From positions 186,001 through 250,000 of the forward strand of contig CM065886.1 in assembly GCA_033439255.1 (NCBI GenBank): 64,000 nt of DNA. Reading direction: 5' to 3'. The DNA comes from Hericium rajendrae. Lineage: Eukaryota > Basidiomycota > Agaricomycetes > Russulales > Hericiaceae. The notes beneath the pieces are model-generated. The model made no database searches and was not told the origin of the DNA. It saw only the letters and a program-made list of their open reading frames with translations. Position numbers and translations under genes: made by a program. Shown here piece by piece: positions 1 through 64,000 of the stretch. The stretch's first letter is position 1. Every line of letters starts with the position of its first letter.

Positions 1-1215
1 CATCTGGGTCAGAAACCTCGCCAACAATGACCACGTCCTGGATATCTGGTGCGTCGATTCCTTCGGCCATAGCTGCTGTCGCGATCGTGATATTTGCTGA
101 TGGGTTATCGTAGAGTATCTTTCTGGTCGCCTCGTTGTACGATGGCCAATTTAGGGCCGTGTACATGCGTATCCGTGTCGACAGATTGCTTTTGTCCGTC
201 GCAGAGACCCACAGGTAGCATGTTACTCGGAAGGCGAGTGATATTGTTGCACAGTAAATGACAGTCTTGCGATTGCTTTCCAGGATCCATAGCAGCGCAG
301 GAAACCGACGCCCATTGATCCCGCTCTCAAGGTAGCGCAGGAGAAGTTGCAAGCCTGGCCGAAAGTTGGATCGACGAATGCAATGAAATTGCCCCTCGCG
401 CAACTCCAAGAACTTGCAAATGTCTTCGTAAGGTTTGCCAACTGCAATTGTAGCCGAGGTTCCGATAATGACGACATCCGCGGGCAGGCGCGCACGCATG
501 AGTCCGATCTGCATGAATGCCTTGCGAAAAGACTTGCCCCACCATGAGAGGAGGTGCAGTTCGTCTATCCCCAAGCCAACGACTCTCTGCCAGAATACTG
601 AGTTGTCGAGCAGATCTCCACAGGGCTTGCCAATCAGCTGCTCGGGTGACATCATCAGCATTGAGATGCCCGTGCGAGCCTTGGCCCATAGGTCTTCATC
701 TTTCAGCCGGGCATTGTGCACAGTGATTGCATTAATGGCAAGCGTATCAAGCCCCAGTTTTCTCATCTTCTCTGCCTGTATGTACATCAGCTAATCATAG
801 ACCTCAGAAAATACTGGAAACACACCATCTGCTCCTCTATTCCATTCGTCGGACACACAACAATGATTACTGGATCTGTTGGGTATGATCTGCCTTGTGG
901 GCAGAGATGAGGATTATTTGCTAGGTGGATAGCCATTAGGATAAACATGTAGAAGTAGCCAGTTTTCCCATCGCCTGTCGCGGTAATCGCAATCAAGTCC
1001 ACGCCGTCGAGCGCGCTGCAGACACCTTGAAGCTGGTAGTCATGCGGGTCAAATGGAAGGAGCCTTCGGAGGCATTGGCGGACAAAGAGTTGGCCAGACG
1101 AAGACGAAAAATTATGGAATTGGCTTATAGTAGGCTGCTCGACATCTATGTCGGGCGCGGACATGTGTGGGGTGGTGTATCTCTGCAGCACTTCCGCACG
1201 ACGCGTCCTCAACAT
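1..1215 (-). CDS. RecQ-like DEAD/DEAH-box helicase, 5' part (runs off the window)
   Basis: N-terminal part of a superfamily 2 helicase of the RecQ-like type expanded in Agaricomycetes. The first exon, from an ATG at 1215, carries a Walker A motif reading TGDGKT after a Q-motif-like stretch (YQLQGVCSALDG). A clean 50-bp intron at 776-825 joins IEEQM to AEKMRKLGLDTLAIN, the usual motif Ia region of this family. The second exon carries the motif II equivalent DELH (in GIDELHLLSWWGKSFR), motif III GTSAT, and the start of the second RecA-like lobe (TVIYCATISLA; AAMAEGIDAPD) before the edge. No stop interrupts this frame in the visible part. It is probably an ATP-dependent DNA helicase. The inverted repeats that bound the similar helicase at 30.1 kb are not seen here. 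Confidence 0.8.
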
Positions 1216-1521
1216 GGACGCGTCGCGTTTGTTTATTGTTAATCACGATCACGTGCATTGCTTATCGACCGTCCCTATCACTACATCGCATCGCTATCCA
1301 GACTAGGTTGAGACACTTCCAGAAACCGTAAACCCTCCAGAGTTTACGGATGCACAAGGAAGGCGTCGCCCACTCCTTCCCAAAAAGGGACGCAACTTCT
1401 TTCCTACTACAAGTTCGCGGCGCCTCTGTGCTGGCATCTTTCGACGACGGCGACGACGTACCAATCAACATTCTCGCTTGTGGCCCTTCACAAAACATCA
1501 TCGCATCTATAGCTTCCATAT

Positions 1522-2207
1522 GGGGCTGCTCAATTCTAGGATGAGTGCTAGCCGATAGATAGAGACGACTAGCCGATAGCCGGTGAAATAGTAAAGCCGG
1601 GTTTTCGACGCCGAGGAATTCTCGAGATGGATACCGAGTAAATGATCTGAGTTTGAACTCAACCCAAGCCTGCAGCGAGCCTCCGAATTTGAACATGAGA
1701 ATGCGTTAGTGAGAGAGTGAGAGGGACACACATCTACAAGGGTCGAGCCCGTATCTACCTGCCTCTAAAATGCTGCGGGAATCGATGGGGTGAGTATGTA
1801 CAGAAGATTCACGATTTAGCGGGCAACTGAACGTGCACGGCGTACGTTTCCCCAGTGCTCCCGGTGTGGGTTAGGGTTTTTAGGGTTTCCGCCGCAAGGC
1901 TTCGGCTACCTGGTCCTGGATTGTTGAACACATTGCTCGTGCACACAAGTCTCACTGTTCAGCAATTGAGAGATCCTTCGAATGCACATCTTCCTCGTGT
2001 GCTTAAGATGTTTGTATATCTTGTTCTGAGGCAAGTGCATGAGCATAACATACACGGCTTGTCTCGGTCAATTCAAACTCAGTTCATTACTCGACGTTAA
2101 CCTCGAAGGTTTCCTCGGTATCGGAAACCCGGCTTTACTATTCCACCGGCTATCGGCTAGTCGTCTCTATCTATCGGCTAGCACTCATCCCAGAATTGAG
2201 CAGCCCC
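1522..2207. mobile_element. Non-autonomous DNA transposon (MITE) with long inverted repeats
   Basis: A 686-bp unit with inverted repeats of about 95 bp at its ends (about 1522-1617 and 2113-2207). Both repeats begin GGGGCTGCTCAATTCT when read inward and contain a sub-repeat CTAGCCGATAG. The trinucleotide TAT lies directly outside both ends (1519-1521 and 2208-2210), a possible 3-bp target duplication. The G-rich terminus and 3-bp duplication are compatible with PIF/Harbinger or CACTA-type elements, but no transposase is encoded and the superfamily is not settled. The roughly 500-bp core has no credible gene; it holds two telomere-like TTAGGG units near 1870-1890. About 300 bp between this element and the helicase start at 1215 shows nothing recognisable. 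Confidence 0.75.
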
Positions 2208-2385
2208 TATGATAAAGTTCGTACGTGTGCCACCATGCATATCGATACGTAAGTTTCATTGGATTTGTCTGCAGCCTCAGGAGTCAATTGAAATCGACAC
2301 CTAGCCTGCTGTAGCACGCACGACCCGCCACCTATTGTTCAGTAGACCCATCTGTGCTGCGTCTCTGAGTAGACTCTGCTTGACA

Positions 2386-4663
2386 ATGCGTCCCCATGAA
2401 TTCCTGTTGCAGCCTTTCCCTCCGTTCCCAGACCCATCAGCAGATCATCCAATTGCTGAACTCGTACCACCTTCATCCTCCGAGACTCCTTTCACATTCA
2501 AATTCGAAACCCAGGACACTTGGCAGAAAACACGTGAATTTACAGCAGGATTGAAAGCTGCTCACAGAAAACGCATCGTGGTGACAGAGCACCAGCCTCC
2601 ACAATGGTCGACGTGAGCATCGCCAGCTATCGACTTGGCGATTTGTGCTCATCTCTAACAGCGTCCATGAATGGCTCGGGAATATCATGCTGCCGCGAAT
2701 CGCCCACTTATTTTCCCAGTTGCAGCGGGATCATATTCTGAATGACCCCGCAAAGCGGCAGGATGCGTTGCAGGCTGTGCGGGTGTCTACCAATATCTTG
2801 AAAGATGGTAGGCTTCTCGGATGTCTCTTCTGTCACAAGCTTCTCACTTTCTCCAGGCTCCTCAATCTCATCCTTCAACTGTGAAGGTCTTGGCTTGTCT
2901 CCGGACGACATAAGGTCCCCTATCATTATTTGTTGCGTGAGTTGCGAATTGGGTATTTTTCCGTATTGGCTCATGTATGAAGTGCAGCCCCGATCCCTGT
3001 ATCAAACGATAAGCAACCCAAGCCAGAATACGGCAATCATCTCGTCGTTTCTCCGTCATGCATGCCTGCAAAGCTCACGGCAACGCCCCATCATTTGCAC
3101 CGATATGGCAACGCTGACAGTCTTCCAGCAACATGGCTGGAAAAATGATGTGGTAACTCACGGTACGACCGACATGCGAGGCAACCCGTTGTGCCTCTGC
3201 GTCCTCATTGCCGCATTTCTGTATGATGGCTTACGCAGGTCAAGCTTCCCTATCTACCTCCCGTACGGCCTAGATGACGACCCAGAGCACGGCACGGTCC
3301 GTGGATGGTGCATCGATCCGAAGGCACCGCTCCTTCCCGACAACGAGGTATTCGAGACCCACCGTCGACATGAGGACTTTGAATTCTGCGATGTGGACCA
3401 TGCGCTTCAATTCCTGCGGTGGAAATGCCATATCCGCGACAGCACCTTCCCAATCTTTGCTAAAGTCGGTGACGTGCTCGAGGTGGAGACACATGGTTTC
3501 TTCGAGATGAACACACCCCTCTCCCCATATTATGGTGTTGATGAACTCCCGCAGGACACATCAGACCACATAGACTCCTGTCAACGTCCCCCCAGTCCGC
3601 TTGCCGACCAGATCTTAGCGTCCAGCTCATTCTCGCTCGAGTTAGTGGAAGACCTCACCACGCGCTCTGGCGCTGTGATGTGCCGCGCCTACCGATGTGT
3701 CGTACGGTCAGTGGACGGCACAGAAGCCTGCGCGGCTGACTCAACTAGCTTCTGCGTGAAGCTGTTCGACGATCGGTTTTTGACTTTCCCGGCTGATGAC
3801 GTGAAGGATATCCTGGCCGAGTATGGTTTCCATGCCGGCTCGGAGGATGTGTTGGAGGATGCGGAGGATGGAGTTGGCGGTGTTTCGGCGGAGACAGAGG
3901 TAGAACATGTAGATGAGGCAGCAGAAAGTGGAAGCTGGGACGTGGAAGCAGCAATGTGGAGCATGATTGATCGCTATTGGGAGACAGCCGAGCAGTGCGT
4001 CCGCAGAGAGGATGCAGTGTATACGAAGTTGGACTTTATGCAGGGCTCTCTGATACCCCGCTATTTTGGTGCTCATACCGTGCGTCCCTCTTTCAACTCT
4101 GCTTATCATGCGCTCGACTAATTCCTTCAGTTTACCCTTGCCGATGGTCATGACGTGCCTGGAATTCTAATGGAATACATACCCTCTCAGTCCTTGAGAA
4201 ATGGTGTTGGACGGGATCTAGATACTGAACAACAGATACAACTGGTAAGCTCTGACCATTCTGCATAGATATTCGCAGATATAAACCCCGATCATAGATC
4301 AAGAGCGTCCGTCATGCCGTCCGGGTGCTTCAATACGCAGACGTCTCGCAGCACGATTGGCATCCAGGACAAATACTATGTCATCACAGCGAAGACGGCT
4401 CCGTCCATGGTGTGCTCATTGACTTCGCGCAGACCAGACAAAGCTTCAGAGAGCTGGAGCTGCGAATGGACTGCGATGCTACAGATGCATTTCGCATATT
4501 ACTCGACAAGCGAACAGGGCTCGACGAGGAACTTGTTTGGGCTCATTTCGACCCGCCCGAAATCTGGGATTCGGGTGGAGCACTCATCACTAATGGCCAG
4601 GTTTATGGGACGGACAGCCCTTTCAAGTTTATATACGATGCTCTCAATGCCTCTGCCCCCTAA
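2386..4663 (+). CDS. Kinase-like protein, paralogue A
   Basis: One of five related genes in this window (others at 17.1, 36.9, 44.0 and 46.9 kb). The chosen start, MRPHEFLLQPFPPFP, matches the conserved N-terminus of the family. Short introns follow near 2613-2661 and 2806-2862, with a possible third near 2945-3034, and two more near 4079-4131 and 4245-4300. The long central exon encodes a conserved unknown region (GNPLCLCVLIAAFLYDGL; HGFFEMNTPLSPYYG), then an acidic insert, and CVKLFDDRF. The C-terminus is protein-kinase-like: LMEYIPSQSL resembles a hinge, QHDWHPGQIL a catalytic loop with Asp, and VLIDFAQT the DFG position. The usual glycine loop and VAIK lysine are not evident, so activity is uncertain. 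All exons can be joined without stops. The function is unknown; it may be an atypical kinase or pseudokinase. Confidence 0.75.
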
Positions 4664-4860
4664 TTATGGTATCTACATCTATATCGATTGGACCTGCGCT
4701 GATTAGACATGCAGTTTGCATATGAATGGTACCAGAGTTGATGGTTAATGCTCCATGTCGGTCCTAGGATCCTATCTTTTTCCTGAACTGATGAGATAAG
4801 GCACAGTTTTCACGATGCGAGAACGTCGATGTTGTCGAGACAATGGCAATTTCCCGTCCC

Positions 4861-5232
4861 AGACCGAAAGCGAAAGCGTCCGCCACGCTGTGCCGGGCCC
4901 TGCAGGTCGCCGATGTTGCCCAGCGTGACTAGCATCCAGGCCAGGTCCTCTGCTACCAGACTTGAGACGAAGCACTGGGTTCGTCCACGTCCGTCCACGC
5001 CGTGCTTGTGGATTTCGCGCATTCAAGACTGTAAAGAATGTGAATAGTATATGTTCGAGAACGACACGGATGATGTGTTCAGAATTCGTTATGACGACCG
5101 CGTTAGGCTAGATGACCTCGTCTGGGACCATTAGGCTCCTCGGGAACCATGGAAGTTCGTAATTTCCACTTCTCTGGAAGTCCTAGATCCTACATCGCGG
5201 ATAAACCATCTGAATTTATGTTCAGCAGCTAG
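4861..5232 (+). pseudogene. Decayed C-terminal fragment of the kinase-like family
   Basis: The sequence from about 4861 matches the last two exons of the kinase-like paralogues, closest by eye to D (45.77-46.15 kb). It contains the equivalents of the SVRHAVRVLQ segment, the catalytic-loop segment, the DF segment, the VWDHWAPREPW stretch and the terminal KFVF region. The reading frame is broken more than once: there is a stop in the catalytic-loop region, a shift near 5030 and a stop in the W-rich stretch. No upstream exons are present. It sits just downstream of paralogue A, so it is probably the remnant of a tandem copy. Confidence 0.75.
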
Positions 5233-5435
5233 AAGTCATAGTACTGTCGATGATTCATGTATGGAAATATGTTTCTCGTACAGCTTTCTACATTTGTGCG
5301 TCCAGGGTCGTAATTCTGTAGTCTGGCGCACAGCAACCAGAGTACATGCGTGCAAACGTTATCGAGTTGGATGTCAATAAATACCGGAAGTCCAAGCAGA
5401 TGTCGTCCTAAAAGATGAAATACCAAAGCTTACAT

Positions 5436-6800
5436 CTATGCTTCATCGGTGTCCCCAAAAGAGCCGTCATCATTCAATCTTTTCTGCATAAGTACGACAT
5501 CTCTTTCTGGGTAATGTTCCTCTTCCCGTCTCGAGATTTGGATCTGGACAGGCCGCGTGGACGAGATTGTAGCGGGGCGGTCTTTTCCTAGCATGCGATG
5601 CATTTGCATCCACGACGGGAACGTACCATTCGAAGGCGGGCGCGGTGATCCAATCGAAACCACCGGTGGGGTACTGCTGTAATTAAGCTGCGACTGCAGA
5701 ATCATGAAGCAAAAAATGCAGGGCTGAAGCACGGGCATCCGATGTTAGTTTGATACAGGAAATTGTGAGTCCCAGTTAGGTTTCTCACCACCAAAGGCAG
5801 GACCAAATCGATCACGATGAATAGCGAAGAAGATTTTGCGACATACAAGGCCAAGTTGATGGCGAGACTGGACGTATATAGCAGGCCTGTCTCGGCAATG
5901 ACGATCAAGGCCTGGCGAGCACGGCTGCCGCTAGTGTGAAATTGTGCAGTCCTGTATATTTTCCATGATACGGCAACTGCGACTCCGGTCAGATATCATT
6001 CTGTAGAGGCCAGCCATGCGATAACCCACCTGTGCAGTATATGTTCGTTGCAATCATCAATGATTCATACGACTCGGCCCAACGGCCTGTAGACACGAAG
6101 AGCTCTGAAGTGTGATTGGGCCCTTTGATCGTCATGAAGCCGCAGACTGCGAGAAAATCAATAACCTGAGAGGACACATGTATTCCTTCGACTGACTTAG
6201 ACCAGCAATCATTATGACGGTTGGGACGATGGTGTACCTGAGCTTCTTGTTATATATGACATAGAATCGCCAAATCTGTCCGAAGGAGCCCAAGGTCAGT
6301 CTACAGTACTGTAGTTGACGGTAGGCCAGGCTTACGTTGACGCCATCTCCCAAGACGGTTTGTAGGATGAACAATATGTTCTTTGCGCTCAGCAAGGAAT
6401 CTTCGGTAAGTACATTTTCGATGGGGTTAGTGGAACCATGGGCAGGCGCAAGCACGAAGGCACGGAAGGCGCGAATAAATGAGATGACAATATGCTAGAT
6501 GCAGCGCCCGTGATAGTCAGTTCCGAGACTGGCATCTGCGATAAACGAGATTCATTGCACTCACTGGTGTCGCCACCATCAACATCAGACACAAAACCGC
6601 GATGAACTGACGATGTGGGACTGGTCCTTCTGCGTTGAGGCGGGAAAGAACCGCAATCGTAGCAATGCCCATTGCCAGTGCCAATCCTTCAAACGAGTTT
6701 GAGAGATAGGTTCAAGCGCAAGGACGGCGTATCCCATACCATAGACGAGAGTCTCAACAAATAATGCAGTGAAAACGGCCGAAGACACCGAGATGGCCAT
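5436..6800 (-). CDS. Fungal multi-pass (about 7-TM) membrane protein
   Basis: A complete multi-exon gene on the minus strand. Exon 1 starts MAISVSSAVFTALFVETLVYG; an in-frame ATG at 6848 would add 16 residues. An intron leads to LALAMGIATIAVLSRL, the next exon gives HIVISFIRAFRAFVLAP and ILFILQTVLGDGVN, and then IWRFYVIYNKKLRYTIVPTV. Further hydrophobic exons follow (LIVIAETGLLYTSSLAINL; LFIVIDLVLPLV) before a charged cytosolic tail ending DGSFGDTDEA. Introns are 37-78 bp with good GT..AG ends. The order of helices and the RxYVIxxKK.R signature match a large family of uncharacterised agaricomycete membrane proteins. The function is not known and a receptor-like role is speculation. Confidence 0.8.
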
Positions 6801-7504
6801 CTGTGGCTGAGAAAATGACAGCAGATGGCGAGAAGAGTTGGCGTTCAAGCTGCCACCATGTAAGGCTTTAAATACGAGGTGGATGACGAAGCCACATCAA
6901 CCTGAACATCACCATGTTCTAAGGCAACATATAAGACACATGTTTAGAACCGAACAATGTAAGAGTCAGCTCCGTTCTCTGCGTGATTCGGCGCTCACCG
7001 GAAAAACATGGCCTCGTCGAGGCGCTGCCTCCAGCATCAGCGCAGGGGAAAAATGGACAGCTTGCCTACTGCATCGCATCGACAGTCTGATCATCAGTCG
7101 ACAGAGCGTCTCAAACTGACAGATGCATCGATATTTTCACCAAGATTGCATCAGAGCATGGCTTGAAGGCACCGACTGTCAGTTACAGCAGTAGACGCCA
7201 CCATGCACCGGATAGCGCTGGCAGCTTGATTTGTTGCACACTTGGGCTGGGAAGCCTCTACTTTATCCAGCATACTGGATGCAGATGTCTCCATCAGTAT
7301 GGCTTGAGGATCGCATACAAGCAGCGTCCCTGTACAATAGCGCTAATATACATCCTTGTTGATAGGACATATACATGGCCGATTGATGGCCGACAGAATC
7401 ATTGCAGGAGTGAGTTATATATATCGCAACGTGGTCAGGAGAAAGGAGATCTCACCGGTCATTCAAGTTCTGTAACGCTGTATACTCTAGAGCACGGTCC
7501 AAGG
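6801..7504. other. Intergenic region, about 700 bp
   Basis: No coding signal that I trust. Open frames here (for example near 7163 on the plus strand) run on antisense into the decayed sirtuin tail and lack family motifs. No clear repeat or RNA gene was seen. Confidence 0.4.
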
Positions 7505-7885
7505 TCACCCGAAGAGATCGCACGAAATCGCCGGTACGCAAGGGCAGAGGAACAAGAAATCCGGCCGGTCAGCAGCATGGCTATGTTTAATGTTGAAGAC
7601 ACCAACTTTGCCGCCGTGATCCGCGTCCGCATACGCAAAGTCTGCGGCTGGCGACATCTAGGTTCCACCGTCAGGAACACTCGCAAAAGTTTCAAATAAC
7701 GACTCATACCGTTACAGATGTGTTGATGACCAGGCACATATCGGCTTCATCCACAGTGGCGCAGAGTGGCGTAGGGTCTCCTCGAACCAGACCGCTCTTG
7801 GAAGTCCACCGCAGTCTGGCTGCCGACTAGTCTCCAAACAGACCCTTAGAACACTCCTTATGTATTAGAGCTGCCGGCAGGGATC
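7505..7885 (-). pseudogene. Decayed duplicate of the sirtuin C-terminal exons
   Basis: This stretch is a diverged direct copy of about 8008-8370, the last two coding exons of the neighbouring sirtuin with the intron between them. The equivalent of the tail [11 protein letters not shown] is still visible (rights of the copy near 7505-7560), as are the AAGFAY-like segment and the region encoding [12 protein letters not shown]. The frame is no longer open and the catalytic core is absent. It lies directly downstream of the intact gene in the same orientation, as expected for a partial tandem duplication followed by decay. Confidence 0.75.
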
Positions 7886-8007
7886 CGTTTCGGTGAGTGT
7901 AACGAGCCGATGGCAACGAATTCAGGTAGCGCGGAACATAGCAAAGTACGTCTCTCGATTTGTGATAGTACGTCAATGCGCTGTATACTTTAGAGCACGA
8001 TCCAAAG

Positions 8008-9027
8008 TCACCCGAAAAGGACACGCGGAAGTGTCTCCTCGCAAGGGCCGAGAAACAAGAAATCCGGCCGATCTGCCTCATCGCTGTGTTCGATGTTGAA
8101 GACAGCGACCTTGCCTCCATGATCCGCGACCGTGTACGCAAAGCCTGCGGCTGGTGAAACCTAGGTTCGATGATGAGGAATATTCGCGCAAGCCCAAAAC
8201 CATGAGACGTATACCGTTGCAGATGTACCAATAACAAGACATAGATCGGCTTCATCCACTGTGGTCCAGACTTCCCGCATGTGACGTGGGGTCTCTTCGA
8301 ACCAGACAATGCCCGGTCGCAGAAGTGCACCGCAGCCTGGCTGCCGACACCGTGGCAGATCCTCCAGAGGGATCTGTTTCGGCGAGTCGACGGAATGGTT
8401 GTCAGCTAGCGCGGGACATAGCGAAATATCGTCTCTCGACTCGCGATGTTCGCAGACTGTGCAGAGGGTATCCAGGAGCCGACCATGAATCTCGAATATG
8501 CGAGCAGAATGCTCCGATTCCGTCTCTTGTTGTGATCCTTTCACTTGCTCGAGTGCGCGTACATCGAGACCGTCAATGTTCTGTGTAACTAGCGTGAACT
8601 TAGCATCTGATGCCAGGACTCGCAGGTGCATGGGTATGCCGAGAACGGCCAGTGCAAGATGTCCCGCATTTGGCGCTGCTTTCAGGGATCTTATGGCCGA
8701 TGGACTAAGAAAATAGAGTGAATTTGAAGAAAAAAACTTACGCCGTCCTAAGAGTATTATAGAATTGCCAGACGAGACTCGGATCGGCAGCGAAAGCCTG
8801 TGGTGTTGAAAGCTGAGCCGGATCGTACCGCGTCCACAAGCCATCGAGGTCTCGATAAGTTGGGATTCCTGTCAATTTGCGGATCTCTGTCAGTGATGGT
8901 GGTCAATAAATGCGGTCAACTTGCCTGATGACTTAGAAAGACCAGCGCCGACGACGGCGACGATGTTCTTCCTGCTTTGAAGAACATGTCGAAATTCGCT
9001 GATATCGTTAGACGAACGAACAGACAT
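8008..9027 (-). CDS. SIRT5-type sirtuin (NAD-dependent protein deacylase)
   Basis: A complete class III sirtuin of about 290 residues in four exons. The start [16 protein letters not shown] leads to the NAD-binding motif [14 protein letters not shown] intron follows (donor GCAAGT), then [15 protein letters not shown]. Next come [19 protein letters not shown] with the catalytic His, two Cys pairs for zinc (CTVC; CRQPGC), [14 protein letters not shown] and the tail [15 protein letters not shown]. The tail and overall order are those of SIRT5-like enzymes, which remove acyl groups from lysine using NAD; these are often mitochondrial. The acyl-pocket Tyr/Arg motif of human SIRT5 (FYxYR) reads FYNTLR here, so substrate preference is uncertain. 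The exon joins keep the frame, and the stop is at 8008-8010. Confidence 0.9.
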
Positions 9028-9160
9028 GCTTTGAAAAGGGTCAATATTCTGGTTGATTTCTGTCGACACGACGTCAAGATGCAGAGGTAAGTTGGAAGTC
9101 GTGGTTGAAAGAGGTGACGCTAAGCGTTAGGCGCCGGGCGCCGGAGGACTCCGAGGAGAG

Positions 9161-9303
9161 CGTGTTCAGGAAAGGAAATTCCCGACGCTCTCCCCCACCG
9201 TCGGGACACCCGGGCGGCCACTGCTCGACGACGGCAACGACGACCTCGCAGCCATGCCCGCATCGGCAGCAGACAACGACGATCCTTCCGGGCCTCGTAT
9301 ACT
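9161..9303 (+). pseudogene. Decayed copy of the first exon of the TMEM242-like gene
   Basis: The sequence from about 9161 matches 12125-12270, the first exon of the gene at 12.1 kb. Shared blocks include GGAAAGGAAATTCCCGACGCT, the GAC repeats that encode the Asp run, GCATCGGCAGCAGACAA and GCCTCGTAT. Small insertions and substitutions separate the two. The part after the first intron is not present. It lies about 60 bp upstream of the fusion gene start at 9364, so it may now serve as promoter or leader sequence there. Confidence 0.7.
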
Positions 9304-9363
9304 GTACGATAAAGTCTTTTGCAACTAACACGCAGGAGAGGATCACTCTGTTCCTGCCCCGCC

Positions 9364-11854
9364 ATGTCTAATCTGCTTCAAGTGCCTTCATCATGGAGAG
9401 CTCCTGCGACATCCTCTCCTAGGTGGTATCACAGGACCCTAAGCCTCAAACGCCGCATCTCAAATTGGGCTCAGCTTCCTCTTGCGCTCTCCTTGACATT
9501 ACGCTTTCACCTCCCAAAAGATGCCGTTTCCTTCGATTTGCTAACTTTAAGCACAAGGGAGCAAATCACCGTTCCCGTACGAACAGACCAGGAGATATCC
9601 GGATGGAGAGCGATCCCCCATCCCCCATTACGACGGGCAGCCATAGCAATTGCTACTATCCCTTCTTCCTCAGCGGTCGACGTGGCCGTTATCCATCGAG
9701 TTCCCATCATCATCTCCAATCATTCTACGCCGAGCACAGACGTGTTGGAGATCTCATACGACACGGGAGTGCTAAAGAGCTCCATGGCCGGATGGCTACT
9801 AATCCATCTTGGATGTGCCCTCGTTCATGTTCAGTCGCGTGCATGGTACTCGCGCCAGTTACCATTCATAGGCATCGCAGAGGACTATATCTTAGGCTCT
9901 GAATCCGGCGCGTTGCGCTACAACCAACCCCCGCAGCATTTTCATCCTCCCGACGTCGACTCACTCCATGATGTGTTACGAACGAGGGCCGCATTTGACC
10001 CCCTGGCTCCAGCGACTTGGTATCCAGATAGCAAGAGGGAAGCCCAGGTCTCATACTTTCATTTGATTGAGTCTGCTCTGCAAGTCGCCGATGCATTGCA
10101 GCGTGTTGGCGTCGCGCAGGGTGTGGTGGTACCCGTTTGTGTGGACAGCTATACTTTGGCGGCCATCACGATGGTGGGGATCTTGATATGCGGTGCTTCA
10201 TATCTCTTTCTGCCCTCCGACACCACTCTCCATGATTCCTTGGTCTCTGCAATGTCCGCAATGCATAATATTCCAGTTGTGATTTCGGCATCGCAGGTGC
10301 ACATGCCGGCTGTGCGCGTCATCCATCCCGAGTCATTGCTCGGCAAGGAGGACATCGATTCGCCCCCGGTCACGACAACACCACCTGCTGTCGCCCACGA
10401 TTACCTGGATCGCTGCGCTTTCATCTTCGGCCTACACACTAGTGACGGTCTGCAAGGATGGACTCCCGTTACCCATCGCACGGCACTGCAGACCCTGCGT
10501 AATCGCTATGAACGCTTTGGGCAAGGGTTCAGCATACGCATCGCACAGTTGGGTGGTCCCATCGATGAATTTATGGGCATGAACATATGGGAGGCGCTCA
10601 TGGTTCGTGGATACAACCTTTTTACGATTGAGTAGTAGTTCATATCTTTCCACACGGCACGGCGCTTCCTTCGGCGCTATCTCTTCTCAGATCGACGCTC
10701 GGACAGTAGTTTCCATACTGAAGACAGTCACCTGCACGCATCTAGTGGTCTCCCCCCAGAATTCCGATCATCATCTCTCACGCGTTCTCGAGGTGCTATC
10801 AGAAGGGCGGCAAGGTACTCTTGGAGTTAGCAAACTTGTGCTTGTGAATCCTCCGTCAGAACCGATGAGAGAGCTGGTGTCACGACTTGACTTGGAATGG
10901 ATAGCTGTGAGTCATGCTTGTTCTGTGCGTTGTCCTCAATCTGAATTATGATCCAGCACAACGCGGGCTCGAAAAGTTGCGCTGCGTAAGTGTTCTTCGT
11001 CTCCGGTGGCGTCTACCCATCTCACGTACGACAGAGCCCCGCAGAAACCGATCACGATCCTCATTTCACCCGAGGATAATGATAAATTTTTGACTCCTTC
11101 GCAAGTTTTGAACATGATACCCCAGGGAAGTGTGCTCCATGCCCTTGGGACACATGTGGTCAAGATCACCGACGATCTTGTCGTCAAATACGGATCGTCC
11201 GTCCGTGCTGCCGAGGCAGAGGTCATGATCTACGTTCGCCAGCAGACCAAGATCCCTGTGCCTGCGGTTCATCTCGTATTTTCGGAGGGCCGTGACACCT
11301 ACATTGTGATGCAATACATTCGCGGACATAATCTTCAAGGCTACTGGAAAATAATGAACGCTTCTAAACGAGAGACGGTGGCCGCACAACTCTCCGAGCG
11401 CCTCCAAAGCCTCCACAGCCTGTCGTCTCCTAACCAGGTCCCGGGTCCCATCGGTGGCGGGAGATGTGTGGGTCCTTGGTTTACATTCTACGGCGCAGGG
11501 CCATTCAAGACGAAGGACGAGCTCATCACATGGCTGAACCGCAAGCTCGGGTTCGCAAAGGCCAGCTCTGTCCGTTCTTTCACGGCAGACCATCCGCTCG
11601 TCTTGACGCACCAAGACATATCTCCGCGAAACCTCATCCTAGACCATTCGGGCACGCTTTGGGTTATCGATTGGGAGTTGGCTGGGTGGTACCCCGCCTT
11701 CTTCGAGTATGCGTGCATCGCTCTGGATGCAGAGGCCTCCGAGGCCCCCCGAGATTGGGCGGGCACGATATTGCCGCGTATCCCGGACTATTCAGAGCAG
11801 TTCAGAGCGCTCAACGCCCTTGCGTGGGTATTGGATGCGATGCCTTTTTCTTGA
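9364..11854 (+). CDS. Adenylation-like domain joined to an APH phosphotransferase domain (probable fusion)
   Basis: Exon 1 (9364-10602) encodes about 413 residues ending in a degenerate ANL/NRPS-type adenylation domain: VLRTRAAFDPLAPATWYPD, QVADALQRVGVAQG, GILICGASYLFLPSD, then FIFGLHTSDG where the TSGSTG-type loop should be, and APVTHRTAL-like WTPVTHRTAL. Introns at 10603-10690 (weak donor GTTCGT), 10907-10956 (GTGAGT) and 10986-11034 (GTAAGT) keep one frame through a 29-bp exon. The last exon (11035-11854) is an APH/choline-kinase-like domain: VVKYG, IVMQYIRGHNLQGYW, the catalytic LTHQDISPRNLIL and the metal site VIDWELAGW. Either this is one fused protein, or an APH gene starts at the in-frame ATG at 10865 downstream of a decaying adenylation gene. 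Substrates are unknown. The missing core loop argues against adenylating activity. Confidence 0.65.
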
Positions 11855-12097
11855 ATGCGGGTTAAGGTTATTGTGGATCGTCAGTGTTCGCTTATCTTTG
11901 TTATTCTGTCGAAACGTGTACATGTTCTTGCTACTAGTACCTAGTGCGAGCCTCGTGCTGTGTATTAATTTGCTTACTGTTTTTCACCTTCATGTAATTT
12001 AGTAGCATCTATCTGTACGAAATTTGATTGCGTGGAGATCATCCCGAAACCACTACATTACTTGTGACTCTGAGTCTGCGACTGGGCGCCTTTGATC

Positions 12098-13262
12098 ATG
12101 AGCTCGGGCAGGCAGAAGCCGGAGGCGCATCCGGGAAAGGAAATTCCCGACGCTCGTGCCAATGGGCCACGGCTGCTATCGCTCGACGGCGACGACGACG
12201 ACGACCTCATGGCCATGTCTGCATCGGCAGCAGACAATGGCGGCACATCCAAGCCTCGTATGTCGCCTTGGATTCCCGTTTCACTCGTGAGTCGGCCTTT
12301 TATCAGACTACCGAACTTGGACTGACTCGCTCGACGCAGCTTGCGGTGACCACCGTCGCTCTCGCTGTTCCTCTAGTCCTTCTCCGTCGACAACAGAGAT
12401 CGTCTACGGCTACCCTCGGACGTGCGATCGACTCTGCGTCTGCGCCTCCTCCGCGTCGGTCCACAGCTCGAGCACCTTTACCGACCACTTCTGCGGCTTC
12501 AAACGCGACGGCATCACGCGGTACCTCCTCAGCCCCCCCGCCTCGTCGAGTAGTTAGAACCACGCCAGAATTATCTGGCTCAGCGCTGGCGAAAGAATCC
12601 CCAGCTGCTGCTGCGATCAGCACCTCGGAAGCCAGCACCGCTGCTGGCGAAGACTTCTTCAATGCGCCTCTCTATACACTCAAAGCTTTCAGCATCGCCA
12701 CTACTCTCGTTGTCGTGGGCGGTGTAGCTTCAATCTGGGGAGTGAAGACATATTTGGGTGTACAAGATGTGCGTGTTTTTGCTTCCATACCTACTCAGGT
12801 CGAGCTGTCGTCCTCCGGTGCATTTCCCCTCCAAATCTGGCACAACTCTTTCAATTTTCTCAATTTCTCAGACTTTTACTTACCGTCCCTTAGACTGAGG
12901 AATTTGCCACTACCATGCGCCAGACGCTCCTCGAGAAGATGCCATTCCTCGCCTCTCGCATCCACCGCCCGCCCTCGTCCGACCCTCTCCCTCCAACCGC
13001 CCCATTCTCCTCTCCTGGGCCGGTCTCTGCTTCGCCAAGTTCCTCGTCTCAATCATCTGCTAGTTCCAGGTCGAAGCTTGAATCGTGGACATGGTCAGCT
13101 GCGCAGGCGCAGCTTTCGAGAGCATACGAGAAGGGAGGGGTTAGCGGCTGGATGGAGGCGGTGGCGATCGAGCTGGAGATAGAGGCGGAGCTTGAGAGGA
13201 GACGGAAGGGTCTGTGGTTGCAAAGGGAGGCTGAAGCGAATGAGCCTGGTGCAAGGTCATAA
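12098..13262 (+). CDS. TMEM242-like membrane protein (mitochondrial assembly factor family)
   Basis: Three exons: 12098-12286, 12340-12768 and 12894-13262, with introns of 53 and 125 bp that keep the frame. The protein starts MSSGRQKPEAHPG, has an Asp run, then a first hydrophobic segment (LLAVTTVALAVPLVLLRRQ). A Ser/Ala/Pro-rich linker precedes a second membrane segment (FSIATTLVVVGGVASIWGVK) and the conserved YLGVQDTEEFATTMRQTL. A C-terminal tail rich in charged residues ends at 13262. The second helix and the motif after it match TMEM242 family proteins, known in animals as inner-membrane factors for respiratory complex I and ATP synthase assembly. Only membrane topology is seen here; the role is inferred from the family. 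A decayed copy of exon 1 lies at 9.16 kb. Confidence 0.75.
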
Positions 13263-13681
13263 CGTGGCTCATCGTATGTCTTGCATATAGCCTTCCTCAT
13301 TTTGAAAGATCCGTTTTTACTGGTACAGGAAGTTCGGACTTTGCTTATATTCAACACGGTCAACCAGACGATGGTTGACTGCCTGACGCCACACAGCTAC
13401 CGCAATATTCCCTTGCACACTTCGAAGGCCATAACCGGAATTGTTTCCGTATCAGGCTCGACAGAGAACATGCAGGTTTTGCCGGACTGCGACTCTGATC
13501 GGGGGGAGTTAGTTCGCATCCTCGCATCGACATCAAAGGCATTCGTTCAAGGCAGAAAGTTCTGCCATTGACAAGTATTCCGCTCTGCTTATGGGCTCCA
13601 ATATCATGTAGGTACACATACGACCCATTTCTCCATACGCTCTGCACCATTCCAGTGACCAAACTCATCATGAGCAGGTTA
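13263..13681. other. Intergenic region, about 420 bp
   Basis: This lies between two converging genes. A plus-strand open frame (13281-13571) and its minus-strand counterpart have no recognisable motif. Nothing else was seen. Confidence 0.35.
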
Positions 13682-14359
13682 TCAAGCTAAATCTAATTGA
13701 CCCTCAATCAAATGCCCTTGTGCACCTTCCGACCACTGAGAAGCTTGCACGTCGCGACCCTGATCATTGTAACCCTTCGTTATCCATGCATGTAAATGCA
13801 TGGCAGTGGTCTTTCCTGGTCCTCTATCTCTGCCGTATTCTGACTCGAGATACTTGAGCACGGAATGCAACCAGTCAGTGTTTTCAGCATCTGGGCGGTT
13901 AAACCGATAATTGAAGAGGTGTTGGTTCCGCAGATCCCTAATAACCTCCCAGACCTGGCAGTGCGAATTCTCGAATATGACGGAGAAATCTTGAAGAGTA
14001 TATCTGGGCTCGCCGCCTAAAAAGCCTATCTCCACCGACCCGTTCAGATCTCTATCATCGCCCCGATTAATCAGTCTGATGTTCAGATGAGCTGGAAGCG
14101 AGGGCTCTCCGAAAGGCGAGCGAACTGGGAAGAGAAGTCGAAGATTTCCTTTCTTGATGTCGTCTTCACAGACGTGCACCGCAGAGACATACCAATAGAA
14201 CCTCGCAATCGCGGCAATGGTTATCACAGATCCCCTTGGCAGCTTCATTGCATTGTGCACGTATCCCTCTGATGCCGTTTTGTCTTCCATCGGCGCGTGG
14301 GATACGTGGACGGGCCGCGATGGACGCTTTTCCAAGAAGCTGCGGTGACCTGGTTTCAT
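13682..14359 (-). CDS. Unknown protein, distantly similar to the 15.2-kb gene product
   Basis: A single open exon of 225 residues starting MKPGHRSFLEKRPSRP. It has hydrophobic patches (VITIAAIARFYWYVSAVHV) and a middle region with predicted strands (LNIRLINRGDDRDLNG; VEIGFLGGEPRYTLQ). A C-terminal stretch, FNYRFNRPDAENTDWLHSVL, lines up with YEFFTSWSENAHWLRDVV of the gene at 15203-16018, with a similar spacing to the preceding strands. I take the two as members of one family. No catalytic motif is evident and I do not recognise the function. Confidence 0.6.
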   Translation of the reverse strand: MKPGHRSFLEKRPSRPVHVSHAPMEDKTASEGYVHNAMKLPRGSVITIAAIARFYWYVSAVHVCEDDIKKGNLRLLFPVRSPFGEPSLPAHLNIRLINRGDDRDLNGSVEIGFLGGEPRYTLQDFSVIFENSHCQVWEVIRDLRNQHLFNYRFNRPDAENTDWLHSVLKYLESEYGRDRGPGKTTAMHLHAWITKGYNDQGRDVQASQWSEGAQGHLIEGQLDLA

Positions 14360-15202
14360 GTTACAACTGCGAGACGAGGCCTAGATGAAAAAGTATCGGA
14401 AAGTTGGCCGGCGGTTGGGATAGTGTTGTCTGAAGCTTGAACGTCTTCATTACTGCTGGTATTTATAACATTGCGGCTACTATGGCGTTTTCACTCAACA
14501 AGCCAAACAGGCATCCCCTAGATTCGCCACGACAAACACCTGAGGCAAACGCCCTGCGTCTTCGTTATCAACCGAAGCCGTGGCGTACATCATGGACGAA
14601 AGGATGTTCGAAGCCTTATCATCCAGGACGACCAAATAGGAAGAAGTTACGGTGGCCAGGCCACGGTAAAGGCAGGCGCTCTCAGGAATGATTCCTCTAT
14701 AAGTGGCGCCTCATCTGGCTCTTCTGTTCGAGAGACGGTCACCAGTCTAGGCTCGTCCCGTTCTGCACAAGTGTGACGAGTTATGTCTAAAGCCCTCTGA
14801 CTCCATCTCCATCCTTGTGTGGCGAACTAATAGTAACCGGGGCGAGGACGTATCAGAAGTCTTTCTCGGACTATTCGGACAACGTTGACAGGAATGCGAG
14901 CTGGACACTAGCTCTATGTGGTCAATAGCGCCGCATCCTCATCTTATGGATATGGCGTTCATTGGAACTCATCTCGAGTTAATCAGCGCGCGGCCATCTG
15001 TCGGCCTTCCTTGGCAATTTCAGTCATTCATGACAGTGTGACCAGCCACTTGATCATCGGATACGATGGGCTAGGTATCGAATGCATTCATTCTGGCTTT
15101 GTTCTAAAGTTGCTTGTTCTCACGCAAATTTACGCCAGATGTGCTGGGAGAATTCATAGACAAATTTGTATCCTGTGCTCGGCATGCTTGGTCCGATCAC
15201 AT
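14360..15202. other. Intergenic region, about 840 bp
   Basis: No coding signal that I trust. An 84-residue plus-strand open frame at 14437-14691 is Arg/Pro-rich without motifs and is probably spurious. This should hold the promoter of the minus-strand gene ending at 13682, since its ATG is at 14359. Confidence 0.35.
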
Positions 15203-16018
15203 TCAATGCCTTTCAATTCCGTGCCCTAGAAATACGGTCCAGATCCTACTGAGCAACAATGAAACTACAAGGGGGATCACCCATACAGTGGCATATGACG
15301 GTATCATACTGATCGCCTCCTCTGTGATGGGCTCATCGCAGAATTTACCATTTCCATGCCATCGCGGCAGCCCCAGACCGCAGGCCTTATTTTCGAGACC
15401 CCACTCCATATACAGCTTGTCCATGGCGTAATACGCAGCATATGCGAGCGACGCCGGAGTTTTGTCTTTGGGCCCGTACGTTTCAAGCTGTACCTCGGGC
15501 AGTCGGATGAGCGAGGCTGACTCGAGGCTGTCCACGACGTCGCGAAGCCAATGCGCGTTCTCCGACCAGCTTGTGAAGAACTCGTAACGAAGCATGTCGG
15601 CGGAGAGGAGATGCCGGAGGATGGTATGCAGCGTGGTGTTCTTGTGCACCGAGGCCGCCTTGATTTCTACCACGCGCCCGTACGCCGGCTTGTACTTCTC
15701 GATGGTAATCTTCGCACAGCCAAGGAATGGGGACTCGGCAGGTCGCACCATGTTGAGGACAACCAGGCAAGAGTGCGTCGGTATGTCGAATGCAAGGCAC
15801 CATCGGAACTCCTTCTCGTTCTGCTCCTTGACCTGCTTGACCTGCTTGCCGATAATGTACATATCCCCGACCTCTTCGTCGAACAAGGCGGCGGCGTCGA
15901 GGGACACGTCGCGCTGGGCTTCGGGAAGCCTCCAAAGGTCCCGCAACACTTCTGCTGCAGCTTGCGAATGCATAGCGCGCCAAGCGAGGAAGAATAGGCG
16001 TTCGGAGAGTGCGTTCAT
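15203..16018 (-). CDS. Unknown protein with a hydrophobic C-terminus
   Basis: A single open exon of 271 residues starting MNALSERLFFLAWRAM. Conserved-looking segments are FRWCLAFDIPTHSCLVVLNM, YKPAYGRVVEIKAASVHKNT, LLSADMLRYEFFTSWSENA and GLENKACGLGLPRWHGNGKF. The C-terminus has one likely membrane segment (VWVIPLVVSLLLSRIWTVFL). A truncated, frame-shifted copy lies at 41065-41667, very close in sequence over the middle of the protein, and the gene at 13.7 kb looks like a distant relative. A TATA-type box stands about 65 bp upstream of the ATG. The function is unknown. Confidence 0.65.
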   Translation of the reverse strand: MNALSERLFFLAWRAMHSQAAAEVLRDLWRLPEAQRDVSLDAAALFDEEVGDMYIIGKQVKQVKEQNEKEFRWCLAFDIPTHSCLVVLNMVRPAESPFLGCAKITIEKYKPAYGRVVEIKAASVHKNTTLHTILRHLLSADMLRYEFFTSWSENAHWLRDVVDSLESASLIRLPEVQLETYGPKDKTPASLAYAAYYAMDKLYMEWGLENKACGLGLPRWHGNGKFCDEPITEEAISMIPSYATVWVIPLVVSLLLSRIWTVFLGHGIERH

Positions 16019-16080
16019 TGATGAGAGATCTAGAATGACGTATGTCGTCGTGAGCGCCTCGTCTTGTCGCTGCTGACCTG

Positions 16081-16090
16081 TTTATATAGG
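16081..16090 (-). promoter_or_regulatory. TATA-type box upstream of the 15.2-kb gene
   Basis: On the minus strand the bases read CCTATATAAA, about 63-72 bp upstream of the ATG at 16018. Position and sequence suit a core promoter for that gene; this is a motif match only. Confidence 0.45.
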
Positions 16091-17144
16091 TTCTCGCGGC
16101 TGGCGCCAGTGATCTGTGGCCAAGCAGGAAAAGAAGGGCGTCCTTCGAAGCTCGGCACACCAGGCGCCACTATATGATCAAAGCGTAAGTCTCTGCTGCA
16201 GGTAGTGCAAGTAGCCATTGGTATGAATCCTCGCCACGTCGGCAATTCGCGTTTGTAGGAGCTAACCACGGACCGGTTGGTGACCGGTGACTCCCTACAG
16301 AGCCGCTATCCTCGCAATCGGGAATCATGAAAGCGCGTATTAAACTGGTATCGATGAGTTTCGATCTTGTGCGCCACATATTCAAGAAGGGTGTCAATAA
16401 AGTTGAATGACGCCCCGTCATTCAATGGGAAGACGAGGTGTGCCATCACGAAGAACTTGAGATGAGGCGTCTTCGGGCTCCAGAATTGAGCCCCAATCTG
16501 GCGCCAGTTACTTCGAAACAGCGTACTGCATTATGTAGTACCTATGAAACAATAAAAAGGATACATAGCACTCTAGGATGTCGATGTAAGGCAAACCATG
16601 GACTCGAGACCAGCTTGAGACGCGTGCTTGGCTTTCGGCCTGAGATCTTAGATTTTAGATCTCATCAAAGATCTGAGCGGGCACACGGCTCAGCCGCACG
16701 GTCGTTCCAGCTTGACTGGACTCAACCATCGTCGTTTCGTTTCCTTTGACTTGCCAGATGCCCCTTCTTGTCCCTTGAATGACCACCATGTGCGAGTCAA
16801 GAACCCTTCCCAAGAGACCAATGTAGCAATCATCATAGCGAGCTAACGTCTAGCAATCACAAGTGCTTGTTTCGCGTGTTGTCGTCGACTCTTAGTTCAG
16901 CACACCTACCTGCCCCCCAAACCTCCTTTACTGGGCGAGTGTTTTCACACCGGTACAAGTACGTCTTTCGGATTCTTCGTAATTGGAACGCGCTACTGAG
17001 GATGCTTGATGACCACTCGGCGTTCGTCTCCTTCCAGCTCCCAGACAGTTCGCAGCTCGGCTGCTCTCAGACACGTACACCAACTCGGGCACGAGTCATT
17101 CCATTACCCCGCACGGACATCTATGGACTCGGAGCTGCAGTATT
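16091..17144. other. Intergenic region between divergent genes, about 1.05 kb
   Basis: No convincing coding frame. A minus-strand frame at 16030-16269 could look like an upstream exon of the 15.2-kb gene, but its frame does not join to it. Nothing else is recognised. Confidence 0.35.
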
Positions 17145-20100
17145 ATTCGTCCCTATGAAGCCTTGCTACAGCCTCTCCCGCCTCCACCTCCGATTTCGAC
17201 CCTGAACAGCCCCGCTCTCTCCAATGTAACTCACAAGCCTGCCTTTGTCGTCAACAGATTGCAATCGACTGCGAAAATCTTCGAAGCAGTGCGACACTTC
17301 ACTGCTGCCTTGCTCAACTCTCGCAGAGAACGAATGATGCCACCGGATTATCCTTCGCACCCTGCCAAGTACATTTTCGCCTGAGAGCAGCTGCATCATG
17401 TTGACCGGTGTCTAGTAGTCTTGATGAGTATGTAAAGCACTTCGTCATGGACAGGATCGCCAATCTTTTCTCTCAACTACAATCCAATTACATATCCCAA
17501 GTGATCACCGGGTCGAACTCACCTCATAGCAATTGGAAGATATTAGAAAGCTCGTCAGCGATTATATGCGGTGCGCCACACTGGATCGTCAGAGCGAATT
17601 CATCTGATCTTGCCTTAGGACTGCACTGTTTTACTTTCCACGCCCCGCGGGCTCACCTTTCAGCTCGCGCCTTGCGGTCACCAGCCATTGTCCTTTGCGT
17701 ATGTCTCTTCTCATCGGATATTATCTGCTTGCCAGTAACTATGTGTTACTCAGCCTCCATATTTTTACCGACAAGTCGTCGAGCCCGAGACACACACAGA
17801 ACTTATCTCTTCGTTTTTGTACACCTTAGAGACAGGCTACAAGACATTCATCTTATTCACCGATATGCAGCAACTGACCATCTTCCAGAGAATGGATGAT
17901 CCCAGTGCGCCTCGCACAAAACCCAAAGCTACACATCGAACGATCAACATCAGGGGTGATCCATACCGGCTTTGCATCATCATCGCCTCTCTTTTGCATG
18001 ACGGACTTCCTCGATCCAAATTTCCTATAAATCTTTCATTCACCGTCGATGATAGTGGCGAGTACGAGTCCCTTGCTGGACCAGCTAGGGACGATAGCTC
18101 CGATATTCGTTCCGATAAGGTGGTCTTCGCAGCTTGCCATCGCCATTCCGACTTTGACTTCGTCTCCATCATCTGCGGCGGTGATCTCCGTAGAGCTCGT
18201 CAATTCATGCAACGGAAGGCATATATAGCTCGGCACGTCGAGTTAGCGTTCGCTCGGGTCGGCGACGTCATCGCAGGCATTACAAACGGATTTTTCGAAA
18301 ACAACGTGCTTCTCACACCGTACTACAGTCCCGACCCCCTTCCCGAAACTACGATGGACCACATACGTCACCATCAGCGTCTCCGGGATGCCATCAGTAA
18401 ATTCTTGCTTGAATCTTCCTCGTTCTCCGTCAAGTTGCTAGACGATTTGACTGGACATGCACGTGCCGTCATGTGCCGGATATATCGCTGCAGGATTTCG
18501 GTAGAGCTTCCAGGAAAGTTGCCGGCCAAGTCGAGCCAACTCTGTGTCAAGTTGTTCGACGACCGGTTCTTATCATTCCAAGCCCCCGACTCAAACCGGG
18601 ATCTAACGCGACTTGCCCCAGAAGACAACTGGATGCCATTCGACGGTACTCTTGTAATGTATCTATTCACAGTTCATCCTTCCCAGCGGCCATTCAATCT
18701 ACGGAATATTGATGGAGTACATCCCAGCCCGTTCACTGATGGGAGGTATTGGTCGGGCTCTTAGTATACCGCAACAGACACAACTGGTGCGTTCTTGATT
18801 CACGAGACTCTTGGTCCCGGAGTCTGATTTTGTTGGTGAAGGTCGAGAGCGTGCGCCATGCCGTTCGAGTATTGCAATATTCCGATGTATCTCAGCACGA
18901 CTGGCATCTAGGACAGATGCTATGCCACTTCAAGAACGACAACAGCGTTCACGGAGTGCTTATCGACTTCTCGCAGACCAGGCAGAGCTATCGCGAAGGC
19001 GAGACTCGGATGGAAGATGATGCGGGAAATGCATTGAGGATTCTGTGTATGGGGAGAGGCAACGCCGGTTCGGAATCTGTGAGCATTACATAATGCAATC
19101 CGCGCGTCCAATGCGGGCACGTTTTCGTTCTGAAGCTCGTTCTGCATATGCTGCTGTTATGTACACGGGAGGAACCTTGGAACGGGTCCATAGAGTGATA
19201 ATCAGTATATAAAGGCTATTACAAAGGATAACGAGACTCCGAAGCCAATGCCATGGTGAATTTCGGACAGTGCTCTGGTTTGAGGATGGTCCGTAAACCA
19301 TGTTACCGATTATCAGAGCGTAAATCTTACCATTTGACACTTGGAACTCATTCTCACTTTTGACTTCCTTGTTGTGGAGGTCTGCGGCAGATAAAAGAAT
19401 CTTCATCACACGAGAAAAGTGGAGATCGGGGTGCTTGCGGTGCATATGCTCTCCTTGCTGCTCTTGACCCATTTTGAGGTGCCACTCACTCTTATCTAGG
19501 CTCTGTAAATGAAGGATTATCTCATGGACACTCCTTGCTTTCGGTTTCCGGCCTCAGGGAGGTATTTCGGCGGGGCAGCGTCCTCGAGACGCGTCAACGC
19601 CTGCAAACCGACGCGTTGATTAGATCACGTGCACCGCGTTCCCCCCAATCTCATATCTACGGAACCGCAACGGATTTGGACAGGATCAACTCTTAGAAAG
19701 GGGTTTTGGGCCTTCCTGAGTACGGTCTCCGTCGATTTTTTCCCGGATTCGACCCACAATTGCCAGATCTACCCCGATCTGGTGGCAGATACAAGCCTGT
19801 ACAGAAGCCTGTACGGACCATACGAGAGTTTACTTAAAAAATCTCACGGAGACCTTATTTAGCTTGCATATATCTACGAATTCACGCTTCAATGGAAGGG
19901 CAGGGTGCAGCTGATCAGGAGTTATGAAAAGTGTCCCGTTTTCTGAGCCCAGAGGCGTTCACAAAAAGTGTGCCAAATTAGGAAGGCGTTGCCTCTCCCC
20001 ACTGTGTAACAAGCGGACAGGGCTTGATCCCGAGCTTGTTTGGTCCAATTGGGCCCCTCGAGAGCATTGGGACTTCAGCAGTATGATCGTCAATGATCAT

Positions 20101-20154
20101 GATTATTCGTGGCCCCATCCGTTCAGATTTGTATTGTCTTCTATACCCCCTTGA
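17145..20154 (+). pseudogene. Kinase-like paralogue B, broken and split by a transposon
   Basis: Related to A, C, D and E. The N-terminal exon reads RPYEALLQPLPPPPP, but the expected ATG just before it is ATT and no in-frame ATG was found upstream. The central exon keeps the family landmarks (FTDMQQLTIFQR; YRLCIIIASLLHDGL; NGFFENNVLLTPYY; CVKLFDDRF). About 130 bp are then missing relative to C and E: the segment encoding AEDCVKREEAAYRKL and LIPHYYGAH. The kinase-like tail resumes with a readable catalytic loop (QHDWHLGQML) and LIDFSQT. It is interrupted at 19050-20001 by a DNA transposon and ends with NKRTGLDPELVW at 20.0-20.15 kb. It is most likely non-functional. Confidence 0.8.
19050..20001. 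mobile_element. DNA transposon insertion inside kinase-like paralogue B
   Basis: A 952-bp insert with 17-bp perfect terminal inverted repeats (TGGGGAGAGGCAACGCC and its complement) flanked by a 7-bp direct repeat CTGTGTA (19043-19049 and 20002-20008). Taking out the insert plus one repeat restores the codon alignment with paralogue E across the junction (ALRILC then NKRTGLDPEL), which fixes the boundaries. A 128-residue minus-strand open frame inside (19086-19472) has no transposase motif I recognise, so the element is probably non-autonomous. A 7-bp duplication fits several cut-and-paste superfamilies and I do not assign one. Confidence 0.85.
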
Positions 20155-20459
20155 GGCCCACCTATGTTTATTTAGTTGAGCGGTACGCAAGCGATACATA
20201 TGATGTCGTGGAGCCATCTTCCTCCTCGTGAGCATCTCAAAGACACCATCCGCCAGACCCACATATACCTCTATAACATTACCTTGCTTGTCAAGGTGTC
20301 TCGCACCCTCGTAATTATTAGCGCCCCGACTCACATCGTCAACAGTAACAAACAAAGGTTCGGCGCCTCGAGCGGTACACTCAATCTTCTCATGTACCGG
20401 AATTCATTTTCTCATATCTAGAGATCGTTTTTTATGCTTCTCATACGACTTGTTTCTGT
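20155..20459. other. Downstream region of paralogue B
   Basis: Roughly 300 bp resembling the 3' flanks of paralogues C and E (a stretch like CTCGTGAGCATCTCAAAGAC versus CCTGTGAGCAGCTTAAAGAC). It ends where the LTR element begins. No gene was seen. Confidence 0.4.
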
Positions 20460-20944
20460 AACGGATGGTTTATCAGTTACTACTATAGTCTTCTACTTTC
20501 TTACTCTTTTCTACCTGGCTTACTTTTCGAGTTTTGCAGAGTTTCCTTATTAGGATAGCTGAGTTTGAATCATGTACTTAGAGCGGATTTCCTTATTGGG
20601 AATAAGGATCTATTTTGCCAACTCACCACCATCTGTCTGCTTTTGTCTCAGTCTCTGCTTGTTCTCCTTATATCTGAAAGGTTCTCTTGGGATCCAACCC
20701 TCAAAGGAAGGTGTGTGGCCCCCAATACCCTCATCAGGAGGTCTATATCTGCTGCTGGCCCTCAGAGGAGGTGCCAGCTCATCACTCATCTGCTTGGCTG
20801 CAGGACTGAGGCATCCTCGGTTCTGTTAGCTCTAGCTCGTGGACTCTCTCTAGGAGGTCTACGACACCTTTATACCCTCCTCACTCGCTCGCCTACCTTG
20901 GACTTCCCGGACAGTAGCGGCTCGACCTCTATCGTCCGTTACAA
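20460..20944. repeat. Left long terminal repeat
   Basis: About 485 bp, starting TGTAACGG and ending CCGTTACA. It matches the right repeat without visible differences over their shared length. Open frames of 85 and 155 residues inside it occur in both copies and are probably not genes. Confidence 0.75.
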
Positions 20945-23900
20945 AGGTGGATACATCCGGAAGTCCACTTGTCTCTGGCTGGCTGGTGAGGACTTCACAT
21001 GTCTCATTCAGTTCCCCTCTCCCTGGACGTGGCATCCATGTCCAGGTTCCTTATCTCAAGCGACGATGTCAAGTCGTCTTATCGCCATTCGCTGGAGAGC
21101 CGCGTTCTTGCTCTCCGGTCTCATTCCCTTGTCGACAGTGATCTTGTCGACAATGGGCTTGGTATCCGAGCCCATCAGTTTCGGATCAGGGAGCCCTTGC
21201 TCCACTTTGCCTTAGAGGTCATCGAGCGACTTCAATCGTTGCTCGATCAAGTTGGGTTTTGCCTGCCATACCCCCCGAGTTCTGTCTTTATGGTCGACAG
21301 GGATCTCGTTCTCTGTTCCTGTCTCCATGGGTCACCGTCTCCCTGGGACGTTCGTTGGGCCTGGCGCACTTTGCAGGCACGAGTCGCCGAAGGTGTCGAT
21401 ATCCTATTCCAGTATGCAGGTGCTCTTCCTCCTGCCATCAAGACTCCTCCTCCTCCTCGAGTTGAGGACCTCAGGGACGTGGAATCCATGTCCCTGGCAG
21501 TCCCAGGAGCTCTCTACCTTCGCACAGACCATGTCCCATGTGTTCTCCGGCCACTGTCTGTTGACGCAAGACTCGCTCGGCCATTCCAGGCCTCCTCCTC
21601 CTCTGGGCAGCTCCCTGCCTCCAGCTCCTCCTTCGGCCCAATTCTGGCTGCTTGGAGGGCTCTATATGCATCTCTAGTCCTCATAGAGATGCTTCGCTTC
21701 ATCGCCCTATCAACAGGGCCTTGCCTCGAGAACTCCCATGCCGAGGAGAGGGTCAGGGAGCCTGGTAGTTCACCCCCTCTCTAACTCTCTCATTTCTGGA
21801 CGGATTCCCTCGGTTTCTTTTGTATCCTATTTGCTTTTCAAACGCTTTCCACCTCGCTTCAAGTCCAGGAGGCTGGGGGGGCTGTAGATCGCTGAAATCA
21901 GGCTCTGTCAGGCGATGTAGGGAGGGTTTGGATGCAAATCGTGCTTTGTACGTTGCCCCTGCTCCTTAAACCACTCCACCATCCTCTTCGCCTTTTCAAA
22001 CGCTTTCGAACGAGCCCAAGAACGTCTCAAGCGCTCCAGCGGTTGTCAAGATATCTTCATGCTCTCCTCATCCTCCCTCTGAAGCGAAATTTCACTGTAT
22101 TTCCTTCAAATTTTCTTCTATTCCTTCGAAACTTGCTCCGTGGAATCCATGGAGCATTTGATACACCTTCGCATAACCGCTTTCACCCTGGGAGAAGACC
22201 CAACCTGTCAAATCTTCGCCATAGTCCATCTCCTATGGCCGGACTATCCTGGGGCTCATGAAGTCAGTTCTGCACGGATCCTTATACGGACAGGACGCCT
22301 CGATTCGGACCATCCACACGAATCCAACGAGCCCTTGCACGAGCTGATTGGAGCCCTAGTTCCCATTTCATCGGCGATCCTGCTCTGCCTGGAGGAGAGA
22401 TCATATTGCACTGCTGTATCTCTCCTTTCCCTCTATCGATTTGGAACCGGGTTTTTGCACATCAATGTGTGCCTTTAGGACCGTTCCGCTCACCAGGACG
22501 CTTTTCAGAGTGTCCAGCCATCCCCTTGGAATCCGAGGGTATCAAGGATGCTTCCTGGTGCGCTAAGATGGCCATAGCATGGCGCCCATGCTAGCTATGA
22601 CCAAACGGACTTTTGGCCCGAGTCCGCATTGCAAATACGCTTCGAACGAGCCCTCATACGTCCAGATCCGACCACCGGTTCTCATTATGCTCGAAGGGCT
22701 ACTCACCCTGCTGCCCCTCCTGAGTGCCAGCTGGTATCTCCCTTAATACTGGACCGATTTCGAAGCGGTCTTTTGCACTCAACTCGCATTATTGACCCGG
22801 TACTGGAACACCAAAACGATTTGAGGGACGTCCAGCCGTTCCTCCGGAATTGTGTCCATAGTCCAGGGGATTCCCCAGGCAGCCCCAGCTCCATATCTCC
22901 GTGACCAGGGGTGCTATCAACAAGCGGTTTCTTGTCATCTATTCCTTTATTTCACCATATTCATTCGTCTTAAGACCAGGAGGCTGGGGGGCTGCCAATG
23001 GCCGGACTTGGGCGACCCTGGGCGATGTAGTGGCACTTGGATGAAGCTCTGTGGTATCCACTGGAGCTTCATTCCTCCTGTTCTTCCTACATTCAGCCTA
23101 CCCTTTGCAAACGCTTTTCAACAAGCCCAAGATCGTGCTGATTGGTCCAGCCGTTCTCAAGATCGAATCATCTCCTCTTCCTCCTCCCTCTGGGGCGAAT
23201 TTTCCTTGTATCTTCTTCAATTCTCCTCCAATTCTTTCGAAACCTTTCTCGGTGGAATCCACTGAGAATTCGCTTTCGTATTCCTGCATTTGTTCTGCCC
23301 TGAGAGGCTCCCTTCTTCACCATCTCTCTGGCCCTGCCTGTTCTTCAGGCCAGACTTATCTCTACACCCAAGGCCGAATATCTGGCGGATTGTCAAACGG
23401 TTTGAACGCCCAAGTTTGCGTTTTTAACGCGATTCCAACAAGCCCTCATACGACCTGATACGACCAGCCCTTCCCATTTCACCTATGGGGCCACAGCCTC
23501 TGGGAAGGGCCCAGACTGCATATCCATATCTCTGCCATCCGTGGACCAATTCCTAAGCGGATTTTTGCATCTGGACCGCAATAATCGTCGTATTCTGGGG
23601 CACCCAAAACGTTTCTACGAACGCCATCCCATTCCGTTGGATTCCAATGGAACTGATGGCGCTCTTGGGTGCCTTAGAAGGCTTGTAGCGCTCGATCCAC
23701 ATGTGCTATCGCTGCAAACTCTTCTGGCCCTTAACACGTTCAAAAAGGGATTCAAACAAGCCCTCACCCATTGTCATCCACCCAGCCGTTCCCATTCGAC
23801 CTTCGCCTGGCTTTTGCAGCTAGCCATCCTCCCTATCCTGCCACATCTCCTTCGTTTCTGGACCGATTTGGATGCGGATTTTTGCGCTCTGCTCGCATAC

Positions 23901-25130
23901 TCGAACGCTTTTGAATCCCTATACAAGCTCTGGGGTATTCTATGGCTCGGGTAGTCATCCAGCAAGTCACTTGGCGATTTAGGCCTCTTTTGGCTCAGCC
24001 ATATCTCGGCATCCAGACCACAAATCAACAAGCGGATTTTTGCATCTCCTCCGCATTGTTCACACCTCCAAAACGCGCCCTCACACGTCCTAATCCGACA
24101 TGACCTTGCTCCGCAAATCCCTTCTCTCTCCATCCTTATCTCCTTCAACATCCTAGGGATGGCATCCATCCCTTTCTGCTTATCTGCAACCCTCGCTGCT
24201 CTTACGCTCTGTGATCCTCATTCAATCCTGTCTACTCTCAACTCAAATCTCCTGCACCAGTCTGGGGGGGCTCGCACGCCTCACTCATTGTCCGTCCTCG
24301 ACCCCACCATCCACCCATATTTGGACTTCCATCTAGTTTCTGATGCGGAGTCTGGGGGGGCTTGTGTGACTAGGGCCTGTGGCACAGTTTTCAGGATTTT
24401 GGGACCTTAGAGGTATGGAGGTTTCGCTCCCCCTGTCCATCTACTGGGAGTACCTGCACAGAGCTAGCGATGGGGGGCTATAGGGATGTATAGGAGGGAG
24501 GCTGGAGCCTTGCAGAGCACAGGATCCAGCATTCCTTTGGAGTCAGATCCTTAGGGCTGAGAGCAGCTGGGAGCTGCATAGGAGCTTGTGAGATCCTGCC
24601 TTCCTGCTGTGAGCAGACTGGAGGAGTGGCTGGATGCCTCAGGCCTCAGCCATCCTGAGACCAGCTTGGAGACCTAGGAGCTGAAGAGATCCTGTCTCTT
24701 TGCTGAGAGCAGTCTGGAGTCTAGGTGGCTGAGATAGCCTGTGGCCTTGGCTTAGCATCTTTCATCCTTCCCTTTTGGATGTGAAGTGCTGCAGCTGGAG
24801 GACTTGTAGCTTGGCTAGGGTTGGAGGCTGCTCTGTTAAGAGAGCTTGGTGCAGTTAAGTCTGGAGCTGCAGAGCTTCACATGCAGATTTTCTCTTCAAT
24901 TTTCTTCTCTAATTTTTCACTCTAATTTTTCACTCTAATTTTTCACTCTAATTTTTCACTTTTATCTTGTTTCTACTTTCTCTCTAGATTTTTCTCTGAT
25001 TTTTCTACTTTAACTCTTTTTCTTCTTTTCTAATTTTGTCTTGTTCCCTTTCTGCTTTGTTCATTCTCAGCTTTGCACTACTCACTTTGTGTTCAGGAGT
25101 CTCAAAGACCAAGAAAGTGGGGGGGCTCTG

Positions 25131-25592
25131 TAACGGATGGTTTATCAGTTACTACTATAGTCTTCTACTTTCTTACTCTTTTCTACCTGGCTTACTTTTC
25201 GAGTTTTGCAGAGTTTCCTTATTAGGATAGCTGAGTTTGAATCATGTACTTAGAGCGGATTTCCTTATTGGGAATAAGGATCTATTTTGCCAACTCACCA
25301 CCATCTGTCTGCTTTTGTCTCAGTCTCTGCTTGTTCTCCTTATATCTGAAAGGTTCTCTTGGGATCCAACCCTCAAAGGAAGGTGTGTGGCCCCCAATAC
25401 CCTCATCAGGAGGTCTATATCTGCTGCTGGCCCTCAGAGGAGGTGCCAGCTCATCACTCATCTGCTTGGCTGCAGGACTGAGGCATCCTCGGTTCTGTTA
25501 GCTCTAGCTCGTGGACTCTCTCTAGGAGGTCTACGACACCTTTATACCCTCCTCACTCGCTCGCCTACCTTGGACTTCCCGGACAGTAGCGG
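25131..25592. repeat. Right long terminal repeat
   Basis: About 462 bp matching the left repeat from its TGTAACGG start. It is preceded by a G-rich purine tract. Sequence to the right of 25592 is unrelated to the element. Confidence 0.75.
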
Positions 25593-26941
25593 GTCAAAAA
25601 TTGAGGAGCCAAACATTGTGACTAGTTACGGCACCGGTAATTTGAGTCACTTCTTCTCATTTGTCCGATTGTCGACAGTCGGCTCGCAATACTTACTATA
25701 TTAACTCGCAAGAACAGGCAAGAAACTGGGGCATGTTACTGGTGTCTCTGGATTCTGACAGATTATTACAGGTCCTCTGGCAAATCCTCTGGCAGGAATT
25801 GCTGTCCCTGTGAATCCGAAGACCTGCCGCTCGACTCGAAGACAACTCAAGCACGAGTCAAGTACAGTTCAACAAGCGTATAATTCGCCAGCACGCAGGG
25901 CACAGTCAATGGCACTACAATATGTCTTCAAAATCCAAGTAACCCACTGGTGAGTTTGGAAGAAGTAGACTAACGGCTCCTTGAGCAAGCATCAGCTTCA
26001 TTGCGTGCGGTCGCCGCGTTCAAGCGCCGGTGCAACATTGCATAGGCGGAACACTCGCAGGACGGTTTCCGGCAGGTTCTCAAGGTGTGATTCACAAGCC
26101 CGCATCTGCAACGTGCAGTGCTTCTTCTCGGCCTCCCATATCGACGACGACCTGGACGACAGGGTCAGCGTCAAAGCCCTCAGCGTCTATGGCAACCCGT
26201 ACTGCCGCGGTTCCACAGCAAAACGGGGCGGAAACGGGATAAGGGTGTGCGCGAGCCTGGATGCGAGAAGTAGTCGCTGCTCACCGAGTGCATGCGGCCA
26301 GCAGCAAAGGGGAGGGTCGGCGGCACAGGGCGTCCGACAGGGTCAGCGAGCCTTCGTGCTTGGGCATGCGGGCGAGGGCGTAGTGACGACGTGAGGCTTC
26401 TGCCGGTCCTGCTGTTCGCTCGGGATTCACATGCCTGCGAGATCATGCACATGAGTTGCGCAAGCGAGGCGTTCCCAAGCACCGCGCGGGCAATTGCAAG
26501 CTTGCGATTTAGATTTTTATCGGCCCGTGGTTGACTCGAAGACAAGAAACAGCAATTGGGGAACCCACGCGGGCGCGCGGTGTTCGAGCTTGCCATACAT
26601 ATGACACAACTACTCGTGCACCTTACTTGTCTAGCATTCCGTCATCCAGTAAGTAGCTTCATGTGTATGATGAGATTGAATTTTTTTCGGAGTTATTTGT
26701 AATAAGACCACAGACATATCGTACCCGAACTTTCATTAATAGTCTCTAGGCTAACTCTAGCACTCTTAAGAACCATTTAGCACGAGGGAAATCACTCTAT
26801 AACAATTTGCCTTCGTCAAGACAAGCAAGGTTTATGCCGACGCAGTCGGCGCTTCCCTAGTGAGGAGTAGCTCGGACAACTGCTTCACCGCCGACAGCAG
26901 CCGCCATGAACACATGAGCTCGGAACTGAGCTACTGTATAC
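25593..26941. other. Intergenic region, about 1.35 kb, partly GC-rich
   Basis: Open frames on both strands at 26.0-26.6 kb (137 residues plus, 138 residues minus) are rich in Arg, Ser and Gly without motifs and overlap each other. I see no supported gene. Confidence 0.35.
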
Positions 26942-27592
26942 TAGGGCTCTGTGTAGAACTCCCCACGGAGTTTCTCACGCGTTTTAAACAAAACATGTTT
27001 AAAACATGGTGTTTTAAACAGAGTTTCTAACTACCACAGTGTAATACGTAAAGATGCAATCAAATCTGTTCTGCTCCACCCAAGGATCGTCAGATGTGTC
27101 TCCGTGTGTTGAGGATATGCCCGACTCAGAAAGAAGGACATCAGAGTGGCCGATACAGACTTTGACGGCAGCATCGCTGATCTATGAATGGCCTTGCTTT
27201 CGCATCGCCGGCACTGAGGACAATATTGAGGCCTGAGGATCGGCAGTCAGAAATCAAGAAACAATTCCTGATTTGTGGCGCACGCTCTCAGCCTCACCAG
27301 TTGGCCGCTCCGTGACTTTAAATCACCATACACCCCTCCCAATGCACTGGATGATTACCACCGGGATCGCGCATGAGCCTGCATGAGCTCGAGGGCCACC
27401 GCCGTGTCGATGTAGTCAATGCCGCACTCCCCAAGCCTCCCCCGATGGTTCCCCGAGTCTCTTACGTAATACACCGAGCAACGTTTCTAACACCTCAAAA
27501 TATGGTACCCTCGGCAAATAGGTGTTTATAACGTGTTTATAACGCCTTGTTAGAAACTGAGTTTCAAACAAACACTTCTACACAGAGCCCTA
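26942..27592. mobile_element. hAT-type MITE
   Basis: A 651-bp unit whose ends read TAGGGCTCTGTGTAGAA inward from both sides. It is flanked by an exact 8-bp direct repeat CTGTATAC (26934-26941 and 27593-27600). The 8-bp duplication fits the hAT preference nTnnnnAn, and the TAGGG-type terminus is common in hAT elements. Subterminal stretches rich in GTTTTAAAC/GTTTATAAC occur near both ends. No transposase is encoded, so it is a non-autonomous deletion derivative or MITE. Confidence 0.85.
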
Positions 27593-27600
27593 CTGTATAC

Positions 27601-29256
27601 AGCACTGCGCATGAGACACGCCATCGTCGCCATGCCATCGGATCAACAGGTCCGAGGGCACGCGCGGGCACGGTTGAGCCATACGGTCGTCCACTTCCAC
27701 ATTCACGGTCATCGTTGTATCCTCGTAGTCCATCAGCAAAACTGCAAGAGTACGGCCAGGGATTAAGACACCTTATAAGGTCGGCCAGGTATGCCAGGTA
27801 TATCAGGCAATGAAGTTCTGGCAAGACCTTTTCGCCGATGGATTTTCTGACCAGATGCCGCCAGGATGGTACGCGTGATAAGGCCTGGTGGCACCTGGTG
27901 GACCTTACAAGGTCTTGCCAGGTGCTCCGACATTATCATGGGTTTTCATAGCAAACAAGCCCCAACCTGTATACTTGATGTCGGTACCATAATACTTGGA
28001 CAGATCACACTTTTCCGTGCACCATGTTCAAAGTGATACACAAATTAAATTGAATATTCACAGTGTCTAGTCTAGCTACAACGACACAAGCCACGATACA
28101 CGGCCATTACGCACCAGAAGAGCTTTCCCCAGTAATAAATATCTTTCGTCGGGCCATGGCCGCATCCTCATGAAAAGCCGTGCGAGCGAAGCGAAACTTA
28201 GTACGATGATGACGACGTACCGGGCGCGAGGGCAATACACCCAAGTATGAAACGAACAAGTAAGCGAGGGCGTCATGAAACAGACAAGGAGGCAAATATA
28301 TATTAGACATACGGATGAGTGGTGTGCCGCGCGGCGCAGTCGTAGTTACTTGCGGTCATGCACTATTCGGCGGTAGAAGCCGCCTGGGGCGAGCTATATT
28401 CTGGCAACAGCCCCACAGTCGTCAACAAGCACCCAATCATAGATGTCAATAAGCAGAGATTCAACGACAGAACAAAGGCAGATGTATGCGCTTACTTCAA
28501 GCAATCCGACAACGGTGGCGCGCAATCGCACATAAGCTCTGTGGGTCTGTAATGGAACTCCAATTATATATGGATCATCTGAAAGGGCGCTTGAGGGGGG
28601 AGAAGAGGAACAAAGATGGGGGCATTAGCGGGAGAGTGGGGACATGATGGAGGGAGGAAGGAAGGACGAGATGACTTCGACCCTGAAAACGACGCGACAT
28701 AATGTGTTTGCGAATGTTGACGCGTTTCGATCACGGGGATGTAGATTTGAACTGACGTCATCCTTGAAGTCCATCTCCGACCCAGCCGACAATCCATTGG
28801 ACCTTCAACAAATCTTCAGCAAGTTACCCACACGGCCAGCAGCCAGACAGCCAAACATGGCGCATAACCGACTGAAGTGTCGATCCCGCAAACGCACTTG
28901 ATGAGTACAGCGCGAGCGCGGCCAGGGCAACAACGCCTCGGACGGACGCGATTGGTGTCTGTCGCAAACACGAAACGAGACGGATACGCCTCTCACGCAT
29001 GGTCTACGTGACGGAAAATGTCGTCATCCACACGACGCTCCGGGCGATGTTGGTCCACAGAGCAAGCACGTACTGTACAATATGCCTCATAGCGCCACCT
29101 GACGGTCACTGCGAAGCTGAGGATCGCGTGCACGTGTACGGCGAGTGCAGCACGGTGGACGGAGATGCAGACTATGCAGAGCCATAGGAAGAGGATGTGG
29201 GAGGGAGCGCATACAGTGCACGGTTCGGGAGGAAAGGAAGAGAAAGTGCACGTGCA
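27601..29256. other. Intergenic region, about 1.65 kb
   Basis: No convincing gene on either strand. Short motifs around CCTTATAAGGT/ACCTTACAAGGT and GCCAGGT recur at 27.77-27.92 kb and again near 29.67 kb, but I cannot define an element. Short hydrophobic frames near 28.1-28.3 kb (minus) have no family match. Confidence 0.35.
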
Positions 29257-29553
29257 TCATGAGGTTTTCGAATAAGCAGCCTTAGTAGGGTGTGCAGGAG
29301 TGACGCGGGGATGCACCCAACGATAGAGATATCCGTAAAGGTTGGGGATTACAGTGAGCGTGACAATAGTGACGGCGACGGCGAGGGAGACAAGTTGGAA
29401 GGCGAGGGCGAGAGGTCTGAAGGCCAGACCGATGGAAGCCAAGGTGAGCATGGGAGAGACGAGGAGGATCATGTTGAAGAACGCGCACCTCGGATAGCGA
29501 CGAGGACCTCGATCCAATCGAGAAGAGATCCAGCGGCAGTGAAGAGTTGACAT
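29257..29553 (-). CDS. Possible small membrane protein
   Basis: An open frame of 98 residues starting MSTLHCRWISSRLDRG with two hydrophobic segments (MILLVSPMLTLASIGLAF; LVSLAVAVTIVTLTVIPNL), followed by YGYLYRWVHPRVTP. An upstream ATG with a GTGAGT donor exists, but the spliced frame does not lead into this reading. No family is recognised. It could be a real small gene or a chance hydrophobic frame. Confidence 0.3.
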   Translation of the reverse strand: MSTLHCRWISSRLDRGPRRYPRCAFFNMILLVSPMLTLASIGLAFRPLALAFQLVSLAVAVTIVTLTVIPNLYGYLYRWVHPRVTPAHPTKAAYSKTS

Positions 29554-29878
29554 CGATGACGACCTGCTGGAAGAGGCGGGCTTCGCGCCATTGTTAGCTA
29601 GAACTCACCGTGAATGACATACGTATTCGGGCAAGACAATATAAGGTGCTTTGCATGATGAGATGGACCTTATAAGTCCTCACCAGATCGCTGAGCTCCT
29701 CGTCGCAGCCATACAAGCAAGGCCTCGACTGGGAAGAGCCCAGATAAGAGTAAGAGCAAACTCGCTGATGTCATACCAAGCCACGTAAGCGTAAACCGTC
29801 TGGCACCCGGACCGCTCATCCCGGCCATCCGCCACCAGGTGCCGCCGGGGCAATTCTTAACTTTGCACTTTTGCTGAT

Positions 29879-30027
29879 GTCTCGGATCCAGCCGTTTCGG
29901 AGTTCCAAAAACCCCTGCACACCCCCACTCCTCAACGTCTGGTGAGTTTCGCGCAGAGGGGGGAGGATCACGCCCGGCGTGACTCGGCCCGGTTGCAGCG
30001 CCTGCCATTTGAGGGAGCACCGTTACA
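29879..30027 (+). repeat. Left 149-bp terminal inverted repeat of the helicase/DUF6589 element
   Basis: It begins GTCTCGGATCCAGCCG and ends GCACCGTTACA. Reverse-complemented, it matches 36328-36476 with two differences. It lies 105 bp upstream of the helicase ATG, so it probably includes promoter sequence. Confidence 0.9.
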
Positions 30028-30132
30028 TTGACAGCACTGTACTACGTAAGACATAATCGCGACGCGTTCTCGACTCTGACGGCTTGTCGACGCGCTCTGT
30101 ATATCGACTTTTGACGCGTCTTTAACATTCAA

Positions 30133-33100
30133 ATGGCTCCCACCTTTTCCCATCTTTCTGAGTCACCCGAGAAACAAAATGAGTACTCGAAGTCCCTGCT
30201 CGAAAGTGCTCGCAAAGAGGCTGCCACGTCCGACAGAAAGTACTCTTCGGAGACGACTCGGCAGGCGATTAAAGATGCATTCAAGCATATCCCCTCCCCA
30301 AACATCCATATCGTCCCTTATGAGTGGCAGCTAGATGTTGCAGAGGCTCTACTACTCGGATTGGACTGCTCTCTCGTTGCAGGCACAGGAGCTGGCAAGA
30401 CATTGCCTTTCATCATGCCCCTCCTCGCAGATCCATCCAAGCACAAGAAGACTATCATCATATCCCCTCTAGATGAGCTCGAGCACGACCAGGTTTGTGC
30501 TCATCAGCTCCCGAACCTGTCTACATGTACTGACACAGATGCGCACCCAGGCAAGGCGCTTTCGAGATTTGGAATTAACCCCAATTGTAATTAATGGGGA
30601 TGAATGGCGGCGGCGAGGACAGAGAATACGTCAGGTGAGACACGCTGCGCTATCATCTGTTGCAGTGAGACTGACCTGTACCCATGCACGACAGGACCTC
30701 GTGCAAAATCAGCACCAGGTGCTCCTTACTTCGCCCGAGATGTGCCTCGATCATGAGGAATTCTCAAAGCTTTTGCGCACGCCGGAGTTCACGAAGGATG
30801 TTGCGTCTTTAATTATTGATGAAGCGCATTGTATCTCGCAGTGGGGGGATAAGTTCAGACAGAAATTCGCAGAGTTGGGCAGGCTCAGGTCATACCTGCC
30901 GCTCCATGTTCCCGTCCTCGCCACGTCGGCGACGCTACCACCTACGATATTGAAAGAGGTTCATGTGACACTGAACTTGGAGATCAAGTCAACATACCTC
31001 CTGAACCTCGGTAATGATCGGCCTAATATCACGCCGCACGTTCATCTGATGAGCGGCGCGGCAAAGGATCTTGATTCTCTCAATTTCGTGGTCGAAGGAG
31101 TGACTGATGAAGAGCAGTTAGAGCGTACAATGGTATTCTGCAATACTCGAGATCTCACTTACCGGGCTTGCCAACATCTTCGCAGCAAAGTTCCCAGCTC
31201 ACTCCGAAAGCGAATCGCGTTCTTTCATTCCTGTCGGAGTAGACGAGCGAAGAAAAGGGTAATGCGGGATTATCGAAAGGGAAGGATTATGATCCTGTGC
31301 ACAACCGAAGCCGCGGGAATGGTGAGTGACAATTAATCGGTGTCGATACTCTGTACTTATGTACCGCATTTCAGGGTGCAGATATCCCGGGGATCACGCG
31401 CATTGTCCAATATATGGTCCCGTCGTCTCTGTCCGTGTGGACACAGCGGGCCGGGCGTGCGGGGCGCGCGGGTGAGGATGCAAACGCGTTCCCGCTAGTC
31501 GAGCCATCTGTGTTCCAAAAGAAAGGTGTAGGCGGCAAAGGCGGCAAAGCGAAGATGAAGAAGGAAGAACCGAAATGTGAGCCCAAGGACGATGAAGTCG
31601 ATGTCCCTGCAGATGTCACGCAAGATGATGAGGCCGAGTTTAAGAAGAAATTGGAAGATGGTCTGCGAGAATGGATCGAAACGACGGGATGCCGCCGTGC
31701 GATTGCAGACCTTTACTTCAATAACCCGAAGAGGGGTAAGTTATCTTATCTTTGACTTTCGATTCCTTGACATGTGATTGAATCATCTCGCAGCAAGCAC
31801 TGGCGGCGAGGCTCCCACGCCGTCAAGGAGATGCTGCAATAATTGTCTTCATCGGGACACCATCGACCAGAAGCCGAACATAATGTCAGAAACGCACGAG
31901 CCTATTAGAACTGACAAAGGTAAAGTGCACTCTGAGTATAGATTCGACATACAATCCTTCTGACTCGCTCATAGATCACCATGCGAATGCCGAGGACGAC
32001 TTAGATGCGAACGCCGAGCACAACTTAGATGCGAACGCCGAGCACGATGCGAACGCCGAGGAAGGTGATGCGAACACCCAGAATGACAACGTGAACGCGC
32101 AGGGCGACGACGACGTGAACGCCCAGGACGACGACGACGAAAACGTCCGGGACAACGAACTCGAGCCGTCTACTATCCCGAACGAGAACGGCAAGCGTCC
32201 AATGACTGAAAAGCTCCCCGGTGAACGGAGGGGCGATAGGCTCCAGCGGTGTAAAGATGCGCTAACGCGATGGCGGGACGCGTGCTGGGAGGAGCAATAT
32301 GGGCTGTGTGCGTGGGACCCTGACGTTCTCTTACCAGACGTGATTCTCAGAAAACTGGCCAAGGTCGCACGCATTCGGTCGGTCGAAGACATGGCGACAT
32401 ACTTGCCCGAGCCCTGGGCTTTTGCTAATGTACATGGTGCTGAGGTCCTCGACATCGTTTCGCAAGTGGATCGGGAATTTCGTCGGGAAGTTGAGGAGCA
32501 GAGGGAGGTGCAGAAAGCCAAGAAGCGGAAGGAGACCGAAGAGAAGGCAGCGCGGCGCGAGGAGAAACGCAGGGCAGAGCGAGCGATGAAAACTGCCAGA
32601 CGAGAATGGGAGAAGGAGATCGAACGGCAGAGAGTGCAACACGCGATGGCCAATTCCCGTTCGTCCCAGCCTCCCGCTGCCGCCGCCACCATGCCATCTT
32701 CGAGCGTCACTCAATACGCAGCTTTTTCTGACCCATTCGCGGCATACACAATGCCCGCCTATGCCATTCCACTGTCTGCGGGTCCAAATCCACCACCAGA
32801 GCACGCTGAAAACAGTTTGCATGCTGGACCTTCGCAAGACCGCAAGCCAACCGCCTCGCAGCCAGCTGGTCTTCCAGCCGCTTATTCTGCAGGTGGGAAC
32901 CTGCTGTCAGCCCCGATGTCTATCTCATCGCGCTCCCATATGCCGGGATCATGCATGTCTCATCATCCGCACGTACCGCACGCTACCAATCAGCACGCGC
33001 CGCACGCTACCGATCCCCCCCAGGTGTCGCACGGTGACAACTCTCTGCACACATCGTATGGCGATGATGCTGCGCATGCATCTCATTCTGCCCATCCCTC

Positions 33101-33485
33101 GCACACATCCCACACGTCGTACCCGTGGTATGCTGCCCAGCCCTTGTACGCGGTGTACGCTGCTCAACCCTCGTACCCCTCCTATGCCCCTCCATTCTCG
33201 TACCTGTCGTATGCGGCCCCATCTTCGTACCCTTCGTACACTACTGAATACTCGCACACGTCCCATACTCCACACACTCACACATCAGGTACTGCTTTAC
33301 CCTCGCGCATGTCACACACGGCGCAGGCGTCACACGCTGCTCATCTCTTGCACGTTTCGGTTCCAGCCCCACCCTTGCACGAGCCGTACGCTGTCCATAC
33401 CACCCATGCGCCACAGGCGCATCACCTGCCTTGGGACCAGCCTGAGCCAGGCCATCCAATATATCATCGCTCAAGTCAGACGTAG
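30133..33485 (+). CDS. RecQ-like DNA helicase with long disordered tail
   Basis: An intact six-exon gene; introns at 30493-30538, 30635-30694, 31322-31374, 31736-31793 and 31920-31974 all keep the frame. Visible motifs are Walker A (AGTGAGKTLPF), motif II IIDEAHCISQWG, motif III ATSATLPP, the second lobe (TMVFCNTRD; LCTTEAAGMGADIPG) and motif VI QRAGRAGR. A Cys cluster follows (RCCNNC), as in the RecQ zinc region. After it come Asp/Asn-rich repeats (units like DANAE), a conserved segment (CKDALTRWRDACWEEQYG), a charged coiled coil (EKAARREEKRRAERAMK) and a tail of about 250 residues very rich in His, Ser, Tyr and Pro. It would unwind DNA using ATP. Its place inside the inverted repeats suggests a role in element movement. 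Confidence 0.85.
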
Positions 33486-33572
33486 TATTAGGTATCTTCG
33501 TTTCTTCAGCATTGCCTACCAATCTATGCTAAATCTTTAGACAGCTTACATCTCATTTGTACTGTATCTATC

Positions 33573-36202
33573 TCAGTCCGATTTCGGCTCGAACACATCT
33601 TCCCAATCTTCCTCTGTCGCCTTCTCATGAACGCGGTTCTGCCACCATCTCGAAATCAATTTGTTCGATGCAACAATTCTCGCCCCCTTTGCAATATAAT
33701 CGGGAAATTCATCTCCTGCACTGCGGAGACGGCGACCTTTCTTGTGCTCATGTGCATGAGCACGAGCATATGACTCCGATAAATGTGCGACGTCTTCTTC
33801 TTTTGCTGGAGTCGTATGCCGCTTATAGCGACTGAATGGATTAAATTCGGCCTCTACGTGGTCTTTCACTGATCGCAGGAGAGGTATAGCTGCAGAAATC
33901 CTGCTGATATAATCCCAAGAGGCATTTGGACCGACTGCGGTGAATGTGGCCTGTCAATTACCATCAATCCTGCGGCTGCGACATGATATAAGAAGAGTAC
34001 GTGCCTTAATGTCTCGCACATTGTGTTCTTGTAACAAATCAATAGGGCAGAAACCATTTCGTCGTCCACTCAGGTTCCCTAACCAGCAGTATCGCTTCAC
34101 GAATGCCTTTGTGTCAGGTGACCATTCTTTATGGAGTGCTTGCAGCAACTCCAGAATTTCCCCGGCGTAGTTCCCATTTCGCCCACCTGCAAAGCGAAAG
34201 AGAAGCCGAGGAAGCATGTTCTCCATCCTGCCAACATCACCCACTTTGATCGCATCATCGAGCTCATAGTAATCGAGTACGTCTCGATTGAATTGGACCA
34301 TCTGCCGGCGAAGTTCATCTTGGTCCTGATCGGGAAGGCACTTCATTGACCGCAGGGCTGCGGTGGATGCATGTTCGGACACGATCTGCTCTGCTATGGC
34401 AAGTAGTTCCGCAGGATTTTTACTTCGCAGATCAGCTAATTTGTTGACTTTGCCTACTTTCTTCCAGAGGTCACGGAAGTGCGCTTCGCCAATGTGATAT
34501 AAGGCTTCTTCAAGGTTGTGGTGGAATGGCCCTTCGTTGCATTGCTGCTGAGCCCTCTTCGATCTAAGAGGTTGAATGCATGGACAAGACCAAGTGAAGC
34601 CCGGGTGCCATAATACTGAGAGTGAAGCGACGTTCCGAACGCCATCTGTAGATGGAACCAGCCGAACTGAGGCACTAACCAGTCCATACGATCGTATGAA
34701 TTGAAGTCCTCAGCGCGGAAATTGGACAAGCCACGAAGGCGCGATACCGTGAGCTGGTCGCCGATCCACACAATAACGCGGTCAAGGCCGGTACGTTTCA
34801 GCTCCTCCGGTGATCCGAGCTTGAGCTGACGAAAAAACTCCTGGATTAACTTGTCATTTCCCTCGTAGCTCGCCTCCTCCATATGCTTCGTGTTTAACAT
34901 GTATTGTCTGGTCCGGTGATCTGGCCCACACGGCAACTCCTCGATAGGGGGCGGTGGATCTAATCGAGTATCTTTGCGGCCTTTGTACGTCCGGAAGCCG
35001 AACTCCTTTGCTTCGAGGAGGAACCGGAGCACACGATGGACCGCTCTGGAGTGCAGATTTTTTGCGGCATTCTTCTCTAGCTGAAGCACATCAAGGCCCG
35101 AAATTGGTGTCTCCCTGCCTCTGGCACGCGCATCCTTCAGCTTCGCATTGTCGGGTCGTGGTGCATCCGGATCCTTGATAATAAAGACTGTCCCGGCAGT
35201 GCCGCTATCAAAATGGCTATGATGCCCGATCCGCTGCTCTGAGGTGGTGAATCCAATGTTGAGATTATCATGGGTCAAGGAGAACAAGTATCTTTTCACA
35301 TCCTCGATAAGTGCTTCGCGAGACTTCTCAGAGAGTACGTCAATCGCGTCGTAGGTCCATTTTTGGCTCATTGTCAAGCCAAATGCATGGAGTGTGTCAA
35401 ACGCCTTTGCAGACATCCCGCAGCTCCGCAAGTATATCGAAAGCAGCTTTTGAAGCTTGTTTCGGTGATGTGAGCGCGTGAATGATGCGTGGCACATCAT
35501 ATAAAGAACGGCCTGTCCTTTTTCTTAGCGGGATACTGCGAGAGCAAGGTAATCCAGGCTTACCTTCTCCTGATCCTTACATGTATTAACCTTCTGTTGT
35601 TTCGTAGATGCTGCACGCGAGAACAGCATCCTTACGGTCGGCGCTCGAGCTTGAGTGACTTCGTTGAGGTCCTCGAAGCCCACCTCAAGGAAGGCATCTG
35701 ACGACAAAGCCTCTCGTGGTGAATGCAGGTCTGTTGCAAGATTCTCCATCTCATGATCAATCTGCTCCCCAATGCACTCGAATGCCCATTCCGTGAGTGC
35801 TGCATGTGCTTCCTTTGTCTTGATACCGCGGTTGTGCTCACGCGGAGGCCTATACCATCGACGAATGATGCCCGGCAGTTCATCGCTGAGCATGAGCGAG
35901 CTCCTCGCGAACTTTGCCTTCCCGTCAGAGACAAGCGTGGGATCACGCCAACTAAGTGCATCTAGGAGAAGAGGGAGATCCAGTCCTCGTTGCTCCATGT
36001 AGGCAAGCACATCCTGAACACGTGCAGCCGTGTCTTGCGAGGCTTCAAGCTCGCTCCTCAGCCGCCGTGTACGCTGCACGTATGGTGATGGGTTGCTGGC
36101 AGTTTCCTCTGCGAAGTCGAACGGGATCGGATTGGGAATATCAGGATCCATGTCGTCAACATCAGAGACTTGAACATTGTCAGGTTCGAAATCCTCGGGC
36201 AT
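33573..36202 (-). CDS. DUF6589 family protein (candidate transposase partner)
   Basis: Multi-exon gene starting MPEDFEPDNVQVSD. An acidic N-terminus is followed by conserved segments, then the core of DUF6589: VIVWIGDQLTVSRLRGL, DRMDWLVPQFGWFHLQM and LHSQYYGT..GLVHAFNLL. After these the family sequence continues in another frame (FHHNLEEALYHIGEAHFRDL) through an apparent one-base loss near 34.53 kb, so this copy may be inactive, or the base may be a sequence error. Further exons give LPRLLFRFAGGRNGNYAGEI and the C-terminal ASWDYISRISAAIPLLRSVK, ending at 33573. DUF6589 is widespread in Agaricomycetes with no established activity that I know of. The invariant Asp in GDQLT and the His/Tyr motifs could belong to a nuclease fold; that is a guess. 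Confidence 0.75.
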
Positions 36203-36327
36203 CGTTATATGTATTCAGAAAGATCTGAACAGAAAGTACAGCGAACAGTGACTTGAGATGCAACTTACAGGTGCAGTGCGACAGGTATGGAACGAGCGTA
36301 AGCGACATTACGAATAGCGTACAGTAC

Positions 36328-36476
36328 TGTAACGGCGCTCCCTCAAATGGCAGGTGCTGCAACCGGGCCGAGTCACGCCGGGCGTGATCCTCCCCCCTCT
36401 GCGCGAAACTCACCAGACGTTGAGGAGTGGGGGTGTGCAGGGGTTTTTGGAACTCCGAAACGGCTGGATCCGAGAC
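36328..36476 (-). repeat. Right 149-bp terminal inverted repeat of the helicase/DUF6589 element
   Basis: It is the inverted partner of 29879-30027, ending GGATCCGAGAC at 36476. It lies 125 bp upstream of the DUF6589 ATG at 36202. Confidence 0.9.
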
Positions 36477-36942
36477 TAGTATCCTCGTTTCGTTTTGACC
36501 TTGAACGCCATTGTGCTTTTCATCCCTCGAGCCCTTGGCTCTAAACTCACTCGTCAGTGCTGCACCCCTTGCTTCTTTGGCTTTATACTAGGTACTAGGC
36601 ATCGTCGAATCACTTTCAATTTTCTTGTCGTACGTGCGCTTTTCTCGAGGCACTGTGGTTCAACTTGCACGTGTTGGATGGGCGTGATAGCCTCAAGTGA
36701 CAAGTTGGTCTTAAGGCGAGGTTTCTCTATGTAAGTACCACGCGTATACGTCGCCTGCTCTGTCTGACATTAGCATGCGTGGCTGTTCCAAGGACGCTCT
36801 GACTTAGGGGTGCTTGTCTAGTCGTCTAGGCTCTTTGCACACAATCACTCTGTCGTTCAATCCTCCGCTGTACTTAGACATCTACTTCCACCTGAACTCG
36901 ATCTATCCCTTTTCCACGCACAGGTAGTTGCGGGGTTGCGTC
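36477..36942. other. Upstream region of paralogue C
   Basis: About 465 bp sharing blocks with the upstream region of paralogue E (for example CACGCGTATAC and CTGTTCCAAGGACGC near 36.74-36.80 kb and 46.75-46.81 kb) and with 49.44-49.63 kb (GACCTTGAACG). It has no gene of its own. Confidence 0.5.
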
Positions 36943-39121
36943 ATGATGCGCCCTTACGAAGCCTTTCTACAACCCCTTCCTCGTCCACCTCCGACTTCGA
37001 CCCTGAGAAACCCGACTTTCCCTGAAACAACTTGCCAGCCCCTCTTTGACATCAGGAGATTGAATTCCACTGTGGAAATCTTCAAGATAGTGCACCTGTT
37101 CACCGCTGCCTTGCGCAACTCTCGTAGAGAACGAGTGACGGTACCAGTCCCTTCGCGCTCTGTCCAGTACGTTCTCTATGATAGCAGCTGCAAAATATTG
37201 ATCGATATTTAGCAATCTCAACGATTATGTGAAGACTTTCATCATGGACAGGATAGCCACTTTCTTCTCTCAATTACAACCCAAGTATATATCCCAAGCG
37301 ATCACCGTCTCGGGTTCGCCTCACACTGATCACCAGATATTAGAAAGCATATCAACAATCAGATGCGGTGGGACACCCTGAAGTTTACAATGGAAATCGA
37401 CTAATATTACCTCAGGGTTGCTTTGTTTTGCTTTTCAGGCCCCGCGGGCTGGCCTTTTCATCCACGACTTGCGGTCACCGATCGTAGTCATTTGCGTGCG
37501 TTGCTTTCTATCAAATATCTCCTGCTTGTCAGTAATCATGTGCTGTTAGTCTCCTTCTTTCTATCGACAGGTCAGCGAACCCGAGGACCACGTAGGAGTT
37601 GTCTCGTCATTCCTTGCGACATTGGAGACAGAATATGCGACATGTGTCATGTTCACCGATCTGCAGAAACTGACTATCCTCAGGCGAACAGATGCTCCCA
37701 GTGTGTATAGCAATCCCCAAGTGGTCCACCGAACGCTTGATATCGAGGGTGACCTGTTTCGGCTCAGCATTGTCATCGCCGCTCATCTTTATGATGGAAT
37801 TCCCAAAGCGAGATTTCCTATAAATCTCTGTCCCACCATCGATGACAGCGGCGAGTTTGAGTCTCTTGCTGGACCGGCAGTGTACCATCAGCCCGGCATT
37901 CCATCCGATTACGAGGTCTTCGCAAGGTGCCATCGTCATTCAGATTTCGACATCGTCTCTATCCTCCGCGGCTACGACCTCCCTAAGGGTTGTCAGTTCT
38001 TGCGATGGAAAGCTTATATGGCTCAGACCGTCGATCCGACGTTCGCTCGGATAGGCGATGTCATCACGGGCGTTACGCATGGGTTCTTCGCCGCGAATGT
38101 GCCCTACAGGCCGTTTTACAGTCCAGATCCTCTTCCCGAAATAACGATGGACCACATCCAGCTCCATCGGCGTCCCCGCGATGCCATCAGTCCCTCTCTC
38201 CTCGAATCATCTTCGTTCTCTGTCATGTTGCTGGAAGACCTGACTACGCCAGGTCGCGTCACGATGTGCCGGACCTATCGATGCAGCGTTTCCATAGACC
38301 GCGAGGATGGATCGCCGCCGGCCGTGTCAAGTGAATTCTGCATCAAGCTTTTCGACGACCGATTCTTGTCATTTCAATGGCGAGACGAAGACGATGATCT
38401 GACGCAACGGAACCCAGAAGACCAAATGGACGCCATCCGGCGATTCTGGGACACTGCGGAAGACTGCGTCAAACGCGAGGAGGCGGCGTACAGGAAACTG
38501 AGCGTTATGCAGGGCTCTCTCATTCCTCATTATTATGGCGCCCATAAAGTATGTCTTACTTCTGCCAATATTGAGTGTCCTCACGTGTTTCTTGACAGTT
38601 CATTCTTCCCAACAAACATATGGTATATGGAATTTTAATGGAATACATCCATGGGCATTCTCTGAGAGGTGGTGTCTGCCGCACGCTCAGTGAACCTCAA
38701 CAAATACAACTGGTGCGTTATGTATTCACAGGATCACAAAGTCCAGATGCTGAGCATTTCGGTCAAGGTCGAGAGCGTGCGCCATGCCGTTCGGGTGTTG
38801 CAATATTCCGACGTGTCTCAACACGATTGGCATCCAGGACAGATTCTATGCTACCGCAAGGATGACGGAACCGTCCACGGAGTTCTCATCGACTTCTCGC
38901 AGACCAGGCAGAGCTATCGCGAGGGAGAGACTCGGATGGACGATGATGCGGCAGACGCATTAATGGTTCTATTTGACAGTCGTACAGGGCTTGATCGAGA
39001 CCTCGTTTGGTCCCATTGGGCTGCTCGAGAGCCTTGGGACTCTATGCAGTGTCTCATCAGAGGACATATCTACTCCGTGCCTGACCCGTTGAAGTTTGTA
39101 TTGACTTGTATTACTCTTTGA
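36943..39121 (+). CDS. Kinase-like protein, paralogue C
   Basis: It starts MMRPYEAFLQPLPRPPP. Exon 1 is followed by short introns near 37159-37204 and 37372-37418 and another before VSEPEDHVGVVSSFL. The long exon runs through FTDLQKLTILRR, FRLSIVIAAHLYDGI, FLRWKAYMAQTVDPTF, THGFFAANVPYRPFYSPDPL, CIKLFDDRF and KREEAAYRKLSVMQGSLIP. Two further introns precede the kinase-like end: ILMEYIHGHSLRGG, the catalytic-loop-like QHDWHPGQIL and VLIDFSQTRQSYREGE, then TGLDRDLVWSHW and the end FVLTCITL. All exons join without stops, so the gene looks intact. It is closest to paralogue E, with long identical runs in the middle exon. The function is unknown; it may be an atypical kinase or pseudokinase. Confidence 0.75.
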
Positions 39122-39446
39122 GGCCTCGAACCGAGGCTCAATACACGCGGTACATGTGGTGCATTGAAACCAAATTGAAACCATCCCACTTCCTGTGAGC
39201 AGCTTAAAGACGTCGTCTGCCCGACCCACGCAGCTCAACACGAGCAGCAGCTCACGGGTCACCAAATCCCGTTAGGAATACATCCATTCATGAGTGAGAT
39301 TTGAGCTTGGAGTCTAATTGGGTATCAGTGAACATGACAATACAGGAACTACGTCGATATAAAACTTGAAAGAGAAGGTATTATCAATAGAATACGAACT
39401 GGGATACGAACCCAAATGCGGCAGCGTTCAAAAGCCCTGTTTGGTC

Positions 39447-40545
39447 CTATTGCAGGAGTCCAAGCAGGGATTGACACTGCAGACGCGGGTCCCACTGTAA
39501 CGTGGCGGACTGTGCGCACCACTTCCCGCCCGTCTGCTCCGCATCCGTTCGCACCATTCGTCTCGACGACACGGCAGATCTCGACCAGTCACCGCCGCGC
39601 CATCGGGTCGCCAGCGAACCGCATATCCGCACGGGCATGCCAGACCAGCGACTTGGCGCATGTCTTGAGATGGCGGGCGTCGAGCGGCGGCCCGAGATGT
39701 GGCGAGACGAAGAGGAGCAGCAAATGCAGCGTGCGGCAGTGCGTAATGGAGCGCGGGTGGAAGGCGAGCATGGAGACGCATGCGCGCATGATGTATTGCA
39801 GGTGGAAGGCGAGCATAGAGACGCATGCGTGCATGATGTATTGCGGGATGACGTCGACGAAGAAGAGCGCGCCGAAGAACGCTGAGGATCTGCGTGCGCA
39901 TGTCTTCTAGCAGCAATGTGCAGAGTGGTGTGATGCCATTGCCCAGATTGAGCACGTCGAGATCGCTCTGCGGAAGGATTGTGAGATGGATCAGCAGCGA
40001 TAAAGGGCGACACGTTCCTTCCTGTGCCAGTAGGCAGCAAAAGCGTCTTCGCGAGCTGCATGCTGCTGCGGGAGCTCGTTGTGGACTTCTGCCTGCAGAT
40101 CCCACGACCGCTGTAAAAGCTCCGCCTGGACGTCGTGCACAAGCAGCGCTACGCTCCAGCATACCGCGATCCTCAAAGTTCCGGCGAAGAAAACCAGCTT
40201 CGCAAGGGCCTTGATTTCGGGCGCGTCCTCGTCCAGATCGATCAGCAGGCCACATAGTGGAGGCGTAGAGCGCTTCGGCGTGGATCTGGGATGGATGCAG
40301 CGTCCGGGACGGTGCGCGACGCATGCGGAAGAAGTGCGCCTGAAGCACGGGGTCGAGAGGTACATGTGGGATCATGTACATTGTCTCGGCGTCCAGGCAT
40401 CTGCAGCTTTTGCGAGGCGATGGCGTTGCACGGATATGGGATCTGGCAGAAGGCGTAGATGTGCCTGCAGCCTTCAAGTGGGCCATCGACAGAGACTGAC
40501 TGGGTGTAATGGATAGATAATATTGATGGGCTCGGAAATCGTGCG
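39447..40545 (-). pseudogene. Decayed copy of the 50-kb gene
   Basis: Matches the intact gene at 49942-51237 from SITPSLSVSVAHLKAAG down to the terminal QCQSLLGLLQ. The 5' third is missing, the frame shifts after LHPSQIHAEAL, and a 45-bp direct duplication (39753-39842) adds 15 codons. It stands convergent to paralogue C, just as the intact copy stands convergent to paralogue E. Confidence 0.8.
39753..39842. repeat. Two tandem copies of a 45-bp unit
   Basis: Units 39753-39797 and 39798-39842 differ at only three positions by eye. The homologous stretch near 50.25 kb has one unit. The length is a multiple of three, so the duplication alone would not break the frame. Confidence 0.85.
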
Positions 40546-41064
40546 CGGCTTATATAATTCATTGTCCCGCATTCTCTTCTCGCTTCTCGCTTCTCTCAAC
40601 AATGCGCTTGATTTCACCGCCCTCCATCTCTTCGTCTTCATTGATTGGGAATCTTGAATATGTGAGTATGGTTCTCTTGAGTGAACTGCTGCGGGAAAGG
40701 AATGAATGCTCTTGTTGTCAACTGTCTCATCTCGCTGACCTTTACTTATAGACCAACGAGTGTGGCCACCAGAAAGCAATATGCGCATTCGGAGATGTCG
40801 ATGTCCATGCATTAGTGGCGTGCCGCGCCGCTCTTGTCTATGTTGCCTCCATTCCGTCTTTTTGGCCTCCTAATCAGGCGCCACGGCCGGTTATGACACC
40901 AACCTCACGCCATGGCGGCTGAAGTCACCGTGTGTCATCCATATCAAGACTCATTATCTCCAGCAGGTATTCTGGGTGATTCCATATGCGCACTGATCCG
41001 TCTAAAAAAGAACAACCAGGAGGCTCGACGTTCAAAGTATCTGGCCACAGGATCCGACTACATT
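40546..41064. other. Intergenic region, about 520 bp
   Basis: No supported gene. A pyrimidine-rich stretch (CTTCTCGCTTCTCGCTTCTC) lies near 40.57 kb. Confidence 0.35.
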
Positions 41065-41667
41065 CTACGCCTCTCGACCCTTCACCCGAGAAGTACGTTC
41101 AGATCCTCCTGAGCAACAATGAAAAGCTACAAGAGGAATCATCCATACAGTGGCGTATGACGACGGCACACTAATGGCTTTCTCTGCGATGGGCTTATCG
41201 CAGAATTTACCATTTCCGTGCCATCGCGGCAGACCCAGACCGCAGGCTTTATTTTCGAGACCCCACTCCATATACAGTCAATACGTAGCATATGCCAGCG
41301 ACGCCGGAGTTTTGTCTTTGGGCCCGTATGTTTCAAGCTGCCCCTCGGGTAGTCGGATGAGCTTGGCTGACTCGAGGCTGTCCACGACGTCGCGAAGCCA
41401 ATATTGCACGTTCTCCGACCAGCTTCTGAAGAACTCGTAACGAAGCATGTCGGCGGAGAGGAGATGCCGGAGGATGGTATGCAGCGTGGTGTCCTTGTGC
41501 ACCGAGGCCGCCTTAATCTCAACCACACGTCCGTACGCCGGCTTGTACTTCTCGACAGTAACCTCCTCGCAATCGAAGAGTGGGAACTCGGTAGGCCGGA
41601 CCACGTTGAGAACAACCAAGCAAGAGTCTGTCGGTATGTCGGACGCAAGGCAGTCTTTCACTAGCAC
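41065..41667 (-). pseudogene. Truncated copy of the 15.2-kb gene
   Basis: Nearly the same as 15203-16018 over YKPAYGRVVEIKAASVHKDT, LLSADMLRYEFFRSWSEN and YGPKDKTPASLAYA. A small deletion after AYATY shifts the frame into the LENKACGLGLPRWHGNGKF segment, and the first 80-90 residues are absent. The closeness of the two suggests a fairly recent duplication. Confidence 0.8.
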
Positions 41668-41943
41668 CTATTTTTATCCCATCTCGAAGGCCCAAACGCT
41701 GATAAAGATTTTCTGAAGGCGTACGATAAGGTGGGCGGTATTGATGCGGCTGATCAATGTTGCTCGGTGTCTCATTGCCATTGTCGCACTACTGAGGTAC
41801 TAGCTGCGATGGGACTTGCGACAGTCGTGTTTACTATCTTGCCCAAGACGAACGAAACATATATTGCTAAGACTATGTAAGGACAATCATCGCTACTCTT
41901 ACAATTTGAAACATCGGACGAGAACATGGCTGCTCATTTCGGC

Positions 41944-42847
41944 TCAGTTCAAAACCCTTGCGGTCGCGGGGTTGATAATTTGGCTCTGCATTGTCTCTGC
42001 CCAGGTTCGACCCTGTTTGGCAGCCACGGCATCCTCGAGGGCTTTCGTGAGGCGGACTTGCACACCAGGGAGCCGCTGCTTTGCCTCCGCAGCGACATGC
42101 TGCGCTGCGTCCATAGCCACACCGGCCTTGTAGAGCTTGTCCTGTATAATACCAACATCGCGGTTGGCCTGCTCTCTCATCTTGGGATTTCTGGCCTGTT
42201 TTTCCTTGTTCTTCATTTCGACGTTCAAAGTAACGATTTCAGTCCTCTTGGTCTCGACGATGGAAATCTGAACTTGAAGAGTCGCTTGGTAACTGTTCTT
42301 GGCCTCCGTATAGTGCTTGATCTTCTTGTCCGCCCACAACACATACCTTTTCCAAAAAGCCTGGCACGAATCGGTCAGTAAAAGACCCAGTCTTGTGTAT
42401 ACAAGACCAAATCACTAACCATGTCTGCTTTATGACGGGGCCGCACGAATGCTCTATACTGGAACTCTCCGTTTTTACCAACGGTATCATACAGATGCAC
42501 ACAACCGACTGGCTTCGTGAGATGATCGGGGTCGTTAGGCTCGCACCAAGCGACGTAGATGTCGATCGTAATGTGCTTCGTCTTGTCAGAGTGCGACTCG
42601 TGCCTGTCATCACTGCAAACCCAGTCAGACAGCGATAGCAGTCAGTCACAGGAAGAAATACGTACACCACAACTGCGCCGTCGATGCAGGTCGTGATCTC
42701 AAGTGTCTCGCGGATACCGGCTTCGCTTGCATTGATGAATCTTGTAGCATGCTTCGTCAGGGCTTCCTTGCGTGCTGGATTAGACGAGTTCAGTCTCAAG
42801 AAAGTTGTGACAGGGATAGGCGTCGCTGGAATGCGTTCTTGAAACAT
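41944..42847 (-). CDS. Unknown protein with C-terminal coiled coil
   Basis: Three exons: 42847 to about 42667, then about 42613 to 42420, then about 42360 to 41944, with introns of about 53-60 bp. The first starts MFQERIPATPIPVTTFLRLN. The second, in a frame different from the long open frame there, gives IDIYVAWCEPNDPDHLTKPV and GCVHLYDTVGKNGEFQYRAF. The third starts AFWKRYVLWADKKIKHYTEA and is mostly a charged helix with heptads (IVETKRTEIVTLNVEMKNKE; AEAKQRLPGVQVRLTKALED). A long open frame that reads through both introns is a frame shadow. I do not recognise the family. The C-terminus suggests a coiled-coil oligomer or scaffold. Confidence 0.6.
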
Positions 42848-43957
42848 CGTGATAGATGGGGGGAGGAAACTGGTACGGTGAAATGAATGTCGACGGTGCA
42901 GATCCAGCCGTCCAGACTTTATAGCCCTGAGGGCTCACCAAGCAGCAGAGAAAAGCACTCCATGCTGAGGTCCTTTCCTCAGATGCCCGTCAAAGCGATC
43001 TCAGAAGAGCGAGACCACAGCGCCATGGTTCAGGTGAGTGTGGCACACGTCGTCAGCCCATACCTTGCGATGAAGAAACAATAGGTGTGCTGTGAAATGG
43101 AAGCCGTGCGTCGAAGGAGCCGTACTGATTTGGTTCCCGATCCAGACGAGCTCTGGGACTATGGCCAAAATCAATGCACCAATGATTATGCCTTGCGTGC
43201 CGTAAAAGCGATGGGCTACAATGGATGATGCGAGCATTTTTGCTAGCGTTTCACCGGCCACCCATCTACATGTTAATCTTTGACTGAGAGGGGCCAACAT
43301 CCATGTCAGAGAGAAATGTCACTCCATGGAATGAACGTACTGCACTGTGTCTACATTGCTTGACGGATAGCAGATGGATTGTAGCAAAGTATGTACTGAG
43401 CATGTTTCGAGGTGACGGAGGCAAAAGAATGAGTATCGCTCCAGTGACGATCGATGATCTTGATTGATCGGATCTCAGATAGGTGGTGGTTCTTATTGTG
43501 GTGGCGCGGCACCACACTGACATCGGGGTGCGTTGCTTTGAACCGTTCCTACCTACGGCAGTGAATTTCTGCCTCATACCCTCGACTAGCGTAAGGTGGA
43601 GTGTCGCTTTAGCAAGCGTTTCGGGGAGCCTTGCTACTTTTGCTTTGTCTATCTGATCTGCTTTGTGGCAGCAGGTGGCGGCTCGCATAGGACATCGGAG
43701 TCGCTTGCGCCGAGCTTGACTTCACGACGGAGTGATCGAAGGTCGGGCGCCATAGATTCTAATAGAACCCGCTTTGCCCCAGGAGTATCAGGTGCTGTCC
43801 TGTGCTGTCTTGCATACTATTGCCGGTGCATGGCCATCATTCATTGTCCTGGTCCTTTGGCTTCGCAATGTCCTCCGAGCACATGCTGATACATCTTCAG
43901 ATCCAGTTGCCACTGAACACGTCATCTGTCTCGTTCCATCTCGCTTCTCTCTCAACA
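42848..43957. other. Region of about 1.1 kb without a supported gene
   Basis: A minus-strand frame at 43001-43300 contains one hydrophobic helix (GIIIGALILAIVPELVWIGN), and another frame at 43266-43688 overlaps it. They could be exons of an unrecognised membrane protein gene, but I could not join them convincingly. The right part should hold the promoter of paralogue D. Confidence 0.35.
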
Positions 43958-46152
43958 ATGCGATCTACTTGGTCGCTACGTCCTCATGAAGCCTTGCTCC
44001 AATCTCTTCCGCCTCCTCCATCAGCCCCGGCGACGACCCACACCGTTAAGCGGCCCTGCTTGGAGAATGAGATTTCACACCTGTTCATCCGTCCACCGAA
44101 GCTCTTGGCGCTGGAAAACATGGAGACCTTCGTCAAGGACTTTACCATGAACTTGCGCCTCTGCCACAACAGACGCATCAAGATAACACAACCCGAGTCT
44201 GCAGTCTCGTCGAGGTACCTCCGCCGTGTCGTTGCGTTATTCTCGCTGCATTCGTCATGTTGATTCATCTTGTCTAGTAGTCATGACTATTTCAAGGATT
44301 TTATTCTACACCGAATAGCTTGTCTTTTCTCTGAGCTGCTTCCTTGTCCTACTTCACATGCGATTCGGAGCTCTACAGAGTTCCTCGGAGACGGTGTGTT
44401 TTCGTTGAGTGCCACATGAAATCACTACTTATCCTTGTTAATAGGCTCATCAATCTCCATGTTTCACTGCCCTGGATCTAGTCTTTCTGCTCGAGACTTA
44501 TGTTCTCCAATCATCGTCCTTTTTGTTAGTCTTTCCTTTGTCACGGAGTCTGATTCGAGCATGACGTTTTCGACCGCCAGCCGCCGTTTTCCACTGATAC
44601 AATTATCGATCCGAACCTTGAAGCGAGCGCTATGTTGTCTTTTCTTGGTCGTATATGGGCGTCAAGTCCAGAAAGCCGAATCGTCTGCACAGATATGGAG
44701 GCAGTGACTGTATTCCGTTCGACTGCGGCAGGAGGCGCCTTCTACGATACGGCCGACATACGCCGCAATCCCTTGCGACTTTGCGTCATCCTCGCTGCGT
44801 ATCTGCACAACGGTCTCGTTCAATCTTGCTTTCCCCTTTGCATGCCAGCATATGCCTACGGAGAACCCGACGACGATGCGCCTGCTGGACCACGCATGGA
44901 TCCGGATGTGCGACTTCTTCAAGACGACGAGTTGTTTGCAACAAGTCGACGTCATAGCGATTTTGATTTTGTAACTCTGCTAGTCAATGACGAACGAGCT
45001 CTACAGTTCTTGCGGTGGAAATCGTACATTCAACGCTCCATTCCTCCGCTTTTTCTCAGCCTGGTGATGTGATCTCCGTCGCTACGCACGGCTTTTTCAA
45101 GAGCAACACGCCTCTTGCGCCTTCTAGTCCTATCGAAGACCTACCCGAAGATACTCTAGATCATATACATGCCCACCAGCGCACCCAGGATCCTATGGGA
45201 ACACGTGTTCTATCGTCGTCCTCGTTTTCGCTCGTATTGGGGCATGAACTCACCGAACAAGCTGGCGCTACCATGTCCAGGACGTATCGTTGCAAAATAC
45301 TCTCCGTAGATGGTGACAAAGTGGCTGCAGGCGACTCGATTGAATACTGTGTCAAGCTCTTGGATGACCGGTTTTGGTCGTTCCAGAGTCGTCACAGTGC
45401 ACCGGCGGATGATGTAGGTGTCGATCTGTCCGCTATGAGATATCACTGGGAAACGGCCGAAGAGTGTGTGCGCAGGGAAGATGCAGCATACAGAAAATTG
45501 ACCTTTCTGCAGGGCTCCCTCATACCCCGCTATTTTGGAGCTCACACTGTAAATATTGTCCTCTATCTTTCTTGCATCGGCTGTCTAATTTACTACCCCA
45601 GTTCAACTTATCCGATGGCCATGAAGTGTGCGGAATACTGATGGAATACGTTCCAGCGGAGCCCTTGTCAAGCGGTGTCGCACGCAGACTCGACACAAAG
45701 CAACAGATACAACTGGTGAGGTTCCAGCAATAATCACGAAGTTTCATCCGCGAACCGTTACGTTTTAGATCGAAAGCGCCCGCCACGCTGTGCGCGCCTT
45801 GCAGTTTTCGGACGTTGCTCAATACGATTGGCACTCAGGTCAGATTCTGTGTCATAGAAATCAGGGAAGCAGATCCCAGAGTTCGGACTCATCTGTCCAC
45901 TGTGTTTTCGTTGATTTCTCGCGGACCTACCAAACATATGGAGAAACCGCCTGGAATGTCTTCATCGACGACGCGGGTCATGTATTAGGGACCCTCCTCC
46001 ACAGCGAAGTTGGTCTTGACGAGGATCTGGTATGGGACCACTGGGCTCCTCGAGAACCTTGGGACGTTCAAACGCTTCATTTCTCTGCAAGTCATAGGTC
46101 CTACGTTGCGGCAGACCCATTCAAATTTGTGTTCAATGGCTCGGATTTGTAG
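43958..46152 (+). CDS. Kinase-like protein, paralogue D (one apparent frameshift)
   Basis: It starts MRSTWSLRPHEALLQSLPPP, a little longer than the other family members. It follows the family plan: MFHCPGSSLSARDLCSPIIV, an exon with CTDMEAVTVFRS and LRLCVILAAYLHNGL, FLRWKSYIQRSIPP, then THGFFKSNTPLAP, CVKLLDDRF and KLTFLQGSLIPRYFG. The kinase-like end has ILMEYVPAEPL, QYDWHSGQIL and VFVDFSRT. Between FLRWKSYIQ and PGDVISVATHG the frame changes at a T-run near 45.05 kb, with no splice site to explain it. Either the copy is newly broken or a base is missing from the sequence. Otherwise it is open. It is the closest relative of the 4.9-kb fragment. Confidence 0.65.
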
Positions 46153-46928
46153 GACGGGTTATGACGGGCATGCAGGATGGCTACTACCCTTAATGTTCTC
46201 ATTTGTCACCTTACACGGATAAGAACCAATACATCATATAGTGTATGCAATTTACTAGCCTTTGGCCCACGGCTAGTTCGTCAACTGCTCCAATGTTCCA
46301 CATTTCGCGACGCTGGTCAAGCATGTCAGGCCGTTTTTCGAATATTTTTCATTAACCATTTAAGCGCTACTACCTTTCGCGAGAACCTCCTTTAGGTGAG
46401 GGTCAACACTACGTCTGAGGATCATGATCATCGTCGGACATGGCAGGTGCCTACCAGCTATCCCGTTCCATCGGATCGCGAATCTGTCCGAGTGCATGGT
46501 ACCGGTTTAGCCACACGGTCGTTCATTGGAGTGGCTGGCACATCCATCGTGGTTTCGTCTTGAGCTTTCAAGTGGTTCTTTGCGTTGTATCATTCTATCC
46601 CTGGGTCCTTTGTCAATGTCAGACAATCACTCGCAAGCGCCACGCCCCTGCTGCGCTAACACCGACATCTATGCCAAGCATTGTCGCATCGCTTGTTCTA
46701 TGTGCGTTTCGTTTCGTCGGAGCACTGTTGGACAATGTCTATGTACGCATCACGCGTATACATCGCATGTTCTGTCTGACATGGGCATGTGTGACTGTTC
46801 CAAGGACGCGCTGATGGCTGCTCGTCTCCTTGCGCACAAACAGTCTGTCGTTCGGTTGTCCGCTGCCCTCAGCCACGTACATCCACCTGAACTCGATTCA
46901 TTCTTCTGTGTCGCACAAGAGCTGCGTC
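46153..46928. other. Intergenic region between paralogues D and E
   Basis: About 775 bp. The right part shares blocks with the upstream regions of C and the 49.4-kb flank. Open frames here (for example 46440-46814) show no motif. Confidence 0.4.
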
Positions 46929-49070
46929 ATGATTTGCCCTTACGAGGCCTTTCTGCAACCCCTTCCACCTCCACCTCCGAGTTCGACGCTGAACGCCCCT
47001 ACTCTTCCCACGACTCACAACCCCTGCTTTGACATCCGAAGACTGGACTCAACTGCAGAAATTTTCTCAGCAGTGAAGATGTTCATCGCCGGTCTGCTTC
47101 ATGCTCGTAGAGAACGAATAATGGCACGGGATGACACTTTGCCCCCTCCCATGTACGTTCTCATCTGATAGCAGCTGTACGGCATTGATCGACATTCAGC
47201 AGCCTCAACGAATATGTGAAGACCTTCGTCATGGATAGAATCGCCAATCTCTTCACTCAATTACAACCCAGGTTGTCTCAGAGAGATCGGAAGATACTAC
47301 AGAGCATGTCGGCGGTTAGATGCGGTGCGCCACACTGATTCAACTCGGCGGTTTCAACTCAATTTGCCTTAGGATTACACTGTTTTACTTTCCATGCCCC
47401 ACTGGCTCACCTGTCTGCTCGTGATTTGCGGTCACCAATCGTGGTCCTTTGTGTGCGTCCCTTCATATGAAATTTCTCCTGCTTGCCAGTAATCATATTC
47501 TACGTAGCCTGCGCCGTTTTATCAACAAGTCAGCGACCCTGAGAAAAACATTGAAAGCGTCTCTTCATTCCTGCATACGTTGGAGACAGACTACGAGACG
47601 TGTGTCATTTTCACCGACATGCAGCAACTGACCATCTTCCGGCGAACCGATATTCCCGATTCGCACCAAGGGCCCCAAGCTACCCACCGAACGTTTGATA
47701 TCGGGGATAACATAGTTTCCCTCTCCGTCATTATCGCTGCACATGTGTTTGACGAAATGCCTCGATCAAAATTTCGCCTCAATCTATGTCCCACCGTCGA
47801 CGACAGCGGCGAATTTGAGTCCCTCGTCGGACCGGCAGTGGACTATCAGTCCGACATTCCTTCCGATTACGAGGTCTTCGCGATGTGCCATCGTCATTCG
47901 GATTTCGACATCGTCTCTATACTCTGTGGAGATGACCTGCCTAGGGGTTGTCAATTCCTGCGATGGAAAGCGTATGTTGCTCACACCGTTGATCCGACGT
48001 TCGCTCGGGTAGGCGATGTCATCACGGGCATTACGCATGGGTTCTTCGTCGGGAATGTTCCCTACAGGCCGTTTTACAGCCCAGACCCTCTTCCCGAAAT
48101 CACGATGGACCACATCCAGCTCCATCAGCGTCCCCGCGACGCCATGAGTCCCTTTCTCCTCGAATCGTCTTCGTTCTCTGTCACATTGCTAGAAGACCTG
48201 ACTACACCCGGTCACTTCACGACGTGCCGGACTTATCGATGCAGTGTTTCTATAGACCGCGGGGATGGTTCGCTGGCCATGTCAAGTGAATTCTGCATCA
48301 AGCTCTTCGATGACCGATTCTTGTCATTCCAATGGCGAAATGAAGATGATGATCTGACGCAACGGGATCCAGAAGACCAGGTAGATGCCATCTGGCAATT
48401 CTGGAACACTGCGGAGGACTGCATCAAGCGCGAGGAGGCAGCTTACAGGAAGTTGAGCGTTATGCAGGGCTCCCTTATTCCCCATTATTACGGCGCACAT
48501 ACAGTTCGTCTTGCATCTACCATTCCCAGCTCTTCTCTCACGTATCTATTTGCAGTTCAAGCTTCCTAGTGGCCATACAATATATGGAATATTGATGGAG
48601 TACATTCCAGCATGTTCTCTCGTAGGCGTCGGGCAGACTTTGAGTGAATCGCAACAAATCCAGCTGGTAAGTCCCCCATTCCCGGGAATATCCAGAGGCT
48701 GAGCATTTTGGTAAAGATCGAGAGCGTGCGCCACGCCGTTCGGGTGTTGGAATATTCCGATGTGTCGCAGCACGACTGGCACCCAAGACAAATTCTCTGT
48801 CACCGCAAAGCAGACGGGACTGTTCACGGCGTTCTCATCGATTTCTCGCAGACAAGGCAGAGCTATCGCGAAGGCGAAAGTCGGATCGAAGATGATGCGG
48901 GAGACGCATTGGAGACTTTGTTGAATAAGCGGACAGGGCTTGATCCAAGCCTCATTTGGTCCCATTGGGCTCCTCGAGAGCATTGGGACTTCAGGAACTT
49001 ACACATCGACGAACACAATTACTCCACACCTAATCCGTTCAAATTTGTATACCCCTGTATTACTCCTTGA
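46929..49070 (+). CDS. Kinase-like protein, paralogue E
   Basis: It starts MICPYEAFLQPLPPPPP. Introns lie near 47153-47200 and 47325-47372, with another before SDPEKNIESVSSFL. The long exon contains FTDMQQLTIFRRTDI, VIIAAHVFDEMPRSKF, FLRWKAYVAHTVDPTFARVG, THGFFVGNVPYRPFYSPDPL, CIKLFDDRF and KREEAAYRKLSVMQGSLIP. Two more introns (about 48506-48555 and 48667-48713) lead to ILMEYIPACSLVG, QHDWHPRQIL, VLIDFSQTRQSYREGE, NKRTGLDPSLIWSHWAPREH and a stop at 49070. All landmarks of the family are present and the frame is open; the third intron's donor is not certain. It is closest to C. The kinase-like signature lacks an obvious glycine loop, so catalytic activity is unproven. Confidence 0.75.
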
Positions 49071-49199
49071 GACCATGAAGTAGTGTAAATTGACAAGCCA
49101 GGCCAACTCAGTGTAGTTCGTATATTGTGTCTCGAAAACATCCTACTTCCTGTGAGCAGCTGAAAAGCGCCGCCTGCCAGACTGACGCAGTTTTTAGCG

Positions 49200-49325
49200 A
49201 GACCATGATGCGCGGGATGCGTTGGAAACTTTGTTGAACGAACGGATGGGACTTGATCAAGGGCTTGATTGGTCGCATTGGGCTGCTCGAAAGCACTGGA
49301 CTTTGTGAATTTGCACATCGCAGTG
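49200..49325 (+). pseudogene. Small duplicated fragment of the kinase-like tail
   Basis: About 125 bp repeating 48890-49010 of paralogue E (encoding DALETLLNKRTGLDP and IWSHWAPREHWD). It is separated from E's stop by about 130 bp of flanking sequence. It contains a stop after KHWTL and has no upstream exons, so it is a short duplication scar. Confidence 0.75.
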
Positions 49326-49941
49326 TAATGGCGGATACCTACTTGCTGCCACCGCCGTGCCATCGGAACGGCGAGCTAAGGTCCGAGGGCACGGTTGAGC
49401 CATGCAATCGTTCACTGGCACACCCGTCGTCTCTTCGTCTCGTCTCGACCTTGAACGTCATTGTCCTTTGAAGTCGAGCGACCATCGTGATCATATGCTA
49501 CCTACGGTTTCTTGGCCTTACACGCACTTGCGGCTAGATCCCTTAAGCTTGCGACGCTGATGGGCAGCGTCAAATCGCTTGTCATACGTGCATGTTCTCG
49601 TCGAGGCACTTTTGCACATATCGGATGGGCATGATTATAATGAGATTGATCCCGCGGCTTGATTTTGTTGTAATATGTGAGAACAGAATCGAACAATGCC
49701 TAACCTGCCCGATTCCTGTAGATGCTCGGCGCCAGGGGAGCGTAAGCTCGAGATTTGAGTTCGGCACTAGACATTGTCAAATGGCTCGGAATCTAGGTTA
49801 AGAATGCAATGATCAACATTAGACGAAAGAGTACAGAGGAAGATTAGGCGTATGTAAGATAAAGGAGCAGTGGTATAACGTATCGGATACGAACTCGAAT
49901 ATGATCCCAAATGTAACAACAACCAAAAGCCCCGTTTGGTC
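49326..49941. other. Intergenic region, about 615 bp
   Basis: It contains blocks shared with 36.48-36.67 kb (around GACCTTGAACG and TCGAGGCAC), but no gene. Confidence 0.4.
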
Positions 49942-51237
49942 CTACTGCAGGAGCCCAAGCAAGGATTGACACTGCAGATGTGAGTCCCACCGTAACGTGG
50001 CGGACCGTGTGTACAACTCCCTGCCCTCCTGCTCCGCATCCATTCGCACCGTCGTCTCGATGACACGACAGATCTCAATCAGCCACCGCCGCGCCGTCGG
50101 GTCGCCAGTGAACCGTGCGTCCGCACGCGCATGCCAGGCCAGCGCCTCGGTGCACGTCTCGAGATAGCGGGAGTCGAGCGGCGGCCCGACGTGTGGCGAG
50201 GCGAAGAGGAGCAGCGAATGCAGCGCGCGGCAGTGCGTGATGGAGCGCGGGTGGAAGGCGAGCATGGAGACGCATGCTTGCATGGTGTGTTGCGGGATGG
50301 CGTCGACGGAGAAGAGGGCGCCGAAGAATGCGGCGACGTTGAGGATTTGCGTGCGCATGTCTTCGAGCAGCAATGTGCGCAGGGGTGTGATGCCGTTGCC
50401 CAGATTGAGCACGTCGAGATGGCTCTACAGAAGGATCGTCAGACGAAGCAGTGGTAGCAAAGGGTAAGCACATACCTTCCCGTCCCAGCAGGCAGTAAAG
50501 GCGTCCTTCGCAAGCTGAAGCAGCTCCTTGAGGAATTCCGCCCGCAGATCCCACGACCGCTGTAAGAGCTCCACCTGCACGTCATGCACTAGCAGCGCTA
50601 CACTCCGGCACACCTCTATTCTTGCAGTCCCGGCGAAGAAAACCAGCTTCGCGAGGGCCTTGATGTCAGGCGCGTCCTCGTCTGGATCGGTCAGCAGGCC
50701 GACAAGGTGGAGCGCCTCGGCGTGGATCTGGGATGGATGCAGCGTCCGAGACGATGCGCGCCGCATGCAGAAGAAGTATGCTTGCAGAACAGGGTCGAGC
50801 GGTACGGGTGGAATTGTGTGCGTCGGCTCGGCGTCCGCGCATGTGGAGCTTTCGGGAGGCGATGGCGTTGCGCGGGTATGGGGTCTGGTAGGAGGCATAG
50901 ATGTGCCTGCAGCCTTCAAATGAGCCACCGACACAGAGAGACTGGGCGTAATGGATAGATAATATTGGTGGGCTAGGGCATCGTACATAGTGGCGTTGTC
51001 TTCGATCGGGGAGTTGAGCTGTAATGGATGCCTCGATAGGAGATCGAGCGGTGGGACAGGGCTAGTGTCCTTCGCTGGGGAATAGTATCCCGAGCTCTTA
51101 ATTATTACGGGAGAGACGGAGTAGATGCTGGGAGGTCTTGAGGGTTGCTGAAAGGGCCCGACAGAATAGATAGTGAATGGCGTGAAGTATTCGCCTTGGG
51201 AGGACGGCGACGTGGACCTTGAGGAAGACACGCTCAT
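49942..51237 (-). CDS. Unknown agaricomycete protein, intact copy
   Basis: Two exons joined over an intron at 50425-50475 that keeps the frame (CWDGK to SHLDVLNLGNG). The chosen start is MSVSSSRSTSPSSQGEYF; an in-frame ATG at 51288 would add 17 residues. The N-terminal 130 residues are Ser/Pro-rich and probably disordered. From LDPVLQAYFFCMRRASSRTL onward the protein looks alpha-helical (HAEALHLVGLLTDPDEDAP; VALLVHDVQVELLQRSWDL; FHPRSITHCRALHSLLLFAS) and ends QCQSLLGLLQ. No enzyme motif is seen. A decayed copy lies at 39.4-40.5 kb beside paralogue C. Confidence 0.7.
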
Positions 51238-51835
51238 AGTGACGCGGGGTGGATGAAGTAGATGGATACCGTGGCAGATAAACGACAAGATTAAATACCT
51301 GACGAACGCAGGTCATGATGGATAAAGGGACCTTTATGTTCAAAGCGGCACTGCTTCCAGTGGAAACAGGCTGAAAGGATAACGTTATCAATGAAACGAT
51401 AGAGAACGCACCTGATTCTGAAAGGGTCTGTCTGATGTGCACGATCTCATAAGATCGGACAGCTAAGTGCCGTTTCGATCTGTCCGTGTTCGATATGCTG
51501 TCAACCGAATCCTTTATGTTCCCCTGGTATACTTAATCGTCCATGCACAGCGTCGATGCTTCATGCTAATATAATTCGTTGAAGATGCAAGTACGTCCTG
51601 CCAACGTGAACAACACGTATGCAGATCGAGCGTGGATACTGTAAGGAATATCGGGATGCCCATCGCTGAGCATGAGGAGGACGTAGAGCGGTAAGCGCCG
51701 GTGGCAGTACTCAAGTTACGGGCGCTCGGGAACTTGCGATTCACTTTCGTCGGCTTCAAACTCCGCCTAACCCAATCAACGCAAGAGTACCGTCAACGCC
51801 GCCGCCGCCGACATCGACATCCTCAAGACTTCGCC
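51238..51835. other. Promoter region between divergent genes, about 600 bp
   Basis: It separates the minus-strand gene starting at 51237 from the ribosomal protein gene starting at 51836, so both promoters should be here. No specific element was recognised. Confidence 0.4.
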
Positions 51836-52623
51836 ATGACGGTAAGTGCCATGATTCTATGCTTCAGCGATACAGGAACCCGTTTTGGAGACGTTGGTGA
51901 GAGATTTGGAGGATTTGGAAGGCTGGATGCAGGTGGATTGGGAGGCGGGTGTCAGGATGGAGGCAAGTCGACGGGTTGCAGGGACTGGCAGGATATTCGG
52001 GAGGCCATGTCAGAGGGATGGGGAACAGACGGCGTCTTCAGCACGGGCTCCAGCAGCGCATTTCGTGTACCAGCGCAGGACTGACATGTTTGGTTTCCTA
52101 TAGCAAAACTCAAACTTCACTCGCTTCGTCGAGGTTGGCCGACGTGCGTCTTGAGCTTCCTGAGATTGCAGTATGGTAGGCTTACACGACCCATAGTTGT
52201 CCTCCTCAAGGACGGCCCCAGTGCTGGCCGCGTTGCCGTGATCGCAGAGATCATCGACCACAACCGGGTACGTTCGACTTCGGTCGCCTGCTTGTTGCCT
52301 AACTAATTGACTTTCGTGGGCAGGCCATCATTGACGGTCCTACCACCGGTGTCCCCCGCCAATCCTTCCCCTACCGCCACCTCACCCTTACTCCCCTGAG
52401 CGTCAAGGGACTGCCGCGCGCCTCCCGCACCGGCATCGTTAAAAAATACCTCGAGAAGGAGAGCACGATCGAGAAGTGGGAAAAGTCGTCGTGGGCGCAG
52501 AAGCGGGCGGCGGTCGAGAAGAGGCGGTCGTTGAACGACTTCCAGCGATTCGAGGTCATGCTCCAGAAGAAACAGCGCCGGGACCGGGTACGCAAGGCGT
52601 TGAAGGCTGCGACCAAGGCATGA
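51836..52623 (+). CDS. RPL14: Large-subunit ribosomal protein eL14
   Basis: Four exons: 51836-51841 (Met-Thr only), 52104-52144, 52197-52267 and 52324-52623. The introns are about 262, 52 and 56 bp, and the long first intron directly after the start codon is typical of ribosomal protein genes. The joined protein reads MTQNSNFTRFVEVGRLVLLK, then DGPSAGRVAVIAEIIDHNR, IDGPTTGVPRQSFPYRHLTL and a basic C-terminus (EKSSWAQKRAAVEKRRSLND; FQRFEVMLQKKQRRDRVRKA). The order and spacing match eL14, a protein of the 60S subunit. At about 138 residues it is normal for the family. It is the one clear housekeeping gene here. Confidence 0.93.
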
Positions 52624-53350
52624 GATGCCTGCTGGTGAGCCTTTAGTGTGGTAGAGGAGGGACGTCGCGGGGGTGGATCTGTGGATGCAAAAGACCACTC
52701 GGTGCGGTGTGTAGTCATCATGTCATGCACTTGTTATTTTCCTTGCATTTTTATGCCCTCCACATGAATATGGTATGCGGCACCCAGCACAAGTGATATC
52801 TGCGGAGAGTGTATTGACCAATTTTGAGAATCGCCCATTGTGCCGTTCTCAAAATCTCACAGGGACAATCAGTCGCAAGAGCTCTTCACGAGACAGCCAC
52901 ATGCAGTAGTAAATGCTCCGCGCTACCCTCTTGGAATTCGCGCCCCACTCCTCGCTGCTGTGACTTCTGTTCCGAAAATGTAATGTCTTCATCAAACTTT
53001 GGTCATGTCAGGCAATCACGCGACGATCGTAGGAAAAGGAGATCGTTTTGAGAACATTGAGTCATGCTTCTCGCATCAGCAGTCCCGAAGAAACGACCCG
53101 ACCGAGTTCTTCACAGCAATGTCCTTTCCTGCATCGATGTTCTATCGACAACCGTATATAAAGGAAGGACAACAAAAGACCAGTGGCTCCCGCATTTTCC
53201 CCACGCCAAGTGTCCCCATCGCCATCTGCGGGAGCCAGCGACCTTCAGCCCTAATAAAGGCACAGTCGACGACACCGCAACATCACAGTATGTCCTAAAT
53301 ACCTGTGTTCGAGCTCGTTTCCACTGACAAGCTCTTCCGACATGCAATAG
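52624..53350. other. Intergenic region, about 730 bp
   Basis: No supported gene. A TATA-like stretch (CCGTATATAAAGG) lies near 53.15 kb, about 200 bp upstream of the F-box gene start. Confidence 0.4.
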
Positions 53351-55032
53351 ATGGGAATCGCAGCTGACTTGTCCAGCGTTGGCGCGTCTATCAAGGCAAT
53401 GCCTGTAGAACTCCTCGACGAGATTGCTTCTTTCTTAGACGCTCGCGGCGACCTACTCTCATTTGCTCTGACATGTCGAGTGTTCAAGCAGATTGTCATC
53501 CCCCGACACTCCGAGTACCGCTTTGTGCGCTGCCATTATAGATATCTCGACGTCTGGCGTCACTTTGTCCAGCGACCTGACCTGGCATGCCACGTGCGGA
53601 CTCTTGACGTGGTGGATGCTGAGGATGGCCCGGCTGGGCCCCTACTAATCCCTTCAGTCGCGTTATCTTCGGACAGACCAATTGCCTTCCAGTTGTCACA
53701 GTCCACAGTCCATGATGCTCTGACCGAGCTAACGAAAGCGCTCAGTTTCATGAAGAACCTGCAGAGCTTTCACATTCAGACGATGGCATCGCGTCATGAT
53801 GTCTTCGACGGTAGCGTTGACGACGAAGCTGCTGTATGGGATACTGTCAGCAAACTTCCTTCTGTGCAGGAAATTCGACGCGTACATTCAATGGACCCAA
53901 AAGCAAGAGTCCAGAGTTTGAGTGGCCCTGCAATGCCAGAGCTGTCTGTGAGTCGAGTCGACGAAGACGCAAGTCGCTCTCCATGGACTGACTTTCTCAT
54001 CAGACATGGCGCATGCCAGACCTGAAGTCGTTCGCACTTTGTGATGTCATGCGACCCCAGACTTGCCATGACACCATCAACCACTTCATTCCTGCCGTCC
54101 TTCAAAGCTCGTCCTCACTCGAGGTATGCCATCACACCACGCCAGACATTATACTCATGAGACTCATGACCGTGAACCCGGGTGTAGAAACTCAATCTTG
54201 CGATTATCACCCACCCGGTTCATCTGAGCATGGCGAGCCTCTTCGAGACACGCTCTTTCCCTATGCTCCGCGATCTGAAGCTGAACATCCGCCGGAACAT
54301 ACACCTCAACCGAAAAACCTACTCCTTCTTCCTCGAGCGCACCCCCAGCATAGAACACCTCGCATCCTGGGATATGACTCTCCGCCGTCTGCAGCCCGGG
54401 AGCCTCCCTGCCCTGAAGAGCCTCTCCTTGAGCACAGGCCCCGACCGCGATGCCGTCTCCGACCTGCTGTCGGACCCTTCGCTCGCGCCTCGCACGATGG
54501 AGAAGCTATGCCGGATCCACCTGAGCACATTCTACGTCGGCGTGCTTCGGACGCTCGACCCGCATGCGCTGCGCAGGCTCGAGCTGAGCTACTTCGAGTC
54601 GTTCGACGTCCTCAAGGAGGCGGTGGCCCTGTTCCCCCGGCTCACGTGGCTGCGCATTCCTGCGCGGGATTACACGTACGACTGGAGCGGCGCGACAAGG
54701 CAGCCTTTGCATACGGTGTGTATCCTCCGCTACTGGGCCGTTCATCTCGTTTTACACTGACGTACATGATTTCATAGGCGCAGTGGGGCGAGCTTCTGTA
54801 TCTATTGCCGGAACTCGAAGTCCTGCATGGCGTATCGCTGTTCAAGGACCCGTTTGGGACGAGCGTTGCCGACAATGACGACCGGGCGCGGGAGCTGGCC
54901 ATGATCTGTCCCAAAGTATATAGAACGGAGCATTGGGATCTGGACAAGACAAAGGCGATAATATTGGACAGAAGTGGTGGCGACGTGACATGGAGGGTGG
55001 AAACGGTCACCGCACATACTTGGTACAGCTAG
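53351..55032 (+). CDS. F-box/LRR-like protein, intact copy
   Basis: It starts MGIAADLSSVGASIKAMPVE and has an N-terminal F-box: MPVELLDEIASFLDARGDLL then SFALTCRVFKQIVIPRHSEY. Introns at about 53949-54004, 54124-54186 and 54716-54777 keep the frame. The rest has irregular leucine-rich repeat spacing (FPMLRDLKLNIRRNIHLN; LPALKSLSLSTG; PHALRRLELSYFESFDVLKE; LFPRLTWLRIPARDYTYDW; LLYLLPELEVLHG), ending VETVTAHTWYS. F-box proteins link substrates to SCF ubiquitin ligases through Skp1. The substrate is unknown. F-box families are strongly expanded in mushrooms. A decayed copy lies at 59.1-60.56 kb. Confidence 0.85.
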
Positions 55033-55331
55033 GATTATTTTATTCTCATGTGTTTAGTTTCGATGCAGCGCTGTGTGAAATCTCGTTCTCGTTCGGATGC
55101 TAAAGGTGTGTGCTCCCAATGCTATAGCTCAGTGAATGACTATTCACGATCATCATTTCCAAACAGGAATCGTCTTCTACGAACGATCCTCAACTATAAG
55201 ATGATTGTGACATTCCATCATGGATGCATCCCAATGATGGTCCGCAAATGCTACCATGTCCTTCATCGCCAGCATCGAACACGAAAGGCCGAATGCATGC
55301 ATGTGATGAAATGCTATCGCTTCGGTCTTCG

Positions 55332-58300
55332 CTATGTAGATAGGTCCATCGTCCAGTTTTTAAACTTGCCATTCGCCAGATTGTCAACGAATTCCGCCCG
55401 GCCCTTTTTGAACTTGTCTTTGAGCAGATCCTCACGGGCCTTGAGTTGTAGCAAGAAAGTCGCGAACTGAAAAGCCTCCAGAGGCTTTGCCAAGTCGAAG
55501 TGCCGGATGTTCCGGTCCAAAATATGGGTCGTCTGCGTTGCCCGCGCACATTAGTCTCACTGCGGGAACCAGTAAATGGAGCCCACGTACCCTCTCTTCC
55601 GTCATCCAGGCCATCAACACGGTACCGACGCTGCTGTGCACGACTAGGCCGAAAACAGGGTAAGATTTGATGCCGACGGCAGCGAGGAACTCGACTGCAG
55701 CAACGCAGTACATCCTGGCTTCATTCAGCGTTTTTGCTTCCGAGTCATCCGGCTTGTTGTACACGGCGATCAACTGGGGCAGAATGATGTCCATCGGGCT
55801 GCTGCGTTTGCGATAGTCTGGCATAGTCGCATCGATTTTGCGAGGACAGCTCCGCCGCATATTCGTCCATGCGAGGAGTACTGAGAGGATATAGACCTTG
55901 ATCAATGTGTTTGAGCTGTCTCTTGTCTGCTTCGGCAATGCCCAGCGAGCCTTGCTTCTCTTGCTGTGAGGGCGTATCCTCTATCACAAGTCTGGCATCC
56001 TTGTATGTTTCTTGTGCTTGACACGGGATGTCGACACCAGTAAAACCTAGGGGCAGAGAGGCAAAGAGCACGGCATCGCACTTCCCATATGCGGGCTCGA
56101 ATTCAGCTTGAGTTTTCACCAGATCATGGAGTTCGTCCGGTTCGCCCAACAACTCAAAATATTCCATCGACAAGCGGTCACCTGTATAGAGCATGTTGAC
56201 ACACTGTTCGAAAAGGGCTGCGTCTTGATAGCGACCTTTGGCAGCCTGGCTGTACACTGCCCTATTTCTATCTGCCCAGACCATGAACGGTGTATCCAGA
56301 CGGTCGCGGGGCTTGGTCTTGTGATCATTTAGGGCATCGAGGAGAGAGTTGCGTGGCATCCGAAGTTCGCATTCCGGCCTAATCAAGTTTCAGTACAAGG
56401 CACGTCGTCTGTCGGACCCACACTCAACAGCAAATTGTACGAGGCGACTTCGTCCTCACCCTCAACACAGAAATAAGACAGCATTGCATCCCAGTCATGC
56501 CTCGGTTCAGCACCGAGTGGCTTCGCTGGCCCTGAACTCAGAGCAGTGGCGCTATCGGCGCTCGCGAGCAACAGACTCAGCTTGCCGTCGATAATCCTTG
56601 CATATGTATCATCCACGTAGATCCTGGCCCATGGTTCCTCGGAGATTTGCCGATACTGACTGTAGAGCTCTTGCCGAAGAGCCTGGAGTGATGCGGGAAC
56701 GGCTGGAAGATACTTCTGAGAGGAAAGACCGAGATCGATTAGCTGTGTGGGTCAGGCATCATTGACGACGCGCAGATTTACCAATTCCTTCCATTTCCTG
56801 ACCCACCGAAAAGATGTGAGTTCATCGTACAGCTGACACATTTCCTCGAATGTGTCTTGACCCTTATACAGTAGCGGCCCGACGTGTCCATCGAATATGA
56901 ATTTCGTCTCCAAAAATGCTGACCGGTGCACCAGCCAGGTCATCACCGACGCGTCTCCCGCTATGCTTGTCTCGACTTTAAGGTCGGCGAATCTGCAATG
57001 TCAACAGTAAATAAGTTGATCTGAAAGTAATCGAACACAACTCACGCAGAGCAGCAGTTCCGTGTAGATTGCGATCTGCTTGCCTTGCTGCTCACATCTT
57101 CTTCCGTGAGATTATCGTTCGCAGAGGGGAACTTACCCGATGCACTTCTACAATATGGCGGGTCAGCCAAGTGGACGGGAAGGGACGCGAACTGCAAGGA
57201 ACACTTTCGGTGTCGCACTGGAGCGGTGGTATCGTCGATTGAAACGCACTGGATGCAACCAGCTCGAGCCACGCACCTTGTGTCTTCTGACTTATCGATC
57301 CCCTGCACCCACTCTTCGATGTCTGCTGTCCACGTCGCGTTGTTGTAGTCCGATCGCCACTCAATCTTGGAGAGATATCGAACAGAAACGCTGCTCCGAA
57401 GATGGGAGAGTTGAGGACGCAGCGCGAGGAAGAACTGCGCGAAAAGAAGAGCAGACTGCATATGGGCGAGGTCGAAGACGCCTTGCGCAGCTGCTGCTTG
57501 GGCTGTCAGCCCCCGAACGTCGACAGCCGGCTTGATGATGTGTACGGATGGCTGTACTTTCTTTAAGCATCACGTTTCAGTAAAAAGTGGAGGTACTCAC
57601 CATTATTCCATCATCACTTGGACGGTCTAGCCACCCAATGTATACGCGAACACCAGACCCGATGGAGGACACCTCAAGTCCCACTACGGGGAGCTCGATG
57701 CCCCACACGCACCGTTGGTAGGCGACACTGGCGACATGCGCGACGATGTTGCTCGAGTCTGCGACACAGATGACAGGGAAACAAACGTTTGGCCACACGC
57801 GCTGCCCCGTGAGGATCTGTGTGTAAAGCGGAAGGTCAAGCGTTGGTTCCTCCTCTTGCGGTACTTTGCCGGCGAGTCGATCATGGATTTGCTGCAAGTG
57901 TTCTGGGTTATACAGCTAACCGCCTGCGTTGGTGTACCATTGGATTCTTCATATGTGTCGGCCTCATTGTCCCTGTCTTCATCGTCTTCATCGGTGGTGT
58001 CAGTGTCTTCGGAGTTAGGTTGGGAGAAGTCTCCATCTTCTGTATCTTGCTCTGTCACATCGTCAGCATCATCATCGCGCGTCGATTCTCTTTTGAAGTC
58101 GTCGTTGTTGCTCTTGTCATCGGCAGTGTCCTCATGCGCACGCTTTCCGTCTTCCGAAAGACATTCGGATAGTATTTCATCATCTGCATTCTCCTCGACC
58201 GTCGCATCATCTGAAGCCGCTGACTTAGCGCACTCTTGCGCCTCTTGCAAGCGGAGAACAGACTCATCAGCGGCAAATGAGATGAGCATCGTAGCGACGC

Positions 58301-58717
58301 CATGTTCATCACCGAAATCTTTCGGCCAGATGAACGGAACTGAGCCACTACGAATCAGGATGTTAGAAAATATAACGTGGGTGTAGACAGATCGGCATAC
58401 CTAACGAAACATTCTTCGTGGCAAACACGAGCGAGCGTCCGAAACAATGAAAATGTAAACATGTCCATGCGCCTACGCTCTCCGCCGTCCAGAGCGATTC
58501 GAACGCAGGCAGCCATGGTCGCAGAGGTCACTGAGACTAGATTCAAAACATCTTGTAGTAGCTCTCAATCTTCTCTTACATCTACAGAACATAGAGTCGA
58601 GGCTTCAACGTGAGCTAACGAAGCTGGCAATAACCGAGAAACGAGCTGGGACAAGTCGCGTACGTCGAGCGGTACGTTGTCTAAGTCTTGGGAGAATGCG
58701 TACAGTAAAACAGACAT
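55332..58717 (-). pseudogene. Large unknown protein gene, first copy (probably broken)
   Basis: Exons follow the same plan as the copy at 60986-64000. The N-terminus starts MSVLLYAFSQDLDNVPLDV; a TGA stands where the frame continues into ELLQDVLNLVSVTSATMAAC. An acidic stretch follows (TDTTDEDDEDRDNEAD). Between it and NPEHLQQIHDRLAGKVPQ the frame shifts and a stop intervenes. Downstream exons look open: LPLYTQILTGQRVWPNVCFP, GIELPVVGLEVSSIGSGVRV, ELRMPRNSLLDALNDHKTKP, YPVFGLVVHSSVGTVLMAW, RNIRHFDLAKPLEAFQFATF. I do not recognise a named domain. The gene may have lost function recently, or the start may be further downstream. Confidence 0.6.
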
Positions 58718-59099
58718 GGCAGCTCGGGATCGCGGCGGAAAAGTGGGAAGGATGCAAATGGACGCGACGTCGATGATGAAGCTAGGAGACGAAGGTACCG
58801 CAAAGACCGTCGTCCACATACAGCCACATACGCTGTGGACAGCCCGGCCCGGCACCGGCAAGACATCGTCGCATTCCAGTTTTTTTTTTGTCACGTATCT
58901 ATCCTCTTGGACCTCAATTGGTTATCCTGCCGAAGTACTTATCCTCACTGACAACGCCACGTCGGAGGCCTAAGTATGTTTCTGCCCTTTGAGGTTGACC
59001 ATCGCAGATGCTAACAACACTTTAGGTCATAGCATGGCAATCTGCCACATGTCGTTCATAGCGACTCTAGTTCATCTCTAGTCGTGAACGCATGTGGTG

Positions 59100-60560
59100 T
59101 GTCGATGCCACTACAGTAGGTGAACATGCTTCACTGGAGAATTGCTGGAGAAACATACTCACGGAGCTCCTGCGGAACATCCCGACGAGGTTGCGTCGTT
59201 CTTGGATGCTCGTCGTGACCTACTCTCATTTGCTCTGCCGTGTCCAACATTGTCGTGCCCCAACACTCGGAGTACCGCCTCATGGGCTGTCACTACAGAT
59301 ATCTCGACGTCTGGCACAATTTTCTCTAGCGATTTGATCTGGCCCGCCATGCGCGGACTCTCCGAGCCGGAGGATGTTGAGGATGGCCCGGCTGTGCCCC
59401 TTCGGTTCCATTTAGCCGCAGTATCTTTGGACAGATCAATGACCTCCCCTTATCACAGTTCACGGTCCACGATGCTTTGACGAAGTCAAGGTCAGCACTC
59501 AGTTTCATGGAGAAATTGCAGACCCTTCACTTTCAGATGATTGTGCTGCGCCACGATGCCTTCGACAGCAACAGTGATGGCGAAGCTGTTGTGCGGCATG
59601 CTAGTAGAAAGCTTTCGTCTGTTCAGCATATTCAACGCGTACGATGGACCCAAAAGCAAAAGTCCAGAGTCTGCGGCCCTGCTATGCCAGATTCATCTGT
59701 GAGTCGACCGTCTTTCAGAGCTCGTCCTCGTCTCGGTATTTCAGCACCCCAGCACTAGACATTGCTATTGAGTACCGCTAACTTAGGATGGTATAGAAAT
59801 TGATTTCATGGTTATCACCGATTCATTCCAGCATGGGGGTTCGATTGGAGCTTCCTCGGACGCACCCCAAGCACTAAACATCTCGCGTTATGAGACATGG
59901 CTCTGCGCACCCTTGCGATTTGGAGTCTTCTCGTCTTGAAAAACCTCTCGTTGGGCACAGGTTCCAACCACGATGCTGTCTCCGATCCGTCGTCCGATTT
60001 CTCACTCGCAAGAGCTCTGTCGGATGCACCCGAGCGAGATCTACGTCGGTGTGCTCCGGACGCTCGACCCGCACGCGTTGCGCGGGCTCGAACTGAGCTA
60101 CTTCAAGTCGTTCGACGTCCTCAAGCACGCGATGGCCCTGTTTCCATGCCTCACGTGGCTGCGCATTCCCGCGCGGGATTACACGTACGACTGGAGCGGT
60201 GCGACGAAACAGCCTCTGCACTCGGTTCGTTTCTCCGCGCTACTACTAATATGCCGTTCGTCTCCTCGTTTTAAACTAACGTGGATGATTTTATAGGCGA
60301 ATGGGGCGAGCTTCTGTATTTGTTGCCGGAAGTCGAAGTCCTGCATGTTGTATCACCGTTCAAGGACCCGTCTGGGACGAGCGTGGCCGACAATGATGAC
60401 CGGGCGGGGGAGCTAGCGGCGATCTGTCCCAAAGTGTACAGAGCGAAGCATTGAGATCTGGACAAGGCGAAGGCGATCATATTGGACAGAAGAGGTGGCG
60501 ACGTGACATGGAGGGTGGAAACGGTTACCGTGCATACTTGGACGAGGTACCTAGGTGTAA
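59100..60560 (+). pseudogene. Decayed copy of the F-box/LRR gene
   Basis: It matches 53351-55032 throughout: the F-box region (EIASFLDARRDLLSFAL in pieces), the middle LRR part, LRTLDPHALRGLELSYFKSF, RIPARDYTYDWSGAT and the C-terminal exon. Frameshifts, stops and deletions are spread over its length, including loss of the initiating region and of most of the exon after the second intron. It keeps the same position relative to the large unknown gene as the intact copy does. Confidence 0.8.
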
Positions 60561-60985
60561 ATATTCTCGTATATTTGGTTTCGACGTAATTAGCGCAATT
60601 TTCGGGGCAGTTCCAGTGAAGCTCGTAATTGGGATTCACGGTTGAGCATACTTCAACACATCACATCACAGCTGGGTGTGCTCCTCTGTGCTCCGAGTTG
60701 CAGCAACATCACCATGATTGCTCTCGAAGGTCGCACACGATCTCGCATCATCTCGTATATACCTATATAATGATCACTAAGTCGCTGGCTTCGTCCCGGC
60801 ACGTATTAGGTGACTTATGAATCAATGTACTGTTCGAAAGGATATAGTAGTATATGTGAATCATGTAGATACACACGTTGCCTGGCACTATCGTATACAT
60901 AACATATTGCTTAGCCTCGCACGCGAATCCGACAGCCGCTCACCCATCTCAACCGTTCGAGATGGCTTATCTGCTTTCGCCCATT

Positions 60986-63900
60986 CTAATTCTTCTTGGA
61001 ACTGTCGCCGACTGGTGATGTTGCAGGGGAGTGCACAGAATCTAGGTGTAAATCCTTCAGCCCCCCTGCCAAAGCCTCATCGGCCTCTTCCACTACGGAG
61101 GGCAGAGTACCAGCTTTCGGAGCGGCGTCCGTCTTCTGAACTGTGGAGGGCTTCTCCTTTTCGGGCATCGCCCACTTCTTGTACGTGCCATTCGCCAGGT
61201 CGGCAGCAAGCTTCTCTCGGCACGTCTCAAACCTTTTCGCAAGGTCTGCATCACGGTCCTTGAGCCGCAGCAGGAAAAGGGCGAACGCGAAAGCCTGTAT
61301 AGGGTTAGCCAGATCGAATTTCCTGATGTTGCGCTCCAAGATATGGATCGTCTAGCGATGTCCGCGTACATTAGTCGCATTGCAGACAGAAATACATGGA
61401 AATCGCGTACTCCATCATCCTCCATCCAGGCCATGACCACGTTTCCGATCCTCCCATGCACAGCTAAGCCGAACACTGGGTACTCTTTGATTCCGATAGC
61501 GGCATAAAACGTGACTGCCGCGACCAAGTACATCCTGTCTTGGTTGAGCGCCTTGGTCTCTAGATCGGCCTGCTTCTTGTACTCCGCAATCAGTTTTGGA
61601 AGGAGGATGTCTGTCTCGCTGATAAGCGTGCGAGATCCCGGCGTCGTTTGGAACTTTAAGCCTTTCGTTTGCACCGTATCCCGCTTTATGCCGAGGGTAT
61701 CGAGAGGTTTTATATCCACATCAGGGCGCGTGAGGGTAGCTGTCGTCCGGCGCACGGGTCCCCCGGAATCTTGCGTGTCTGGCTCCGGCTTGGACAAATT
61801 CGCAATGACAAGTCTGAAGCTCTTGTATGCTGCTCGAATGTCGGCAGTAGCATCTAAGGGTAGAGAAGAAAAGAGAACAGCGTCACAGATCCCGCTTGAA
61901 GGCTCAAGTTTAGCTTGTGCTTGCACTATGTCGCGGAAATCGGCAGGTGTTTTCAGCAGTTTTCTATACTCTTGTAACAAGACTTCGCCTGCTGAGGCTG
62001 TTTGAACGCACTGGAAGATGAAGGCTTCCTCGTGATCTGCTATATCGTCACGCTCTGAGGATGCATCGTCGGGATTGTATATATTGGCCAGGTGCGTGTA
62101 CACCTCCCTGTTCCGCTTTGCCCAGGATAGGAACGGGCTATGCAGCTTGCTACGGAGCTCAGCATCGCTGCCATTCAGAATATCAAGGAGAGAATTGCGT
62201 GGCATGCGAAGTTCGCGTTCTAGCCTAATCATAATTCAGTACAAGCCGCTACGTCGGTCGAACATCACACTCACAGCATATTGTATGATGTTACTTCGTC
62301 CATTCCTCCAACATAGAAAAGAGACAACATCGCATCCCAATCATGCCTACCTTCTGCTTCGAGCTTGTTTACTGAGCCTGTACTTCGAGTGAAGGCACCG
62401 TCGGCGCACGCGAGTAACAAAGAAAGCTTGCTTTTCATGATCTCAGCATGTTTCTCATCAGCGTATACCTTGGCCCATGGTTCTTCGGAAACCTGTCGAT
62501 ATTGATTATAGAGCTCACCCCGGAGCCCGTCGAGGGCAGAACCGACCGGGGGCAGCTTCTCCTGCAACACGGGATGAATTCGCTGCGAAGATGTCGTCGA
62601 CATGACGTGGACTTACTGATGTCGTCCACTCTTTGACCCATCTGAAGGATGTGAGGTCGTCGTATAAGCTGCACATCTCCTCGAACTTATCTTGACCCTT
62701 ATACAATGGCGGCCTGCTGCGTTCATCTTTCTCGAATATGTAATTTGTGTCCATAAGTGCCGAGCGGTGCACCAGCCAAGTTATTATGGACGGATCGGGG
62801 GTTTCGATGCTTCTCTGGGGTTTCAACTTCGCAAAACTGCATCGACAACACATCATAATATGCACTAGCAGTAATGACACACAACTCACGCGGAACAGGA
62901 CCAGGCCTTTGTTTTGGACTCAATACTTGATACTGCGCTGCCTGCCTTGTTGCCTGCCTTCGCAGCGGGGGGTTTACTCGATACACTTATACGATATAGC
63001 ACGTCAGCCCAACGGACGGCGTGGAGAGCACAATGCAAATGAAGAACTTACGATGGCAATACCGACTTGCTGAACGGAGCAAACAGGGTCAACGGCGGAA
63101 CGAGCAGATTCCTGAGAATACTCACGACCGTGTTCTGGGTTTTCCGTCCACAGGTAAGGTCCCACCTTTCGTCGTCGTCGTCTTTTCTTTGGGTGCCATC
63201 TGGTCCTCGGCGAATGAAGACTCTGGTGTGAGAGGATGGATTTCATCGGAACTGTCAGTCGTACTAATACCAAAAAACATGCATCAGCTGCGTGCCATCA
63301 AGATTCAGGAACCACGAACCTTGAGTCGTCCGACTTATCGATGTCCTTTGCCCACTCTTCGATGTCTGCGGTCCACGTTCCACGATCGTAATCCGAGCGC
63401 CATTCAAGCCTGTGGAGTTGCGCGCGAGAGATACTGCTCCAAATACCCAAGAATTGAGGACGCAGCGCGAGGAAAAACTGGGAGAATAGAAGCGAAGAAT
63501 GCGGGTGCGCAAGATCAAAGACGCCTTGCACAGCCGCCGCTTGGGCTGTCAGCCCCGAGACATTGCCGGCTGGCTTAATGATATGCACGATTGGCTATTG
63601 TTCTCTGTAAATGGGAGGCTTCTTTAGAAGCACCGACTCACTCACCAGTCTTCCATCATCGCTTGGAGGATCTAGCCAACCGATGTACACGCGGACGCCG
63701 GATCCGATAGCAGACACCTCGAGGCCCACCACAGGGAGCTCGATGCCCCATACGCGCCGTTGATAGGCGACACTCGCAATGTATGCGACAATATTGCTCG
63801 AGTCTGCGATACAGATGACAGGGAAATGAACATTCGGCCAGACACGCTGCCCTGTCAGAATCTGCGTATACAGTGGAAGGTCGAGCACGGGCTTATCCCC

Positions 63901-64000
63901 TTGCGGTACCCTCCCGGCGTGTCGATCACGTATGGCCTGCAAGTGTTCTGGGTTATAGAGTTGATGTCCCGTATCGGCGTACCATTGGAATGACTTTTCG
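60986..64000 (-). CDS. Large unknown protein gene, second copy (runs off the window)
   Basis: At least seven exons, open by eye. From the window edge: FQWYADTGHQLYNPEHLQAI, LPLYTQILTGQRVWPNVHFP, VICIADSSNIVAYIASVAYQ, GIELPVVGLEVSAIGSGVRV, then an exon with FDLAHPHSSLLFSQFFLALR, an exon with LVHRSALMDTNYIFEKDERS, RHDWDAMLSLFYVGGMDEVT, ELRMPRNSLLDILNGSDAEL, a long exon with LPKLIAEYKKQADLETKALN and IKEYPVFGLAVHGRIGNVVM. The last exon starts RNIRKFDLANPIQAFAFALF and ends with a charged tail at 60986. The segments ELPVVGLEV..VYIGWLD and EYPVFGLAV..VMAWMED resemble each other, as if one fold occurs twice. No named family is recognised; a nuclease-like or Crinkler-type fold is only a guess. Confidence 0.65.

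Follow-up and report, generated by a model that had tools for sequence, protein, structure and literature searches.

A putative helicase-carrying DNA transposon with a DUF6589 gene between 149-bp inverted repeats in Hericium rajendrae

Two convergent genes are found between a pair of long inverted repeats in the genome of Hericium rajendrae, and the locus raises the question whether this unit is a mobile element or an ordinary piece of host DNA. One gene encodes a RecQ-like helicase and the other a protein of the DUF6589 family (PF20231). The unit lies in a window of 64,000 nucleotides, by which we mean the whole stretch of DNA that was analysed (assembly GCA_033439255.1, contig CM065886.1, positions 186,001 to 250,000, forward strand). 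All coordinates below are those of the window.

The repeat finder, applied to 28000-38500, returned a sole inverted pair, with arms of 149 nt at 29879-30027 (+ strand) and 36328-36476 (- strand) that are 6300 nt apart. Comparison of the arms shows mismatches at 30000 and 30019 only, so that 147/149 positions are identical. In a self-comparison of the whole window (E up to 1e-3) no inverted pair but this one exceeds 90% identity; its E value is about 1e-69, far beyond chance. Sequences outside the arms show no likeness beyond that of shuffled sequences (score reached by 262/300 shuffles), nor do the sequences inside the arms when taken alone (96/300); one gapped alignment of the whole repeats can be extended to 30049/36308. 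No third copy of the repeat is found in the window, where the remaining matches are of 11-33 bp with E of at least 1, and there is likewise no second DNA copy of the repeat or of the genes within it. An Rfam scan of 27000-40000, a tRNA scan of the whole window and a search of viral contigs with the repeat end gave no match.

The helicase gene occupies 30133-33485 on the + strand. Its six exons (30133-30492, 30539-30634, 30695-31321, 31375-31735, 31794-31919 and 31975-33485) are separated by introns that were set by eye at GT..AG signals, and the spliced reading frame is open over 1026 aa, from the ATG at 30133 to the stop at 33483-33485. The motifs GTGAGKT, DEAH, SAT, AAGMG and QRAGRAGR are all present in the spliced protein. 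Pfam identifies DEAD (E=7.4e-25) and Helicase_C (E=1.7e-18) within residues 1-523. Against PDB sequences, the best of 60 listed among 160 distinct matches are RecQ (4tmu, 3.9e-31), BLM (1.9e-30) and WRN (7e-30), and because of these matches the label RecQ-like is right for this SF2 helicase. The Pfam scan reported no RecQ zinc-binding domain in the protein; by eye, stretches of CRR and CCNNC can be made out. The C-terminal part is of low complexity. Short direct repeats are observed in the last exon, at 31987-32150 and 32965-33012. No relative of the helicase exon was found in viral contigs by a search with exact short-peptide seeds, which distant relatives would escape.

The DUF6589 gene occupies 33573-36202 on the - strand. 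It starts with an ATG at 36202 and stops at 33573-33575. Exon 1 (36202-35564), which has no Pfam match above the cut-off, is followed by an intron at 35563-35513 and by exon 2 from 35512 to 34005. The last intron, proposed at 34004-33951 before a last exon at 33950-33573, requires a GC donor (GC-AG), and the gene model is to be taken with caution at this point. PF20231 matches two separate open reading frames, 34454-35500 with E=1.7e-48 and 33954-34382 with E=1.6e-44, which are in different frames and have no convincing intron between them. When the gene is read through with an X at the joint, the profile is matched in a single stretch from position 4 to 410 of 410 with 427.1 bits, and at E<=1 PF20231 is the sole Pfam match of this reading. 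Removal of a frame-compatible GT..AG stretch of 38 nt as an intron gave 409.5 bits, 17.6 bits worse; this score is for the 38-nt variant, and visual inspection also showed a 41-nt variant that uses the same donor. The bridging segment thus looks coding, with a read-through profile score higher than that of the intron version, and we therefore place a frame change near 34550 (approximately 34541-34560). Reading-frame analysis suggests that the gene carries this frame change, or that there is a sequencing or assembly error at that point. If DUF6589 is the transposase, its gene is probably dead in the present copy.

The solved structures and sequence collections say little about the function of DUF6589. 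Its comparison with PDB sequences gave two matches at E<=10, the better at 0.62, thus no real match among solved structures. Single-sequence AlphaFold models of two contiguous pieces of the window have a mean pLDDT of 33.3 for the first part and 62.4 for the second, all-helical part, and are unusable as models; a fold search with the second gave 122 matches at E<=10, of which none reaches E<=0.001. By eye, the acidic motifs GDQLT and, further along the protein, NYAGEI and DLLQEH would be the first candidates for the D, D, E residues of an RNase H-like core. Exact short-peptide seeds from the DUF6589 pieces found no relative in viral, prokaryotic genome and plasmid collections, a search that distant relatives would escape.

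The arrangement of the two genes is compact. The repeats enclose exactly two recognised genes, both spliced, which fill the interior. The helicase ATG is 105 bp inside the left arm, the DUF6589 ATG is 125 bp inside the right arm, and 87 bp lie between the two stops. On these points the preliminary description of the locus, made from the sequence alone, was accurate: the 149-bp repeats with 147/149 identical positions around two genes are borne out by the repeat finder and the arm comparison, the RecQ-like helicase by its motifs, Pfam domains and RecQ, BLM and WRN matches, the DUF6589 protein by the PF20231 matches, the presence of just two convergent genes by the gene models, and all three distances are exact. 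The frame change in DUF6589 and the absence of a target-site duplication had escaped it. It had also proposed that each repeat serves as a promoter. Judged from the distance of 105-125 bp, the repeats may have such a role. A bacterial promoter scan of the left repeat with its upstream stretch gave 1 site against 0.1 in shuffles; the model is a bacterial one and this count is not meaningful in a fungus.

Directly at the repeats there is no target-site duplication (TSD) of 3-11 bp. At the lengths of AcademH duplications the two edges of this one copy agree at 3/9 and 2/10 positions. The 200-bp flanks have no exact 8-mer or 9-mer in common, and the approximate 9- and 10-mers common to them are fewer than the shuffle means. 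On the right side, the flank (36477-36688, + strand) has a relative within the window: 36479-36688 aligns with 49429-49635 at a score of 54, which was reached by 0/300 shuffles with a shuffle maximum of 27. Although the input to this alignment included the final 37 bases of the repeat, the aligned part begins 2 bp outside the right repeat end. Because the similarity stops there, the right repeat end is an insertion-like boundary with respect to an element-free stretch. To be noted, 49429-49635 lies behind a duplicated block (46738-49190) while the right flank lies before the counterpart of this block (36726-39233), and because of this opposite placement the 49429 stretch is not a strict empty site. 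On the left side, the flank has no similarity to the stretch before 49429 (score reached by 287/300 shuffles) or to the upstream stretches of two further duplicated blocks (244/300 and 205/300), and the right flank has no clear match to those two upstream stretches (14/300 and 276/300). The mismatch at the left edge would be accounted for if the original left flank had been lost, if copies had recombined with each other, or if the insertion had left no TSD. Of the comparison of empty and filled sites proposed in the preliminary description, the 49429 stretch gave a part, a boundary at the right repeat end; neither a counterpart of the left flank nor a TSD was found in the window.

A DNA transposon is the best reading of the unit because of its long, near-identical terminal inverted repeats (TIRs), the two genes that fill the interior and the boundary at one repeat end. 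TIRs are general to DDD/E DNA transposons, AcademH included. The AcademH lineage of Academ DNA transposons is reportedly that of Kojima 2020. AcademH elements encode a helicase and a transposase and are found in fungi and animals, with low copy numbers in Basidiomycota, Ascomycota and Mucoromycota (PMC10799480); their TSDs are of 9 or 10 bp and those of AcademX of 3 or 4 bp, which is tied to the encoded helicase and nuclease (PMC10045372). Fungal Academ copies have DEAD/DEAH (PF00270) and recQ_fam domains, and annotations often list them as host genes (PMC6416283); putative non-autonomous Academ elements are reported for a mushroom genome (PMC8290104). Like AcademH, the present unit carries an SF2/RecQ-type helicase, and it shares the TIRs, here of 149 bp with 147 identical. 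It differs in that the 9-10 bp TSD is absent and the DUF6589 frame is broken.

We consider it moderately likely that the 6.6 kb of 29879-36476 represent a single TIR DNA transposon copy with an AcademH-like mode of action, in which DUF6589 is the transposase and the helicase an accessory protein. Membership of AcademH is not claimed for this element, as the TSD of that lineage is absent in this copy and DUF6589 is a candidate transposase only. It is the candidate because cutting and joining of DNA would not be the work of a helicase, which is an argument by elimination and not a demonstration. In such a transposon, the DUF6589 protein, presumably a DDE/RNase H-type enzyme, would bind the 149-bp terminal repeats, cut the DNA and join it. 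The RecQ-like SF2 helicase would unwind the ends, the target or gap intermediates in transposition or repair. Putative promoters within the repeats or beside them would drive both genes inward, and the genes would end tail to tail. The present copy would presumably owe its position to an intact relative, or have been damaged once inserted. Several observations count against this explanation: no TSD is found, although repeats so nearly identical point to a young copy; no counterpart of the left flank is seen in the stretches compared; the window has no second copy; and DUF6589 has no real match among solved structures.

The preliminary description had read the unit as a self-contained DNA transposon with DUF6589 as its transposase. 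The TIR unit, the convergent genes and the insertion-like right edge agree with a transposon, and the transposase is arrived at by elimination; 'self-contained' is not supported, with the DUF6589 frame broken and no TSD. Its further statement that no described transposon class has this pair is doubtful and probably wrong in kind, since AcademH elements with helicase and transposase are published. It fails as written because helicase-bearing DNA transposons in fungi are a known kind. Helitrons, which use an HUH/Y1 protein and a helicase (PMC12730594), also have a transposon-borne helicase, whereas the present unit has long TIRs and no HUH/Rep Pfam domain at E<=1. RecQ-type helicases are numerous in a basidiomycete smut (PMC4466345); the present helicase is also RecQ-type and differs in lying in a TIR-bounded unit with DUF6589, and an exact search for a double TTAGGG repeat found none in the window.

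The alternative that survives best is a TIR transposon outside Academ, in which DUF6589 would be the transposase of a superfamily without a name and the RecQ helicase would have been acquired independently. We regard this as unlikely, with the most weight among the alternatives. The missing AcademH TSD length speaks for it, as does the literature searched, in which no paper naming DUF6589 was found, and RecQ-type helicases are described in several transposon lineages (AcademH, KolobokH and Kolobok-1_CCri), so that independent acquisition is plausible. Set against this, a fungal Academ with a recQ_fam helicase is already reported, and the simplest placing is thus Academ. A bolder proposal, to which we would give little credence, is that DUF6589 represents an undescribed eukaryotic superfamily of transposases or recombinases that inserts without a TSD and is paired with a RecQ helicase in fungi.

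It is improbable that the unit itself never moved and consists of two host-type genes between an inverted duplication or two copies of a short TIR element. The absence of a TSD, a left flank that is not continuous with the relative of the right flank, and surroundings full of duplicated stretches are all in keeping with such an origin; but the start of each gene is 105-125 bp from the inner end of a repeat, the two genes take up the interior, and the boundary on the right falls at the end of the repeat. Kolobok transposons have TTAA as target flanks, and the bases that flank the present repeats are TGAT/TAGT. A Kolobok transposon with a RecQ helicase is very improbable. In its favour, KolobokH is restricted to fungi and codes for a RecQ helicase, and the red-algal element Kolobok-1_CCri has such a helicase gene on the complementary strand (PMC9587614), which is also the arrangement here (helicase on +, DUF6589 on -). 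Against it, the KolobokH helicase lies downstream of the transposase domain and the present one on the opposite strand.

Should DUF6589 prove to be the transposase of helicase-bearing TIR elements, DUF6589 and RecQ-like genes in fungal annotations could be relabelled as transposon genes. Counts of host genes would be corrected in this way, as would some of the supposed expansions of RecQ. The 149-bp repeats would then be a defined substrate for asking what part the helicase has in the movement of DNA transposons. The useful part is the link from DUF6589 to a transposase, which we infer and do not regard as proven. DUF6589 was not found by name in the article texts searched, the accession PF20231 led only to papers with unrelated titles, and no statement on a helicase and DUF6589 pair as an element was found there. 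Openly published papers may thus not yet have named DUF6589 as a protein of transposons.

The remainder of the window contains further repeats and genes. Stretches that are 69-85% identical in DNA are 36726-39233 with 46738-49190, 17142-18645 with 36943-38442, 39392-40542 with 49887-50984, 15192-15799 with 41053-41652, and pieces of 53402-57944 with 59169-63989; they are probably gene families. Pfam was run on 20 unspliced open reading frames of 41 listed, of which three reach the cut-off (APH at 10952-11851, DUF7770 at 15206-16081 and F-box-like at 53351-54022), one has a sub-threshold match (AMP-binding, 9313-10632) and 16 have no match. A direct repeat of 469 bp, 468 identical, is observed at 20455-20923 and 25127-25595, 4.7 kb apart and without TG..CA ends; three open reading frames within or between its copies have no Pfam match, and it is a recent duplication or an unusual element. 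Another inverted repeat, 1517-1657 / 2072-2211, has no match to the 149-bp repeat. Its arms of about 140 bp are 88% identical to each other, and its ends are GGGGCTGCTCAATT; with a total length of about 0.7 kb and TAT on both sides, 1517-2211 resembles a non-autonomous TIR element flanked by a duplication of 3 bp.
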